DNA from: Aeromicrobium sp.
GTDB lineage: Bacteria; Actinomycetota; Actinomycetes; Propionibacteriales; Nocardioidaceae
Reading direction: 5' to 3'
Assembly (NCBI GenBank): GCA_025965175.1
Contig: JAOPXL010000112.1
Location: forward strand, 1 to 64,000
DNA: 64,000 bases
Positions 1 through 64,000 of this stretch are shown one piece after another. Within the stretch, counting starts at the first letter, position 1. Each line of letters opens with the position of its first letter. The position numbers were made by a program, and so were the translations under genes. The notes below the pieces were generated by a model that was not told the origin of the DNA, searched no databases, and saw nothing but the letters and a program-made list of their open reading frames with translations.

Positions 1-2
1 CG

Positions 3-197
3 ATCGTCGAGGACCTGCTCACGTGGCTGTGCGACCTGCTGCGCGGAAGGGTGTCGGCGTCGGCCATCACCACCTCCGCTCTGCTGCTGGCGGACACCAT
101 CGAGCATCAGGCGCCGGCAGGCGCGGACATCCTCCGCCAGGCCAGCGCACAGGTGCAGCTCGGCACCATGGAGCTCGATGGACGGGCCGTGGACTGA
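3..197 (+). CDS. C-terminal fragment of an unidentified protein (5' end outside window)
   Basis: Open frame from the window edge to TGA at 195-197 (...ITTSALLLADTIEHQAPAGADILRQASAQVQLGTMELDGRAVD*); not in ORF track because its start lies outside the window. Confidence 0.5.
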   Translation: MVEDLLTWLCDLLRGRVSASAITTSALLLADTIEHQAPAGADILRQASAQVQLGTMELDGRAVD

Positions 198-201
198 GTT
201 C

Positions 202-966
202 TCAGCCGACGGGAACGGACATGTGGTGCCGCAGCGACAGCATCGCCCGGGTGTGCAGCTGGCTGACGCGGGACTCGCTGATGCCGAGGACCTGACCGAT
301 CTGGGCCAACGTAAACCGCTCCCAGTAGTACAGCGCCACGATGACGCGGTCGCGCTCGGGCAGCTCGTGCAGGGCCCGGAGGAACTCGGGCGGATCGTCC
401 GTGTCGTGGTCGGCCAGGAACGACATCCCATGGTCCGAGGAGTTCTCGTACCCCGCGCCCATCTCGTCGATGCTGGCGACGTGGGTGTAGGAGATCTTCC
501 CGTAGACGGACCTCAGCTCGGCCACCGAGATCGAGAGCTCCGCGGCCACGTCGCTGTCCTCGGGGGTTCGCCCCAGGCGGCGTTCGAGGGTGACCTGCAC
601 CGCCTCGATCTCGCGGAACTTGTCCCGTACCGACCGAGGCACCCAGTCCGAGCGTCGCAGACCGTCGATGATGGCCCCGCGGATGCGGCGCACGGCGTAG
701 GTCTGGAACTGCAGACCGCGTTGCCGCTCGAACTTGTCGATTGCGTCCATCAGCCCGATGATGCCGTCGGAGATGAGGTCGGCCTGGTCGACCTGGGGTG
801 GCAGTCCTGCGCGTACGCGGCCGGCGACGTACTTGACCAGAGGAGCGTACTGGACGATCAGTCGCTCTCGAGCGTCGCGATCACCGCTCTCCTTGTAGCT
901 GCGCCAGAGCCGTTCGACGCCTTCCTGTGGATATGCAGGGTCCATCACAGTGCCGTTCTCCCTCAT
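202..966 (-). CDS. whiG: RNA polymerase sigma factor, FliA/WhiG family
   Basis: Sigma-70 regions: LIVQYAPLVKYVAGRVRAGLPPQVDQADLISDGIIGLMDAIDKFE, FQTYAVRRIRGAIIDGLRRSDWVPRSVR, LAQIGQVLGISESRVSQLHTRAML; typical of FliA/WhiG. Confidence 0.9.
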   Translation of the reverse strand: MRENGTVMDPAYPQEGVERLWRSYKESGDRDARERLIVQYAPLVKYVAGRVRAGLPPQVDQADLISDGIIGLMDAIDKFERQRGLQFQTYAVRRIRGAIIDGLRRSDWVPRSVRDKFREIEAVQVTLERRLGRTPEDSDVAAELSISVAELRSVYGKISYTHVASIDEMGAGYENSSDHGMSFLADHDTDDPPEFLRALHELPERDRVIVALYYWERFTLAQIGQVLGISESRVSQLHTRAMLSLRHHMSVPVG

Positions 967-1040
967 ACGGTGCAGCTAGATCCTTCTCCCACGAGTGATT
1001 CTAGATGCTCCGCGTCACACAGGTCGCCGAACGGGATGTG

Positions 1041-3083
1041 TCAGGGTGACTCGAAGTGCCAGGGCTCGGGTCGCGAACCGCCCGCTGCCGCCCAGGTGGG
1101 GGAGACCCAGCCGAAGGACGTGCCATGCGTGACCAGCCAGCGGTGCTCGGGGGTGTCGAGACGCTCCACGCCACCACACAGGTCGACGGCCCGTCCGGCT
1201 CCGTGGACAGAGGTGCCCACGGCCGCGGGGAGCTTGCGCTTCGAGGGCGTGAGTGCGGTCCGACCGACGTGCGAGCGGTAGGAGTCGGTGATGCAGAGCT
1301 CAGTGCCCAGCTCGGCGGTGAACGCGGCGGACATCAGGCGGAACGACACCGCAGCGTCGCATGCGAGCAGGTGCGTCGATCCGACGGCCGCGCTGCACAA
1401 TGCCTTGTCCGGGACCTCGCCATCGGGATGGGCTGTCCGTGCAAGCTCGGGGATCGGCAGCACCAGCGCAGCGTCGACTGCCCGTCCGTCGAGCCGCACC
1501 TCCAGGTGGAGGTGCGGTCCGCTGCTGTTGCCCTCGTTGCCGACGGCCCCGATCCTCTCGCCCTTCCTGATCTGCTGGCCGGGGACGACGTCGACCGTCG
1601 AGAGGTGTCCGTACCAGGTCTCGACGCCACCACCGTGGTCGACGCGCACGAGATTCCCGGCCCACGACGGGTGCTCGACGGTGACCACGCCGTCGGCGAC
1701 GGCGGACACGGGGGTGCCGATCGGTGCGGCGAAGTCCTGCCCGCTGTGGACCGTGGACCACCGCGAACCGCGCTGGCCGAATCCTGCCGAGATCCGGTAG
1801 GACCCGGCCGCCAGCGGCAGTTGCAACGCGAAGGTGCCCGTGGCACCGTCCGGGGCCGCCTGGACGGTGCCAGCCGGCAGGCCGCACCGACCGGCAGGGG
1901 GCGCGTCGTACGTGTGGGAGACGGGAAGGCCGACGCGTCTGATGCCATAGAGCCGTGTGCGGCTGACCGATTGCACAGAGGCCGTGCCAGTGACGGGGTC
2001 GGCGACGATGACCTGACGGTCCCCGACATACACTCCGGACTCCTCGAGACCGTCGCGTCGGCCGCCGAGGAGCACGACGTCACCGACCTGCATCGCCGAC
2101 TGCGGGACCTTCGCGAGCGTGCGCCACTGCGTCATCGAGTCGGCGGCCAGTTGGTCCGTGGCTCCCCATGCGTCAGCGACCAGGCCGCCACACGCGAATG
2201 TCGAGGGGGTTCCTGCGGCCGGGACCGTGGTCAGACCCAGCCGTCCGAACGCCGTGGAGACGGCGCGGACCGTCTCGGCCGGCAGGACGATGAGCGGGGT
2301 GCCGTCCTCGTTCTCGATCTGGGCGACGCCGGCGATCGCCTCGCCGGTGCGGCTTCGGACCGCCTCGAGGCTGCCTGGAAGCCGGGTGGGGTCGGTGAGC
2401 CGTGCGGCCTGTGGTGGCACGACATCGGCATCGATGAGCCTGTCGAGGTAGCGCTCCCAGCGCGCCAGTGCCGCTTCGTTGCGGGTGTCCTGCTCCGGGT
2501 CCGTGACGACGTAGCGCTCGTCGGGGTGGGCCAACGATCGGGCGAACTCGGCCACATCCCCGGCTGACCAGCCTGCCTGGCGGCGGGCCTGCTCGGCCAG
2601 CACCTCGTCGTAGGCCCGGCGGGTGCTCTCGGCTTTCACGATCGCCGTGTCGAGCGCGCGTCGCGACGTTGCTGCCAGACGTGACAAGTGCCCTGCGTTG
2701 TCGGCGGACTCAACGGCTCGGTCGGCTGCGGAGGGCGCCCCCGAGAAGAACCGGCCGACGACCGAGCGGAGGGCGCCGCCGTCCTCGGTCTGGACGTCCG
2801 CGCGGAGACGTTCAGCCGCCAGGGTCGCCCGCTGGGCGCTTGCCGCCAGCCTCTCGCGCTGGGCACCGATCAGCTCGACGGCCTTGACGGCGTCGCCATA
2901 GGCCGTGCGCGCGCCGGTCAGCTCCTCGGCCGCTGACCCGGCGGACGGCGCCGTCATCGGGCTCGACCAAGCCGGCCCGACCCCGACCAGCGGCGTGAGG
3001 GAGCCGATCAGCACGACAGCTGCGGGTACGCATCGCCGCATGACCGCGGCTGCCACGGCGGGCAGTGCCATCGGGCTCATCAC
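1041..3083 (-). CDS. Multi-domain peptidoglycan hydrolase: coiled-coil + NlpC/P60-like + M23 endopeptidase + M15 (VanY/DacB-like) carboxypeptidase
   Basis: Signal peptide; FACGGLVADAWG (NlpC-like Cys); M23 HSGQDFAAPIGTPV...GPHLHLE; C-terminal M15 SVHGAGRAVDLCGG...EPWHFE. Confidence 0.85.
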   Translation of the reverse strand: MMSPMALPAVAAAVMRRCVPAAVVLIGSLTPLVGVGPAWSSPMTAPSAGSAAEELTGARTAYGDAVKAVELIGAQRERLAASAQRATLAAERLRADVQTEDGGALRSVVGRFFSGAPSAADRAVESADNAGHLSRLAATSRRALDTAIVKAESTRRAYDEVLAEQARRQAGWSAGDVAEFARSLAHPDERYVVTDPEQDTRNEAALARWERYLDRLIDADVVPPQAARLTDPTRLPGSLEAVRSRTGEAIAGVAQIENEDGTPLIVLPAETVRAVSTAFGRLGLTTVPAAGTPSTFACGGLVADAWGATDQLAADSMTQWRTLAKVPQSAMQVGDVVLLGGRRDGLEESGVYVGDRQVIVADPVTGTASVQSVSRTRLYGIRRVGLPVSHTYDAPPAGRCGLPAGTVQAAPDGATGTFALQLPLAAGSYRISAGFGQRGSRWSTVHSGQDFAAPIGTPVSAVADGVVTVEHPSWAGNLVRVDHGGGVETWYGHLSTVDVVPGQQIRKGERIGAVGNEGNSSGPHLHLEVRLDGRAVDAALVLPIPELARTAHPDGEVPDKALCSAAVGSTHLLACDAAVSFRLMSAAFTAELGTELCITDSYRSHVGRTALTPSKRKLPAAVGTSVHGAGRAVDLCGGVERLDTPEHRWLVTHGTSFGWVSPTWAAAGGSRPEPWHFESP

Positions 3084-3499
3084 TCCTCGAGGAACGCGAT
3101 CTCCTGGAGGAGCTCCAGGGAGGGTCCGGCCGGTCGACGGGAGATCTCTCGCGCCGGTTCGGGGGTGTTGTTGGTGGGGTCCGGGCCGGAGGCGACCACG
3201 GGGATCCCGGGCACGGGCAGCGAGGCCGGTGGGACCGAGACGCGGACGGCCGGCGTCGGCTGCTCCGGGGGGCTGGCCGACTCCGGCGGGCTGGCCGACT
3301 CGGGGGGGCTGGCCGGCTCGGGGGGGCTGGCCGGCTCGGGGGCGGCTGGGCCGAGCTGCGGTGGTGCCTGGATCGGGGAACGCACGCCGAACAGCACCCG
3401 GGTGAGCGCCGCCATCTCCACCGTGATGCGGTGAGCGCCCGCGGCGTCCAGCGACTCGGCCGAGGAGGTGGTCGGGATCGGTTGGGTGTGCCCGCTCAT
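3080..3499 (-). CDS. Small Pro-rich protein with PPE(P/S)AS repeats, upstream of and overlapping the PG hydrolase by 4 nt
   Basis: 139-aa ORF; SPPEPASPPEPASPPESASPPESASPPEQ; stop/start overlap with the 1041-3083 gene. Confidence 0.6.
   Translation of the reverse strand: MSGHTQPIPTTSSAESLDAAGAHRITVEMAALTRVLFGVRSPIQAPPQLGPAAPEPASPPEPASPPESASPPESASPPEQPTPAVRVSVPPASLPVPGIPVVASGPDPTNNTPEPAREISRRPAGPSLELLQEIAFLEE
3271..3350. repeat. 18-bp tandem repeat (GGCTGGCCGRCTCSGGSG), about 4 units
   Basis: ggctggccgactccggcg / ggctggccgactcggggg / ggctggccggctcggggg x2. Confidence 0.85.
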
Positions 3500-3584
3500 C
3501 GGGACGGCAGCCTCTCCGCGGTCACGCGCGAGCCGGCGGTGCGTCGTGATGTCATGGATGCTCCTCGGAGGGGTGGAAACGCCT

Positions 3585-3660
3585 ATGACGGCCGAGGGAG
3601 TCGGCCGCCACAGGCGTTGAAACTGCGATGGTCCAGGGAGATGGCCACCACAGGCGTGGG
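3585..3660 (-). terminator. Two tandem hairpins downstream of the pilin gene
   Basis: Minus strand ACGCCTGTGGCGGCCGA-CTCCC-TCGGCCGTCATAGGCGT (17-bp stem, two G-U), preceded by CTGTGGTGG.CCA-TCTCCC-TGG.A.CCATCGCAG. Confidence 0.6.
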
Positions 3661-3673
3661 GTGGTGGGGTCGA

Positions 3674-4165
3674 TCAGGAAAGGGCCGCCCAGGTCAGGGA
3701 ACCTGCGCACGCGTCAGCGTTAGTGGGGACGTCGCCGGCCTTGCCGGGCTGGAGCCCGCCGGCCTTGGAGTCGTACCAGAAGGCCACCGACCCGCTCTCG
3801 GCGGTGCCGGCGGGGTTGTATCCGCGAATGCAGTAGCCGTTCGCCGGGCTGCCCGCGATCTCGATCGTGTTGTCCTTGGTGAGCTTGAGGCCAGCAGCCT
3901 CAAGGTTCTCCTGCGCCGTCTTCGCAGGGCTAGTAGTAGCGAAGCTCCCACCGGACGGGTCCTCGGTGATGAAGGTCTCCGCCGCGGTGGCGGAGCTCTT
4001 GAGGTCGGACTTGACGCCGGAGTCGACGCCCTTCTCACGCTGGCTGAGGAACATCGGGATGGCGACGGCGGCGAGGATGCCGATGATCACGATGACGACG
4101 AGGAGCTCGATCAGGGTGAAGCCCTTGTCCTTGCGGTCGGCGGGCAACTGTGGACGAACGGTCAT
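3674..4165 (-). CDS. pilA: Type IV major pilin (PilA-like prepilin)
   Basis: MTVRPQLPADRKDKGFTLIELLVVIVIIGILAAVAIPMFL prepilin signal; AGGAG 6 nt upstream of the ATG at 4165. Confidence 0.93.
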   Translation of the reverse strand: MTVRPQLPADRKDKGFTLIELLVVIVIIGILAAVAIPMFLSQREKGVDSGVKSDLKSSATAAETFITEDPSGGSFATTSPAKTAQENLEAAGLKLTKDNTIEIAGSPANGYCIRGYNPAGTAESGSVAFWYDSKAGGLQPGKAGDVPTNADACAGSLTWAALS

Positions 4166-4212
4166 GATGTTTCTCCTGAGGTGCGAATCACGGTGGATCG
4201 CGCGGTGCCTCA

Positions 4213-4240
4213 CCGTCGGCGGGGGGTCCTGCGCTATTTG
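4213..4240 (-). promoter_or_regulatory. Candidate WhiG/FliA-type promoter for pilA
   Basis: Minus strand TCAAATAGCGCAGGACCCCCCGCCGACGG (CAAA-N16-GCCGACGG), about 48 nt before the pilA ATG. Confidence 0.45.
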
Positions 4241-4247
4241 ACAACGT

Positions 4248-4273
4248 GGTCTTCGGTCCCGGGACGAAAGACC
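4248..4273. promoter_or_regulatory. 26-bp near-perfect palindrome in the divergent prepilin intergenic region
   Basis: GGTCTTCGGTCCC|GGGACGAAAGACC: 11 of 13 half-site positions are Watson-Crick complementary. Confidence 0.55.
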
Positions 4274-4345
4274 TTGAGGCTTCGGATGATTTTTTTTTCA
4301 GGGAACTCTTCGTTCGTTCTCAGCAAGTCCCCGCGACACCGGGTC

Positions 4346-4373
4346 TCAAGTTCGGGCTCCCGGATGCCGATCT
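4346..4373 (+). promoter_or_regulatory. Candidate WhiG/FliA-type promoter for the minor-pilin operon
   Basis: TCAA(4346-4349)-N16-GCCGATCT(4366-4373), about 49 nt before the ATG at 4422. Confidence 0.6.
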
Positions 4374-4421
4374 CATGTGCGCGGGACCCGCTCGTCCCAG
4401 CTCCACCACCGAAAGGCACCG

Positions 4422-4916
4422 ATGTCGAACGCGGACGGGAACAGTGGTCCCCCCGACGGGGGATTCACGCTCGTCGAAGTTCTCATCGCGATCGCGCTGA
4501 GCGGCCTGATGGCCTCCCTGGCCATCGCGGGGTACTCAAGCTGGGCCCGGTCCAGCGCACACATCGGCACCGCCCGTGAGGTCCAGACGACCATGAGGCA
4601 GGCGCAGCAGCGGGCCGTCACGGAGGGCCGGGCGACGTGCGTGTGGTTCACGACGGCGAGCGACACCTACACCGTCTACCGAGGCGCCTGCGAGGCCACG
4701 ACGAAGCAGAAGCTCACCGGGCCCCACCACACCGCGTCGAGTGATGTCGAGCTGTCCGGTCCGTCGTTCGCCGGCTCGTCCGGGAGCAGCGCCGGGGTCA
4801 CGTTCTACGCCCGGGGCACCGCCACCGCCGGCGGGGTCAACGTGATCCGGTCGGGCTCGACGAAGGTGTACCGGCTCACGGTGGAAGGGTTGACCGGTCG
4901 TGTCTCGTTGGTCTGA
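4422..4916 (+). CDS. Minor prepilin (GspH/FimT-like)
   Basis: GGFTLVEVLIAIALSGLMASLAIAGYSSW prepilin N-terminus; start chosen at MSNADG. Confidence 0.85.
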   Translation: MSNADGNSGPPDGGFTLVEVLIAIALSGLMASLAIAGYSSWARSSAHIGTAREVQTTMRQAQQRAVTEGRATCVWFTTASDTYTVYRGACEATTKQKLTGPHHTASSDVELSGPSFAGSSGSSAGVTFYARGTATAGGVNVIRSGSTKVYRLTVEGLTGRVSLV

Positions 4917-6657
4917 AGGTCGACGGTCCTCAGCGAGCCAGGACGATGGCTTCTCGCTCATCGAAGTGGTCGTCGCCCTCGGCATCCTGATGATGCTGGT
5001 GACGGCCTTGCTCCCGCAGCTGGTGGTCGGCATCCAGGCGACCAGCACATCTCGACTGGTCACGCAGGCGAAGGGAGTCGCCCAGGCTGAGCTCGAGACG
5101 ATGCGCAACCTTCCCTACCACGTGTCGTACGACGCAGGAGACTTTCGAGACGTCCTCGACTACTACTACAAGGACCTTGCCGCCCCCGGCACGTCGCCCG
5201 TCTGCAAGGCGGGCGCCAAGCTCGCGCCGCCCAAACCCGGGTGGACCGGCTACGTCGCGCCGTCTGCCGTGCGGTGCTCGTACGAACCGGCCACCGGCGC
5301 CTTCTATCGCACGGTCCGGCCGGTTCCCGCAGCCGAGGGCATCAGCGCGTTCACGGTCGTCACCAGCACCCAGTTCCTCTCCGCTAGCACACCACCTGCC
5401 GCCGTGACGCCGCAGTCCGGGTACAACACGCAGTCCGCGGTCGGCGGGGAGCCGGCCTCCTCACAGATTGGTGCCACGGTCACCGTGCTCTACACCGAAC
5501 GTGCCAGTCTGCGACCGACCTCGGTCACGACCCAGATCGCGCGGCAACCCCAGCTCACGACCAGGGTCCACGCCGACGCGGTGGTCAGCGCCGTCGAGGT
5601 GGGGTCGGAGACCCCCGCGGGCGTCCCCGTCTCCCTCAGCGCCGGTCAGCTCAGCCTGACGGGCTCCCTGACCCACGCGAGCAAGGTCGTCGCGACCCTC
5701 GCAGCCACGTCCGGCGCGCTGGCAACAGGGGAGAAGGCCGGCGGAGCAGCGGCAACGGTCTCCGCGCCGCCCGGCCGGAGCTCGTCGGTGTCGCTGGCAG
5801 GTGCGGCAGCACTGGGTGGGGCTGGTTGCGACTACGCGTGCTGGGGAGCGACTCGCGCGGACGTCCCCGGGCTCTCCGTTGCCGGCGGGCTGCCGCTGAT
5901 CGGCAGCCCGTCCGCTCCCGCACAGTCCCTGCTGACCGACACGTCGAACTACGGCATCTCGTTCGGCAACGGCCCCGTCGCCAGCTATCGTCCCGAGCTC
6001 AAGCTTTCGGCCCCCGTGGTCCGCCTGGACCCGAATGCCGTCACGGCGGGCAGCGGAGTCACCGACTCGTGCGTGGCGGGGACCTCCGGAACCGGCTCGT
6101 ACGTCACGGCGTCGGGCTTCGTCCGAACCACCGCGACGAGCGCAGCGACCGACCCCAGCACCGTCGAGTCCTGCGCCGTCTCACGCACCTCGACCCTCTC
6201 ACTGTTCCCGACCATTTTCGCCCCGCGAGGGATCGTCCTCATCGAGCTCCAACGTGCGTCTGTGCGATGCCGCGTCAGCGGCGCGAGCCACACCGCCAGC
6301 GTCGATCCACCCGACTACAAGGCCGTCGTGCAGTACTGGAACGGCTCGTCCTACCAGACGGCGGCGACCATCACGGCCTCGACCACGACGGACCCGCTGC
6401 AGAGCATCGACCTGGCCACGACCGCGACCGGCGACGGCACCTTCCTGGGCGACTACGTCAGCTCGTGGTCGGGGCTGACGCGCGGCGCGGTGACGACCTC
6501 GGCGGCGGCCGGGCGGGCCCTGGTCAAGGTGCCGGGCGTCGTCACGGTGGTCACGCAGCCGGTACGCAAGGACGACACGATCGCCACGGGGGATCCCACC
6601 TCGACGATCTCCCTGACGGTCGGCTCGCTGAGCTGCTCCGCGCTGGACGCGCGATGA
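4900..6657 (+). CDS. Minor prepilin, PilV-like with large C-terminal domain
   Basis: DDGFSLIEVVVALGILMMLVTALLPQLVVG; overlaps the previous gene. Confidence 0.8.
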   Translation: MSRWSEGRRSSASQDDGFSLIEVVVALGILMMLVTALLPQLVVGIQATSTSRLVTQAKGVAQAELETMRNLPYHVSYDAGDFRDVLDYYYKDLAAPGTSPVCKAGAKLAPPKPGWTGYVAPSAVRCSYEPATGAFYRTVRPVPAAEGISAFTVVTSTQFLSASTPPAAVTPQSGYNTQSAVGGEPASSQIGATVTVLYTERASLRPTSVTTQIARQPQLTTRVHADAVVSAVEVGSETPAGVPVSLSAGQLSLTGSLTHASKVVATLAATSGALATGEKAGGAAATVSAPPGRSSSVSLAGAAALGGAGCDYACWGATRADVPGLSVAGGLPLIGSPSAPAQSLLTDTSNYGISFGNGPVASYRPELKLSAPVVRLDPNAVTAGSGVTDSCVAGTSGTGSYVTASGFVRTTATSAATDPSTVESCAVSRTSTLSLFPTIFAPRGIVLIELQRASVRCRVSGASHTASVDPPDYKAVVQYWNGSSYQTAATITASTTTDPLQSIDLATTATGDGTFLGDYVSSWSGLTRGAVTTSAAAGRALVKVPGVVTVVTQPVRKDDTIATGDPTSTISLTVGSLSCSALDAR

Positions 6658-7322
6658 GCCCCACGACGCGGATGGTGCCGCCCAAGGACGCCGGGTTCAG
6701 CCTGGTAGAGCTTCTGGTCGCGATGGGCCTGTTCGGTGTGCTCGGCAGCCTGCTGCTGGGCCTGGCCCTCTCGACGGGCAACGTCACCGAGAACGTCCGG
6801 GCCCTGTCGAACATCAACGAGGAGTCCCGCCTGGCCGTGGAGCGTCTCAGTCGTGAGCTGCGGCAGGCCACCCAGGTGACGGCCGTGTCGCTGCCTTCCA
6901 CCTCCACCTCCACCGACCGCACCGCCCTCACCTTCTGGACGGACTTCGACGGCAACGGTGCCCAGGACCTGAACGCCGCCGATCCGGAGATCCTCACCTA
7001 CGAGTGGGATCCGCACATTGATCGGCTGACCTTGACCGTCAACGACGCCTCCGGCACGTCAATCACCCGGCCCTTGCTGGCCGCCAACGTCTCCGCGCTC
7101 ACGCTGGACCTTCGCAGCAGCGAATGGCGGCTCGACGCGGACGGCGACGGGCGGACCACCTGGCAGGAGCTCGACGTCCCGGCGGCCGGCGGCAACGGCA
7201 ACGGCGTGCCTGACGGACCAGAGCTGCTCAAGCTCGACCTCATCGGCGTGACCATGACGGTCCTCGACGGGGCCCGCGCCCAGACCTACACCACACGCGT
7301 CGACCTCCGGAACCGGGGCTGA
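6654..7322 (+). CDS. Minor prepilin, PilW/PilJ-like
   Basis: ATGA overlap at 6654; KDAGFSLVELLVAMGLFGVLGSLLLGLAL. The ORF-track extension to 5826 is a shadow of the upstream gene. Confidence 0.85.
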   Translation: MSPTTRMVPPKDAGFSLVELLVAMGLFGVLGSLLLGLALSTGNVTENVRALSNINEESRLAVERLSRELRQATQVTAVSLPSTSTSTDRTALTFWTDFDGNGAQDLNAADPEILTYEWDPHIDRLTLTVNDASGTSITRPLLAANVSALTLDLRSSEWRLDADGDGRTTWQELDVPAAGGNGNGVPDGPELLKLDLIGVTMTVLDGARAQTYTTRVDLRNRG

Positions 7323-7324
7323 AC

Positions 7325-8719
7325 ATGCACGCCACCCACTCCACCCGTCCCGACCATGCTGGCGCCCGATGGCAGGACCGGGGCTCGGCGATGATCCTCA
7401 CGCTCATGGTGATGACCCTGGTCACAGTCCTGAGCACGACCGTTGCGGTCGTGACGGTCAACAACCTGCAGTCGTCCTGGCGCTCGCGCCAGGCCGGCGC
7501 GGCGCTGAGCGCGGCCGACGCGGGCGTCGCACAGGCGGTCACCTACCTGCGGAGCTCGGGAGTCCGTGGCCTGGACTGCTCGCCCACCTGCCCGAGCAAT
7601 CCGTGGGGCAGCTCGACGACCCCCGCCTCGGTGACGCTGCCAGGCGCTGCGGGTCAGTCGTACAAGGTCTGGATCAAGGCTGTCGCTCCCTTCCCCCAGA
7701 ACGATCCCGGGGTCTATCAGATCAACTCCACCGGCTCGGCGGCCGGCGCCGCCTCACGACCGGTGACCGCCGAGGTGAGCGTCACCCGGAGCGACGTCCC
7801 CAAGGGAGTCTTCGCCCGGTCCGTCAGTGGCGGTGGCAGCGCGTCGGTGACCAACCAGAGCGTCTTCTCGACCAGCTGCGTCAACGACCGGTCGAAGATC
7901 GCGACGAGCGGTTTCGACCTGGCCTACGACGGCATCCCGGTCGGCGTCCACTCGTCGGCGACCATCACCGGGTCCAAGGGCTGCACCACCACGAACTCGA
8001 TCCACTCGGCCAAGCCGTGCAGCACCGGCTATCCCTACGACCAGGATCGTCTCGGCGGACGGCTGACGGCGGGCGACGGGTGCTACGACGCGCGGATGGC
8101 AGCGTCAGGCCCGTGGGCGAAGTACTACTCGACGTACGACACGAACGGCGACGGCACCAAGGACGTGTCGTCGCTGATCAAGTCCGACGGCGACCTGTTC
8201 AAGATCTTCGGCTTCCAACCGGACCTGAGCCAGGAACGCATCGACTCGTTGCGGATGCTGGCGCAGTCACAGGGGAACTACTGGCGGTCCTCCAGCAACT
8301 GGAGCAGTCCGGACGAGGCCAACGCCGTCATGTTCTTCGATCTCGCCGGGACAGACACCGGCGGCACCGTGGACCTGAACAACATCACCGGGTTCGGCCG
8401 TGACACCACCACGTCCGGCACCGCCCCGTCGTGTCCTTCGCGATCGCTCATCATCGTCATCGAGGGCGGCAACGCGAAGCTGAACTCCAACCAGAAGCTC
8501 GCCGCGTCGCTGATCCTGACCGGGAAGTCCCCCAACCTGGGGCAGCTCGGCAAGGCCAACGGCAACGCGACGTTCATCGGCACGATCTTCGCCGACACGA
8601 TCAACCTGGTCGGCAACGTGGACATCACGATGGACGCCTGCTTCCTGGCCAACCCGAGTCCCGGCCTGATGGACTTTGCCGTGACGTCGTACCGCGAGGA
8701 GGACCGCGGACTCGGCTGA
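7325..8719 (+). CDS. PilX-like pilus assembly protein
   Basis: RGSAMILTLMVMTLVTVLSTTVAVVTVNNLQSSWRSRQAGAALSAADAGVAQAV; last gene of the prepilin operon. Confidence 0.7.
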   Translation: MHATHSTRPDHAGARWQDRGSAMILTLMVMTLVTVLSTTVAVVTVNNLQSSWRSRQAGAALSAADAGVAQAVTYLRSSGVRGLDCSPTCPSNPWGSSTTPASVTLPGAAGQSYKVWIKAVAPFPQNDPGVYQINSTGSAAGAASRPVTAEVSVTRSDVPKGVFARSVSGGGSASVTNQSVFSTSCVNDRSKIATSGFDLAYDGIPVGVHSSATITGSKGCTTTNSIHSAKPCSTGYPYDQDRLGGRLTAGDGCYDARMAASGPWAKYYSTYDTNGDGTKDVSSLIKSDGDLFKIFGFQPDLSQERIDSLRMLAQSQGNYWRSSSNWSSPDEANAVMFFDLAGTDTGGTVDLNNITGFGRDTTTSGTAPSCPSRSLIIVIEGGNAKLNSNQKLAASLILTGKSPNLGQLGKANGNATFIGTIFADTINLVGNVDITMDACFLANPSPGLMDFAVTSYREEDRGLG

Positions 8720-8728
8720 CCGAGGCGG

Positions 8729-9943
8729 TCAGCCGATCAGCTCGAACACCTTGAAGATCGGCAGGTACAGGGCGATGATCATCGACCCGACCACGCCGCC
8801 GAGGAATGCGATCATCAGCGGCTCGATGAGGGCGGTGAGCGCCTCGGTCGTCGCCTCGACCTCGTCGTCGTAGAACTCCGCGATCTTCTGGAGCATCTTG
8901 TCGATGGCGCCGGACTCCTCGCCGGAGGCGATCATCTGCACGACCATCGGCGGGAAGACCTTGTGCGCCGCCAGCGGCGCTGACACGGACTCGCCGCGAC
9001 GCACCGACTCCTGGACCTCCTTGAGCGCCCGGGAGATGACGACGGAGCCCGTGGTCTCGGAGACGATCTCCAACGACTGCAGGATCGGTACGCCCGAGGA
9101 CAGCAACGTGCCCAGGTTGCGGGCGAAGCGAGCCAGGGCGAGCTTCTGGAACAGCTTGCCGAACACCGGCAGCCGCAGCTTCAGCGGATCGACGACGTTG
9201 CGCACCGGCTCGGTCTTGCCGAACCTGCGCCACCACCACAAGCCGACGACCGCGAGCACGACCACCAGCGGCAGCATGAACCGCATCGACTTGGACAGGA
9301 CGACCAGCACCTGGGTGGGCAGGGGGAGGGTGCCACCCAGGTCCTTGAACATGGCCTCGAAGGTGGGAACGACGAAGACCAGCATGCCGACGCACATGAG
9401 CATCGCGAGGATGAACACGACGATCGGGTAGGTCAGCGCCGCCTTGATCTTGCCGCGCAGTCTCACCTCGGCCTCGAAGTTGTCGGCGATCTGACGCATC
9501 GTGACGTCCAGGAACCCGCCGGCCTCGCCGGCCCGGGTCATGTTGACCATCAACGGGGGAAAGATGTCGTCCTTCGCGAACGCGGCCGACAGGCTCATGC
9601 CGGCCTCGATGTCCTGCTTGACCCTGCGCAGGATCCGGCGCATCTCGGGGTTGTCCGACTGCTCCGCGAGGATCGTCAGTCCCCGGAGCATCGTCAGGCC
9701 CGCGTCGATCATGGTGGCGAACTGCCGGGAGAAGATCGCGAGGTCCTTCATCTTCACGCGCTTCTTGCGCCCGAAGCTGATCTCCTTCTGCATGCCCGCA
9801 TTGGCGGGACGCACCTCGAGCGGGGCGTAGCCCATGCCACGAAGCTTCTCGGCGACGGCCGCCTCCGAGGCGGCCTCCACCTTGCCCTCGACCAGCTTGC
9901 CGCCGGGTCCTCGAACCTTGTACGAGTACTGCTGGGTGGTCAT
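8729..9943 (-). CDS. pilC: Type IV pilus inner membrane platform protein PilC (T2SF family)
   Basis: MTTQQYSYKVRGPGGKLVEGKVEA...FSRQFATMIDAGLTMLRGLTILAEQ...; T2SF repeats. Confidence 0.93.
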   Translation of the reverse strand: MTTQQYSYKVRGPGGKLVEGKVEAASEAAVAEKLRGMGYAPLEVRPANAGMQKEISFGRKKRVKMKDLAIFSRQFATMIDAGLTMLRGLTILAEQSDNPEMRRILRRVKQDIEAGMSLSAAFAKDDIFPPLMVNMTRAGEAGGFLDVTMRQIADNFEAEVRLRGKIKAALTYPIVVFILAMLMCVGMLVFVVPTFEAMFKDLGGTLPLPTQVLVVLSKSMRFMLPLVVVLAVVGLWWWRRFGKTEPVRNVVDPLKLRLPVFGKLFQKLALARFARNLGTLLSSGVPILQSLEIVSETTGSVVISRALKEVQESVRRGESVSAPLAAHKVFPPMVVQMIASGEESGAIDKMLQKIAEFYDDEVEATTEALTALIEPLMIAFLGGVVGSMIIALYLPIFKVFELIG

Positions 9944-9971
9944 GAAGTTTCCTCGGTGCTCGTCGGTGTCG

Positions 9972-11198
9972 TCAGCGCCGGCCGTCGGCAGCGGTGCCGC
10001 CGGCATTGACGAGAGTGTCGAAGTCGGCGCGGTTGGAGCAGTGCTCGACACCCGTCTCGTAGCTGATCCGGCCCGTCTTGACCAGTCCCGCCAGATCGGC
10101 GTTCAACGTCTGCATGCCGTCCTTGGCCCCCGACTGCAGCGCGCCCTGGATCTGCTGGAGCTTGTCGTCCCGGATCATCGCCCTGATGCCGGAGTTGCAG
10201 ACCATGATCTCCACGGCGGCCGCGCGGCCCTTGCCGTTCACGGTCTTGACCAGGGTCTGGCACAGCACGCCCTGGAGGGTCGCGGCCAGCTGGGTGCGGA
10301 CCTGCTGCTGCTGATCGGCGGGGAACACGTCGACGATGCGGGTGATGGTGTCCTGCGTGGACTGCGTGTGGAGCGTGGCGAAGACGAGGTGACCGGTCTC
10401 GGCGGCGGTCAGGGCGACCGAGATGGTGTCGAGGTCGCGGAGCTCACCGACGAGGATGACATCGGGATCCTGGCGCAGCACGTGCTTGAGGGCGCCCCGG
10501 AAGCCGTGCGTGTCCTGACCGATCTCCCGCTGGTTGACCAGGCAGCCCCGGTGCTGGTGCAAGAACTCGATCGGATCCTCGATCGTCATGATGTGACCGC
10601 GCCGGGAGCGATTGATCTTGTCGATCAGGGCGGCGAGCGTCGTGGACTTGCCCGAACCCGTGGGGCCGGTCACCAGCACGAGTCCACGCTTGAGGTGGGC
10701 GAAGCTCTCGACGACCGGGGGCATGCCCAGCTCCTCGAGCGGCTTGATCTCCCACGGGATCGCGCGCATGACGGCGCCGAGCGACTCGCGCTGCTGGAAG
10801 ACGTTGACGCGGAACCGGGCGTGACCGGGGACGGCGTAGGCGAAGTCCAGCTCGAGCTCTTCCTCGAAGACCTTGCGCTGCCGCTCCGTCATGACGCCGT
10901 AGAGGGTCTCCTGCAGCTGGCTCGGGGTCAGCTTGGCGTACCCGTCGATCACCTGCATCTCACCGCGGACCCGGACGGTCGGCGGGGCGTTCGTGGTGAG
11001 GTGTAGATCGGATCCGCCGAGCTCCAGCACATGGATGAGCAGGTCGTCGAGGACCAGGCGCCGGTCGGTGGGTGCGGGAGCGGGCGGCGCCTGCCGCGGG
11101 GGAGCGGCCGGCACGGCGGCCGCAGGTGCCACCTGCGGAGGGCCTGCGAGGGGGAGCCCGAAACCACCCGAGTCAACGGGCGAGGAGAACTGGTTCAC
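9972..11198 (-). CDS. pilT: Type IV pilus retraction ATPase PilT
   Basis: GSDLHLTTNAPPTVRVRGEM, GPTGSGKSTTLAALIDKIN, AETGHLVFATLHTQST; GTG start at 11198 assumed. Confidence 0.9.
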   Translation of the reverse strand: MNQFSSPVDSGGFGLPLAGPPQVAPAAAVPAAPPRQAPPAPAPTDRRLVLDDLLIHVLELGGSDLHLTTNAPPTVRVRGEMQVIDGYAKLTPSQLQETLYGVMTERQRKVFEEELELDFAYAVPGHARFRVNVFQQRESLGAVMRAIPWEIKPLEELGMPPVVESFAHLKRGLVLVTGPTGSGKSTTLAALIDKINRSRRGHIMTIEDPIEFLHQHRGCLVNQREIGQDTHGFRGALKHVLRQDPDVILVGELRDLDTISVALTAAETGHLVFATLHTQSTQDTITRIVDVFPADQQQQVRTQLAATLQGVLCQTLVKTVNGKGRAAAVEIMVCNSGIRAMIRDDKLQQIQGALQSGAKDGMQTLNADLAGLVKTGRISYETGVEHCSNRADFDTLVNAGGTAADGRR

Positions 11199-11295
11199 GT
11201 CTGTCCTACGGTCGATGGGGAGCGGGCGTTCGGAGCCGCTAGGAGCATCGGTCCCGGCAGTCACGATCTTGAGGGTCCCGCGCCGTGAGACCGGC

Positions 11296-12987
11296 TCAGA
11301 CGACGACGCGCAGGACCTCCTCGATCGACGTCCGGCCCTGCAGCACCTTGAGCCAGCCGTCGTGACGGAGCGTGACCATGCCCTGGGCCCGGGCGGCACG
11401 CCCGACGTCGTCGGTGGAGGCACGTGCGACGGCGAGGCGTTCGATCTCCTCGGTGACCGTCATGACCTCGTGCAGAGCCATCCGTCCGCGATAGCCCGTG
11501 TTGGCGCACTTCGAGCAGCCGCCGGGATGGTACAGCGTCGGCACGCCCGCCTCGGGGTCCCACGGAATGCCGAGGCGGTCGAGCTCCTCGGCCTCCGGCT
11601 GGTAGGGCTCCCGGCAGCGGTCGCACAGTGATCGGCACAACCGCTGGGCGAGCACCGCGTCGATCGCCGACCCGACCAGGAACGGCTCGATCCCCATCTC
11701 GACGAGACGGGTCACCGCCGAGGGTGCGTCGTTCGTGTGCAGGGTCGTCAGCACCAGGTGGCCAGTGAGGGCGGCCTCGATCGCGATCTGCGCTGTCTCG
11801 TGGTCACGGATCTCACCGATCAGGATGATGTCGGGATCCGACCGCAGGATCGAGCGCAGGGCCGAGGCGAAGGTGAGTCCGGCCCGGGCGTTGGTCTGCA
11901 CCTGGTTGATGCCGGTCATCCGGTACTCGACCGGGTCCTCGACCGTGATGACGTTGACATCGGGCTTGTTCAGCAGGTTCAGGGTCGCGTAGAGAGTCGT
12001 CGACTTGCCCGATCCGGTCGGACCGGTGGCCAGGATCATGCCGTAGGGCTTGGTGAACGACCGCTCGAACCGCTCGAAGTTGCCGGCGGAGAAGCCGAGG
12101 TCGTCCAGGCCCAGCAAGGTGTTGCTGTTGTCCAGGATGCGTGCCACGACCTTCTCGCCCCAGACCGTAGGCAGCGTCGCGACGCGCAGGTCGATGCGCC
12201 GTCCCTGGTGGTTCACCGACAGCCGGCCATCCTGGGGGATGCGCCGTTCGGCGATGTTCATCTCGGCCATGATCTTGAGCCGCGACACGACGCCGTTGTG
12301 GATGTTCTTGGGGGAGCGGTGGGCGTCCTGCAGGACACCGTCGATGCGATAGCGGACGCGTAGATCGTGCTCGGTGGGCTCGATGTGGATGTCGGAGGCA
12401 CGATCGCTGATGGCCTGGGAGATCAGCAGGTTGACGAAGCGGACGACGGGAGCCTCGTCGGAAACCTCGGTGAAGCTGTCGAGGTCATCGTCGGCCGACT
12501 GCTCGTTGGACACGAGGTTCGAGGTCAGGTCGTCGAGCTCGCCCTCTGCACGGTAGATCTGGTTGAGCTTGGTCACGATGTCGGTGCGGTTCGCCACGGC
12601 GAACCGCACCCGACGCCTGGTCAACCGGCTGATGTCGTCCTTGAGCTCGATGTTCCCGGCCTGCCTGATTGTCACGGCGACGACCAGCTCGTCCTCGTCC
12701 CAGTCGATCGGCAGAACCGACGCCCGACGCGCGAACTCGGCAGGCAACGCGGCGGCGGCACCGGCATTGACCGAGTACTCGGTCAGGTCGACGTACGACA
12801 GTCCGACCGACTCGGCAGCGGTCCGCATCAGGTCGTCCCTGCGCACGATGCCCTCGTCGACCAGCACCTCGAGGGCGTTGTGCGCCCCGAGCTCGGCCGT
12901 GCGCTCCGCGTCGGCGAGCTGCTCAGGCGTCACCAGGCCGGCGTCGAGAAGCGCCCGGGCGGTGTTGCCTGACTGGTGGGGCGTCAC
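11296..12987 (-). CDS. pilB: Type IV pilus assembly ATPase PilB (GspE family)
   Basis: MshEN-like N-terminus, GPTGSGKSTTLYATLN, EDPVEYRMTGINQVQTNARAGLTFASALRSILRSDPDIILIGEIRD, CSKCANTGYRGR zinc motif. Confidence 0.95.
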   Translation of the reverse strand: MTPHQSGNTARALLDAGLVTPEQLADAERTAELGAHNALEVLVDEGIVRRDDLMRTAAESVGLSYVDLTEYSVNAGAAAALPAEFARRASVLPIDWDEDELVVAVTIRQAGNIELKDDISRLTRRRVRFAVANRTDIVTKLNQIYRAEGELDDLTSNLVSNEQSADDDLDSFTEVSDEAPVVRFVNLLISQAISDRASDIHIEPTEHDLRVRYRIDGVLQDAHRSPKNIHNGVVSRLKIMAEMNIAERRIPQDGRLSVNHQGRRIDLRVATLPTVWGEKVVARILDNSNTLLGLDDLGFSAGNFERFERSFTKPYGMILATGPTGSGKSTTLYATLNLLNKPDVNVITVEDPVEYRMTGINQVQTNARAGLTFASALRSILRSDPDIILIGEIRDHETAQIAIEAALTGHLVLTTLHTNDAPSAVTRLVEMGIEPFLVGSAIDAVLAQRLCRSLCDRCREPYQPEAEELDRLGIPWDPEAGVPTLYHPGGCSKCANTGYRGRMALHEVMTVTEEIERLAVARASTDDVGRAARAQGMVTLRHDGWLKVLQGRTSIEEVLRVVV

Positions 12988-13003
12988 GGTGGCTCCTGCA
13001 TGC

Positions 13004-13519
13004 CTAGTCGGGGAGGATGGACAGGGCCAGGAGCGGGTCTTCGCGGTAGCGACGGATCAGCTCGGCGCTGGCTTCGTCGATCCGCGCATGCAGGGCCCGG
13101 CGGTAGCGGGTCAGCTGCTCGACAGCGGAGCGGATCCGATCGATTGCGTCGGTGACCTGCTCCGGGTCGTGAGGATTCACCTCTCTGGCCCACATGTCGG
13201 CCAGATCGGGCAGGTCGGGCAGAGGGTCGCCCGCTCGGATGCTGGCGAGCTGGCCACGTGCCTGACCGCTTCCCGTGTCCCCCAACGCGCGCACGAGATC
13301 GCCGAAGCTGAGGTTGCCCTCGCTGTGGGCGCCGGCCTCCAGGACGTCGATCCGGGCGTGGGCGAGCCGCCGCCAGTACGAGACCTTGTCCTCCTCGGCC
13401 GTGAGGTGCTGGCGGTACGCCCGCAGCTCGTCGAAGGTCAGGCTCCTCGGCTCGCGCTCGGGTGGCGTGCCGGCCGAGACGGCGTCGCCTGGCAATCCAG
13501 GCTGCGGGGTGACGTTCAC
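13004..13519 (-). CDS. rsiG: RsiG-like c-di-GMP-binding anti-sigma factor (putative WhiG antagonist)
   Basis: LTFDELRAYRQHLTAEEDKVSYWRRLAHARIDVLEAG contains E-x3-S-x2-R-x3-H-x3-D; C-terminal helix AVEQLTRYRRALHARIDEASAELIRRYRED contains T-x2-R-x3-H-x3-D. GTGA overlap with the upstream pilT paralog. Confidence 0.75.
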   Translation of the reverse strand: MNVTPQPGLPGDAVSAGTPPEREPRSLTFDELRAYRQHLTAEEDKVSYWRRLAHARIDVLEAGAHSEGNLSFGDLVRALGDTGSGQARGQLASIRAGDPLPDLPDLADMWAREVNPHDPEQVTDAIDRIRSAVEQLTRYRRALHARIDEASAELIRRYREDPLLALSILPD

Positions 13520-14625
13520 GCGGCTCCCACCGGAGCATCGACCAGTGTTGGATCGAGGCCCGCACGCTTCAGCATGACGCCGAAGTCATGCGTGTTCGAC
13601 GACGCGAGCTTGGCCGCCGGGATGGACACGATGCCGTCGAGCACGAGCCGGACGAGGTGCTGGTCGAACGTCTGCATGCCGGAGTACCCGCCCCCGGCAA
13701 CGATCTCGTCGATGGTGTCAGTGCGGTCAGGATCGGCGATGGCCTCGGACAGACGGGGGCCGTTCACCGCGATCTCCATGATCACCACCCGGCCCTGTCC
13801 ATCGGCGCGGGGCACGAGCCGCTGGCAGACGATGCCTCTGAGGGCGGTGGCGAGGCCCAGTCGTACCTGCTTCTGCTCGTGCGGTGGGAAGAAGTCGATG
13901 ATGCGGTTGATCGTCTCCTTGGCGTCCGTCGTATGAAGGGTGGACATCACGAAGTGGCCTGTCTCAGCGGCCGAGAGACCAGCCTTGACCGTGTCGGCGT
14001 CGCGCATCTCGCCGATCAGGATCACGTCGGGGTCCTGGCGCATCGCAGCACGGAGCGCCGTCGCCCAGTCAGCGGTGTCGGTGCCGAGCTCACGCTGGCT
14101 GACACTGGCCAGCTTGTCGCGGTGGATCACCTCGATGGGGTCCTCGATCGTCAGGACGTGCACCGCCCGGCTCTCGTTGATCGCGTCCACCATCGCCGCC
14201 ATGGTGGTCGTCTTGCCGGAGCCTGTCGGGCCAGTGACCAGCAGGAGGCCGCGGGGCTCCAGGGCCAGCTGTCCGACGACGTCGGGCAGGCTCAGCGCTG
14301 CGAGTGACATCGGCTCGTCGCCGACCAGCCGCAGCACACAGCCGGCTGTGCCGCGGGTCCGGAAGGCGTTGACCCGGAACCGGCCGATGCCGGGCACGTC
14401 GAGTGCGTAGTCGGCCTCGTTGGTGGCGGCGAAGCTGTCCTCGACGTCACGCGGCATCGTCTCCAGGATGAGCGCCTCGGCCACCTCGGCCGTCAGAGGA
14501 TCGACCTGCAACGGGACCAGGGATCCGGAGATGCGAATCTTCGGGGGGCTGCCGACCTTGATGTGGAGGTCCGACCCATGATTGACGACCACCGCATTCA
14601 AGTACGGTGCGATTTGCGTGGTCAC
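13516..14625 (-). CDS. Second PilT/PilU-like ATPase
   Basis: HGSDLHIKVGSPPKIRISGSLVPL, GPTGSGKTTTMAAMVDAINESR, RQDPDVILIGEMRDADTVKAGLSAAETGHFVMSTLHT; GTG start at 14625 likely. Confidence 0.88.
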   Translation of the reverse strand: MTTQIAPYLNAVVVNHGSDLHIKVGSPPKIRISGSLVPLQVDPLTAEVAEALILETMPRDVEDSFAATNEADYALDVPGIGRFRVNAFRTRGTAGCVLRLVGDEPMSLAALSLPDVVGQLALEPRGLLLVTGPTGSGKTTTMAAMVDAINESRAVHVLTIEDPIEVIHRDKLASVSQRELGTDTADWATALRAAMRQDPDVILIGEMRDADTVKAGLSAAETGHFVMSTLHTTDAKETINRIIDFFPPHEQKQVRLGLATALRGIVCQRLVPRADGQGRVVIMEIAVNGPRLSEAIADPDRTDTIDEIVAGGGYSGMQTFDQHLVRLVLDGIVSIPAAKLASSNTHDFGVMLKRAGLDPTLVDAPVGAA

Positions 14626-14656
14626 TTCGCCGACGCCTCCGCATGATCTTTCGTCC

Positions 14657-14673
14657 GGACGGACCCTCCGTCC
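14657..14673. promoter_or_regulatory. Palindrome GGACGGA-CCC-TCCGTCC in the divergent pilT2/pilM region
   Basis: Perfect 7-3-7 inverted repeat. Confidence 0.5.
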
Positions 14674-14748
14674 AGGCGACACGTTAGCGCCGAAGTCTGC
14701 CCGTGAGCGGCTGGACTGCCGAGTCGACGCCGGAAAAAATCCAAGGCC

Positions 14749-14776
14749 TCAAGCCGAGGCTGTCCCGCGCCGATGA
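14749..14776 (+). promoter_or_regulatory. Candidate WhiG/FliA-type promoter for the pilMN-O operon
   Basis: TCAA(14749-14752)-N16-GCCGATGA(14769-14776), 60 nt before the ATG at 14836; same spacing as the 4346 site. Confidence 0.6.
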
Positions 14777-14835
14777 GAAGGATGGCTCGGGATCCATCGT
14801 CGTGGACCGGGTGGCCGACGCGAAGTGAAGGACAC

Positions 14836-16671
14836 ATGGCACGCACCTTGGTGGGTCTCGACATCGGCAGCTCTGGCCTGCGGGCCGGGGAGTTCTCGGC
14901 AGGCAGCCGAAGGCTTCGTCTTCGCAGATTCGCAGAGCTGAGGCTTCCCCCGGGGGTCGTGCGTGCCGGGATGGTCGTCGACCCTGACGCTCTCACCGCT
15001 GCACTCGCCGAGCTGTGGTCGATCGGGCGGTTCCGGAGCAAGACGGTCGTGCTGGGAGTGGCCAACGCCGGCGTCCTGGTGAGACAGATGGACCTGGACT
15101 GGATGGCCCCGGCCGACTTCGGCAGGGCACTGCGCTATCAGGTCGAGGATGCGCTGCCGATGGCGGTGGACGACGCCAATCTCGACTACCACCTGCTCGA
15201 CGACCTGGAGCTCAAGGGCGAGGACGGCACACCCCGGCGCGTGGCGCGCGTGCTCCTCGTGGCCGCCGCTCGGGAGATGGTGGACGCGTTCGTGGGGGCG
15301 GTGGACCGCGCGGGCCTCCGCGCCGTGAGCGTCGACCTGGTGCCGTTCGCGCTCGTCCGGTCGGCGCTGATGTGCTTGCCGTCGGAGCCGGATGAGACGG
15401 CTCCGCTGGAGGCGTTGGTCGACATCGGTTTCGACGTCGTGACCTTGGTGGTGCATCAGGGCGGCAAGCCGCGCTACGTGCGGATGCTGCCCGGGGTGGG
15501 CAGCGACGCCATGTCACAGGCCATTCAGGAACGCTACGACTGGACGTGGGACGAAGCTGAACGGACCAAGGTGGTCGTCGGGCTGCCCGGCCACGCGTCC
15601 GTGAAGCCGGAGGTCCCCCGCGCGGACGGGCTGGACCACCCCGCCCAACGCGTCGTGGCCGCTGAGGCCGAGGCGCTGGCTGCCGAGATCGCGACGACCC
15701 TGGACTACGTGCGTGACGCAGACAGTCCCGAGCTGGCACGGGTCCTGCTCGCGGGCGCGGGCAGTCGGCTCGGTGGCCTGCCGCAGCTGTTCGAGAAGAG
15801 GCTCGGCGTCCCGGTGGAGCAGATGGCGCTCACCGATCGGGTGCGGACCGCCGGCCGCGGCCGGGACACCGAGATCGACGACACGTCCCTGATGATCCCG
15901 GCCGGTCTGTGTCTGCGGGCCGGGGCCACCCGAGGCGCGGAGGCGAAGCGGAATCCGGTCGCGGCCGTCCTGCCGTCGGTCAACCTGCTCTCCCCGTGGT
16001 CGTTCGGACGCATCGCTGTCCGACGTCTGCGGATACGTTTTGCGGTCGGCTGTCTCGTGCTCGTGTCCGTCGCCACCGCTGGCTGGGGCCTCCAGGTGAT
16101 GCGCGTCGGTGACGCCGACGCGTTGCTGAGGGTAGAGACGGCCGAGACGACCCGGCTCACCGAACGCACCAACGTCCTGCAACCGGTCAAGACCTTCGTT
16201 GCCGGTGTCGAGCAGCAGAAGGTGACCATCTCGAAGACCATGGCCTCCGAGATCTACTTCTCCAAGGTGCTGCGGTCCATGAGCGATGCAGCACCCTCCG
16301 GTGTCGTGCTGGACTCGCTCGCCGTGACGCTGGCCCCACCGGCGCCGGCGCCCGCCCCCGCCAAAGGTTCGAAGGACAAGTCACCGGCCGCCGTGCCGGC
16401 CACGCCGTCCCCATGTCCGGGGCCCGACCCGTTCCAGACCCGCACGGTAGTGGGGTGTATCACCCTGTCCGGCACTGCCGGCAGTCGCGCCGCGGTGGGC
16501 GCCCTCGTCGTTGCGCTCCGGGCCGACGACTCGTTCGTGGAGCCGTTCATCTCCACCACTACCACCGCTGACGCCACGAAGGTCACCTTCAGTGGATCGG
16601 TTGGGCTGTCCAAGAAGGTCTTCAGCTCGCGCTACGCCAAGCTCGACCAGCTGTTGAGCGGGAAGGACTGA
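14836..16671 (+). CDS. pilM: PilM-PilN fusion protein
   Basis: N-terminal actin-like PilM (LVGLDIGSSGLRAGEF...VLLAGAGSRLGGLPQLFEKRLGVPVEQM), then PilN-type NLLSPWSFGR...TM...coiled-coil...periplasmic domain in the same frame. Confidence 0.88.
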   Translation: MARTLVGLDIGSSGLRAGEFSAGSRRLRLRRFAELRLPPGVVRAGMVVDPDALTAALAELWSIGRFRSKTVVLGVANAGVLVRQMDLDWMAPADFGRALRYQVEDALPMAVDDANLDYHLLDDLELKGEDGTPRRVARVLLVAAAREMVDAFVGAVDRAGLRAVSVDLVPFALVRSALMCLPSEPDETAPLEALVDIGFDVVTLVVHQGGKPRYVRMLPGVGSDAMSQAIQERYDWTWDEAERTKVVVGLPGHASVKPEVPRADGLDHPAQRVVAAEAEALAAEIATTLDYVRDADSPELARVLLAGAGSRLGGLPQLFEKRLGVPVEQMALTDRVRTAGRGRDTEIDDTSLMIPAGLCLRAGATRGAEAKRNPVAAVLPSVNLLSPWSFGRIAVRRLRIRFAVGCLVLVSVATAGWGLQVMRVGDADALLRVETAETTRLTERTNVLQPVKTFVAGVEQQKVTISKTMASEIYFSKVLRSMSDAAPSGVVLDSLAVTLAPPAPAPAPAKGSKDKSPAAVPATPSPCPGPDPFQTRTVVGCITLSGTAGSRAAVGALVVALRADDSFVEPFISTTTTADATKVTFSGSVGLSKKVFSSRYAKLDQLLSGKD

Positions 16672-16673
16672 CC

Positions 16674-17309
16674 ATGCAGCTCCACACGCCTCGCGCGACC
16701 ACGATCATCGGGGTCGCGTCTCTGCTCCTGATCGCTGCCGTGTCCTGGATCGTGGTGATCGGCCCGGAGATGTCGCGGCTGTCCGCGGTGCGCACCCAGA
16801 TCCAGGACACCAGGGACCAGAACGCCCTCCTCCAGGTACAGCTCGCGAGACTCGTGAAGCAGTCGAAGGATCTCGACGACGTGCGGGGGACGGCCGAGGC
16901 GCTCGCCGCCAAGTTCCCGCCCACCGCGGACCAGCCTGGACTGTTCGAGGCCGTGACGGAGGCTGCGGTCGACGCCGGCATCGGTGCGGACGGCATCACC
17001 ACCCTTGCTCCCAGCCCACCCGTCACGGGTGGCGACCCCGCCGCAGGCGTGGCGGCGCAGCAGCCGACGAAGGGTGGCCAGCTGGCCCGCCAGGCCGTGT
17101 CGATCTCCATTGAGGGCAGCTACCAAAAGACGCTTCGACTGCTGGACAACCTCGAGCAGATGTCGCGGGCCTACCTGGTCACGTCGGTGTCCCTGAACGG
17201 CGGAGCGGAGGATGGGTTCACCACGACCCTGACCGGCGACATGTTCGTGATGCCGCCTCTGACGGACCCGGGTGACGTCGACCAGGACGCTGTCCCTTCG
17301 GCCGGCTGA
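16674..17309 (+). CDS. pilO: PilO-like T4P assembly protein
   Basis: Single TM then coiled-coil and IEGSYQKTLRLLDNLEQMSRAYLVTSVSL PilO fold motif; position after pilMN. Confidence 0.8.
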   Translation: MQLHTPRATTIIGVASLLLIAAVSWIVVIGPEMSRLSAVRTQIQDTRDQNALLQVQLARLVKQSKDLDDVRGTAEALAAKFPPTADQPGLFEAVTEAAVDAGIGADGITTLAPSPPVTGGDPAAGVAAQQPTKGGQLARQAVSISIEGSYQKTLRLLDNLEQMSRAYLVTSVSLNGGAEDGFTTTLTGDMFVMPPLTDPGDVDQDAVPSAG

Positions 17310-17399
17310 CCAACCGGAAAATCGACCGCCAGCCCTTCAGAGCACCCCGCGACCCTGCCGATACACCGGTTGACCGACCTGGAGACGAAAGGACTACCG

Positions 17400-18254
17400 A
17401 TGGGGGACCTCCACCTTCCTCTGCTCACGCTTCTTCTGGTCGTGCTGGCCGCTCTGTTGGTGCTGGCAGCTGTGAAGCGTCGTCGTCCGGCCCTTGCTGA
17501 TGACGGTTCGTCCGACGTCGTGGCGTCCCGTGAGCAGGGCCCCGTTCGGCGAGCCCCTGGTCGCCACTCCGCCGTGCTCCCTGTCTCCTCGGGCGGCCTG
17601 CTCCGCCAGCTGGTCCCACTCGCGGTGAGGCGCGGTCATCTGCCAGATGTCACTCCTCGGCTCGTGCCGACACCGACCGACCCGGTCGATGACGTCGCGG
17701 TGCTGGAGGCCCCGGTAGGGCGCGAGCAGGACATGGGGACGGACGCAGTCCCACGGTCCTCCGAGGTCGACGACACCGTCGCGGCGGCCGAGGACGTCCA
17801 CCTCTACCGACGACGGGTGAACGCCACCATCCAGGCGATGAGCCGGCGTATCGAGCCGGGCGAGCCTCCCGAGCTGGTCGAGGCACGCATGCTCGCGGCA
17901 GTGGACCGGCTGGACGGACCGGTCGGGTTCGTCCGACCCACACTCAGCCCCTCCGGGCCCCCTCGTTCGGGGCATGAGCTCGGTCCCGTGCCGCAGACCG
18001 AGTCGCCCGCCAGCCCCGTGGGACTGCCCTCGGCGCAGGTCGCGGGCGAGCGGGATGTCGGCCACGTGCCTCCGCCGGCTGGCCTGCCGCCGACCTCACA
18101 GGAGGCGGCGCCGACCGAAGAGCTGGAGGCGGCCGAGGTGCACGATGAGGCGTCCTTGGTCGAGGATGCGGAAGTCGTTCTGCCTGTACCGCCCTTGCCG
18201 CCTTCGGACGATCCCCGTAGGCGTGGCCTCCGGCGGCGTGGCAAGGCCGGCTGA
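17400..18254 (+). CDS. Membrane-anchored hypothetical protein in T4P operon
   Basis: MGDLHLPLLTLLLVVLAALLVLAAVKRRR then Pro/Ala/Glu-rich region; start chosen at 17400. Confidence 0.6.
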   Translation: MGDLHLPLLTLLLVVLAALLVLAAVKRRRPALADDGSSDVVASREQGPVRRAPGRHSAVLPVSSGGLLRQLVPLAVRRGHLPDVTPRLVPTPTDPVDDVAVLEAPVGREQDMGTDAVPRSSEVDDTVAAAEDVHLYRRRVNATIQAMSRRIEPGEPPELVEARMLAAVDRLDGPVGFVRPTLSPSGPPRSGHELGPVPQTESPASPVGLPSAQVAGERDVGHVPPPAGLPPTSQEAAPTEELEAAEVHDEASLVEDAEVVLPVPPLPPSDDPRRRGLRRRGKAG

Positions 18255-18273
18255 CACCGAAGTGGAGCACGCC

Positions 18274-19092
18274 ATGAACGCCCCCTCGACCCGAAGCGCC
18301 GAGAGCGACGACGTCGCCGCCGCTGGTCACCGCGAGCTCCTCGAGCTGCTCGAGGGCTACGCATCCCTGTCGCGCGACTACGCCGACGCTCGGGAGCCCC
18401 GGCTGGCGCTGCTCGCGATGTGGGCAGCGGACGTCCACGTGCTGCAGCTGCTGCTGCTGGAGAGCGGGCTCGACAGGGCCCCCGACCCGTCCGCGCAGCT
18501 GGCAGGAGTGGGGAATGCGGTGAACAGGTCGCTGAGCGGGATCAGCCCGGAAGGCGTGACCCCGCGCCAGCTCCTCGAGCGGTCACGAGAGGCCATGGTC
18601 GCCACCTTCGATCCGTCCGTCCACGCCCTGCTGGTGAACCGGTTCCAGTCCTTGAGCCACCTCGATGCCGTGGAGGGTCTGGAAGTCGATTCGCCGGACT
18701 CGGCGATCGAGCGAAGGCTCGACGGACGGACGTGCGAACAGCTCGTCGCGGACCTCGAGGCCACGGCCGACGAGTGCGTGGCCGTGGCCGGGGCAATGGT
18801 CGTCGCAGATGACCTGAAGGGTTCGCTGCGCCAGATGCACCATGCCGATCTCGCCACCTTCGAGGCGTTCCTGCTGCGCACGGCGATGGAGTCCGGTGAC
18901 CAGACCCTGGCATCGGTCGACCTGAGCTGGGACCTTGCAGCCCGTGCGTTCGCGGAGCACTCCACGCAGCCCGCCGGCGACGTCGACTTCGCGGCGATGG
19001 TGGTCGCTTGGCGGGAGCAGCTGGTGGTGTTCGGCGGCTGGGCGCAGGCGGCGCGCATGAGGGCATCCTTCCTTCCGGTGCGGGTCCCATGA
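18274..19092 (+). CDS. Alpha-helical hypothetical protein in T4P operon
   Basis: MNAPSTRSAESDDVAAAGHRELLELLEGYASLSRDYADAREPRLALLAMWAADVHVLQLLLLES...; ATGA overlap with pilD. Confidence 0.65.
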   Translation: MNAPSTRSAESDDVAAAGHRELLELLEGYASLSRDYADAREPRLALLAMWAADVHVLQLLLLESGLDRAPDPSAQLAGVGNAVNRSLSGISPEGVTPRQLLERSREAMVATFDPSVHALLVNRFQSLSHLDAVEGLEVDSPDSAIERRLDGRTCEQLVADLEATADECVAVAGAMVVADDLKGSLRQMHHADLATFEAFLLRTAMESGDQTLASVDLSWDLAARAFAEHSTQPAGDVDFAAMVVAWREQLVVFGGWAQAARMRASFLPVRVP

Positions 19093-19892
19093 GCGACCCG
19101 CTGATCCCCATGGGGTTATTCGTCGCGATCGTCGGTGTCCTGGGCCTGGTCGTGGGGTCGTTCCTCAACGTCGTCATCCACCGGGTCCCCATGGGCATGT
19201 CGGTCGTGAGTCCAGGATCGAGCTGTCCGGTCTGCCACTCACCGGTCCGCGCGCACGACAACGTCCCGGTGGTGTCGTGGCTCCTGCTGCGCGGCAGGTG
19301 TCGGGACTGCGCGGCACCGATCGCGGCCCGCTACCCGCTGGTCGAGCTCGCCACGGCCGTCCTCTTCGCGGTGAGCGCCTGGCGCCTCGGGCCCTCCGTG
19401 TACCTCGGCGCCGTTATCGTGCTGATGGCTGGAGGGGTGGCGCTGTTCATGATCGACCTCGATCACCAACGCCTGCCGTTCTCGATCACGGGCCTCGTCG
19501 CGGTGGGTGTCGTGGCGGCCATGGCCGTCGCGGCAGCAGCCGGCAACGCCGGCCACGTCACTCCAGCACTGCTGTCGACCGCCCTGTGGCTCGCGGTGTA
19601 CGGCGGGATCCACCTGGTCACCAGGGGACGTGGCATGGGGCTCGGTGACGTGGCCCTCGCCCCAGTGCTGGGGCTGGTGCTGGGCTGGTCGGGATGGGGT
19701 CCGAGCCTGGTCGGTCTGCTAGCGGGCTTCACGATTGGGGCTGTGGTCGGCGTCGGCCTGCTCGTCTCAGGGCGGGCCGGGGCCCGGTCGCGCGTCCCGC
19801 ACGGTCCGTTCCTGCTCACCGGGGCCGTCGTGGGACTGTTCGTCGGACAGCCGCTCTGGCATGACTACCTGCGCCTGTTCGGGCTCGGCTGA
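19089..19892 (+). CDS. pilD: Prepilin peptidase (A24 family)
   Basis: GSFLNVVIHRVP, CPVCHSPVRAHDNVPVVSWLLLRGRCRDC zinc motif, GMGLGDVALAPVLGL. Confidence 0.93.
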   Translation: MSDPLIPMGLFVAIVGVLGLVVGSFLNVVIHRVPMGMSVVSPGSSCPVCHSPVRAHDNVPVVSWLLLRGRCRDCAAPIAARYPLVELATAVLFAVSAWRLGPSVYLGAVIVLMAGGVALFMIDLDHQRLPFSITGLVAVGVVAAMAVAAAAGNAGHVTPALLSTALWLAVYGGIHLVTRGRGMGLGDVALAPVLGLVLGWSGWGPSLVGLLAGFTIGAVVGVGLLVSGRAGARSRVPHGPFLLTGAVVGLFVGQPLWHDYLRLFGLG

Positions 19893-19908
19893 CTCTGGTC
19901 GACCCCAG

Positions 19909-19995
19909 GGCGGTGCACTAGTCGCCTCACCTGGCCGGATAGGGCGACCCATGCACCGCCCACGAGGCGGTAGGGCGACCCATGCACCGTCCACG
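19909..19995. repeat. Inverted plus direct repeat (TAGGGCGACCCATGCACCGYCCACG x2 with an inverted arm)
   Basis: Copies 19940-19964 and 19971-19995; inverted arm GGCGGTGCActaGTCGCC at 19909-19926. Confidence 0.75.
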
Positions 19996-20361
19996 TCAGA
20001 CGCGCGAGTGCCGCGGGACTTCCTGACGGAGCGCCACGAAGCCCGCCAGGATCGCCACGACCTCGGACAGTGCTGCCGCCATCACCCAGCCGCCGCTCCA
20101 CACCTCGTTCGTGCCGAACAGGCCGACCGTGGTGGAGAGGATGAAGGCACCGAGCGTCGATGCCCCGAACCCGACGGCCAGGAACAGCGGGATCCAGCTG
20201 TTCCAGCGCAGCAGGAGGATCGTGATCACGATCCCGGCGCTGGCGTTGACCATGAACGCCGGGCCGATGACGTGGATGTGGCGGAACCCGTCGATCCACA
20301 GCCAGAGGTGGACGAAGGCCGAGACCAGAACTCCGGCCGCAGTCAGGATGCGCATTGTCAT
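19996..20361 (-). CDS. Small integral membrane protein, unknown function
   Basis: MTMRILTAAGVLVSAFVHLWLWIDGFRHIHVIGPAFMVNASAGIVITILLL; four hydrophobic segments. Confidence 0.7.
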   Translation of the reverse strand: MTMRILTAAGVLVSAFVHLWLWIDGFRHIHVIGPAFMVNASAGIVITILLLRWNSWIPLFLAVGFGASTLGAFILSTTVGLFGTNEVWSGGWVMAAALSEVVAILAGFVALRQEVPRHSRV

Positions 20362-20601
20362 GGTGTTCTCCGTTCGTCGAGGGAATCCCGCAGAGCGGGC
20401 CTCTTCTTGTAGGCACGTGTCCGGGGGCCCGCCGGTTCAGTCCCCTCCACAGCCGCCACCGCCGTGCACCGAGTCTTGATCCCGGCGGCCGGCCAGGCGT
20501 ATAGGTGGGACGAGGGGACTGGGCAGGACCACGAGGCGACCGGCACGTGATCCGACTGAACCTTTTGGCTCCGTCTGTCGTGTCGTTCGGTAGGAGGCGC
20601 C

Positions 20602-21114
20602 GTGTCCGACAACCAGGTCGAGCTGATGCAGCGGCTGCACGCCGAGCACGCGGCGGCGCTGTGGGGCTATTGCGTGCGCCTGACCGGCAACGACCGGGCC
20701 CGCGCCGAGGACGTCGTGCAGGAGACCCTGCTGCGGGCCTGGCGGCACCCGTCCGTGCTCGACGAGAGCCGGGGGTCAGTGCGCGCGTGGTTGTTCACCG
20801 TCGCGCGCCACATCGTGATCGACCAGTGGCGTGCGCACCGCGCCCACGGCGAGTACGCGGTCGCGGACGTTCCCGAGGTTGCCGATCCGGTCGACCGCAC
20901 GGACCAGCAGCTGCTGTCGTGGGTCGTGGCCGACGCCCTCCTGACGCTGTCCGCCGAGCATCGTGCCGTCCTCGTGGACTGCTACTACCGTGGCCTGCCG
21001 GTGGCGGAGGCGGCGCGGCACCTCGACGTACCGGAGGGCACCGTGAAGTCCCGGACCCACTACGCGCTGCGCGCACTGCGGCTGGCCCTCGAGGAGATGG
21101 GGGTCGGCGCATGA
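20602..21114 (+). CDS. ECF-type RNA polymerase sigma factor
   Basis: AALWGYCVRLTGNDRARAEDVVQETLLRAWRHP, VDQQLLSWVVADALLTLSAEHRAVLVDCYYRGLPVAEAARHLDVPEGTVKSRTHYALRALR. Confidence 0.9.
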   Translation: MSDNQVELMQRLHAEHAAALWGYCVRLTGNDRARAEDVVQETLLRAWRHPSVLDESRGSVRAWLFTVARHIVIDQWRAHRAHGEYAVADVPEVADPVDRTDQQLLSWVVADALLTLSAEHRAVLVDCYYRGLPVAEAARHLDVPEGTVKSRTHYALRALRLALEEMGVGA

Positions 21115-21791
21115 GCTGCGACTTCGCCCACTTCGACGGCTCCTATGTCCTGGGCTCGCTCTCCCCGACCGATCGACAGGAGTTCGAGCAGCACCTCGAC
21201 GACTGCGCCGGGTGCGCTCAGTCGGTCCGGGAGCTCGCCGGCCTACCGGGCCTGCTGGCCCGGGTCCACCCGGACGTCCTCGACCTGCCCTCCGACCCGG
21301 TGCCCGAGACGCTGCTGCCGGGTCTGGTCCGGGAGGTGCGACGGACCCACCGTCGCCGCACGCGTGTCGCGGCGGGGCTGGCAGCCGCAGTTGTCGTGAC
21401 GATCGCCGCAGGCACCGCAGCAGTCGTCAACGACGAGGAGGGCCCCGCCTCGCCTCCCAGCGCCAGCGCCAGCGCCGGGGTGGCTATGACCCCCGTCCAG
21501 CAGAGCCAGGTCACAGCGCGTGTGGCGCTCGAGACGGTGCCGTGGGGGACCCGACTGACGATGACCTGCAGCTATGCGGGACTGGACGAGTACGCGACGC
21601 CGGCACCCACCGGCTACGCCATGTTCGTCCACACCCGCGACGGGGACACTGAGCAGGTGGCCACCTGGAAGCCGATCCCCGGCAGGACCATGACGCTCGC
21701 CGCAGCGACCGCCGCCCAGCGCAAGGACATCACCTCCGTGGAGGTGCGCACGACGGACGGCACCACGGTGCTGACATCGGCAGGGACCTGA
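21111..21791 (+). CDS. ZAS-type anti-sigma factor (cognate of upstream ECF)
   Basis: HLDDCAGC (Hx3Cx2C) zinc motif, single TM, ATGA overlap. Confidence 0.85.
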   Translation: MSCDFAHFDGSYVLGSLSPTDRQEFEQHLDDCAGCAQSVRELAGLPGLLARVHPDVLDLPSDPVPETLLPGLVREVRRTHRRRTRVAAGLAAAVVVTIAAGTAAVVNDEEGPASPPSASASAGVAMTPVQQSQVTARVALETVPWGTRLTMTCSYAGLDEYATPAPTGYAMFVHTRDGDTEQVATWKPIPGRTMTLAAATAAQRKDITSVEVRTTDGTTVLTSAGT

Positions 21792-21795
21792 CGGT

Positions 21796-24123
21796 TCAAG
21801 GACGTGGCCCGTACGCCGTGAGGAAGCGGTCGCGGAACGCGTCCATCCGCCACACCGGCGCGTGAGGATCCGGCCTCATCCCGTCCTGCCAGCGCCACCC
21901 GGAGATCCTGTCCAGGACGGCCGGGTCGCGGGAGATGATCGAGATCGGCACGTCATGGCTCGCGTTGTGACCGCTCACGATCGTGGCGGGCTGGTGGTCG
22001 CCGAGGACGATCAGGACGAGATCGTCGTCGCCGTACGTCTGGACGAAGCTCACGAGCGCATTCAGCGAGTACTGGACGGATCGGCCATAGGCAGCTCGCA
22101 CGCTTTCCGGCGAGCGCCAGACCTCCTTCTCCGACGGGGCGCGGTCGGGCATCCCCGCGAAGATCGAACCGTCCCCGACCGCCGCCTGGTCGATCATGTG
22201 GGGCGTCCGTGACCACGGCGCATGGCTCGAGACGAGGTCGATCTCCGCCATCACCGGCGTGCGGTGGGGCGGGCCGAGCTCCAGGCGGTGGAAGGCATCG
22301 AGGGTGTATTGGTCCGGCATCGTCGGGTAGCCGAACCTCGGGCCGGCGTACCCGACGTTGCCGGAGTCGTAGACCACGTCGAAGTCGTAGAACGCGCCTT
22401 GCGGCCAGTCGTGGGTGTTGGCGGGCACGTCGCCGACGGTGCGCCAGCCCGCGCGCTCGAAGGCGCGGCTCAGGGTGAGGCGGTCGCTGGTGACGAGGGC
22501 GTCGTAGCGCTGCTGGCCGTCGACCCACAGTCCGGACTGCAGGGTCGAGTGCGCCAGCCAGCTGACCGCGCCGAACGTCGGGGAGGTGAGGAAAGCGCTG
22601 CGTGCGGAGAACCCGGACGCGTGCAACCGGCGGGTTCCCGAGTCCAGCACGGCACCGACGCCCGGCGAGACGCTCGACCCCTGCACGGCGACCCGCCCGT
22701 AGCTCTCGACGAACGCGATGATGACGTCCTTGCCCCGCAGCCCGGTCAGCAGCCTGTTGGCGGGAACATCCCGCAGTGGATCGTCGGCCGCAGCCTTCTG
22801 GAACGAGCGCTGGTCCCGGATCTCGGACGGAATGTGGCTCAGCTGGCCGTACGCGTAGTGGGCCGCATCGGCCGAGGCGATCGGCACGCCCGGCGTGAGG
22901 TGCACACCGAGCAGGGCGCAAAGCAGCCAGACGGCGCCGCCGACCGCCACCCCTCGCCTCGAGCGCAGTGGGTGCTGCGCGAGGGTCCGGGTGAGCCGCA
23001 GGACGGCCCAGGGCATCAGGACCAGGACGATGAGGCACAGCAGGGAGGCCGCCGTCACCACCCCGATGGCCGCGGGCCGGCCCGTGGAGGTGTCGACGAC
23101 CCCCACTGCGGATCCGAGGTAGCGCCAGTCGATGATCGAGTCGAACGGACGGTCGAGGACCTCGAAGAAGCCCATGTCGAAGACCTTGATGATCATCAGC
23201 ACACCGAGGACCACACCGATCATGGTCGCGATGACCCGGTGGGCGCGGGAAGGCAGCACCAGCGGGAGCACCAAGAGAAGGAGTCCCTCGACCGGGAGGC
23301 GGGCGAACGCACCCGGCGTCAACCGACTGATCTCGTTCGGGGCGAGCAGGGCGATCCACACCAGCAGCCCGGCGAACGACGAGGACACCACGGTGGCGGC
23401 CGGATTCGGCCTGGGGTGGTCCTGCCCGCGCAGGCCGCGCCGATCAACCCACAGGCACGCCACCTCGCTGCCGAACGACATCGTGAGCAGCACGAGCGAC
23501 ACGGCCAGCGCGGCCTCGGTCAGGGAGCGAGGCAGGACGTCGGCCGCCGCGACCGTCAGGACGATGCCCTGGGCCGCCGCGACTACCTTGCGCCAGTAGC
23601 GAGCAGGCAAGGATCCACGCAACCATGGCAGCAGCCAGCCGGCCGCGACGAACGCATAGCGCGCCACCCCGATGGCGAGCACCCACGCGCCGGTCGAGCG
23701 GGCAACGTAGACGCTGAGGACGAGGATCAGGAACGCGTCGACCTCCATGTCGAAGCGCGCGCCCAGCGCCGACACCGTGTGGGTGCGGCGCGCCACCGGG
23801 CCGTCGACCGCGTCCAGGGCGAGCGCCACCGCGGCGAGCGCCACCAGCACCGCGACCGACGTGGGTCCGGTGGAGGAGTCCGCGACCAATGCCGCCACCC
23901 CACCGACGAGCGTGGCCCGGGTGAGGGTGACCCGGCTGGCCGGACCCAGCCCGTCGGCGCCAGTACGCACGACAGCGCGAGCCAGGAGCGCATTGACGAC
24001 CACGCCGGAGCCGACACCGACGACCCACCCGGGACCGCTCAGGCCGACGGTCGCCGCGAGCGCCACGAGCAGCGCCAGCAAGGCGATCGGCCCGATCACC
24101 GGGCCCCGTTGAACCGTTCGCAC
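21796..24123 (-). CDS. CDP-alcohol phosphotransferase-sulfatase fusion membrane protein
   Basis: DAVDGPVARRTHTVSALGARFDMEVD fits D-x2-DG-x2-AR-x8-G-x3-D-x3-D; C-terminal sulfatase/LTA-synthase-like FVESYGR...SAFLTSPTFGAVSWLAHSTLQSGLW...DLVLIVLGDHQP. GTG start at 24123 assumed. Confidence 0.85.
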   Translation of the reverse strand: MRTVQRGPVIGPIALLALLVALAATVGLSGPGWVVGVGSGVVVNALLARAVVRTGADGLGPASRVTLTRATLVGGVAALVADSSTGPTSVAVLVALAAVALALDAVDGPVARRTHTVSALGARFDMEVDAFLILVLSVYVARSTGAWVLAIGVARYAFVAAGWLLPWLRGSLPARYWRKVVAAAQGIVLTVAAADVLPRSLTEAALAVSLVLLTMSFGSEVACLWVDRRGLRGQDHPRPNPAATVVSSSFAGLLVWIALLAPNEISRLTPGAFARLPVEGLLLLVLPLVLPSRAHRVIATMIGVVLGVLMIIKVFDMGFFEVLDRPFDSIIDWRYLGSAVGVVDTSTGRPAAIGVVTAASLLCLIVLVLMPWAVLRLTRTLAQHPLRSRRGVAVGGAVWLLCALLGVHLTPGVPIASADAAHYAYGQLSHIPSEIRDQRSFQKAAADDPLRDVPANRLLTGLRGKDVIIAFVESYGRVAVQGSSVSPGVGAVLDSGTRRLHASGFSARSAFLTSPTFGAVSWLAHSTLQSGLWVDGQQRYDALVTSDRLTLSRAFERAGWRTVGDVPANTHDWPQGAFYDFDVVYDSGNVGYAGPRFGYPTMPDQYTLDAFHRLELGPPHRTPVMAEIDLVSSHAPWSRTPHMIDQAAVGDGSIFAGMPDRAPSEKEVWRSPESVRAAYGRSVQYSLNALVSFVQTYGDDDLVLIVLGDHQPATIVSGHNASHDVPISIISRDPAVLDRISGWRWQDGMRPDPHAPVWRMDAFRDRFLTAYGPRP

Positions 24124-24152
24124 CTGATCTCCGTGCCTAAAGGTAGTGGTAC

Positions 24153-25193
24153 ATGCATAGACACGAAGATCGCGACGGTCCGGTTCATTCGCCGGAGTCT
24201 GGGGTGAGGCCGGTGCAGGGTGACGCACGAGCCTTCTGGCTGCGCGAGCCGGGAGTGGGGGAGATCAGGACGGTCCGTCTGCCCGAGCCGGGTCCGGACG
24301 ACGTCCTCGTGCGCACACTGCGATCCGGGATCAGTCGCGGGACCGAGACGATGGTGTTCCGGGGCGGCGTCCCGCCGAGTCAGCACCGCGCGATGCGAGC
24401 GCCGTTCCAGGACGGCGACTTCCCGGGGCCGGTCAAGTACGGCTATCTCAACGTCGGCGTGGTCGAGGCGGGACCGGCCGAGCTGCGCGGACGTACGGTG
24501 TTCTGCCTGTATCCGCACCAGTCCGCGTACGTCGTGCCGGCCCGGGCCGTGGTTGTCGTGCCGGGGGACGTGCCGCCGACACGGGCCGTGCTGGCCGGCA
24601 CCGTGGAGACCGCTGTCAACGCCGTGTGGGACGCCGCACCGCTGCTCGGTGACCGGGTCACGGTCGTCGGCGCGGGGATGGTCGGCTGCTGCGTCGCGCG
24701 CCTCCTCGCCCTGTTCCCCGGGACCCAGGTCATTCTCGTCGACATCGACGCCGACCGCGCTGGCGTTGCATGCGCCCTGGGCGTGGGCTTCGCGCTCCCC
24801 GAGGAGGCCGACGGCGGCCGCGACCTCGTCGTGCACACGAGCGCGACGTCCGCCGGACTGCAGCGGTCGCTGGACCTGCTCGCACCGGAGGGCACCGTCC
24901 TCGACCTCAGCTGGTACGGCGACGCTGAGAGTCGGCTGTCGCTCGGTGGTGCCTTCCACTCCGGCCGACTCACGATCCGCGCCAGCCAGGTCGGCATGGT
25001 CTCCCCGGCGCGCCGCGGGCGACGCACCGCGTCAGACCGGCTGGCGCTCGCCCTGGACCTGCTGCGCGATCCCGCGTTCGACGCGCTGCTCACTGGTGAG
25101 TCCGGCTTCGAGGAGCTGCCGGACGTCATGGCCGGGCTGGCCGCAGGGAGCCGGCCGGCGCTCTGCCACACCATCTCCTATGGATCGGGGTGA
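24153..25193 (+). CDS. Zinc-binding alcohol dehydrogenase-like oxidoreductase
   Basis: [14 protein letters not shown]...[38 protein letters not shown] Rossmann motif; true start may be downstream (about 24211). Confidence 0.8.
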
Positions 25194-25197
25194 GTCG

Positions 25198-25596
25198 ATG
25201 TTCAGCGTCACCGTCCGCGACCACATGATGGTCGCCCACAGCCTGACGGGCGAGGTGTTCGGCCCGGCGCAGCGGCTGCACGGCGCGACGTACGTCGTCG
25301 ACGCGACGTTCCTGCGGCCCGACCTGGACGCCGACGACCTCGTGGTCGACATCGGGGCAGCGGCGACGGAATTGGGTGCCGTCGTCGGCGATCTGAGCTA
25401 CCGCAACCTCGACGAGGAGGACGCCTTCGCCGGGATGAACACCTCGACCGAGGCGCTGGCCCGGGTGATCGCCGACCGGCTCGCGGCACGCGTTCACGCC
25501 GGAGCACTCGGTGACGGGGCCCGCGGGTTGACCGGGATGTCCGTCACGCTGCACGAGTCGCACATCGCCTGGGCGAGTTATGAGAGACCACTGTGA
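25198..25596 (+). CDS. 6-pyruvoyl-tetrahydropterin synthase/QueD-like protein, degenerate active site
   Basis: [38 protein letters not shown]...[31 protein letters not shown]...[13 protein letters not shown]. Confidence 0.82.
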
Positions 25597-26654
25597 ACGC
25601 CGTGCACGTCGTCGTGCCGGACGGCATCGACGAGCCGACCCGCCCGAGCGGCGGCAACGTCTATGACCGCCGGATCTGTCAGGGGCTCGCGGCGGACGGC
25701 TGGTCGGTGCACGAGCACCCCGTGCCCGGTTCCTGGCCCCGGCCCGACCGGGCTGCGCGTGCCGCCCTGTCCGAGGTGGTCGCGAAGATCCCTGACGGCG
25801 CTGTCGTGCTGCTCGACGGCCTGGTCGCCTCCACGTCCCCGGAGACGCTGGTGCCCGAGGCGCGTCGGCTGCGCCTCGTCGTGCTCGTGCACATGCCACT
25901 CGGCGTCGAGCCTGCCGATGACGGCGCCGCCGCCGCGCGGGAACGCGCGGTGCTGTCGGCCGCCGCGGCGGTCGTCGCGACCAGCCCGTGGACCAGGCGA
26001 CGGCTGCTCGACCGTCACGCGCTGAGGCCGAGCCGGGTGCACGTCGCCGAGCCCGGCGTCGACCCCGCTGGCCTCGTGCCCGGAACCGCGTCCGGCGGCG
26101 AGCTGCTCTGCGTTGCGGCGGTGACGCAGGACAAGGGGCACGAGGTGCTGCTCCCCGCGCTCGCCCTGCTCAGGGATCGGCCGTGGCGCTGTGTCCTCGT
26201 GGGCACACTGGATCGCGAGCCGGATCTCGTCGTCCGCCTCCGTCGTCGGACCTGGGACGACGGCATCGCCGAACGGGTGTGCTTCGCCGGCCCGCGGACC
26301 GGCAGCGACCTCGACGCCGCCTACGCCTCCGCAGACGTGCTGGTGCTCCCCTCGCGCGCCGAGACCTTCGGCATGGTGGTCACCGAGGCGCTCGTACGCG
26401 GGCTCCCCGTCATCGCCACGGCCGTCGGAGGGCTGCCGGAGACCCTCGGCCGCGCGGCCGGCGGGGGTCGTCCCGGCCTCTTGGTCCCACCTGACCAGCC
26501 GGGGGCCCTCGCCGAGGCTCTGTCCGGCTGGCTCGACGACGCCGATCTGCGGCAGAGGCTCCGTCGCGCGGCACGGGCGCGCCGCGCGGCACTGCCGGGC
26601 TGGCAAACCACCACCGCCCGGCTCTCGACGGTCCTGACCGAGGTGATGACATGA
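25593..26654 (+). CDS. Glycosyltransferase family 4
   Basis: [42 protein letters not shown]...[42 protein letters not shown]. Confidence 0.9.
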
Positions 26655-27667
26655 CGATCGACCTGATGCGCGGCGACCCCGCCTCCCCGACGGCGGGCGC
26701 CGGGACGGGCCGCGCCCTGTGGGCGCAGGTCCGGGTGCTGGCTGGTGGCGGGATCCTTGGTGTCGTCATCTGGCGGCTGGGCACGGGTCCCTTCCTCGAG
26801 GGCCTCCGCACGATCGACGCACGGGTGCTGGCCGCGGCCGCCGTCCTCTCCGGGCTCACCACCGTGTGCAGCGCCTGGCGGTGGTGCCTGGTCGCACGCG
26901 GTCAGGGCGTCGCCCTGCCGCTGCGCGCGGCTCTTGCCGCGTACTACCGGTCCCAGCTCCTCAACACGGTCCTGCCGGGTGGCGTGCTCGGGGACGTCCA
27001 CCGCGGGGTGAGCCATGGCCGCGACGTCGACGATGTCGGTCGGGGCCTGCGATCCGTCGCGTGGGAACGGCTCGCCGGGCAGGCCGTGCAGCTCGCGCTG
27101 ACACTGCTGGTCCTGCTCGCGCTGCCGTCGCCGGTGCGCTCCTCGATGCCGGTCGTGCTGGTCGCGGTCGGAGCGGCCGCACTCGGAGCCGTGCTGGTGG
27201 GCCGAGCCCTGCCCCGTCCGGGGCCCTCCCGGTGGGGGAGGGTCGTGCGTGCGGCCGGCGCCGACGTCCGCGTCGGGCTGCTTCCACGACAGGTCTGGCC
27301 GGGGGTCGTCGTCGCGTCGATCGTCGTGGTGGCCGGGCACACGCTGACGTTCGTGATCGCCGCCCGAACTGCCGGATTGACCGCGTCGCCGGCGCGGATC
27401 GTGCCGCTCGCGCTGCTCGTCCTGCTGGCGTCGGCGGCGCCCACGAACGTCGGCGGCTGGGGGCCCCGTGAAGGTTTCGCCGCTTGGGCGTTCGGTGTGG
27501 CCGGCCTGGGCGCGGGCCAGGGCTTCGCCACCACCGTGGTCTACGGCGTCATGGTGCTCGTCGGCACGCTGCCCGGTGCCGGCGTAATGATCGCGTCGTG
27601 GCTGCGCCGTGACCCGCCGAGTCGGGTGCTGGCCACCGGTGCCCCGGAAGGAGTCGTCCGTGGCTGA
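26651..27667 (+). CDS. Lysylphosphatidylglycerol synthase TM region/flippase-like (AglD/UPF0104) membrane protein
   Basis: YYRSQLLNTVLPGGVLGDVHRG...; NVGGWGPREGFAAWAFG. Confidence 0.82.
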   Translation: MTIDLMRGDPASPTAGAGTGRALWAQVRVLAGGGILGVVIWRLGTGPFLEGLRTIDARVLAAAAVLSGLTTVCSAWRWCLVARGQGVALPLRAALAAYYRSQLLNTVLPGGVLGDVHRGVSHGRDVDDVGRGLRSVAWERLAGQAVQLALTLLVLLALPSPVRSSMPVVLVAVGAAALGAVLVGRALPRPGPSRWGRVVRAAGADVRVGLLPRQVWPGVVVASIVVVAGHTLTFVIAARTAGLTASPARIVPLALLVLLASAAPTNVGGWGPREGFAAWAFGVAGLGAGQGFATTVVYGVMVLVGTLPGAGVMIASWLRRDPPSRVLATGAPEGVVRG

Positions 27668-28373
27668 CCGTCCCTACACGCTGCTGAGCTGCTGCATGTC
27701 GATTGATGGCTACCTCGGCGGCGGTACCGAGAAGCGGTTGGCGCTCTCCAACGACTCCGACTTCGACCGGGTCGATGCCGTGCGGGCGACGTGCGACGCG
27801 ATCCTCGTCGGCGCGGCCACGATCCGCAAGGACGACCCTCGGCTCCTGGTGCGCTCCCGGACCCGTCAGGACGAGCGGGTCGCCCGCGGTCTGGGGCCCT
27901 CGCCGATCAAGGTGACCGTGACCGAGCGGATGCAGCTGGCGAGACGGTCGAGCTTCTTCGCGGTCGGCGACGCCGAGAAGCTGGTCTACTGTGCCAGCGC
28001 GTCGGTGGCGAGGGCGCGGAACCGGCTCGGGCAGGTGGCGACCGTGATCGACGGCGGCCAGCCGGTCGAGATGCGCCGGATCAGCGAGGACCTGCACGCC
28101 CGCGGCGTGCAGCGCCTCATGGTCGAGGGCGGCGGGATCGTGCACACGCAGTTCTTGACCGCGGACCTCGCCGACGAGCTGCAGCTCGTCGTCGCGCCGT
28201 TCTTCGTGGGCGACTCCCGGGCTCGGCGGTTCGTCAGCGACGGCATGTTCCCCTGGAACCCCGGACGGCGTGCAACCCTCGCCGAGGTGCGTCAGATCGG
28301 GGACGTGGTGCTGCTGCGCTATGCGCTCTCGGAGCGCTTCGAGACCGACCACGAGCCGCTCAGGAGGCGATGA
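27660..28373 (+). CDS. RibD C-terminal domain / pyrimidine reductase family protein
   Basis: YTLLSCCMSIDGYLGG...CDAILVGAATIRKDDPRLLVR...GVQRLMVEGGGIVHTQFLTADLADELQLVVAPFFVG. Confidence 0.87.
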   Translation: MADRPYTLLSCCMSIDGYLGGGTEKRLALSNDSDFDRVDAVRATCDAILVGAATIRKDDPRLLVRSRTRQDERVARGLGPSPIKVTVTERMQLARRSSFFAVGDAEKLVYCASASVARARNRLGQVATVIDGGQPVEMRRISEDLHARGVQRLMVEGGGIVHTQFLTADLADELQLVVAPFFVGDSRARRFVSDGMFPWNPGRRATLAEVRQIGDVVLLRYALSERFETDHEPLRRR

Positions 28374-29028
28374 GGCGTGGCGCGAGTGCCCCGACGCGGC
28401 GGCTGATCTCGTCGTACGCCACCTCGAAGGCGTGCGCGTCCCCAATCCGTACCGGGTCGGGGACGGACCAGTGGACGGCCACCGCGTCACCGAGCTCCTC
28501 ATACGCGTTGTCGCACACGGCCACCACCAGCTCGTCGGCGTCGGACGTGGGCAGGAACGATTGGAGCTTGTCATTCAGGATCAGGTTCCGACGATCGGCG
28601 ACCGCGCGAGCGCCGGGCGCCACGGCCTCGGCCGGGTGCGTGCCCGCGGACGAGGCCGGGATGCCGCTGACCTGTCCCCACAGTGCTGCGGCGAGCTGCG
28701 AGCGCGCCGAGTTGGCCGTGCAGACGAACACGACGCGCCCGGCGGACAGGCCCGGCTGGGCGTCGACGACGGCGGACGGGTCCGACAGTGTCAGATAGGT
28801 GCGTCGGCGATCGCCCTCGGAGCGTCGGCGGGACACGATGCCGGCTGCCTGCAGGACCTTGAGGTGGTGCGCCAGCAGGCTCGACGAGAGATCCAGGACG
28901 CTCTGGAGCTCACCGGGGGACTTGTCGCCGATGGCCAGCTCGTCGACGACCGCCAGCCGCATCACGTCCGACAGCGCCGCGTGACGATGCGCGTGCACGG
29001 ATAGCACGTCCAGTCGCTCAATGTTCAT
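28360..29028 (-). CDS. ArsR HTH - LMW protein tyrosine phosphatase (ArsC-like) fusion
   Basis: N-terminal ArsR HTH (LAIGDKSPGELQSVLDLSSSLLAHHLKVLQAAGIVSRRRSEGDRRRTYL), then VVFVCTANSARSQLAAALW (CX5R). Start at MNIERL. Confidence 0.85.
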   Translation of the reverse strand: MNIERLDVLSVHAHRHAALSDVMRLAVVDELAIGDKSPGELQSVLDLSSSLLAHHLKVLQAAGIVSRRRSEGDRRRTYLTLSDPSAVVDAQPGLSAGRVVFVCTANSARSQLAAALWGQVSGIPASSAGTHPAEAVAPGARAVADRRNLILNDKLQSFLPTSDADELVVAVCDNAYEELGDAVAVHWSVPDPVRIGDAHAFEVAYDEISRRVGALAPRLIAS

Positions 29029-29030
29029 TG

Positions 29031-29044
29031 AGTCAAGTTTGACT
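29031..29044. promoter_or_regulatory. ArsR-type operator palindrome AGTCAA-GT-TTGACT
   Basis: Perfect 6-2-6 inverted repeat in the 45-bp divergent region. Confidence 0.55.
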
Positions 29045-29073
29045 GAGCGACTCGCCTGGGTCAAGATCGAGGG

Positions 29074-30186
29074 GTGACTGCCACCTCGCGAGCCGCTCGA
29101 ACCACCGACAGCGATGTGATCGCCGGACTGTCGCGGCTCGACCGCTTCCTGCCTGTGGGGATCGTCGTGGCGATGGCCGTCGGACTCGTCTTGGGGCGGA
29201 CGGTCGACCGCCTGGACGACGCGCTCGACGCGGTCAAGATCGGGTCGGTGTCGCTGCCGATCGCGATCGGCCTGCTCGTCATGATGTACCCGGTCCTGGC
29301 CAAGGTCCGATACGACGAGACCAACCGCGTCACCGCAGATCGCAAGCTCCTGTTCGCGTCGCTGGTGATGAACTGGCTCCTCGGCCCGGCGCTGATGTTC
29401 GCCCTGGCCTGGCTCCTGCTCCCGGACCTGCCCGAGTTCCGCACCGGCCTCATCATCGTGGGCCTGGCCAGGTGCATCGCGATGGTGCTGATCTGGAACG
29501 ACCTTGCGTGCGGCGACCGGGAGGCCGCCGCGGTGCTGGTGGCGATCAACTCGGTGTTCCAGGTGCTCGCCTTTGCCGCTCTCGGCTGGTTCTACCTGCA
29601 GACCCTGCCCGGCTGGCTCGGGTTGGAGACCACCTCGGCGGACTTCTCGGTGTGGGCCATCACGGCCAGCGTCCTGGTGTTCCTCGGCGTCCCTCTGGGC
29701 GCCGGGTTCCTCACCCGCACGATCGGCGAGCGGGCCAAGGGTCGCGACTGGTACGAGTCGACGTTCCTGCCCCGGCTGGGCCCGTGGGCGCTGTACGGCC
29801 TGCTGTTCACCATCGTGGTGCTGTTCGCGCTGCAGGGCGACGCCATCACCAATCAGCCGCTCGACGTCGTCCGCATCGCCGTCCCGCTGCTGGTGTACTT
29901 CGCGATAACCTTCGCACTTGGCATGGCCGCCGGCCGTTGGCTCGACCTCGGCTACGCCAAGGCCGCCACGCTCGCCTTCACCGCAGCAGGCAACAACTTC
30001 GAGCTCGCGATCGCGGTGGCCATCGGGACCTTCGGGGTGACCTCCGGCCAGGCGCTGGCCGGTGTCGTCGGCCCCCTCATCGAGGTCCCCGTCCTGGTCG
30101 GCCTCGTGTACGTCTCGCTGTGGGCGCGGAGGTTCTTCTCCGACCCCACGGCATCCTCCACCACACCAGGAGCCACGCATGTCTGA
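29074..30186 (+). CDS. Arsenite efflux transporter, ACR3 family
   Basis: RLDRFLPVGIVVAMAVGLVLG...PIAIGLLVMMYPVLAKVRYDE...GLARCIAMVLIWNDLACGDREAAAVLVAINSVFQ. Confidence 0.93.
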   Translation: MTATSRAARTTDSDVIAGLSRLDRFLPVGIVVAMAVGLVLGRTVDRLDDALDAVKIGSVSLPIAIGLLVMMYPVLAKVRYDETNRVTADRKLLFASLVMNWLLGPALMFALAWLLLPDLPEFRTGLIIVGLARCIAMVLIWNDLACGDREAAAVLVAINSVFQVLAFAALGWFYLQTLPGWLGLETTSADFSVWAITASVLVFLGVPLGAGFLTRTIGERAKGRDWYESTFLPRLGPWALYGLLFTIVVLFALQGDAITNQPLDVVRIAVPLLVYFAITFALGMAAGRWLDLGYAKAATLAFTAAGNNFELAIAVAIGTFGVTSGQALAGVVGPLIEVPVLVGLVYVSLWARRFFSDPTASSTTPGATHV

Positions 30187-30598
30187 TCGCCCCAGGGTCC
30201 TGTTCGTCTGCGTCCACAATGCCGGCCGCTCCCAGATGGCGGCAGGGTTCCTGCAGTCGCTGGGCGAGGGCCGGATCGTCGTCCGCTCCGCCGGGTCGAT
30301 GGCCGGCGAGCAGATCAACCCCGTCGCCGTCGAGGCAATGGCCGAGGTCGGCATCGACATCGCCGGTGAGCAGCCCAAGAAGCTCACCGAGGACGCGGTC
30401 CTCGCTTCCGACGTCGTCATCACGATGGGCTGCGGCGACGAGTGCCCCTATTTCCCGGGCAAGCGCTACGAGGACTGGGTCCTGGAGGACCCCGCGGGGC
30501 GGGGCATTGACTCGGTGCGCCCGATCCGGGACGAGATCCGCACCCGCATCGAGGCGCTCATCGCCACCTTGGTCCCCGCCGAGGCCGACCGAGCCTGA
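30179..30598 (+). CDS. arsC: Arsenate reductase ArsC (LMW-PTP type)
   Basis: VLFVCVHNAGRSQMAAGFL, VITMGCGDECPYFPGKRYEDWVLEDP. Confidence 0.92.
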   Translation: MSDRPRVLFVCVHNAGRSQMAAGFLQSLGEGRIVVRSAGSMAGEQINPVAVEAMAEVGIDIAGEQPKKLTEDAVLASDVVITMGCGDECPYFPGKRYEDWVLEDPAGRGIDSVRPIRDEIRTRIEALIATLVPAEADRA

Positions 30599-30613
30599 AC
30601 CGGCTCGAAGGGG

Positions 30614-30955
30614 TCAGGCGCGAAGGGAGTCGCCCAACGCGGGCAGCGCCCCGGGGACGAGCGCGTAGTACGACCACGTGCCCCGCTTCGTGCGTGACAG
30701 CAGTCCGGCCTTGACCAGCAGGCCCAGGTGGTGGCTGACCGTGCCCTGGCTCAGGTCGAGTTGGTCGTTGAGGTCGCACACGCATGCCTCGCCGCTCTCG
30801 GCGGCAGCAACCATAGACAGCAGGCGCAGCCGCGTGGGATCGCCCATCGCCTTGAACTTCGCGGCGAGGCTCGTCGCCTCGACGTCGCTCATGACCCCGC
30901 CGGTGACGGGGGAGCAGCAGCCCGAGGTCGCGACGAGGGGAAGTGCGGTGGTCAT
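30614..30955 (-). CDS. arsR: ArsR/SmtB family repressor
   Basis: FKAMGDPTRLRLLSMVAAAESGEACVCDLNDQLDLSQGTVSHHLGLLVKAGLL; metalloid-type CVC motif. Confidence 0.92.
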   Translation of the reverse strand: MTTALPLVATSGCCSPVTGGVMSDVEATSLAAKFKAMGDPTRLRLLSMVAAAESGEACVCDLNDQLDLSQGTVSHHLGLLVKAGLLSRTKRGTWSYYALVPGALPALGDSLRA

Positions 30956-30973
30956 CCCTGCAGCATAGACCTA

Positions 30974-31028
30974 TTCATTGACATCTGTCGATGAATGGGT
31001 AGGGTGGAATTCATTGACAGGCGTCAAT
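30974..31028. promoter_or_regulatory. Two ArsR-type operators
   Basis: TTCATTGACATCTGTCGATGAA (30974-30995) and ATTGACAGGCGTCAAT (31013-31028). Confidence 0.65.
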
Positions 31029-31053
31029 GCCCACTGACCGAGGAGAGCGAGCC

Positions 31054-32403
31054 ATGACCGCTCAGTCCGCCCACGACCTGCCCGTCGTCGTCATCGGAGC
31101 CGGTCCGTCCGGTCTCGCCGCGGCGGCCCACCTGCACAGCCGCGATCTGCCGGTCATCGTCCTGGAGGCCGGCGCGACCGCCGGGTCGGCGGTCGCCGAG
31201 TGGGGCCACGTCCGGCTGTTCTCACCCTGGTCCGAGCTCATCGACCCCGCGGCGGAGAAGCTCCTGGCCGATGCCGGCTGGTCGTCCCCGGACCTGGAGC
31301 GATACCCGACCGGAGCGGACTGGGTGGGCGGATATCTCCAACCCCTGGCCGAGGCCCTCGGGGACTCGGTGCGCTGTGGCGTCATCGTGACGGCGGTGGC
31401 CAGGCAGGGACGCGACCGGCTGGTCAGCTCCGGACGGGACGAGGCGCCCTTCACGGTCCACGTCCGCACCTCGACCGGCGCCGAGCGCCTCGCGGCGCGC
31501 GCGGTCATCGACGCCTCCGGGACCTGGACCGGTCCGAACCCGCTAGGCAGCGATGGGGTCCCGGCTGTCGGCGAGGTCGACGCCGCAGACCACATCACGT
31601 ACCGCATCCCGGACCTGCGCGACGCGACCACGCGGGCTCGGTACGCCGGCAAGCACGTCGTCGTGGCCGGGACCGGCGCCTCCGCCAAGGGAGCACTCAT
31701 CGGGCTCACCGCCTTGGCCACGGAGGCGCCGGGCACCCGCATCAGCTGGCTGGTGCGCCGGGCCAGCGTGGGGGAGGCGTTCGCCGGCAGCGCTCAGGAC
31801 GAGCTTCCCGAGCGCGGCGCACTCGGCCAGAAGGCGCAGGCAGCGGTCGCGGCCGGCCCCGTCACGACCCTGAAAGGGTTTCGGACCGGGTCGGTCACCA
31901 CCGGTGCCGACGGCCGCATGGTCATCGAGTCGTTCGACGGCCAGTCGGTCGAGGGAGTCGACGAGGTCGTCGTGCTGACGGGGTTCCGGCCCGACCTGCA
32001 GATGCTGTCGGAGATCCGCCTCGACCTCGACCCCGTACTGCAGGCTCCGCGCGAGCTGGCCCCGCTGATCGACCCCAACGAGCACTCCTGCGGCACCGTC
32101 TATCCCCACGGCGCCAAGGAGCTCGCCCAGCCCGAGTTCGGGTTCTACCTGGTGGGAATGAAGTCCTACGGCCGGGCGACGTCGTTCCTGGCACTGACCG
32201 GCTTCGAGCAGACCCGCTCGGTCGCCGCGGCGATCGCGGGGGACCACGAGTCGGCAGCCCGGGTCGAGCTGACCCTGCCCGACACGGGTGTCTGCGGCGG
32301 ATCCGGGACGTTCGACGACGAGGCCACCGACGGCGGTTGCTGCGGCGCGCCGGCGACGCCCGAGCTCATTGCCCTCGAGCGTCCCTCAGCGCGGAATCGG
32401 TGA
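31054..32403 (+). CDS. FAD-dependent monooxygenase-like flavoprotein of the arsenic locus
   Basis: VVVIGAGPSGLAAAAHLHSRDLPVIVLEAG, HVVVAGTGASAKGALIGL; linked to divergent arsR. Confidence 0.82.
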   Translation: MTAQSAHDLPVVVIGAGPSGLAAAAHLHSRDLPVIVLEAGATAGSAVAEWGHVRLFSPWSELIDPAAEKLLADAGWSSPDLERYPTGADWVGGYLQPLAEALGDSVRCGVIVTAVARQGRDRLVSSGRDEAPFTVHVRTSTGAERLAARAVIDASGTWTGPNPLGSDGVPAVGEVDAADHITYRIPDLRDATTRARYAGKHVVVAGTGASAKGALIGLTALATEAPGTRISWLVRRASVGEAFAGSAQDELPERGALGQKAQAAVAAGPVTTLKGFRTGSVTTGADGRMVIESFDGQSVEGVDEVVVLTGFRPDLQMLSEIRLDLDPVLQAPRELAPLIDPNEHSCGTVYPHGAKELAQPEFGFYLVGMKSYGRATSFLALTGFEQTRSVAAAIAGDHESAARVELTLPDTGVCGGSGTFDDEATDGGCCGAPATPELIALERPSARNR

Positions 32404-32487
32404 CCTTGGACCCTTGGCCGTCACGCCGCCTGGGCGGACTCTGGCGGTCAGGCGGTCGCCGCCGGGACTCCGGAGTGGCGAGGTGAG

Positions 32488-32709
32488 GTGAGGCTGATGT
32501 CGAACGGGATTCACGCTGTCGTCGGCGACAGGTTGATCGTGCACAGCACGCACGTGGGCGAGGCGGTCAGGGAGGCCGAGATCCTCGAGGCCAGGGGCGA
32601 GGACGGGGGACCCCCGTTCGTGGTCCGCTGGTCGGACACGGGTCACGAAGGAGTGATCTTCCCCGGGCCGGATGCCGAGGTCCAGCACGTCGGGGGGCGC
32701 ACCACATAG
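32488..32709 (+). CDS. DUF1918 small protein
   Basis: AVVGDRLIVHSTHVGEAVREAEILEARGEDGGPPFVVRWSDTGHEGVIFPGPDAEVQH. Confidence 0.82.
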   Translation: MRLMSNGIHAVVGDRLIVHSTHVGEAVREAEILEARGEDGGPPFVVRWSDTGHEGVIFPGPDAEVQHVGGRTT

Positions 32710-32821
32710 CGCCGGGACTGAACGCCGACGAGCGTCGAGCGGCCGTGATCGCCCGAGCCCGTCACCACCGGTCTGCTTGACTTGGAGGAGCTTCTCCAGG
32801 GGGAGAAGGATTCAGAACCCT

Positions 32822-33733
32822 ATGTTGTCGCTGCGTGCTGTGCTGCACTCGCGGGTGTTGTTGGTCCTGGGTGCGGCCGTGGCTGTTGCCGTTCCCGCCC
32901 TCACCCTGCCCGGGCTTCCGTCCGTGTCCCCGTGGCCCGTCGTCCTGGGTCTGCTGCCCTGGGTGGTGGGCAAGTACGTCCTGTGCCCCCTGCGCTGGCG
33001 GGCCCTGACGAACGCCGATCTGGGGCGCTGGTGGCACTCCCGCGCCTACGCGGAGTCCGAGCTGCTCGGCCTGCTGACCCCGGGACACATCGGGGCCGAC
33101 GTGTGGCGGATGCGCCGCCTCACCCGCGCCGACGTCGGTCGCGGTGACGCGCTGTCGAGCGTCGCGGTGGACCGAGTGGTGGGAGCCCTGGGCCTGACGG
33201 TCTTCATGGTCTTCGCCGGCGCGGCCCTCCCCGTGCGGATGCTCGTCGTCGCGCTGGGCATCGGTGCTGTGGGGATCGTCGTGCTGCTGGTGGTCCGGCG
33301 CGTCCGCCCGGAGCTGCTCCCGTCCGGGCCGCTGCCCCCGGCGAGGAGCCTCGTGCACGGACTGGTCCTGTCGATGGCCTATCAGGCTTCGATCGCCCTC
33401 CTGCTGCTCGGGACCCTGGGCGCGACCGGCCACACCCTCTCTCCGCTGCAGCTGCTGGGTGCCTTCGGGGCCAGCCAGGTCGCCGGCGCCGTGCCCGGCC
33501 CCAATGGCGCGAGCCCGCGCGAGGGGGCGCTCGTCGTGGCGCTGGTCGCCCTGGGCATCCCCTGGACCGCCGCCGCGGCCGCAGTGAGCCTCAAGGCTGC
33601 ACTCGCCTGGCTGCCCGCCCTGGCGCTGGGAGGCGCCAGCCTGATTGCCCACCGGCGGCTGAGCAGCCGAGACCAGGCCCTCACCCCCAGCGCCGTCCCG
33701 ACTCCAGTCCCCATCCCGGTGCCCGCCGCCTGA
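32822..33733 (+). CDS. Flippase-like membrane protein (LPG synthase TM region/UPF0104)
   Basis: Multiple TM; ESELLGLLTPGHIGADVWRMRRL...GAVPGPNGASPREGALVVAL. Confidence 0.75.
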   Translation: MLSLRAVLHSRVLLVLGAAVAVAVPALTLPGLPSVSPWPVVLGLLPWVVGKYVLCPLRWRALTNADLGRWWHSRAYAESELLGLLTPGHIGADVWRMRRLTRADVGRGDALSSVAVDRVVGALGLTVFMVFAGAALPVRMLVVALGIGAVGIVVLLVVRRVRPELLPSGPLPPARSLVHGLVLSMAYQASIALLLLGTLGATGHTLSPLQLLGAFGASQVAGAVPGPNGASPREGALVVALVALGIPWTAAAAAVSLKAALAWLPALALGGASLIAHRRLSSRDQALTPSAVPTPVPIPVPAA

Positions 33734-33822
33734 GGACCGTCCTTTGGACGACGGGACCTTGGCCTGCGGTGCCCCGCGTGTGATCTGCGCAGACTGGAGG
33801 AGGGAGCTGAGGAAGGACCGGA

Positions 33823-34590
33823 TTGCGGACGGGTTTGTGGGTCGTCAAGCAGGCCGTCGTCGTGGTCAGCGCGATCGCGGCCTACTTCGGCGTCCGGGGC
33901 TTCACGGAGGGCTCGGCCGACGAAGCGGTGCGCCATGCGAGCAACATCGTCGAGTGGGAGCAGCATCTGGGCTTGTATGTCGAGAAGGCGCTCGCGGAGC
34001 CCGTCGCATCGTCGCCAGTGCTCGCAACGATGGCGAACTGGGTCTACATCTGGGGCCATTGGCCGGTCATCACCGCCACGATGCTGTGGACCGGCATCTG
34101 GCACCGCAAGGCATTCGTCCGGCTCCGTGACGCCATGATCGTGTCCGGGCTGCTTGGCATGATGATCTTCGTGGCCTACCCGGTCGCCCCGCCACGACTG
34201 GCCGGTCTGGGCTTCGTCGACACGGTGTCCGAGCGCTCCCTGTCCTACCGTGTGCTCCAACCGCCGGCGTTCGTCGACCAGTACGCCGCCATGCCGAGCC
34301 TGCACGCCGGGTGGAACGTGCTGGTCGGGATCGCCATCGTGTCGAGCGCGTCATCGCTGGCCCTCCGCGTCTTCGGTCTCGTGATGCCCGCACTCATGGC
34401 CGTCGCCGTCATGGCGACCGCCAACCACTACGTCCTGGACGTCATCGCCGGCGTCGTCCTGGTGCTTGTCGGTCATCTCGCGGCCCTGGTCCTGGGGCGC
34501 CGCCGAACCCGACGACTCAGGCCAAGGACGACCACCGCACCGGCCGAGCCAGCCGACCCGGTCGAACCGGTCGGGAGGGTCGCGCGGTGA
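33823..34590 (+). CDS. PAP2 / inositol phosphotransferase-like membrane protein
   Basis: YPVAPPRL...YAAMPSLHAGWNVLVG...MATANHYVLDVIAGVVLV. Confidence 0.82.
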   Translation: MRTGLWVVKQAVVVVSAIAAYFGVRGFTEGSADEAVRHASNIVEWEQHLGLYVEKALAEPVASSPVLATMANWVYIWGHWPVITATMLWTGIWHRKAFVRLRDAMIVSGLLGMMIFVAYPVAPPRLAGLGFVDTVSERSLSYRVLQPPAFVDQYAAMPSLHAGWNVLVGIAIVSSASSLALRVFGLVMPALMAVAVMATANHYVLDVIAGVVLVLVGHLAALVLGRRRTRRLRPRTTTAPAEPADPVEPVGRVAR

Positions 34591-35237
34591 GCACCATCGC
34601 GATCGCGCACCGGGCCGGCAACTCGCTCGCCGGGCTGCACGAGGCGAATGTGCTCGGCGTCGACGTCATCGAGTGCGACATCCACCACCACCGCGGCCGG
34701 CTCGAGGTCAGGCACCTCAAGACCGCCGGCCCCCTGCCGTTCCTGTGGGACCGCTGGGAGCTGGCCCCGGCCTCGGCACCCCGCCTGGGTCTGCAGGAGC
34801 TGCTGGAGGCGGACCGGCACGGCGCCACCTTCATGCTCGACCTCAAGGGCTGGGGGACCGGCGTGGGCGCCGCGGTCGCCCGGCTGCTCCACGAGAGTGG
34901 GCACGACCGGCCGGTCATGGTGTGTGGGCGGCACTGGCCGGCCGTCGAGGCGCTGGCCCGGCTCGACCACGTCCGGCCCGTCCTGTCGGCGCGACGACCT
35001 CGCGAGCTCGCGGCCCTGTGGCACGAGCTTCTCCGTCGACAGGTCCACGGGGTCTCAGTCCACCGTTCCCTGCTCGACACCGAGGTCGTGTCCCGGCTAC
35101 GCCGCCACGTCGGCATCGTGATGAGCTGGCCGATCAACGACGTGTCGTCGATGGACCGGATGGTCGACATCGGGGTCGAGGGGATCATCAGCGACGAGCC
35201 CACCGTCCTGGACGAGGTGCTGCGCCGCCGGGGCTGA
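34587..35237 (+). CDS. Glycerophosphodiester phosphodiesterase family protein
   Basis: IAIAHRAGNSLAGLHEANVLGVDVIECDIHHHRGRLEVRH. Confidence 0.85.
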   Translation: MSTIAIAHRAGNSLAGLHEANVLGVDVIECDIHHHRGRLEVRHLKTAGPLPFLWDRWELAPASAPRLGLQELLEADRHGATFMLDLKGWGTGVGAAVARLLHESGHDRPVMVCGRHWPAVEALARLDHVRPVLSARRPRELAALWHELLRRQVHGVSVHRSLLDTEVVSRLRRHVGIVMSWPINDVSSMDRMVDIGVEGIISDEPTVLDEVLRRRG

Positions 35238-35253
35238 CTCACCCGCCCTGTGA

Positions 35254-35420
35254 CGGTGACCGTGGGGTGCGCCCTCAGTCGAGACGTGCGGCAGGATCCG
35301 GTCCAGCCAGCCGGGGAGCCACCAGGCCGCGCGGCCGAGGAGGACCAGCGTCGCGGGGGCGAGCGTCACCGCGAGGATCCCCTCAAGGAGCACCGCGACC
35401 GAGAGCCATCCCCCGCCCCA
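35254..35420 (-). pseudogene. C-terminal remnant of an MMPL-family transporter
   Basis: Minus frame SVAVLLEGILAVTLAPATLVLLGRAAWWLPGWLDRILPHVSTEG with no upstream transporter body. Confidence 0.5.
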
Positions 35421-35424
35421 CTGG

Positions 35425-35760
35425 ACACACGCTGTGCTCCTACTCCCAGGCACTGCTCGAAGCAGGGGTGCGCATCTATCTCTGTCCGGCGCCATGGGTG
35501 CTGCACTCCAAGCACCTTCTCGATCCACGACGATGTCGCCGTCATCGGCTCGAGCAACATGGACATGCGCTCGTTCGCCCTCAACTACGAGGTGTCCCAG
35601 GTCCTCACGGGAGGCGACGTCGTGGCCCGCTTCCGCGCCGTGGAGGACGCCTACGGCATGCGCTCGCGCGAGCTGACGCTCGAGGAGTGGCAGCAACGCC
35701 CGGCACTGCGGCGGCACGTCGACAACGCCATGCGCCTGACCGCGGCCCTGCAGAGCGGCT
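35425..35760 (+). pseudogene. Frameshifted C-terminal remnant of a cardiolipin synthase / PLD protein
   Basis: YSQALLEAGVRIYLCPAPWVLHSKH in one frame, then FSIHDDVAVIGSSNMDMRSFALNYEVSQVLTGGDVVARFRAVEDAY...RRHVDNAMRLTAALQ after a 1-nt shift; N-terminal half absent. Confidence 0.72.
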
Positions 35761-35786
35761 CACTGGCTTCTGCAGGGCCGCGGAGA

Positions 35787-36173
35787 TCAGGTCAGCACCT
35801 TGGTCTTGGCCTGCTCGTACTCGACCGTCGAGATGGTGCCACTGTCACGCAGCTCAGCGAGCTCCTTGAGCTGGCTGGACACGTTGGACCCTCCGGCCGC
35901 GTCTTGCACGTACGCGCGCATCTGGGCATCCTGATCCGCCATCGCCTGCCGCGAGCGCTCGCTCATCGAGCTGCCGCGGGCGATGATGTAGGAGAGGGCA
36001 CCCAGCCAGGGCAGCAGCACGACGAAGGCGACCCACAGCGCCTTGACGCCGCCGCTGAGCGAGCTGTCGCGGAAGATGTCGCTGAGGATGTGGATGAGCA
36101 GCGAGATCCACGCCAGCAACATCGTGAACCAGAAGATCGAGACGAACAGGTCCCAGAAGCTGAAGTCTTCCAT
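35787..36173 (-). CDS. PLDc_N-SHOCT domain membrane protein
   Basis: FWFTMLLAWISLLIHILSDIFRDSSLSGGVKALWVAFVVLLPWLGALSYIIARG...LKELAELRDSGTISTVEYEQAKTKVL. Confidence 0.87.
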   Translation of the reverse strand: MEDFSFWDLFVSIFWFTMLLAWISLLIHILSDIFRDSSLSGGVKALWVAFVVLLPWLGALSYIIARGSSMSERSRQAMADQDAQMRAYVQDAAGGSNVSSQLKELAELRDSGTISTVEYEQAKTKVLT

Positions 36174-36331
36174 GAGTTGACTCTCCCTTGGCTCTCGTGA
36201 CGGGACGGGGGTCGCTCGTCCGCTCCAGCCTGTCGCGTCCGGACGCCGACGGGCTCACCCGTACGGGGTGAATACGACCCTCACCCGCCGGAGGGGACGC
36301 GACGGCGACCGGGACGCTGCACGGTGGGCGG

Positions 36332-36811
36332 ATGGAGCAGCGCACCTCGTCCACCGGCGCACCCGAAGCGATGTACGAAGTCCTGCTCGCGCGCAGGCCG
36401 TCGACGGACCTCCTCACGCGCTTCGCGCCCCTGTCAGTGCGGGCGACCGGGGTTCACACCGTGCTGACCAGACGGGGCAGCGGGGCCCCGCAGCTGGAGG
36501 TCCTTCTCGATTCGCTGCGCTCGGTCGGTGCCCGGCTCCTCGAGGTCCATCGGGAACTGGCCGGGTCGGGCGACGAGCAGACGTACGAGGTGCGTGTCGA
36601 GGGCGAGGTCGGGGAGCCACTCCTGCGGTGGCTTGACTGGGCGCACCGGGTGGTTCCCGGGCAGACGCGGGTGCGGATCGCGGCGTCCACCGACGATCTG
36701 CACCGCTTCCTGCAGGCCTGCACCGCGCACCACATGGGCATCCAGCACGTCCACCGGCTCAGCAGAGGCCGAGCTGACGCCCCCGGCGCACGGCGTCGAC
36801 CCGCCGGTTGA
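36332..36811 (+). CDS. Hypothetical protein
   Basis: 159-aa ORF with coherent codon usage; 3' end overlaps the convergent LuxR gene by 53 bp. Confidence 0.5.
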   Translation: MEQRTSSTGAPEAMYEVLLARRPSTDLLTRFAPLSVRATGVHTVLTRRGSGAPQLEVLLDSLRSVGARLLEVHRELAGSGDEQTYEVRVEGEVGEPLLRWLDWAHRVVPGQTRVRIAASTDDLHRFLQACTAHHMGIQHVHRLSRGRADAPGARRRPAG

Positions 36812-38099
36812 CGCACAGCTTGCCGAAGATGCCCTTCAGATGGGTCTTGACGGTGTTGGGCGACACGTACAGGGTCGCCGCGATCTCCTCGGTCGAGTAC
36901 ATCTGCGCGAGGAGGTCGAGGACCTGCGCCTCTCGCTTCGTGAGGTGCGCACCCAGGACCGGGTCCGACTGGTCCGGGGGACCGGTGGGGGGGCCATGCC
37001 CGGTGCTCGCAGACCTCACGTCGCGCAGGCTCGCCAGGAAGTCCCGATGGGTACGCCTCAGACCCGGATGACGGTCCACCAGGGGCCGCACCCAGTGCCA
37101 CTCCCGGCGTACGGGAGCTCGCAGACCCTCCCATTCCGCCGCCTCCAGCGCCCGATCGACCAGGGTCCGTCCGCGGCCCGTCCGGCCCCGGTCCTCGGCG
37201 ATGCGGGCCTCGAGGAGCCAGGCGCGGATCTCCAGCGCGAGAGGCGCGCGGTCGAGGGCATCGGTCACCTCGCGCAGCGCGGCGTCCGCCCCTCGGACGT
37301 CGCCGATCGTGAGTCGCGCAGCCGCGGTCGCGACGCTCGCCTCCACGGCCGCACCGGCTGGCAGCGGGACGAGAGCGCTCAGCGCCCGGCCGGCCTCACC
37401 CGCCGCGAGCAGGGCATCAGCACGGGCCGCCGTCAGCACGCTCGTGGTCCAGCTGGACCGCGCGAACGTCTCGTCGTTCGTCGCGAGCAGACGAACGGCG
37501 GCGTCGGGGCGACGGGCGTCGACGAGCAGTCGGGCCCGCAGGAGAAGTGCGACTGTGGCGGTCCAGGGCTCCGGGGCCAGTTCCGGCTCCTGAGCCAGCA
37601 GCGACTCCTGCTCGAGGAGGTCCGCCCCCCGGACCACCTCGGCGCGCTCGAGCTGGATCCAGTCCCGCGCCACGTGGACGGGGTAGGCGCCGTCGTTGTC
37701 GACGCCGCGGGGACCACCGGCGGGCCGCGCATGGACCTCCGCACGCCGTAGGTCGCCCTGGACGGCTTCCACCAGGGCCAGGTGCTCGAGGCAGCTCCGC
37801 CGCTCCCGCACCCCGGACGGGCCGTGAGTACCCTGCAGGAAAGATCGGGCTGCCTCGGGCAGATACCCCATCGCCGCCTGGAGCAGGCCCACCCGAGACG
37901 CGAACGCTGCCGAGCGGAAGAGAGCCGGTCCCGGCGCGGTCATCGCACCGGTGGCTCGAAGTGCGTCCTCAGGTCCGGTCGAGCTCACGACTTCGGCGCG
38001 GCCGGGACTGCCGTCCGCCCGGATCTCGAGCACGGCCCAGTGGCGTCTGGCACCGAGCTCCGTCCGCTCGAGCTCGACCGGGATCGACGAGATGCTCAT
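36759..38099 (-). CDS. LuxR-family transcriptional regulator
   Basis: C-terminal HTH LTKREAQVLDLLAQMYSTEEIAATLYVSPNTVKTHLKGIFGKLCVNRRVDAVRRG; start at MSISSIP. Confidence 0.87.
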   Translation of the reverse strand: MSISSIPVELERTELGARRHWAVLEIRADGSPGRAEVVSSTGPEDALRATGAMTAPGPALFRSAAFASRVGLLQAAMGYLPEAARSFLQGTHGPSGVRERRSCLEHLALVEAVQGDLRRAEVHARPAGGPRGVDNDGAYPVHVARDWIQLERAEVVRGADLLEQESLLAQEPELAPEPWTATVALLLRARLLVDARRPDAAVRLLATNDETFARSSWTTSVLTAARADALLAAGEAGRALSALVPLPAGAAVEASVATAAARLTIGDVRGADAALREVTDALDRAPLALEIRAWLLEARIAEDRGRTGRGRTLVDRALEAAEWEGLRAPVRREWHWVRPLVDRHPGLRRTHRDFLASLRDVRSASTGHGPPTGPPDQSDPVLGAHLTKREAQVLDLLAQMYSTEEIAATLYVSPNTVKTHLKGIFGKLCVNRRVDAVRRGRQLGLC

Positions 38100-38173
38100 G
38101 TGGAGGTCCTGACGTACGGGGTCAGATGTCCCATTGACGCACTGCTCGAGGTGAGAACGCCTCATCCCCCCGT

Positions 38174-38193
38174 GATCTCACCCGGGTGAGATC
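38174..38193. promoter_or_regulatory. 20-bp perfect palindrome GATCTCACCCGGGTGAGATC
   Basis: Perfect dyad between two LuxR genes. Confidence 0.55.
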
Positions 38194-38197
38194 TCGA

Positions 38198-40537
38198 TCA
38201 GATGAAACCCTGACGGCGTCCCGTCACCAGGGCGTCCGCGCGCGCGTGCACGCCCAGCTTGCGATAGATCGCACGCGCATGTGTCTTGACGGTGTTGGAC
38301 GAGAGGTAGAGCTCCTCGGAGATCTCATGGAGGCTCATCGTGCCCTGCAGGATCCGGAGGATGTCGAGCTCCCGGTCGGTCAGGGCCTGCCCCGGGGCGA
38401 CGTCGCCGTCCTCGTCGTGGAGGAGGCGTCGGACGTGGGCCACCCGGGCGTCGATGGCCTCGAGCCCCTCGGTGAAGCGCGCCAGGTGCGAGTCCAGCTC
38501 GTCGAGCAGGCGACGAGCCAGCACGGCGTGCCCGGCCTCGGCCGCGACCCGGGAGTGGACTATCAGGTGGTCGACCATGCCCCACGGGCCGTGCGCGGGG
38601 CTCTCACGACGGAGGGAGAGGCCGCGGGCGAGGGTGGCGAGCCCAGGCTCGACCGCGCCGTCAGCAGCGAGTGCGCGCCCGTGGGCGGTGAACGCGAGCG
38701 AAGCTTGGGGCACTCCCCGCAGCCCGTGCGAGTCCAACAGCTCCATCGCCGAGTCGGCGCGCTCGCGAGCCCGCTCGGTCTCGCCCAGCTCGTCCTGGAC
38801 CAATGACTCGATCGCGAGCGCCACCACCTGGATGATGACGGGCGCCCGGTCGTTGCGCCAGGCGTTGACGAGTGGGGCGAGAGCGCGGTCGAGGTCCCCG
38901 CGCACGTACGCCGCGTGTCCCAGCGCGGCGTTCGCGACGGCGTAGAACGGGGAGTAGCGGTCGGTCTCCAACGCCACGGCGCGCTCGGCGCCTCGCATCA
39001 TCTCGCCCGGTCCGCCGTAGCCGAAGAGCCCAGCGATCATCGCCGTCGCGGACTCGACCGATCGTGATCCGTCCGGGAGCGGACCGTGCTCGCGGACGGA
39101 TGTCAGCGAGGCGAGCCGCGTGCGGAGCGCCGCCTCGTCGCCGACGAGCGCAGCCATCCACGCGGCGGTCGCGGACGCGGCGGGATCGGAGGCCTCGTTG
39201 AGGGGGCCGATGGCCTTCAGCCAGGCGAGGACCGTGGCAATCCGGCCGGCGTCCACGTAGTCGAGCCAGTGCACCTCCACCAACATGGAGGCGGTCTGCA
39301 GGTCACCGGCCGCGATCGAGTGCCGCACCGCCTCGTCGACGTTGCCCCGACGGCTGAACCACTCGGCAGCGCGCGCATGCAGGACACGCGCCTCTCCGGG
39401 ACGGTGAAGGTCAAGCTCACTGCGGGCGACGGCCGCGAGCAGGTGGTGAAACCTGTACCAGTGCCGGTCGTCGTCCAGGGGCACGAGGAACAGGTTGGTG
39501 CGCTCGAGCTCACGCAGGGCCATGCCTGAACGGGTCGTCCCGGTGACGCGGTCGCACAAGTCGGGCGAGAAGCGGTCGAGCACGGAGACGCTCTCGATGA
39601 ACGTGCGCAGGTCGTCGGAGTGCCGTGCGAGCACCTCCTCGACGAGGTAGTCACCGATGAACCGATTGCCGCCACTGAAGTCTCGTACGAAGGAGTCGGG
39701 GTCAGCGCGACCGGCCAGGGACAGCCCGGCCAGGTAGAGCCCCGCGGGCCATCCCTCGGTGCGGTCCATCAGCCGGTGGGTGGAGTCCACGTCGAGCGTC
39801 GCACCTTCGCGGGCCAGGACCGCCTCGGCCTCGTCCACCGTGAACGCCAGGTCGTCTGCCCGGATCTCCAACAGGTCGCCGGACGCGCGAAGTCGACCGA
39901 GACGGAGCCCGGGATCGGCACGCGTCAGAATCACCAGGTGTGCCTGCGGCGGGAGGTGCTCGACGAGGTGCTCGATCTGCGCATGGCCTTCCGCGCCAGT
40001 GATGACATGGAAGTCGTCCAGCACCACGACGATGTCCTCGGCGGTGGCGGCCAAGGAGTCCACGATGGCGGAGAGCGTGGGGCCCGGTGCGGCGGAGTCG
40101 TCGATCAAGCCGCCGGTGGCCGGGCCCGGCCCCGATCCGCCGTCTGCCCGCTCCAGCGCCGCCGCCACGTGCGCCCTCAGCCGGCATGGGTCGTTCTCGT
40201 CGGGGTCCAGCGACAGCCAGGCTGAGCGAGGGCCTGCCTCCTCGAGCCACTGCGCCGCCAGGATCGTCTTGCCGTAGCCGACGGGGGCGGCGATCAACGT
40301 GACCGGATGATCGCGGACGGCGCCCATGCGGCTCATCAACCGCTCACGTCGCACCCAGTCGCCGCGGCTGGGTGGGCGGCGCAGCTTGACCTCGAGGAAC
40401 GAGCCACCGGATGCCTGGGGCTGCGCTCGACCGACCGATCGCGCTCCTGCGCCATCTCTCATGCGCCACGCACCTCCGACCGCCGGGCCGGTCCGGAGGT
40501 GCCGGACCTGCCATTGCGCTCGACCGCGGCATGACAT
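38198..40537 (-). CDS. MalT-like ATP-dependent LuxR regulator
   Basis: LIAAPVGYGKTILAAQWLEEAGPRSAWLSLDPDENDP...LTDRELDILRILQGTMSLHEISEELYLSSNTVKTHARAIYRKLGVHARADA; exact start uncertain. Confidence 0.88.
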   Translation of the reverse strand: MSCRGRAQWQVRHLRTGPAVGGAWRMRDGAGARSVGRAQPQASGGSFLEVKLRRPPSRGDWVRRERLMSRMGAVRDHPVTLIAAPVGYGKTILAAQWLEEAGPRSAWLSLDPDENDPCRLRAHVAAALERADGGSGPGPATGGLIDDSAAPGPTLSAIVDSLAATAEDIVVVLDDFHVITGAEGHAQIEHLVEHLPPQAHLVILTRADPGLRLGRLRASGDLLEIRADDLAFTVDEAEAVLAREGATLDVDSTHRLMDRTEGWPAGLYLAGLSLAGRADPDSFVRDFSGGNRFIGDYLVEEVLARHSDDLRTFIESVSVLDRFSPDLCDRVTGTTRSGMALRELERTNLFLVPLDDDRHWYRFHHLLAAVARSELDLHRPGEARVLHARAAEWFSRRGNVDEAVRHSIAAGDLQTASMLVEVHWLDYVDAGRIATVLAWLKAIGPLNEASDPAASATAAWMAALVGDEAALRTRLASLTSVREHGPLPDGSRSVESATAMIAGLFGYGGPGEMMRGAERAVALETDRYSPFYAVANAALGHAAYVRGDLDRALAPLVNAWRNDRAPVIIQVVALAIESLVQDELGETERARERADSAMELLDSHGLRGVPQASLAFTAHGRALAADGAVEPGLATLARGLSLRRESPAHGPWGMVDHLIVHSRVAAEAGHAVLARRLLDELDSHLARFTEGLEAIDARVAHVRRLLHDEDGDVAPGQALTDRELDILRILQGTMSLHEISEELYLSSNTVKTHARAIYRKLGVHARADALVTGRRQGFI

Positions 40538-40671
40538 CTGCGAGAACGCCTACGACGCGGTGGGCGTCCCTGTCACCTGGGTCTTTCCCGTTCTGGGACA
40601 GCACCATGCTAGCCCGGACCGATTTCGCTGTCCATGACCGAGATCCGGGCGATGACCGGGTCAGAGGTGGG

Positions 40672-40893
40672 TCACGAGCCGTCGTCCGGTTCCTTGCGGA
40701 CGTCGACCAGGGAGAAGCCTTCCCGACTCAGGGCAGCCAGCACCCCGTGCAGCTCGGCCTCGTCGGCCAGCTCCGCGCGGATCAGGCTTCCCATGACGTC
40801 CATCGTGACGGTGACTCCCGGGAAGTCCTCGAGGAGGCGGGAGGGCACCGCCCCAACCGCTCGGATCTCGTAGGCGGCCTTCGTCATGGGCAT
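40672..40893 (-). CDS. Small conserved hypothetical protein
   Basis: 73-aa ORF MPMTKAAYEIRAVGAVPSRLLEDFPGVTVTMDVMGSLIRAELADEAELHGVLAALSREGFSLVDVRKE. Confidence 0.6.
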   Translation of the reverse strand: MPMTKAAYEIRAVGAVPSRLLEDFPGVTVTMDVMGSLIRAELADEAELHGVLAALSREGFSLVDVRKEPDDGS

Positions 40894-41027
40894 CCCCTTT
40901 CCTCGATCGGCGGCGGGTCATCGCCACGATGCGTCACGAACGGACCGGACGAGTCACCCCTGGCGGGTGACGTTCGCAGGACCTTCGACCATTCCGGTTC
41001 GTCGGACCTGATGTCTAGCCTCCGTGC

Positions 41028-41642
41028 ATGGCGATTCGACGGGAGATCAGGGCCCGCGGCGGGATACTCGTCGGTCACGACGGGTCTGAGGTGGCTGACC
41101 GGGCGCTGCACACCGCGGTCAAGATCGCCGGAGCGCTCCGTGCCCCGGTGACGGTCGTGCGCGCCTGGGATGTGTTCACCGCGCCCCGACCCGACACGTG
41201 GCGGGCGGGATGCGTCCCACCGATGGAGGACTTCGAGGCCTCCGCGCTCCAGGCACTCAACGAGGACGTCGCGCCGGTCCGCGCGTCCCACCCGGACGTC
41301 GAGATCGAGTCGCAGGTCGTCCACGGATGTGCCGCCGAGAAGCTCATCGGGGCCTCCCAGCACGTCAACCTCGTCGTCGTGGGCAGCCGCGGCCACGGCG
41401 GCTTCGCGGGTCTGCTGCTGGGATCGGCCAGCGAGCAGGTGGTCCGCCACGCGGGCTGCCCCGTCCTGGTCGATCGCGGCAGCGGGGACATCGTGACGAC
41501 GCCTGACGAGCACCGGGCCATGGAGATGGCCCTGTTGAGCGAGCTCCGGCTCGACGACCCCGACGGGCTGCCGGAGGACGATGGTCCCTCGAGCAGGGGC
41601 GCTGGACCCTATGTGCACGACGGGCCGCTGGGGGAGCATTGA
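41028..41642 (+). CDS. Universal stress protein
   Basis: GGILVGHDGSEVADRALHTAVKIA...VVVGSRGHGGFAGLLLGSASEQVVRHAGCPVLV. Confidence 0.9.
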   Translation: MAIRREIRARGGILVGHDGSEVADRALHTAVKIAGALRAPVTVVRAWDVFTAPRPDTWRAGCVPPMEDFEASALQALNEDVAPVRASHPDVEIESQVVHGCAAEKLIGASQHVNLVVVGSRGHGGFAGLLLGSASEQVVRHAGCPVLVDRGSGDIVTTPDEHRAMEMALLSELRLDDPDGLPEDDGPSSRGAGPYVHDGPLGEH

Positions 41643-41667
41643 CGGATCGCCGATGCGAGGAGCCGTC

Positions 41668-41832
41668 ATGAAAGCAGCCGTCATGCATCGCCCGGGCCAG
41701 CCCTTCGCCGTGGAGGACCGTCCCGTGCCGCAGCCGTCCGCCGACCAGGTGCTGGCCCGGATGGAGGCCGGCACTGCGGTGGCCCAGCTCATGCGCGGCG
41801 ACGTCCCCGCCCGACTGGTCTTCGAGTTCTGA
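41668..41832 (+). pseudogene. Internally deleted zinc-dependent alcohol dehydrogenase remnant
   Basis: MKAAVMHRPGQPFAVEDRPVPQPSADQVLARMEA (ADH N-terminus) runs directly into AQLMRGDVPARLVFEF* (ADH C-terminus-like). Confidence 0.6.
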
Positions 41833-41833
41833 C

Positions 41834-42310
41834 ATGGCCGACAACGAGCTCGCCCAGGACTTCGTCACTGTCCCGTTGCTGCCGTTCGCGAGAGCCGATG
41901 ACGCCGTTCGCTTCGCCGCCGCGCTGGTCAGGGACCGGGGATACGCGGTGCGTCTGATCGCGACCCACCCCCAGCTCCGTCCGCGTCGTCCCGACGCGCT
42001 CGTCAGGCACGCCCTGCTGCGCACCCGGGCAGTGGTGGACCTCGAGGCGGCGGCCGAGCTGGTCCACGAAATCGCCGGTCCGCACGTCTGCCTGGAGCTG
42101 GTCCTCGTGCGCGGCTCCATGGCCGCCTGCCTGGAGGCGGAGGCCGACGGGTCGAGCCTGATCGCGATCCAGGACACCGACCGCCGTCGCCGTGAGGCCC
42201 AGCCCTTCGAGCGGATGCTCGGCCGGGTCCCGTGCCCGGTGGTGCGTGTCTCCGCCGACGCCTTGCGCCAGGTCGACCGGTCGACACCCCGCCTGCGCGT
42301 CTCGTCATGA
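41834..42310 (+). CDS. Hypothetical protein, USP-like
   Basis: 158-aa ORF; LGRVPCPVVRVSADALR resembles a USP C-terminus. Confidence 0.55.
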   Translation: MADNELAQDFVTVPLLPFARADDAVRFAAALVRDRGYAVRLIATHPQLRPRRPDALVRHALLRTRAVVDLEAAAELVHEIAGPHVCLELVLVRGSMAACLEAEADGSSLIAIQDTDRRRREAQPFERMLGRVPCPVVRVSADALRQVDRSTPRLRVSS

Positions 42311-42401
42311 CCACCCGCGAGCGCCATCGAGCGGTCGCGGTCGAGCTGGCGACCGGACCGGTCCCGCCCTGTCCACATGGCTGCGCGCGTTCTACCTCGT
42401 G

Positions 42402-42635
42402 ATGGCCGGTATCAACATCGGGCTGGTGACCGGCGACCCCGAGTCGTACCGATCGCTGGCCTTCCTCGGCTTGCCGGGCTGGCGCCGAGCCGCCTACATC
42501 GCCGCGATCGCGTTCCACGGCGCGCTCCTGGTCCTCAGCTGGGGCCTGTGGTTCTGGGCCGTGCCGGCCCTGGCGCTACTGGCATGGGGCAAGCGCCACG
42601 ACCCGGCCGCGGCGCGAGGCGATGACGAGCCATGA
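42402..42635 (+). CDS. Small membrane protein
   Basis: MAGINIGLVTGDPESYRSLAFLGLPGWRRAAYIAAIAFHGALLVLSWGLWFWAVPALALLAWGKRH; start uncertain. Confidence 0.5.
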   Translation: MAGINIGLVTGDPESYRSLAFLGLPGWRRAAYIAAIAFHGALLVLSWGLWFWAVPALALLAWGKRHDPAAARGDDEP

Positions 42636-43456
42636 ACCGGCCGGTGGTGGTCGGGGTCGACGGACGACACCAGGCACCGCTGCGGTTCGCGATCGACGAG
42701 GCCAGGCGGCGCGGTGCGCCCCTGCGGGTCCTGCACTGCGCCGCAATGCCGTTCGAGCAGATGGAGATATACGTCAGTGACCTGGGCTACCGGGAGATGC
42801 TGGCCGCCGGCCAACGGGTCCTGGACGAGACGAGCGAGCTCCTGCAGCAGGAGGCCCCCGAGATACCCACGGAGTACGACCTGTCGACCCGGACCCCTGT
42901 CGACCTGCTCCTCGAGGAGGGCGCGTCTGCGCAGCTGCTCGTGATCGGGATCGAGGACATCCCGTGGTACGACCGGGTCCTTGGCGGCGCGGTGGCGGGC
43001 CATCTCGCCCGCGTGGCGCCGTGCCCGATGGTGGCGGTCCCCGAGGTCGACGACATCCTGGCACGGCACGAGGGAGTGGTCGTCGCCCTCGACTGCACCC
43101 GCGCTGCGGACGAGCTGCTGCGGCTTGCCTTCGACCTGGCCCAGCACCGGCGGTGCCCCCTGCACGCGCTCACCGTCATGGCGCAGGGCTCTGCTCCCGA
43201 CGACATCGACGACACCCGGGTCGTCCTGGGCGAGGTGCTGGCCGGGTGGCGCGAGGCATATCCCGAGGTCCGGGTCCAGCAGCACGTCGTGGTTGGGGCC
43301 CCCGACGAGGTCTGCCGGACCGCGACCCAGGGCGCCGAACTGGTGCTGGTGGGCCGTTCGCGGCACCACGGCTTCCGGCGCCCCCTCGCCGTCAGCGTCC
43401 TGAGGCACGCGGCGTGCCCCGTCGGTGTCGTGCCGACGGACGAGCGACGTGGATGA
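42632..43456 (+). CDS. Universal stress protein (tandem domains)
   Basis: RPVVVGVDGRHQAPLRFAIDEARRRGAPLRVLH...LVLVGRSRHHGFRRPLAVSVLRHAACPVGVVP. Confidence 0.82.
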   Translation: MNRPVVVGVDGRHQAPLRFAIDEARRRGAPLRVLHCAAMPFEQMEIYVSDLGYREMLAAGQRVLDETSELLQQEAPEIPTEYDLSTRTPVDLLLEEGASAQLLVIGIEDIPWYDRVLGGAVAGHLARVAPCPMVAVPEVDDILARHEGVVVALDCTRAADELLRLAFDLAQHRRCPLHALTVMAQGSAPDDIDDTRVVLGEVLAGWREAYPEVRVQQHVVVGAPDEVCRTATQGAELVLVGRSRHHGFRRPLAVSVLRHAACPVGVVPTDERRG

Positions 43457-43548
43457 CAGCGACGTGGATGACACCGTCCCGGAGTCCGGCACGCACGCGC
43501 CGCTCCCGAGCACGTCGCCGCGATCCTGCTGTCTGTTCTTCCCCTGAC

Positions 43549-43562
43549 GGGACCTCGGTCCT
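43549..43562 (+). promoter_or_regulatory. DevR/DosR-box-like palindrome
   Basis: GGGACCTCGGTCCT upstream of the 43636 USP. Confidence 0.5.
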
Positions 43563-43635
43563 CCGGCGAGGGGTCGTCGGGCCGGTGCGCGGCGCGGGCA
43601 CCGGGCGGACGATGGACGCCACCGAAGGAGTGCCT

Positions 43636-44478
43636 ATGAGCGTTGAGGAGTCCCGTCCTGTCGTGGTGGGCGTGGCCGGGCGGCACACCCCGGTCCTGCG
43701 GTACGCCCGCCGCGAGGCCGAGCGCGCCGGGTGCGCCATCGAGCTGGTGCACGCCTATACCGTCCCGCCCTCGGCGATGGGCAACCTCTACGGGCTCGAT
43801 GTCCCTGCAGCGTACGAGGCCGGCGGCCACGAGGTGCTGAACGAGGCCCACCTCGAGCTCACGGCGATGGGCACGACGAGCCCCGTGCACAGCGTCCTCG
43901 TGAGGGGGTTCGCGCCGGCTGTCCTGGAGGAGGAGTCGTGTCGGGCCCGGCTGCTGGTGATCGGGCCCGACGAGTCCAAGCCATGGTTCGCTCGCATCCT
44001 CGAGGGTCGGGTCGCCCGACACCTGGTGGACCACGCCAAGTGCCCGGTCGCCGTCGTCCCCGACACGTGGGAGCCGTCCCGGGACGACGAACCCGTCGTC
44101 GTCATCGTCGACGACGAGCCCCTCGCCCAGGGCGCACTGGCGTTCGCGTTCGAGACGGCCGAGCGCCGCCACGTCGAGCTCAGGATCCTGCACGTCGCCG
44201 CCAAGATGCAGGACGAGACCGACGCCGAGTGGTCCTCGATGAAGTGGATCGTCGACACCTGGCAGCAGCGGTTCCCCGACGTCCGGGAGTCCAGTCACAT
44301 CGTGACGAGGGACGTCCACGCGGAGGCCGTGAGCGCCGGCAGCGGCGCCGGTCTGCTCGTCGTGGGCAGGAGCCGAAGCCACGGGGCGGGCAACCTGCTC
44401 GGCGCCTCGCTCGCTCGGGACATCATCTCGGTGTCCGACTGCCCCGTCGTGGTCGTCCCGACGGCATCCGTGCGGTGA
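43636..44478 (+). CDS. Universal stress protein
   Basis: RPVVVGVAGRHTPVLRYARREAERAGCAIELVHAY...LLVVGRSRSHGAGNLLGASLARDIISVSDCPVVVVP. Confidence 0.82.
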   Translation: MSVEESRPVVVGVAGRHTPVLRYARREAERAGCAIELVHAYTVPPSAMGNLYGLDVPAAYEAGGHEVLNEAHLELTAMGTTSPVHSVLVRGFAPAVLEEESCRARLLVIGPDESKPWFARILEGRVARHLVDHAKCPVAVVPDTWEPSRDDEPVVVIVDDEPLAQGALAFAFETAERRHVELRILHVAAKMQDETDAEWSSMKWIVDTWQQRFPDVRESSHIVTRDVHAEAVSAGSGAGLLVVGRSRSHGAGNLLGASLARDIISVSDCPVVVVPTASVR

Positions 44479-44481
44479 GTG

Positions 44482-45189
44482 CTACCTGACGTCGCCGGGC
44501 GTACGGGCGGCAGACGCCTCGGTCCCACCCTGGTCCAGCCGGAACGGCGGGTACTGGTCCGTCATGAGCGCCGCATAGGCCACGACGCGCAGGACCCAGC
44601 GCTGCAGGCCGACGACCAGGTCGAACAGTGGGCGCGGGTAGCGTCCGGTGAACAGCAGGGTCACCGCTGCGATGACCACCAGCACGGTGATCAGGCCTGC
44701 GGAGAGCTCCGCACCGGGTCGGTCGTGCGTGCTGCTGACGCCGCCACTGGTCTCCAGCGCCGCGACAACCAGGTAGTGCGGGATGGCCAGGAGCCACCAC
44801 TTGACCAGCACGAGGCCACGGGAGAGCTCCCCGGGGCGCGCGACCTCGAGGTGGGCGGGATAGTCGTGGACGTCGGCCAGGGTGAACGGCGGATAACGGT
44901 CCGTGGACAGGACCCCGTGCGCGTAGGCCGAGACCCGCCACGTCCACCGCATGACGCCGACGTTGAAGTCGAAGAGTCCCTGCGGGTACCGGCCGGTCAC
45001 GAGGATCGCGAAGAACGCCGCGACGCTCGCGAGGAAGAAGGCGATCCACAGGAAGATCAGGATGATGAAGTGCGGGATCGCCAGCAGCCACTTGACCAGC
45101 CACATCCACCGGCTGAGGTCGGGATCGAGCGACGCGTCCAGACGCAGCGGGTACGGCCGGAGCGGTGCGGTCTCTGCTGATGGCGTCAT
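44482..45189 (-). CDS. DUF4389 membrane protein
   Basis: WMWLVKWLLAIPHFIILIFLWIAFFLASVAAFFAILVTGRYPQGLFDFNVGVMRWTWRV, with internal duplication. Confidence 0.85.
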   Translation of the reverse strand: MTPSAETAPLRPYPLRLDASLDPDLSRWMWLVKWLLAIPHFIILIFLWIAFFLASVAAFFAILVTGRYPQGLFDFNVGVMRWTWRVSAYAHGVLSTDRYPPFTLADVHDYPAHLEVARPGELSRGLVLVKWWLLAIPHYLVVAALETSGGVSSTHDRPGAELSAGLITVLVVIAAVTLLFTGRYPRPLFDLVVGLQRWVLRVVAYAALMTDQYPPFRLDQGGTEASAARTPGDVR

Positions 45190-45281
45190 GCCGCCACCGT
45201 CGCGCTCGGGGACACGGCGTCACAGGTGCGATGGTCACGGCCTGCCGGGACCTTCAGCCACACCGCCACCCGTGCGGGGAC

Positions 45282-45298
45282 GGGGACCTTGGACCCTC
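45282..45298. promoter_or_regulatory. DevR/DosR-box-like palindrome
   Basis: GGGGACCTTGGACCCTC between DUF4389 (-) and the response regulator (+). Confidence 0.55.
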
Positions 45299-45374
45299 GC
45301 CCCGGGCCACGTCCTGCACCAGACTGGCCGGCACAGCACCAGGGGAGAAGAGGCGGCCATGAGAAGAGGTGGCC

Positions 45375-46013
45375 ATGACACGTGTCTTCCTGCTTGACGA
45401 CCACGAGGTCGTCCGCGCAGGCCTGCGCCAGCTCCTGGAGAGCAGCGGTGACATTGACGTGGTCGGCGACGCCGACACCGCGTCAGCGGCCCTGGTTCGG
45501 ATCCCGGCGTTGCGGCCCGACGTCGCGGTCCTGGACGCTCGCCTTCCCGACGGCAGCGGCATCGAGGTGTGCCGGGCGATCCGCTCGTCGCACCCGGACA
45601 TCAAGGTCATCATCCTGACGTCGTTCGATGACGACGAGGCGTTGTTCGCGTCGATCATGGCCGGTGCAGCCGGCTACGTCCTCAAGCAGGTCACCGGCCA
45701 GGACCTGATCGCCGCGGTCCACCACGTCGCGAACGGGGGTTCGCTGCTGGATCCCAGCGTGACGGCCAAGGTGATGGACCGTTTGCGCGACGGTGCCCCC
45801 GGCGAGCCAGAGGAGCTGAGGTCGCTGACTGCTCAGGAGCGTCGGATCCTGGAGCTGGTCGCTGAGGGGCTGACCAACCGGCAGATCGGTGAGCGACTGT
45901 TCCTGGCCGAGAAGACGGTCAAGAACTATATGTCCAACGTCCTCGCGAAGCTGGGGCTCGAGCGTCGTACGCAGGCCGCCGTCTTCGCGACCCGGTTGCT
46001 CGAGGACCACTAG
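45375..46013 (+). CDS. devR: DevR/DosR-like NarL-family response regulator
   Basis: TRVFLLDDHEVVRAGLRQLLE...LTAQERRILELVAEGLTNRQIGERLFLAEKTVKNYMSNVLAKLGLERRTQAAVFA. Confidence 0.9.
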   Translation: MTRVFLLDDHEVVRAGLRQLLESSGDIDVVGDADTASAALVRIPALRPDVAVLDARLPDGSGIEVCRAIRSSHPDIKVIILTSFDDDEALFASIMAGAAGYVLKQVTGQDLIAAVHHVANGGSLLDPSVTAKVMDRLRDGAPGEPEELRSLTAQERRILELVAEGLTNRQIGERLFLAEKTVKNYMSNVLAKLGLERRTQAAVFATRLLEDH

Positions 46014-46021
46014 ACCGATCC

Positions 46022-47707
46022 TCAGACGGGCACCGACCACTCGACCCGCGTGCCACCCGACCCCGCCGGACCGATCTCGAAGTCGCCGTGACGAGCCTGC
46101 GCACGGTCGCGAAGATTTGCCAACCCGCTCAGCCGGGGCGTGTCCCCGGGACCCGTGCCGTCGTCGGTGACCTCGACCCGGATCTGACCGGCCACCGCCG
46201 ACACCGTGATCTCGATGGTCCGCGCCCCGGCATGGCGGACCGCGTTGGTCAGCGCCTCCGTCACGACGGCGGAGATGTCATCGATCAGGCTCGCGTCCGC
46301 CATCAGGTCGACCGGTCCGAGGAATGTGACCCGCGGCTTGTCCCTCATGTGCTCGGCGGAGTGGTCGACGATCTCGAGGATGCGAGCGCGGAGGCTGACG
46401 TGCGTGCTGTCACTGTCCCGCTTGATGCCGAAGATGCTCTGCCGGATCTGCGCGATCGCGGCGTCGATCTCGCGGATCTGCACCGTGATGCGGTCGGCCA
46501 GCGCTGGATCGGCCGCCGATGCGACGGCCTGCAGGTTGAGGCCCGTCGCGAAGAGGCGCTGGATCACGTGGTCGTGCAAGTCCCGCGCGATGCGGCTGCG
46601 ATCCTCCAGCAGGGCCACCCGGCGGCGTGCCGTGCGTGACTCGGCCCGGTCTAGGACGACGGTCACGTGGCCGGCGAACGACACGCCCATGTCGAGGTCC
46701 CGCGGAGCGAACGCCGGCTTGCCCAGTGCCCGCGCGATCATCAGGACGCCGGAGGTCTTCTCACCGGCGCTGAACGGGACCAGCATCGCGTTGCCGAGGA
46801 GGGACTGCTTGTCGAAGGTCTGGCGGCTGTACTCGCTGAGGCTGCTGACGAGGATGGGCTCGCCCGCCTGGAACGCTCCGCCGGCCAAGGTCTCGCCCAT
46901 CGGGAACGACGTCGCCAGCAGCTCCTCGGCCCCCACGCCGACGGCGTGGGTGACGGTGACCTTCTCACGGTGCGTGTCAATCATCGCGACGCTCACCAGG
47001 TCCGCCAGGGCGAGCTCCTGGACCCGGCTGATGAGGGTCTCGACCTCGTCGGTGTCGTCGAGAGTCATCAGCCGGCGGGAGACCTCGACCAGCGCTGTCG
47101 ACCAGCGTGCGCGGTACTCGGAGTCCTCGAACAGTCGGGCGTTCTCGATCGCGATCCCGGCGGTGGCGGCCAGGGCCTGGGCCAGCTCCTCGTCGTCCGG
47201 GGAGAACTCGCCGACCACGCTGTCGGTGAGGTAGAGGTTGCCGAAGATCTCGTCACGGACCCTGATCGGCACGCCGATGAAGCTCTGCATCGGCGGGTGG
47301 TGCTCGGGGAAGCCGCTCGAGCGTGGATGCGCCGCGATCTTGCTGAGCCGGACGGGGCGGGGGTCGTCGATCAGGACGCCAAGTAGTCCCTTGCCCTCGG
47401 GCAGGTGACCGATGCGATCGGCGATCTCGGGCTCCATCCCGACGTGGATGAACTGCTCGAGTCGGCGCTCCTCGCCGACGACGCCCATGGCTCCGTAGCG
47501 TGCCCGGATGAGCTCGACCCCGATCTCGACGATGCGGCGCAGGACGGTGGGAAGATCGAGGTTGCTGGTGAGCTCGTTGTTGACCCGGATCAGCTCACGC
47601 AAGCGGGACTGCGAGTCGCGCATCTGCTCGGCGCGCTCGACGAACTGGGCCAGCAGCACCTCGAACTCCAGTGTGGGCCCGTCCTTCTCGCCGCTCCCAT
47701 GCCCCAT
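46022..47707 (-). CDS. devS: DevS/DosS-like GAF-domain sensor histidine kinase
   Basis: GKGLLGVLIDDPRPVRLSKIAAHPRSSGFPEHHPPMQSFIGVPIRVRDEIFGNLYLTD; HisKA_3 RSRIARDLHDHVIQRLFATGLNLQ. Confidence 0.9.
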   Translation of the reverse strand: MGHGSGEKDGPTLEFEVLLAQFVERAEQMRDSQSRLRELIRVNNELTSNLDLPTVLRRIVEIGVELIRARYGAMGVVGEERRLEQFIHVGMEPEIADRIGHLPEGKGLLGVLIDDPRPVRLSKIAAHPRSSGFPEHHPPMQSFIGVPIRVRDEIFGNLYLTDSVVGEFSPDDEELAQALAATAGIAIENARLFEDSEYRARWSTALVEVSRRLMTLDDTDEVETLISRVQELALADLVSVAMIDTHREKVTVTHAVGVGAEELLATSFPMGETLAGGAFQAGEPILVSSLSEYSRQTFDKQSLLGNAMLVPFSAGEKTSGVLMIARALGKPAFAPRDLDMGVSFAGHVTVVLDRAESRTARRRVALLEDRSRIARDLHDHVIQRLFATGLNLQAVASAADPALADRITVQIREIDAAIAQIRQSIFGIKRDSDSTHVSLRARILEIVDHSAEHMRDKPRVTFLGPVDLMADASLIDDISAVVTEALTNAVRHAGARTIEITVSAVAGQIRVEVTDDGTGPGDTPRLSGLANLRDRAQARHGDFEIGPAGSGGTRVEWSVPV

Positions 47708-47786
47708 GTCCCTCCCCGTCCTGTCGGGGTGATCTCCTCACGATACGCCCGCGGCAGCGGGCAAAGGCATCCTGTCGCGCGCTCAT

Positions 47787-47800
47787 GTGACCTTGGTCCC
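47787..47800 (+). promoter_or_regulatory. DevR/DosR-box-like palindrome
   Basis: GTGACCTTGGTCCC between devS (-) and a USP (+). Confidence 0.5.
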
Positions 47801-47881
47801 GGCGATCATGGTCACGCGCCCGTGGTGGCCCGCCGGCCCGGGCCCGCACGGTGGAGCGACAGCCCGTGACCAGGAGGTGCC

Positions 47882-48727
47882 ATGACCACCAGCTCGCATC
47901 CCGTCGTCGTCGGAATCGTTGGCAAGCAACCCAGCGTCCTCGGCTTCGCGGTCGGCCAGGCCCGAGCCGCCCGGAGCTCGCTGTGGGTCGTGCACTCGAC
48001 TGGCACCCCTGCCCAGGCGGGCGACTTCTACGGGGGCTTGGAGGTGCTCGAGGACCTGCGACGCACCGGCCAAGCGGTCCTCGACGACGCGCGCCGACTC
48101 ATGGAGGAGGAGGCGCCGGACCTCGAGGTCGAGTACGTCCTCACGAGCGAGGCCCCGAGCCACGCCCTGCTGCACGCCGTGCCGAGTGCCAGCCTGCTGG
48201 TCCTGGGCGCGGACGACGTGCCGTGGTACGACCGCCTGATGCGCACCCGGGTGGCCGGGCACCTGGCCCTGCACGCACCGTGCCCCGTGGTCGTGGTGCC
48301 CGAGCAGGCGTACCCGTGGAGCCGCGACGGCGACGTGGTCGTCGCCCTCGACGGGGACACGTCGGCGGACGGGCCCCTCCAGCTCGCGTTCGAGGAGGCC
48401 CATGCGAGAGACGCGGCCCTCCACATCCTTCATGCGACCCCGCCCGGGACGATCACCTCCGATGCGGACGAGATCCGCGCCAACCTCGCCGAGGTCGTGG
48501 CCGGGTGGCGCAGCACGTTCCCCGACGTCATCGTCCTGACCGCCATTGCGACCGGCGACCCCAAGAAGGCCGTTGCGCACGCCACCGAGAGTGCCGCGCT
48601 GGTCGTCGTCGGCCGGCCCCACGGGCACGTCGTTCCGTTCGCGGTCTCCCGACCGCTCGCGAGCGACGTCCTGCGGCGTGCCCACTGTCCGGTGGCCGTG
48701 GTCCCCCCGACGTACCGATGTGTCTGA
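47882..48727 (+). CDS. Universal stress protein
   Basis: HPVVVGIVGKQPSVLGFAVGQARAARSSLWVVHSTG...VVVGRPHGHVVPFAVSRPLASDVLRRAHCPVAVVP. Confidence 0.82.
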   Translation: MTTSSHPVVVGIVGKQPSVLGFAVGQARAARSSLWVVHSTGTPAQAGDFYGGLEVLEDLRRTGQAVLDDARRLMEEEAPDLEVEYVLTSEAPSHALLHAVPSASLLVLGADDVPWYDRLMRTRVAGHLALHAPCPVVVVPEQAYPWSRDGDVVVALDGDTSADGPLQLAFEEAHARDAALHILHATPPGTITSDADEIRANLAEVVAGWRSTFPDVIVLTAIATGDPKKAVAHATESAALVVVGRPHGHVVPFAVSRPLASDVLRRAHCPVAVVPPTYRCV

Positions 48728-48728
48728 C

Positions 48729-49170
48729 ATGGCGGGCCCAGTCAGCGCGAGGAAGCTCGTCGTCGCCGCGGCGAGCCGTCACGGCTCCACCCGCGAGATC
48801 CGACCGGATCGCGATGACGCTCGCGGTAGAGCCGCCGGACCAGTGGTCGGTCGTCCGCGAGGACCTGACGGACCTGCGCGTCCTCGACGCCGATGCCGTG
48901 GTGCTCGGCAGCGCGATCTACTACGGCCACTGGATGCGGCAGGCGGCGCGGGCGCTCGAGTTCCTCCGGGACTGCGTCCCGCAGAGGGTCTGGCTCTTGA
49001 GCACCGCCCCGATCTCGCAGGAGGAGACCGAGAACGCCCAGGTCATCTCGGCCGACGCCATGGCCGATGTCGGTGAGACCGACGAGCACATGGTGTTCGG
49101 CGGGAACCTGCAGACCGCCGACCTGACCTTCGAGCACATCGCCGGGAAGCTGCGCAGCGGGGTCACGTGA
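48729..49170 (+). pseudogene. Frameshifted flavodoxin-like protein (HemG/menaquinone-dependent protoporphyrinogen oxidase-like)
   Basis: N-terminus KLVVAAASRHGSTREI in one frame, continuation DRIAMTLAVEPPDQWSVVREDLTDLRVLDADAVVLGSAIYYGHWMRQAARALEFL in another; junction near 48800-48803. Confidence 0.68.
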
Positions 49171-49226
49171 GGTCGGCGCGCGACTAGTCTGGACCCACCG
49201 AGACCCAGCAGTCCCAGGAGGCGACG

Positions 49227-50054
49227 ATGCGACCGGCCGACTCGCGAGGTGCTGCGTGGGACCGTGCACTGCGAACCGTACGCCGCTCGACCCGCGCGCC
49301 CATCGCCTTCGGGGGCTCCGTCGACCAGGGTGTGCTGACGCTGGAGCACTTCTCCGGCACGACCACCGACCTGCTGCGCGGCCTGGCCGTCGAGCACGGC
49401 TCGGGCGTGGGCGGGCGTGCCGCCGCGACGGCCCGCATGATCGCGGTCGACGACTACCGGTCAGCCCGGTCGATCTCCCACGAGTACGACCTGCCCGTCC
49501 TGTCCGAGGGCATCGCCTCCACCGCCGCGGTCCCGGTGATCGTGGCCGGTCGTCCGCGGGGTGTCCTGTACATCGCTGTGCGCGAGCGCACGGTGTTCGG
49601 CAACCGCGCCGAGGACGTGCTGGCCGGCGCGGCAGCCCAGCTGGCCGACGACCTCGCCCGGTGGGACGCGATCGAGCGCCATGCCTCGGTGCTGACGGCG
49701 CAGCACCTGGCCGACGACGCCGGCCGGGTCGCGATCGACCGGATGCGCGAAGCCCAGGCCGAGCTCCGGGTGCTGATGTCGACGATGTCCGATCCGGTGC
49801 TGCATGGCCGCCTGCGGACCGTCGTCGACCTGCTGCAGCCCAGCGCGTCCCGGCCCGACGTACGCCTGTCCGCCCGGGACATCGACGTGCTGGCGCTCGT
49901 CGCGCTCGGTTGCACCTACGCCGAAGTCGGCCGGCGGCTGGGCCTCAGCCCGCAGACCGTCAAGACGTACATGCGTGACATCTGCGCCCGTCTGCAGGTG
50001 AGTGGTCGACACGAGGCCGTCGTGGTCGCCCGCAGGCTCAACCTGCTGCTCTGA
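49227..50054 (+). CDS. GAF-LuxR transcriptional regulator
   Basis: N-terminal GAF-like region; HTH LSARDIDVLALVALGCTYAEVGRRLGLSPQTVKTYMRDICARLQVSGRHEAVVVA. Confidence 0.87.
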   Translation: MRPADSRGAAWDRALRTVRRSTRAPIAFGGSVDQGVLTLEHFSGTTTDLLRGLAVEHGSGVGGRAAATARMIAVDDYRSARSISHEYDLPVLSEGIASTAAVPVIVAGRPRGVLYIAVRERTVFGNRAEDVLAGAAAQLADDLARWDAIERHASVLTAQHLADDAGRVAIDRMREAQAELRVLMSTMSDPVLHGRLRTVVDLLQPSASRPDVRLSARDIDVLALVALGCTYAEVGRRLGLSPQTVKTYMRDICARLQVSGRHEAVVVARRLNLLL

Positions 50055-50155
50055 GAGCCGCTGGGGACGTCGGCGCCCCGGGACACCCCCATCGGGGGAT
50101 GGTCGGTGCGTGACGGTCGACACACCATGGTCCGAACCCGACTGTGAGGAAGACC

Positions 50156-51865
50156 ATGACCCACCCGACTGCCGCGCTCCGCGAGGCCCGTGACCTGCTG
50201 CTGGACCTGCGCGCCGACTACACGTCCGCGGTCGACACGTTCGAGTGGCCAGATGTCGGCGACAGCTTCAACTTCGCGCATGACTGGTTCGACACCTACG
50301 CCCGCGGCAACCGCCGCGACGCCCTGGTCATCGTGGAGGAGGCCGGCTTTCGCCGGGTCTTCTCGTTCGACGATATGGCGTGCCGGTCCGACCGCCTGGC
50401 GGTCTGGCTGCAGCAGCAGGGCGTGCGCCCCGGCGAGAGCGTCATCGTCATGCTGGGCAACCAGGTCGAGCTGTGGGTCGTGATGCTCGCGGTCATGAAG
50501 ATCGGCGCGGTCCTGATGCCGACCACGACAGCGGTCGGGAGCACCGACCTCGTCGACCGGCTCGCGCGGGGCAACGCCAGGCACGTGATCTGCAACGCCG
50601 CCGACACCGCCAAGTTCGACGAGGTGCCCGGCAGCTACACCCGCATCGCCGTCGACGCCCCCGAGGGCTGGCTCGACCTGTCGGCCGCCGAGTCGCTGGG
50701 CGACGTGCGCCCAGAGCACCCGCGCAACTCCTCGACCGACCGGCTGCTCCTCTACTTCACGTCCGGGACCACCAGCAAGCCCAAGCTCGTCGAGCACACC
50801 CACACGTCGTACCCCGTGGGGCACCTGACGACGATGTACTGGCTCGGGCTGCGCCCCGGCGACGTGCACCTCAACATCTCGTCACCGGGCTGGGCCAAGC
50901 ACGCGTGGTCCAACTTCTTCGCACCGTGGCTCGCCGAGGCGACGATCTTCATCTACAACTACGGCCGGTTCGACGCGAGCGCGCTGCTCGAGCAGCTGCG
51001 CAGCGAGCACGTCACGAGCTTCTGCGCACCGCCGACGGTTTGGCGGATGCTGATCAACGCCGACCTCACCGGTGGCCCCGGGTCCCTGCGCGAGGCCATC
51101 GCGGCGGGGGAGCCCCTCAACCCCGAGGTCATCAGCCAGGTCGAGCGGCACTGGGGCCTGACGATCCGCGACGGATTCGGCCAGACCGAGATGACCGCGA
51201 CGATCGCCAACACCCCCGGCCAGCCGGTCAAGGCCGGCTCGATGGGCCGGGCCCTGCCGGGCGTGCCTGTCGTGCTGCTCGACGTCGCGACGGGACGTCC
51301 CGTCGACCCGGCCTCCGCCGAGGCGGAGGGAGAGATCTGCCTCGACCTCACCGAGCGACCGCTGACCCTGATGACGGGCTACCAGGACGACGAGGAGCGC
51401 AACGCCGCCGCGATGGAGGGCGGCTACTTCCACACCGGGGACGTTGCCTCGATCGACGCCGAGGGCTACGTCACGTACATCGGACGGACCGACGACGTGT
51501 TCAAGGCCAGCGACTACAAGATCAGCCCGTTCGAGCTCGAGAGCGTCCTGATCGAGCACCCCGCGGTCGCGGAGTCCGCCGTCGTCCCGGCACCCGATCC
51601 GGTGCGCCTCGCGGTCCCCAAGGCGTACGTGCTGCTGGCCCCGGGGCACGAGCCCACCCGGGAGACGGCCCTGTCGATCCTCGCGCACGCCCGGACGAAC
51701 CTGGCGCCGTACCTGCGGGTCCGGCGGATCGAGTTCTACACCCTGCCGAAGACGATCTCGGGCAAGATCCGGCGTGTCGAGCTACGGGAGCGGGAGGACG
51801 AGCTGGCGCAGGTGGACATCTCGACCGAGTGGCGCGTCGACATGTTCCCCGAGCTGACCTCGTAG
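50156..51865 (+). CDS. AMP-dependent acyl-CoA synthetase/ligase
   Basis: LYFTSGTTSKPKLVEHTH, DGFGQTEMTATIANTPGQPVKAGSMG, GYFHTGDVASIDAEGYVTYIGRTDDVFKASDYKISPFELE. Confidence 0.92.
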   Translation: MTHPTAALREARDLLLDLRADYTSAVDTFEWPDVGDSFNFAHDWFDTYARGNRRDALVIVEEAGFRRVFSFDDMACRSDRLAVWLQQQGVRPGESVIVMLGNQVELWVVMLAVMKIGAVLMPTTTAVGSTDLVDRLARGNARHVICNAADTAKFDEVPGSYTRIAVDAPEGWLDLSAAESLGDVRPEHPRNSSTDRLLLYFTSGTTSKPKLVEHTHTSYPVGHLTTMYWLGLRPGDVHLNISSPGWAKHAWSNFFAPWLAEATIFIYNYGRFDASALLEQLRSEHVTSFCAPPTVWRMLINADLTGGPGSLREAIAAGEPLNPEVISQVERHWGLTIRDGFGQTEMTATIANTPGQPVKAGSMGRALPGVPVVLLDVATGRPVDPASAEAEGEICLDLTERPLTLMTGYQDDEERNAAAMEGGYFHTGDVASIDAEGYVTYIGRTDDVFKASDYKISPFELESVLIEHPAVAESAVVPAPDPVRLAVPKAYVLLAPGHEPTRETALSILAHARTNLAPYLRVRRIEFYTLPKTISGKIRRVELREREDELAQVDISTEWRVDMFPELTS

Positions 51866-51869
51866 GTCG

Positions 51870-53243
51870 TCAGAAGATCTTGCGGAGCAGCTTGAGTCCA
51901 CGCTCCCCGTACGGCGGGTAGACCACCTGGAAGTCCGGCCGGGATCGCTTGGCCAGGACGGACCGACGGTGGCTGAACGTCTGGAAGCCCCACTCCCCGT
52001 GGTAGGCGCCCGTGCCGCTGGGGCCCACGCCGCCGAACGGGAGGTCGGGAGCCAGCAGGTGGACGATCGCATGGTTGATGACGGCTCCGCCGGACGGCAT
52101 CTGGTCGACCAGTCGGGTGCCGGTGTCCTTGGACTCGGTGAAGACGTACAGCGCGAGCGGCTTGGGCCGGCCGTTGACGAAGGCGACGACCTCGTCCACG
52201 GAGTCGTACGCCAGAACGGGCAGGATCGGGCCGAACAGCTCGTCGGTCATGGCCGGCTCGTCGGGATCGGGGTCCACGATGACCGTCGGCTCGATCGTCA
52301 AGGTGGTCCGGTCGTGGCCGCCGCCGGTCACGACCTCCCCCTTGGTCGCCTCGAGATATCCCGTGAGACGGTCGAACTGCCGCTCGTTGACGACTCGCAT
52401 CCCGGGTGTCGGCTCGTCGGCGCGAAAGACGATGAGCTTCTCGCGGATCTTCCGCACCAGCTCGTCACGGATCGACCGGTCGGCGAGGACGTAGTCCGGC
52501 GCGATGCAGGTCTGCCCGGAGTTCAGGATCTTGGTCCACACGATCCGGCGTGCTGCGATCTCCAGGTCGGCGTCGGCGACCACGACCGCCGGGCTCTTGC
52601 CGCCCAGCTCGAGCGTCACCGGGGTGAGAGTCGCCGCCGCCCCGGCCATGATCTTGCGGCCGATCTCGGTGCCGCCTGTGAAGAGCACGTGGTCGAACCC
52701 CTGGGCGAGAAGGTCCTGGGTCACGGCTCCGTCGCCCTCCACGATCCTGACCGCCTCGGGGTCGACGTACTCCGGGATCAGACGGGCCAGGAGCGCCGAG
52801 CACGCCGGGGCCAGCTCCGACGGCTTGACCACGACGCAGTTGCCGGCGGAGACGGCCGCGACGAGCGGCGCCAGCGCCAGCTGGACCGGATAGTTCCACG
52901 GCGCGATGACCATCACGACGCCCAGCGGCTCGTACTGGATCCACGCCGTGCCGGGCTGGAGCACCATCGGCACCGACTGTCGACGGCGGCGCATCCACGA
53001 CCTGACGTGCCTGCGGGCGTGACGCGCCTCGTCGCGGCTGAGCGCGATCTCACCCAGGTACGTGCCTGCAGCATCACGCCCGAGGTCGGCCGCGACGGCT
53101 TCGGCGATCTCGCTCTCACGCTCGACCACGAGGCGCTCGATGCCCTCGAGCTGCCTGACGCGCCACTCCAGGTCACGGGTGCGGCCGGTGGCGTGCACGG
53201 CCCGCAGGGTGGCCATCAGGTCGGGCAGGTCCTCAACAGTCAT
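51870..53243 (-). CDS. NAD(P)-dependent aldehyde dehydrogenase
   Basis: VTLELGGKSPAVV, LNSGQTCIAPDYVL; MIAPWNYPVQLALAPLVAAVSAGNCVVVKPSE. Confidence 0.92.
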   Translation of the reverse strand: MTVEDLPDLMATLRAVHATGRTRDLEWRVRQLEGIERLVVERESEIAEAVAADLGRDAAGTYLGEIALSRDEARHARRHVRSWMRRRRQSVPMVLQPGTAWIQYEPLGVVMVIAPWNYPVQLALAPLVAAVSAGNCVVVKPSELAPACSALLARLIPEYVDPEAVRIVEGDGAVTQDLLAQGFDHVLFTGGTEIGRKIMAGAAATLTPVTLELGGKSPAVVVADADLEIAARRIVWTKILNSGQTCIAPDYVLADRSIRDELVRKIREKLIVFRADEPTPGMRVVNERQFDRLTGYLEATKGEVVTGGGHDRTTLTIEPTVIVDPDPDEPAMTDELFGPILPVLAYDSVDEVVAFVNGRPKPLALYVFTESKDTGTRLVDQMPSGGAVINHAIVHLLAPDLPFGGVGPSGTGAYHGEWGFQTFSHRRSVLAKRSRPDFQVVYPPYGERGLKLLRKIF

Positions 53244-53299
53244 GCCGCCATCATGGCGGTCCTGCCGAGCTGTCACCGACGCTTTGACGGAATCGCCGG

Positions 53300-54316
53300 T
53301 CAGAGCAGGCCGAGCGACTCCGCGTGCCGCCGCACGACCTGGCTGTCGGCTGCCAGCACGAACGGCACCTCCCGGGCCCAGGCGCTGACCACGTCCTCGA
53401 CACGGCCGTCGCCGGGATCGAGCCGCACCTCACGGATGTAGACGCTGATGACCTGGTGCGGGTGGGAGCGGACGATGTCGGCGTAGATCTCCGGGTCCTT
53501 CTCGCCCGAGTCGCCGATCAGCACGAACCGCAGCCCGGGGTGCAAGTCGAGGATCTCCCGGATCCGCCCGTGCTTCTGCTCGCGTCCCTCCGCGGTGCCC
53601 AGCAGGTCGCGGAGCAGGAGGGGCCCGCGGGGGAATCCGTGGTGCTCGAGGAAGGCCGTCAGGAACGTGTGCAGGTTCCACGGGCTCGAAGAGACGTAGA
53701 AGACCGGGTTCACGTCGGCGACGAGGTCCCGGTAGAGCTCGGCGGCTCCCGGGAACGGGGCGCGGGTCAGCTCCGACCCGGTCAGTGTCTGCAGCACCAT
53801 CTGCCCGACCCGCTGGACGCCGGTCCTGATGACGGTGTCGTCGAGGTCTGAGATGATCCCGAACCTGGCAGAATCCGCCGGCACCCGGGCCTCGACCGGT
53901 GTCGAGTGCGGTGCGGTCAGGCCGCGGTAGTCGCCCGCGAGCGCGACCGTCCCGACGGTCCAGGGCGACTCGAGGGCATCCGTCGCGGCGAGCCGGACCA
54001 GGAAGTAGCCGTCCTCATCCGTGACGGTCTCGACGTGCGTCCCGCCGAGATCGACCCGCAGTGGCACTCCGGCGAGCTCACGCGTGAGGAAGGACCGCAC
54101 GCTGCGACGTACCGTGGCGCTGACGCCCTCTCCCTCGGTGGCCGTGGACGGGACGCTGTTGTCCAGCACGCGTCCACGGACCACGACTCCCTCCGCGCCG
54201 CCGTGCCCGCCGTAGCAGGCGATCCGGAAACGGGTAGGCGTAGCTCCCTTGGCGTTCCGCAGATGGACTTTCTCGAGAGCCGACTCGACGTTCGTGACCC
54301 AACGGCTCATGCCCAT
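53300..54316 (-). CDS. App1/DUF2183 phosphatidate phosphatase-like protein
   Basis: FGIISDLDDTVIRTGVQ...PVFYVSSSPWNLHTFLTAFLEHHGFPRGPLLLRD...FVLIGDSGEKDPEIYADI. Confidence 0.88.
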   Translation of the reverse strand: MGMSRWVTNVESALEKVHLRNAKGATPTRFRIACYGGHGGAEGVVVRGRVLDNSVPSTATEGEGVSATVRRSVRSFLTRELAGVPLRVDLGGTHVETVTDEDGYFLVRLAATDALESPWTVGTVALAGDYRGLTAPHSTPVEARVPADSARFGIISDLDDTVIRTGVQRVGQMVLQTLTGSELTRAPFPGAAELYRDLVADVNPVFYVSSSPWNLHTFLTAFLEHHGFPRGPLLLRDLLGTAEGREQKHGRIREILDLHPGLRFVLIGDSGEKDPEIYADIVRSHPHQVISVYIREVRLDPGDGRVEDVVSAWAREVPFVLAADSQVVRRHAESLGLL

Positions 54317-54372
54317 GCGCTCACGGTAGCGAGGCTCAGCGGGGTGTTGTGGACCGCAGTAGCGTTGTCGAC

Positions 54373-55758
54373 GTGACCTCTCCCACCCTGGCAACCGTCG
54401 GCGAGCTCCGGTCCTCCGGACACGTCCAGAAGACCCTGCGCGCCGAGATCCGCGACAATCTCCTCGATGCCCTCCGTGAGGGCCGCGACCCGTGGCCGGG
54501 GCTGCACGGCTTCGAGTCGACCGTCATCCCACAGCTCGAGCGCGCCCTCATCGCGGGCCACGACATCGTGCTGCTGGGGGAGCGCGGCCAGGGCAAGACC
54601 CGCTTGCTGCGCACCCTCGGCGGCCTGCTCGACGAATGGTCCCCGGTCATCGCGGGCTCCGAGCTGGGCGAGCACCCCTTCGAGCCCATCACCGCTGCGA
54701 GCCTGCGTCGGGCCGCCGAGCTCGGCGACGACCTGCCGATCGCCTGGCGGCACCGCGACGAGCGGTACGCCGAGAAGCTCGCGACCCCCGACACGAGCGT
54801 CGCGGACCTGATCGGCGACGTCGACCCCATGAAGGTCGCCGAGGGCCGCAGCCTGGGCGATCCCGAGACGATCCACTTCGGCCTCATTCCGCGCAGCCAC
54901 CGGGGGATCGTGGCGATCAACGAGCTGCCCGACCTCGCCGAGCGCATCCAGGTCGCGATGCTCAACGTCATGGAGGAGCGTGACATCCAGATCCGGGGGT
55001 ACGTCCTGCGCGTCCCGCTCGACGTCCTCGTCGTGGCGAGCGCCAACCCCGAGGACTACACCAACCGCGGTCGGATCATCACGCCGCTGAAGGATCGCTT
55101 CGGCGCCGAGATCAGGACGCACTACCCGACCGAGCTGGTCGACGAGGTCGCGGTGATCCGCCAGGAGGCCGAGCTCGCCGCCGAGGTCCCGGACCACCTG
55201 GTCGAGATCCTCGCCCGGTTTACCCGTGCGCTGCGGGAGTCATCGGCGGTCGACCAGCGCAGCGGGGTCAGTGCCCGCTTCGCGATCGCCGGCGCCGAGA
55301 CCATCGCGGCAGCCGCGATCCATCGGGCGACCCGGCAGGGCGAGGAGCAGGCCGTGGCGCGCCCCGTCGACCTCGAGACCGCGGTCGACGTGCTGGGCGG
55401 CAAGATCGAGTTCGAGTCCGGCGAGGAGGGCCGCGAGGACCAGATCCTGGACCACCTCCTGCGGACTGCGACGGCCGAGACCGTCCGAGCCCACTTCCGC
55501 GGCATCGACTTCGCGGTGCTGGTGGAGGCGATCGAGGCCGGGGCGATGGTCTCGACGGGGGAACAGGTCACCGCACGCGACTTCCTGTCGGGGCTGCCTG
55601 TCCTGGGCGAGTCCGAGCTGTACGACGAGGTGTGCGACCGGCTCGGCGCCACCAACGACGGACAGCGCGCCGGTGCGATCGAGCTCGCCCTGGAGGGCCT
55701 GTACCTGGCCCGCCGGGTCAGCAAGGACAGCGGAGGCGGCGAGACGATCTATGGCTAG
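54373..55758 (+). CDS. MoxR/magnesium-chelatase-like AAA+ ATPase
   Basis: LLGERGQGKTRLLRTLGGLL...RGIVAINELPDLAERIQVAMLNVMEERDIQIRGY; GTG start at 54373. Confidence 0.87.
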   Translation: MTSPTLATVGELRSSGHVQKTLRAEIRDNLLDALREGRDPWPGLHGFESTVIPQLERALIAGHDIVLLGERGQGKTRLLRTLGGLLDEWSPVIAGSELGEHPFEPITAASLRRAAELGDDLPIAWRHRDERYAEKLATPDTSVADLIGDVDPMKVAEGRSLGDPETIHFGLIPRSHRGIVAINELPDLAERIQVAMLNVMEERDIQIRGYVLRVPLDVLVVASANPEDYTNRGRIITPLKDRFGAEIRTHYPTELVDEVAVIRQEAELAAEVPDHLVEILARFTRALRESSAVDQRSGVSARFAIAGAETIAAAAIHRATRQGEEQAVARPVDLETAVDVLGGKIEFESGEEGREDQILDHLLRTATAETVRAHFRGIDFAVLVEAIEAGAMVSTGEQVTARDFLSGLPVLGESELYDEVCDRLGATNDGQRAGAIELALEGLYLARRVSKDSGGGETIYG

Positions 55759-57796
55759 GCCCAATCGCCGGCTGACCCATGACGCGCGCTACGGCAGGTA
55801 CGTCGACGGGCCCGATCCGCTCGCGCCGCCGGTCGACCTCTCGGAGGCGCTCGACGCGATCGGCGAGGAGGTCATGGCCGGCTACTCGCCTGAGCGGGCG
55901 ATGCGGGAGTTCCTCCGGCGCGGTGGGAAGGACCAGTCAGGCCTCGACGACCTGGCCCGACGGGTCGCCGAGCGCCGACGTGAGCTCACCCAGCGCCACA
56001 ACCTGGACGGCACGTTGCAGGAGGTCAAAGAGCTGCTCGACCGCGCCGTCCTGGCCGAGCGCAAGCAGCTCGCGCGCGACGTGGAGCTCGACGACGGGGA
56101 TCGGGCGCTGGCCCAGATGCAGCTCGACAACCTCCCCACCTCGCCGGCTGCCGCCGTCAGCGAGCTGGCCGGCTACGACTGGCAGAGCCGGGAGGCCCGC
56201 GAGGACTACGAGAAGATCAAGGACCTGCTGGGCCGCGAGATGCTCGAGCAGCGCTTCGCCGGGATGAAGAACGCCCTCGAGAACGCGACCGACGAGGACC
56301 GGGCCGCGATCAACGAGATGCTCCAGGACCTCAACACGCTGCTCGACGCGCATCGCCGCGGCGAGGATACCCAGGAGCAGTTCGACGCGTTCATGGACCA
56401 GCACGGGGACTTCTTCCCCGAGCAGCCGAAGGACATTGACGAGCTGCTGGACGCCCTGGGCCAGAGGGCCGCCGCGGCCCAGCGGATGCGCAACTCGATG
56501 ACGCAGGAGCAGCGCGACGAGCTCGACGCCCTGGCCCAGCAGGCGTTCGGCTCGCCGGAGCTGATGCAGACGCTGGCGCAGCTGGACGGCAACCTGCAGG
56601 CCCTGCGGCCCGGTGAGGACTGGGGTGGCTCGGAGCGCATGGACGGCGAGGAGGGTCTCGGCCTCGGCGACGGCACCGGGGTGTTCCAGGACATCGCTGA
56701 CCTCGACGAGCTGTCCGAGCAGCTCTCCCAGTCGTACTCTGGCTCCCGCATGGACGACCTGGACCTCGAGATGCTCGCCCGGCAGCTGGGGGACGAGGCC
56801 GCCGTCGACGCGCGCACGCTGCAGGCACTGGAGAAGGCCCTCCGCGACTCCGGGACCGTCAAGCGCGGCACCGACGGACAGCTCAAGCTGACGCCGAAGG
56901 CCATGCGCCAGCTCGGCAAGGCGCTGCTGCGCGACGTCGCCGACAAGATGTCAGGACGGCAGGGCAACCGTGACCTCCACCAGGCCGGCGCCGCGGGGGA
57001 GCGGTCCGGTGCGACGCGCGAGTGGGAGTTCGGCGACACCGAGCCGTGGGACGTGACCCGAACGATCACCAATGCCGTGACCCGCACGGCCGGCGAGGGC
57101 GGCTCGACCGCCGATGGGGTCCGGATCCGGATCGGCGACGTCGAGGTCCAGGAGACCGAGGCGCGGACCCAGGCGTGCGTCGCGTTGCTGGTGGACACCT
57201 CGTTCTCGATGGCGATGGACGGGCGCTGGGTCCCGATGAAGCGCACCGCGCTGGCGCTGCACACCTTGATCACGAGCCGCTTCCGGGGCGATGACCTGCA
57301 GCTCATCGGCTTCGGCCGGCACGCCGAGGTCATGGACATCGAGGAGCTCACGGGCCTCGACGCGAGATGGGACAAGGGCACCAACCTGCACCACGCGCTG
57401 CTGCTGGCCAACCGGCACTTCCGCAAGCACCCCAACGCGCAGCCCGTGCTGCTGATCGTGACGGACGGGGAGCCGACGTCGCACCTGGAGTCGAGCGGCG
57501 ACGTGTTCTTCAGCTATCCACCACACCCCGTGACGGTCGCCCACGCGGTGCGTGAGCTCGACGGGTCGATGCGACTCGGCGCCCAGACGACGTTCTTCCG
57601 CCTCGGCGAGGACCCGGGGCTGGCCCGGTTCATCGAGTCGATGGCGCGGCGGGTCGGGGGCACTGTCGTGGCGCCCGAGCTCGACGACCTCGGGGCTGCT
57701 GTCGTGGGGTCCTACCTGGGCTCGCGCCGCGGCCCGGGCGGGGGGGGCGGGGACTACGGCGACGTGTTCGGCGAACGGGGCTTCTGGGTCGGGTGA
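55751..57796 (+). CDS. VWA domain protein partner of the AAA+ ATPase
   Basis: VALLVDTSFSMAMDGRWVPMKRTALALHTLI (MIDAS DxSxS); overlaps the ATPase gene. Confidence 0.88.
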   Translation: MARPNRRLTHDARYGRYVDGPDPLAPPVDLSEALDAIGEEVMAGYSPERAMREFLRRGGKDQSGLDDLARRVAERRRELTQRHNLDGTLQEVKELLDRAVLAERKQLARDVELDDGDRALAQMQLDNLPTSPAAAVSELAGYDWQSREAREDYEKIKDLLGREMLEQRFAGMKNALENATDEDRAAINEMLQDLNTLLDAHRRGEDTQEQFDAFMDQHGDFFPEQPKDIDELLDALGQRAAAAQRMRNSMTQEQRDELDALAQQAFGSPELMQTLAQLDGNLQALRPGEDWGGSERMDGEEGLGLGDGTGVFQDIADLDELSEQLSQSYSGSRMDDLDLEMLARQLGDEAAVDARTLQALEKALRDSGTVKRGTDGQLKLTPKAMRQLGKALLRDVADKMSGRQGNRDLHQAGAAGERSGATREWEFGDTEPWDVTRTITNAVTRTAGEGGSTADGVRIRIGDVEVQETEARTQACVALLVDTSFSMAMDGRWVPMKRTALALHTLITSRFRGDDLQLIGFGRHAEVMDIEELTGLDARWDKGTNLHHALLLANRHFRKHPNAQPVLLIVTDGEPTSHLESSGDVFFSYPPHPVTVAHAVRELDGSMRLGAQTTFFRLGEDPGLARFIESMARRVGGTVVAPELDDLGAAVVGSYLGSRRGPGGGGGDYGDVFGERGFWVG

Positions 57797-57884
57797 TCCC
57801 CGGCCCGGCGAGCCGGGGCGGCGTCGCCGTGCAGGTATCGTCGGCCCGCGGCGACGTACGCCGCACACACCACCGGGAGCACAC

Positions 57885-58412
57885 GTGACACTCGTCAGGA
57901 ACCACACCGACATCACCAGCCTGCCCGGGGCGATCGTGGTTGGCACCGATGGGTCCTGCATCACGAACCCCGGCCCGACCGGGTGGGCGTACGTCGGTGA
58001 CGACGGCAGCTCGGCGAGCGGTGGCTTCGTGCAGGGAACCAACAACATCGGCGAGCTGACCGCGGTTCTCGAGGCGCTCCGGGACTTCGCCGACCGCCCC
58101 CTCGTGATCCAGGCCGACTCCGCCTACACGATCGGGTGCACGACGACGTGGGCCGCCGGCTGGGCCCGCAACGGCTGGAAGAACTCCAAGAAGGAAGTCG
58201 TGGCCAACGTCGAGATCGTCCGGGCGATCTACGCACTGATGCAGGCGCGGCGCGACTCGGGCACCCCGGTGCACTTCCAGAAGGTCAAGGCACACCTCGC
58301 GGACGTGTCGGTGTGGCCCCTCAACGTCGCCGCGGACGAGCTCGCCGGCCTGGCGTCGGCCCGCGCCGCCCGCGGTGACGTCGCGTCGAGGCGGTCCCCG
58401 GCCGTCGGGTGA
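57885..58412 (+). CDS. Ribonuclease H family protein
   Basis: VVGTDGSCITNPGPTGWAYV...NNIGELTAVLEALRDF...VIQADSAYTIGCTT...VKAHLADVSVWPLNVAADELA. Confidence 0.87.
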   Translation: MTLVRNHTDITSLPGAIVVGTDGSCITNPGPTGWAYVGDDGSSASGGFVQGTNNIGELTAVLEALRDFADRPLVIQADSAYTIGCTTTWAAGWARNGWKNSKKEVVANVEIVRAIYALMQARRDSGTPVHFQKVKAHLADVSVWPLNVAADELAGLASARAARGDVASRRSPAVG

Positions 58413-58554
58413 ACACCCGCTGAATGATCAACGTCCCGTCACGGCCGGGTCCTCCGGTCGTGCCCCGCCGTGCACCGACACCGTATCGTGGTGTCCGGCA
58501 TCCCGGCCGTTATCCACCGAGCGCCCCATCAGTGGGCTCGCGACCCGCATCGAG

Positions 58555-59595
58555 GTGACAACAATTTCGTCCCCCCAGGTGTTCGAGCGCGGCCATGAAG
58601 GGCGCGAGGCAGACACCCGCACGACCTACGGCTGGGTCACGGCGACGTGGGTCCTCGTCGGGGCTTTCGGCGTGGTCACGGCGTTGCGCGCTGCCCAGGT
58701 CGACCTGCCGCTGAGGGATCCGAAGGGATCGATCTTCAGCGGGCGGATCGCGCTGTCGTACGGGATCGCCGCCGCGCTGATCCTGCTCGACGCCGCGATC
58801 CGGACGGGCCGCCGCGGGTGGACGGTGCGCAAGGCCTTCGGCGTGATGCGCTCGCGCTGGCCGCTGGACCGGCTCGTGCTGCTCGTGACCGGGCTGCTGG
58901 CGTACCACGTGGTCTACAGCTGCTATCGCAACCTCAAGAGCTGGAACGCCTTCCGAGACCAGCACGACGCGGGCCTGGAACGCGTCGACACGTGGCTGTT
59001 CTTCGGCAACAGCCCCGCCGTGCTGCTGCACGACATGTTCGGCCAGGACATCGCGCCGCACGTGTTCCGCGCGATCTACGAGTCGTTCTCGATCATGGTG
59101 CCGATCTCGTTCGTCGCCGCGCTGGTGCTCGCGACGCGCATCCGCGAGGGGTATGTCTTCCTGACCTCCGCGATGTGGGTGTGGATCCTGGGGGTCGCCT
59201 CCTACTACCTGATCCCCGCGATCGGCCCGTTCCACTCCGCCGCGAGCGACTTCGCCGGGCTCGACCCGACCAGCGTGACCGCGACGCAGGCCAAGTACAT
59301 GGCTCAGCGGGAGCAGCTGCTCCAGCATCCTGCGTGGGGGGACTCATTCGCCAGCATCGGCGCGTTCGCGAGCCTGCACACCGGGTTCACCTGCATGATC
59401 CTGCTGATGCTGCACTACTACGGCTTCACCCGGTGGGTGCGGGTCATGACGGTCTATCTCGTGGCCGTCATGGTCTCGACGATCTATCTCGGCTGGCACT
59501 TCGTGCTTGACGACGTGGCCGGCATCCTCCTGGCCGTCGCGGCGGTCCAGCTGGGACGCCTCACGGTCTACGGGCGGAGCAGGCGCGCACCATGA
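58555..59595 (+). CDS. PAP2 superfamily phosphatase / inositol phosphotransferase-like
   Basis: YYLIPAIGPFH...SIGAFASLHTGFTCMILLMLH...STIYLGWHFVLDDVAGILL; GTG start assumed. Confidence 0.82.
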   Translation: MTTISSPQVFERGHEGREADTRTTYGWVTATWVLVGAFGVVTALRAAQVDLPLRDPKGSIFSGRIALSYGIAAALILLDAAIRTGRRGWTVRKAFGVMRSRWPLDRLVLLVTGLLAYHVVYSCYRNLKSWNAFRDQHDAGLERVDTWLFFGNSPAVLLHDMFGQDIAPHVFRAIYESFSIMVPISFVAALVLATRIREGYVFLTSAMWVWILGVASYYLIPAIGPFHSAASDFAGLDPTSVTATQAKYMAQREQLLQHPAWGDSFASIGAFASLHTGFTCMILLMLHYYGFTRWVRVMTVYLVAVMVSTIYLGWHFVLDDVAGILLAVAAVQLGRLTVYGRSRRAP

Positions 59596-61187
59596 CGCTC
59601 CTCGACGACCGCGTCGAGTTGTTCACGACTCGTCTGCGGGGTTCCATGGGCCGGTGGTGGCTCCTGTGCGCGACGATCGTGGTCGCGCTCCGCGTGCCAT
59701 TCCTCGGCGTCCCGCTCGGCATCGACGAGGGCGGAGACTCGTTCGTCGCCCGCGCCTGGGGCACGACCGAGGGCTCGATGTACGGCAACTCCTGGCTCGA
59801 CCGACCGCCGCTGCTGGTCATGGTCTACAAGCTGGGGGTACTCGGCGGTGACATCGGTGTACGCCTGCTGGGCTTGGCCGCCGCGCTCCTCCTGGTGGCG
59901 GGCACGATGGCGATCGCCCACAGCATCAGCGGGTCGCACGCCGCGCGCGTCACCGGGGTCATCACCGCCGTGATGACGTCGTCCGTCGTGCTCGGCGCGG
60001 TGTTCACCGACAACGAGCTGCTGGCCACGGTGCCAGCGACGCTGTCGATCCTGATGCTCGTCCGTGCCCGTGACGCCGTCGAGCCCCGCGTTTGGCTCTT
60101 CGCCTCGGGCTTCCTGGCCACGTGCGCGCTGCTGATCAAGCAGTCGTTCGGCGAGGCGCTGGTCGCCGGCGCGGTGTTCCTCGCGGTGAGCTGGGTGACG
60201 CGGGTCGGGTCCGGTTTCCGCAGCCGGTGGGTCACGTGGTGGGTCATCGGCACGGCCGCTCCCGTCGCGATCACGTTCGCCTGGTTCGAGGCCTACTCGG
60301 TAGGGGCCCAGCGCTTCGTCTATGCCATCGCGGGCTTCCGCGTCGACAGCCTCAACCAGCTGCACGCGTCGCCGCACGGCGCCGGCTACATGCTGATGCA
60401 CCTCGGCCTGCCGATCGCGATCGCCTCGGGCTGCCTGTTCCTCGTGCCATGGTCGGTGTCGTGGCTCCTGCGGCACCGCGCCGACCCGCGACTGGTCCTC
60501 CCGCTCGCGGCGTGGCTCGCAGTCGGGTTCGTGGGCGTCGCCGGAGGCGGCAACTACTACCCGCATTACTTCATCCAGCCCCTCGCCGCCCTGGCCGTGC
60601 TGACCGGCTGCGCCCTCGCGGTCACGACACGCCGCCGCCTCTTCGCCGCGACCGCCGGACTCCTGGCCGTCCTCGCGGTGGGCAACGTCGCCGTCGGCGC
60701 CACGCTGAAGAGCGTCAACCCGCCCCAGCAGCGCACCCTCGCGGTCGCCGACTACCTGCGCAGCAACGCCGAGACCGATGACAGCCTCTACGTCCTGTAC
60801 GCCCGGGCCAACCTGCTCTACTACGCCCAGATGAGGACGCCCTACCCCTACTCATGGAGCCAGATGGTGCGGACGGTGCCCGACGCGGAGGCACGCCTGC
60901 GCACCATGCTGCGGTCGGGCACCGAGCGGCCCACGTGGATCGTCGAGTGGCAGCCGGCCACGCTGTTCGGCATGGACAGCTCGGGGGAGACCCGGCGCCT
61001 GGTCGCGCGGCACTATGTGCAGACCGGCGAGATCTGCGACAAGCCGATCCTCATCCGCAAGGACGAGGCCGACCGCGACCTGGTCCCGGCGCCCGACGTC
61101 AAGTGCGCGACGCTCAACCTGCCGAAGAAGCTGGGCCCCAACAACTCCCGCAGCCCCGAGGACAGCGCCGACTACCTCTGGCAATAG
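59592..61187 (+). CDS. Membrane glycosyltransferase (ArnT/PMT-like, GT39/83 type)
   Basis: Multi-TM; GIDEGGDSFVARAWGTTEGSMYGNSWLDRPPLLVMVYKLGVLGGDIGVRLLGL. Confidence 0.8.
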   Translation: MTLLDDRVELFTTRLRGSMGRWWLLCATIVVALRVPFLGVPLGIDEGGDSFVARAWGTTEGSMYGNSWLDRPPLLVMVYKLGVLGGDIGVRLLGLAAALLLVAGTMAIAHSISGSHAARVTGVITAVMTSSVVLGAVFTDNELLATVPATLSILMLVRARDAVEPRVWLFASGFLATCALLIKQSFGEALVAGAVFLAVSWVTRVGSGFRSRWVTWWVIGTAAPVAITFAWFEAYSVGAQRFVYAIAGFRVDSLNQLHASPHGAGYMLMHLGLPIAIASGCLFLVPWSVSWLLRHRADPRLVLPLAAWLAVGFVGVAGGGNYYPHYFIQPLAALAVLTGCALAVTTRRRLFAATAGLLAVLAVGNVAVGATLKSVNPPQQRTLAVADYLRSNAETDDSLYVLYARANLLYYAQMRTPYPYSWSQMVRTVPDAEARLRTMLRSGTERPTWIVEWQPATLFGMDSSGETRRLVARHYVQTGEICDKPILIRKDEADRDLVPAPDVKCATLNLPKKLGPNNSRSPEDSADYLWQ

Positions 61188-61190
61188 TTC

Positions 61191-61402
61191 CGCTGACGAG
61201 TCACGCAGATCCGGTGAAGAGTCACGGAGATCCAGTGAGGAGTCACGGAGATCCAGTGAGGAGTCACGTACGGCTTTCGTACCGACACTCGTCGGCCGAC
61301 CCAGGTGACTCCTCAGCGAACCTGCGTGACTCGTCAGCGAACCTGCGTGACTCGTCAGCGAACCTGCGTGACTCGTCAGCGAACCTGCGTGACTCCTCAG
61401 CG
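61191..61402. repeat. 21-bp-period inverted tandem repeat array
   Basis: GAGTCAC at 61199, 61220, 61241, 61262; GTGACTC at 61306, 61327, 61348, 61369, 61390; central GTACG-GCTTT-CGTAC hairpin. Confidence 0.93.
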
Positions 61403-61837
61403 GTGGGGGTGGGGGCGGAGCTCGTCGCGGCGCCGCCAGGCCCCGGTCGACCACAGCGCCAGCGCCACGAGGGCGGGCTGGAACGGCAGGCGAAGCCACC
61501 GGGCGCGGTCGGTCTCGAGGCCGAACGCGTCGATGTGGTTGACGAGCTGGTTGATGTTGCCCGGGAACACCGCGACGAAGAACGCCGCCACGACCCAGCC
61601 CACGCGCACCCGCTGACGGGGGAGCGCCACAAGGGCGCCGCCCAGCGCGATCTCGACGACGCCCGAGGCCACGACGACCGGGTCCGTACCGAGCGGCAGC
61701 CAGTCCGGGACCTGCGCCTGGAACTCCTGGCGCGCCCACGTCAGGTGGCTGACACCGGCGAACACCAGACCCGCGCCGAGCAGGACCCGGCCGGCCGTGC
61801 GGACGACGGGGGAGCGGTACGTCTCGGTGGTCGACAT
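61397..61837 (-). CDS. DoxX-like membrane protein
   Basis: VVRTAGRVLLGAGLVFAGVSHLTWARQEFQAQVPDWLPLGTDPVVVASGVVEIALGGALVAL. Confidence 0.82.
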   Translation of the reverse strand: MSTTETYRSPVVRTAGRVLLGAGLVFAGVSHLTWARQEFQAQVPDWLPLGTDPVVVASGVVEIALGGALVALPRQRVRVGWVVAAFFVAVFPGNINQLVNHIDAFGLETDRARWLRLPFQPALVALALWSTGAWRRRDELRPHPHR

Positions 61838-61896
61838 GCCCCAAAGTCTGTCACGCCCGACTGCGGCAGGCGTCGATCCGCGGTACGTTCCCGAGC

Positions 61897-62619
61897 ATGG
61901 CAAACGACCTCAGCGGACCCGAGAAGCGGGAGGTCAGCGGCCGGCGGTCCGCCCAGGGCGAGCACCGACTCCCGCCCGCCTCCGCCGTCGTCGTGGCGGC
62001 GCTGGCGTACGCCCTGCTGCCCAGCGAGCTCCTGTTCGTGCCCCGCCTCGTGATCCCCGCGATCGAGGTGGCACTCCTGGTGGCACTCGTCGTGACGAAC
62101 CCGCGACGGATGACGCGCCAGACGCGCTGGTCGCGCCAGCTGTCGATCGCCGTCGCCGCGCTCCTGATCGTCACCAACCTGGTGGCGCTGGGCATGCTGG
62201 TGCATGCGCTGACCCAGTCGTCAACCTCGGGCGGCCCGCTGCTGATCGCCGCGATGCAGGTGTGGGTCACGAACGTCATCGGCTTCGCGCTCCTGTTCTG
62301 GGAGCTCGACCGCGGCGGCTCCGTGGCGCGTCACTCCGTGCCGCGCACCAAGATGCAGGCGGCCGACTGGCGCTTCTCCCAGGATGAGAACCACGACACG
62401 ATCGACGAGGTCGCCTCGACGTCGAGCAAGGCGGCCGGCTGGATCCCGACGTTCGTCGACTACCTGTACGTCTCGCTGACCAACTCCAGCGCGTTCAGCC
62501 CCACCGACACGATGCCGCTGTCGTCCCGCGCGAAGATCCTGATGGGGGTCGAGGCCACGGCCGCCCTCCTGACGTCGTTGCTGGTCATCGCCCGTGCCGT
62601 CGGCTCGCTGGGCGGCTGA
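61897..62619 (+). CDS. Integral membrane protein of unknown function
   Basis: Six hydrophobic segments; VTNVIGFALLFWELDRGG...FVDYLYVSLTNSSAFSPTDTMPLSSRAKILMGVEATAAL. Confidence 0.8.
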   Translation: MANDLSGPEKREVSGRRSAQGEHRLPPASAVVVAALAYALLPSELLFVPRLVIPAIEVALLVALVVTNPRRMTRQTRWSRQLSIAVAALLIVTNLVALGMLVHALTQSSTSGGPLLIAAMQVWVTNVIGFALLFWELDRGGSVARHSVPRTKMQAADWRFSQDENHDTIDEVASTSSKAAGWIPTFVDYLYVSLTNSSAFSPTDTMPLSSRAKILMGVEATAALLTSLLVIARAVGSLGG

Positions 62620-62742
62620 GCGACAAATTTCTGTCAGTGCGGAATACGATCATGGACGGTAGTGCTGACACCCTCGAGCGGCGCGGACACCCGGTCCGTC
62701 TGCAGAGCCGCCACCCGCTGACCAGTCCTGAGGACGATTCGC

Positions 62743-64000
62743 ATGACCACCGCCCCCTCTTCGACACCCGGCGCCACCGCCCCTGACCCCCGACGCTGGC
62801 TCGCACTCGGCGTGATTGCCGTCGCGCAGCTCATGATCGTGCTCGACGCCTCGATCGTGAACATCGCGCTGCCCTCCGCACAGGAGGATCTCGGCATCAG
62901 CGACGCGGATCGTCAATGGGTCGTCACGGCCTACACCCTTGCCTTCGGCGGTCTGCTCCTGCTGGGCGGGCGCATCGCGGACTTCGCCGGCCGCAAACGC
63001 ATGTTCATCGTCGGGTTGATCGGCTTCGCCGCCGCGTCCGCCCTCGGTGGGGTCGCGTCGACTGCCGGCCTGCTGTTCGCCGCACGCGGTCTCCAGGGAG
63101 CCTTCGCCGCCCTCCTGGCCCCTGCCGCCCTGTCGCTGATCTCCGTCACGTTCACCGAGAGCAAGGAGCGGGCCACGGCATTCGGCGTGTTCGGCGCGAT
63201 CTCGGGCGGTGGCGCCGCGATCGGGCTCATCGTCGGCGGCGTGCTGACCGAGTACGCCTCGTGGCGCTGGTGCCTCGGGGTCAACGTCCCGATCGCGCTG
63301 CTCGCGGCTGCCGCTGCGGCCCGGGTGGTCCGGGAGAGCAAGGCCGAGGGCAACACCAAGTACGACATCCCGGGCGCGATCCTCGTGACGCTGGGCCTGG
63401 TGTCGTTGGTCTACGGGTTCACCGAGGCGGCCAAGCTCAAGGATCCGGGCAAGAGCACCGAGGTGCTGGGCTGGACCGACAACAGCACGCTGACGTTCCT
63501 CGGCGTGGCTGTCGTCCTGCTGGTCGCTTTCGTGGTGTGGGAGGGCCGCACCAAGCATCCGCTGCTCCCGCTTCGGGTCGCGCTCGACCGCAATCGCGGC
63601 GGCTCCTACCTGGTCTTCCTGTTCGTCGGGGCCGGACTGTTCGCGATGTTCCTGTTCCTCACGTTCTACTTCCAGCTGACCCTCGGCTACAGCCCCCTCA
63701 AGTCGGGCTTCGCGTTCCTGCCGTTCAGCATCGGGATCATCCTCGGCGCAGGTGTGGTCTCCCAGCTGCTGCCCCGACTCGGCCCCAAGCCGCTCATGGT
63801 GCCAGGACTGGCGAGTGCCTCGATCGGCATGCTCCTGCTGACCCAGGTCACGGCCGACACCTCCTACTGGACCCACGTCCTGCCGGCGATCGTGCTGATG
63901 AGCCTCGGCATGGCAGCGGTCTTCGTCCCCGCGTCCAGCACTGCCCTCATCGGGGTCGGCTCGCACGATGCCGGCGTCGCCAGCGCCCTGCTCAACACCT
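62743..64000 (+). CDS. DHA2-type MFS multidrug transporter (3' end beyond window)
   Basis: ATG at 62743, open to window end: MTTAPSSTPGATAPDPRRWLALGVIAVAQLMIVLDASIVNIALPSAQEDLGISDADRQWVVTAYTLAFGGLLLLGGRIADFAGRKRMF; absent from ORF track because unterminated. Confidence 0.92.
   Translation, partial: MTTAPSSTPGATAPDPRRWLALGVIAVAQLMIVLDASIVNIALPSAQEDLGISDADRQWVVTAYTLAFGGLLLLGGRIADFAGRKRMFIVGLIGFAAASALGGVASTAGLLFAARGLQGAFAALLAPAALSLISVTFTESKERATAFGVFGAISGGGAAIGLIVGGVLTEYASWRWCLGVNVPIALLAAAAAARVVRESKAEGNTKYDIPGAILVTLGLVSLVYGFTEAAKLKDPGKSTEVLGWTDNSTLTFLGVAVVLLVAFVVWEGRTKHPLLPLRVALDRNRGGSYLVFLFVGAGLFAMFLFLTFYFQLTLGYSPLKSGFAFLPFSIGIILGAGVVSQLLPRLGPKPLMVPGLASASIGMLLLTQVTADTSYWTHVLPAIVLMSLGMAAVFVPASSTALIGVGSHDAGVASALLNT

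Follow-up and report, generated by a model that had tools for sequence, protein, structure and literature searches.

The window, a 64,000-nt stretch of Aeromicrobium sp. DNA, corresponds to contig C225 of a draft genome of 2.96 Mb in 241 contigs that is 88% complete. It carries a type IV pilus (T4P) gene cluster together with genes for a sigma factor of the WhiG/FliA group and an anti-sigma factor of the RsiG family (Table 1), and the gene calls were checked by Pfam and by comparison with solved structures. Sigma regions 2, 3 and 4 of sigma-70 were all identified by Pfam in the WhiG of the window. Its best match of solved structure was the WhiG of Streptomyces venezuelae (E 5e-74), which ranked above FliA proteins, and it is 98% identical to the WhiG of the MAG Aeromicrobium sp. 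RYN_205, the nearest named relative. A flagellin gene was searched for in the source genome and none was found. Between pilA and whiG there is a minus-strand gene (1041-3083) for a multi-domain peptidoglycan hydrolase with M23, NlpC/P60 and VanY matches, and the order pilA, hydrolase, whiG is kept in several relatives. An ORF at 12984-13565 was initially read as rsiG, but it is in the wrong frame, and the true rsiG is that listed in Table 1.

Table 1. Genes and predicted promoter sites of the T4P-whiG cluster (coordinates are those of the window).
Feature	Coordinates	Strand	Details
whiG, WhiG/FliA-group sigma factor	202..966	-	Pfam, solved structures
pilA, major pilin	3674..4165	-	start ATG 4165
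pilA site of the first-pass annotation, CAAA-N16-GCCGACGG	4213..4240	-	47 nt before ATG 4165
Predicted WhiG-type promoter, pilA, TCAA-N16-ACCGAAGA	4250..4277	-	84 nt before start
Predicted WhiG-type promoter, minor-pilin operon, TCAA-N16-GCCGATCT	4346..4373	+	48 nt before ATG 4422
Minor-pilin operon	4422..8719	+	GspH-like gene 4422-4916, more pilin-like genes, final gene 7325-8719
pilT and pilC	8729..11198	-	T2SSE, T2SSF domains
Predicted WhiG-type promoter, pilT-pilC, TCAA-N16-ACCGATGC	11245..11272	-	pilB-pilT gap, 46 nt before pilT GTG
pilB, extension ATPase with MshEN domain	11296..12987	-	
rsiG, anti-sigma factor, second RsiG clade	13004..13519	-	PF22802
pilT2, second PilT-type ATPase	13516..14625	-	approximate start
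Predicted WhiG-type promoter, pilM-O, TCAA-N16-GCCGATGA	14749..14776	+	59 nt before ATG 14836
pilM (C-terminal part pilN-like) and pilO	14836..17309	+	PilM_2, PilO domains

The RsiG of the window matched PF22802 (E 7e-19, 67.7 bits, cut-off 27) and the RsiG of S. venezuelae (E 1e-6), and it is one chain of 171 residues with two motif regions. The c-di-GMP motif of RsiG, E(X)3S(X)2R(X)3[Q/H](X)3D, is present in two copies in the twin-motif form of the protein. In the window protein the first copy is complete (E..S..R..H..D, with the known Q-to-H change) and the second reads V..T..R..H..D, such that its glutamate has been lost to V (L in the next relative, G151), whereas E..T..R..[H/F]..D is found there in most relatives from the Nocardioidaceae. 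Judging from the sequence, the missing glutamate may alter the binding of c-di-GMP. A tree placed the window protein in a second RsiG clade, along with the RsiGs that relatives encode within or next to their T4P or whiG loci and an unlinked second RsiG from many families, and a long branch split this clade from the canonical RsiGs (12 rows; support 100/100, branch 2.03). Schumacher et al. reported just one genome with a second RsiG (PMC8325347).

The first-pass annotation had proposed FliA/WhiG-type promoters before the minor-pilin operon, pilM and pilA, and all three strings were found where it had placed them, with the spacing claimed and at the distances given in Table 1. Four of the pil transcription units in the window (pilA, minor pilins, pilT and pilM) have a site of the form TCAA-N16-NCCGA, and the full pilA and pilT sites on the minus strand, at 4277-4250 and 11272-11245, read CTCAAGgtctttcgtcccgggACCGAAGA and CTCAAGatcgtgactgccgggACCGATGC, respectively. 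The -10 elements of the four sites are the FliA/WhiG-type GCCGATAA or near it. The position of the -35 element and the spacing of 16 fit a promoter of this type, but where TAAA is expected about 15-16 nt upstream the sequence is TCAA, sometimes TTAA, and never TAAA in the 29 pilM regions discussed below. A sigma-70 promoter scan of window positions 1-17400 gave no match.

The pilA site of the first-pass annotation fared differently from the other two. In G151 both the -35/spacer and the -10 of CAAA-N16-GCCGACGG are altered, while the site at 4277-4250, which is 37 nt upstream of it, is intact there with one spacer change and with the 84-nt distance retained. Based on this comparison, the CAAA site is probably not the main pilA promoter. 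In four Nocardioides-like loci the pilA sites with N16 spacing are 67-97 nt before the start, which agrees with the 4277-4250 site of the window.

To compare these regions among the Nocardioidaceae, T4P-whiG loci from nine relatives were studied together with that of the window, and the pattern TCAA-N16-NCCGA was counted over the 220 nt upstream of every gene. The intergenic DNA of the distant members looks unrelated apart from this single element. It was found upstream of pilM in 10/10 loci (shuffle mean 0.017 loci) and upstream of the first minor-pilin gene in 6/6 (shuffle mean 0.010), which places both sites far beyond chance. Upstream of pilA it was present in 6/7 loci, the exception being the pilA of G136. 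With dinucleotide shuffles the mean was 0.003-0.03 loci per gene, and for pilM, the minor pilins and pilA the expectation was 0.01-0.03 per gene. The remaining genes were less uniform: pilT had the site in three of seven loci (window, G151 and G136, in the same arrangement), and for pilB and pilT2 it was confined to the Nocardioides-like loci (4/9 overall and 4/4 of those for pilB; 3/9 and 3/4 for pilT2). When whole loci were searched at spacings of 8-25, there were 52 matches with N16, compared with 0-18 at each of the others. Lesser peaks at 13, 19 and 22 are offset from 16 by multiples of three, like in-frame coding matches.

The same 220-nt search identified no site before whiG (0/7 loci) or the M23 hydrolase gene (0/3), and in the window there was none before pilT2, the pilT2-rsiG-pilB segment, whiG or the hydrolase gene. 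The first-pass annotation had reported these absences correctly for whiG, the hydrolase and the start of the pilT2 operon, but it had missed the pilT site within that operon. It had suggested that the operon may use another sigma factor; as pilT-pilC carries its own site, no other sigma factor need be invoked for that part.

Some further matches were observed in the relatives. In G154 the contig with pilM-O also carries, downstream of these genes, a gene for a PAS-GGDEF diguanylate cyclase with TCAA-N16-GCCGATGT in front (L076:7784-7811), as has been reported for Rubrobacter, and in G151 TCAA-N16-CCCGATGC precedes a response-regulator gene adjoining whiG (L075:19653-19680), a gene that the contig of the window stops short of. 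The site before a minor-pilin gene at L070:3158 and that before a prepilin-peptidase-like gene at L071:19717 (the latter locus from the cultured Nocardioides sp. CGMCC 1.13656) belong to different genomes, yet their -35 element plus spacer is the same over 20 nt, TCAAGTCCGCAGGTCAGCGC.

Of 396 genomes of the class, 130 had RsiG (PF22802). A strong PilM match was found in 45/61 RsiG-positive genomes sampled from beyond the large Streptomyces-like family, versus 4/60 RsiG-negative ones. We read the best 30 PilM loci, and the 29 usable loci from the RsiG-positive group represent many families other than Nocardioidaceae; the counts across the class and those within the family are raw with respect to relatedness, and members of a clade do not count as independent. 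TCAA-N16-NCCGA was upstream of pilM in 22/29 of these loci from RsiG-bearing genomes, and T[C/T]AA in 26/29, with 0-2 at other spacings and a Markov-shuffle mean of 0.08. The 26 sites all have NCCGA with the next base mostly T, and the TAAA form of the -35 was found in none of the 29 regions. In the RsiG-negative genomes the site was upstream of none of four pilM loci. Sites between pilB and pilT were also found in several other families. Each of seventeen RsiG-bearing genomes examined has a single WhiG with an identity of at least 49%, and no site was seen before these whiG genes. The unlinked second rsiG genes, by contrast with the canonical ones (0/12), had TCAA-N16-NCCGA upstream in 9/15 loci (L231, L235, L236, L237, L239, L240, L241, L244 and L245), an arrangement by which the sigma factor would control expression of its own anti-sigma factor.

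A search of the source genome for exact TCAA-N16-GCCGAT, as the first-pass annotation had recommended, returned 12 matches, two of which are the minor-pilin and pilM sites. The related pattern TCAAG-N15-VCCGA gave 95 matches, most of which look coding or lie inside genes. When the surroundings of each were scored for coding potential, all four sites of the T4P locus ranked among the lowest seven. At T4P gene starts there were four such matches against about 0.01 expected. The backgrounds used were coding potential, other spacings and shuffles; a reversed-pattern control was dropped because GCCGA falls in frequent codons. Since TCAAG-N15-VCCGA was derived from the sites themselves, the conservation result weighs more than this search. 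One apparently non-coding match elsewhere, CTCAAG-N15-GCCGAAGG, is 53 nt before a gene for an FAD-dependent monooxygenase (L176; G000:C170:1045-1069, minus strand) and is without other support. Another sequence, CTTAAG-N15-GCCGATGT, is near a contig start (L347; G000:C161, minus strand) and points off the contig end; the same fragment has a GGDEF gene. Six GGDEF proteins encoded in the source genome are potential producers of c-di-GMP, and no convincing TCAA-type site was found before their six loci within the stretch examined.

We considered whether these sites might be something other than WhiG promoters. That they are chance matches, GCCGA being common in this GC-rich genome, is scarcely credible, even though most of the 95 matches are inside genes and the earlier pilA site is probably such a match: the 10/10 and 6/6 conservation compares with shuffle means of at most 0.02, the spacing is specific, and the element recurs in other families. 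For the pilM and minor-pilin sites in particular, the conservation test refuted a chance origin. It is very unlikely that the element is conserved as a target of a repressor or activator instead of as a core promoter. An operator could likewise be two-part, conserved and at a fixed distance, but the element is asymmetric, always points towards the gene that follows it and lies 40-105 nt ahead of the gene start; its order and spacing match the two-part flagellar promoter consensus, and a sigma factor gene of the matching group adjoins.

A somewhat less remote alternative, which we still consider improbable, is that the sites are promoters read by a sigma factor other than the WhiG of the cluster. 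The source genome has five further, weaker WhiG matches, and related genomes encode several other sigma factors of about 30-37% identity. Against this, the FliA/WhiG group is the one for which -10 elements of the GCCGATAA type are known (PMC8325347), and the pilM site accompanies RsiG-bearing genomes and was missing from the four RsiG-negative pilM loci.

A single WhiG-type regulon over the T4P genes, which the first-pass annotation had put forward, is the reading best supported by the sequence comparisons, because the element recurs before the same genes, with the same spacing, in relatives and before pilM in many other families, the adjacent sigma factor is a WhiG homologue, and flagellin was not found. 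We infer that the WhiG encoded beside the cluster would read the predicted promoters, which have a -35 of (C/G)TCAAG, a -10 of GCCGAT or near it and a 16-nt spacer, and so transcribe pilA, the minor pilins, pilT-pilC and pilM-O. At high c-di-GMP, the RsiG of the same cluster would bind WhiG with the nucleotide and hold it inactive, as in Streptomyces and Rubrobacter; when c-di-GMP falls, pili would be made. We consider it very probable that a WhiG regulon over the T4P genes, under the control of RsiG and c-di-GMP, is the best explanation of the locus. As the pilA of G136 and, in the window, the pilT2-rsiG-pilB segment and whiG are without a site, part of the system would depend on another promoter. 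Since pilA, the hydrolase gene and whiG are on one strand, transcription from pilA may continue across the hydrolase gene and reach whiG.

According to PMC8325347, no sigma-anti-sigma pair other than WhiG-RsiG is known to be a target of c-di-GMP, and the switch has two known outputs, sporulation in Streptomyces and pilus formation in Rubrobacter. In Rubrobacter radiotolerans and R. xylanophilus the WhiG-RsiG-c-di-GMP switch is over T4P, with mapped start sites (Schumacher et al. 2021, PMC8325347). The window system resembles that of Rubrobacter in having WhiG, RsiG and, ahead of several pil operons, predicted promoters of flagellar type; in the relative G154, such a site also stands in front of the diguanylate cyclase gene close to the pil cluster, a further similarity. 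It differs in that its RsiG is a twin-motif protein of the second clade, whereas that of Rubrobacter is small, single-motif and homodimeric; in the TCAA form of the -35; in that rsiG is inside the pil cluster; and in belonging to a different class, with a much wider range. Based on the shared sigma group and -10 element, it is best filed as a variant of the Rubrobacter WhiG-pilus regulon. In S. venezuelae, whose WhiG is the closest solved relative, RsiG is of the same Pfam family and also has two motif helices, but there the switch acts on sporulation, whereas the predicted targets here are pilus genes, the RsiG clade differs, and the second c-di-GMP motif of the window protein is incomplete. 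Zoospores of Actinoplanes missouriensis, also of the class Actinomycetes, have T4P and flagella under FliA-family sigma factors, as cited in PMC8325347; the predicted control of T4P genes by a WhiG-like sigma factor is similar, but PMC8325347 describes Actinoplanes as flagellated and without RsiG, while here RsiG is present and flagellin was not found.

We regard as new the extension of the WhiG pilus regulon to twin-motif RsiG lineages, the second RsiG clade, and the predicted promoter before its unlinked rsiG genes. A broader proposition seems to us evenly balanced between right and wrong. In much of the class, WhiG would mainly serve to switch on T4P via TCAA-N16-GCCGAT promoters, and the second RsiG clade, not separated before, would be a pilus-specific anti-sigma factor. 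Some families would encode it within the pil cluster; in other families its gene would lie elsewhere with a WhiG-type promoter of its own, and WhiG would thereby increase the level of its inhibitor. Where a genome has both types of RsiG, its one WhiG would answer to two anti-sigma factors that depend on c-di-GMP, and the sporulation control of Streptomyces would be derived.

The named promoters and the second RsiG clade are open to experiment in cultured Nocardioides. Near-identical sites stand before corresponding pilus genes in many distantly related actinobacteria, and this suggests that control of pili is a widespread use of the c-di-GMP-dependent switch that governs spore formation in Streptomyces. 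Shared pilus promoters across many families with twin-motif RsiG would show that such control is not peculiar to Rubrobacter, and a wider pilus switch makes the timing of its diversion to sporulation a testable question.
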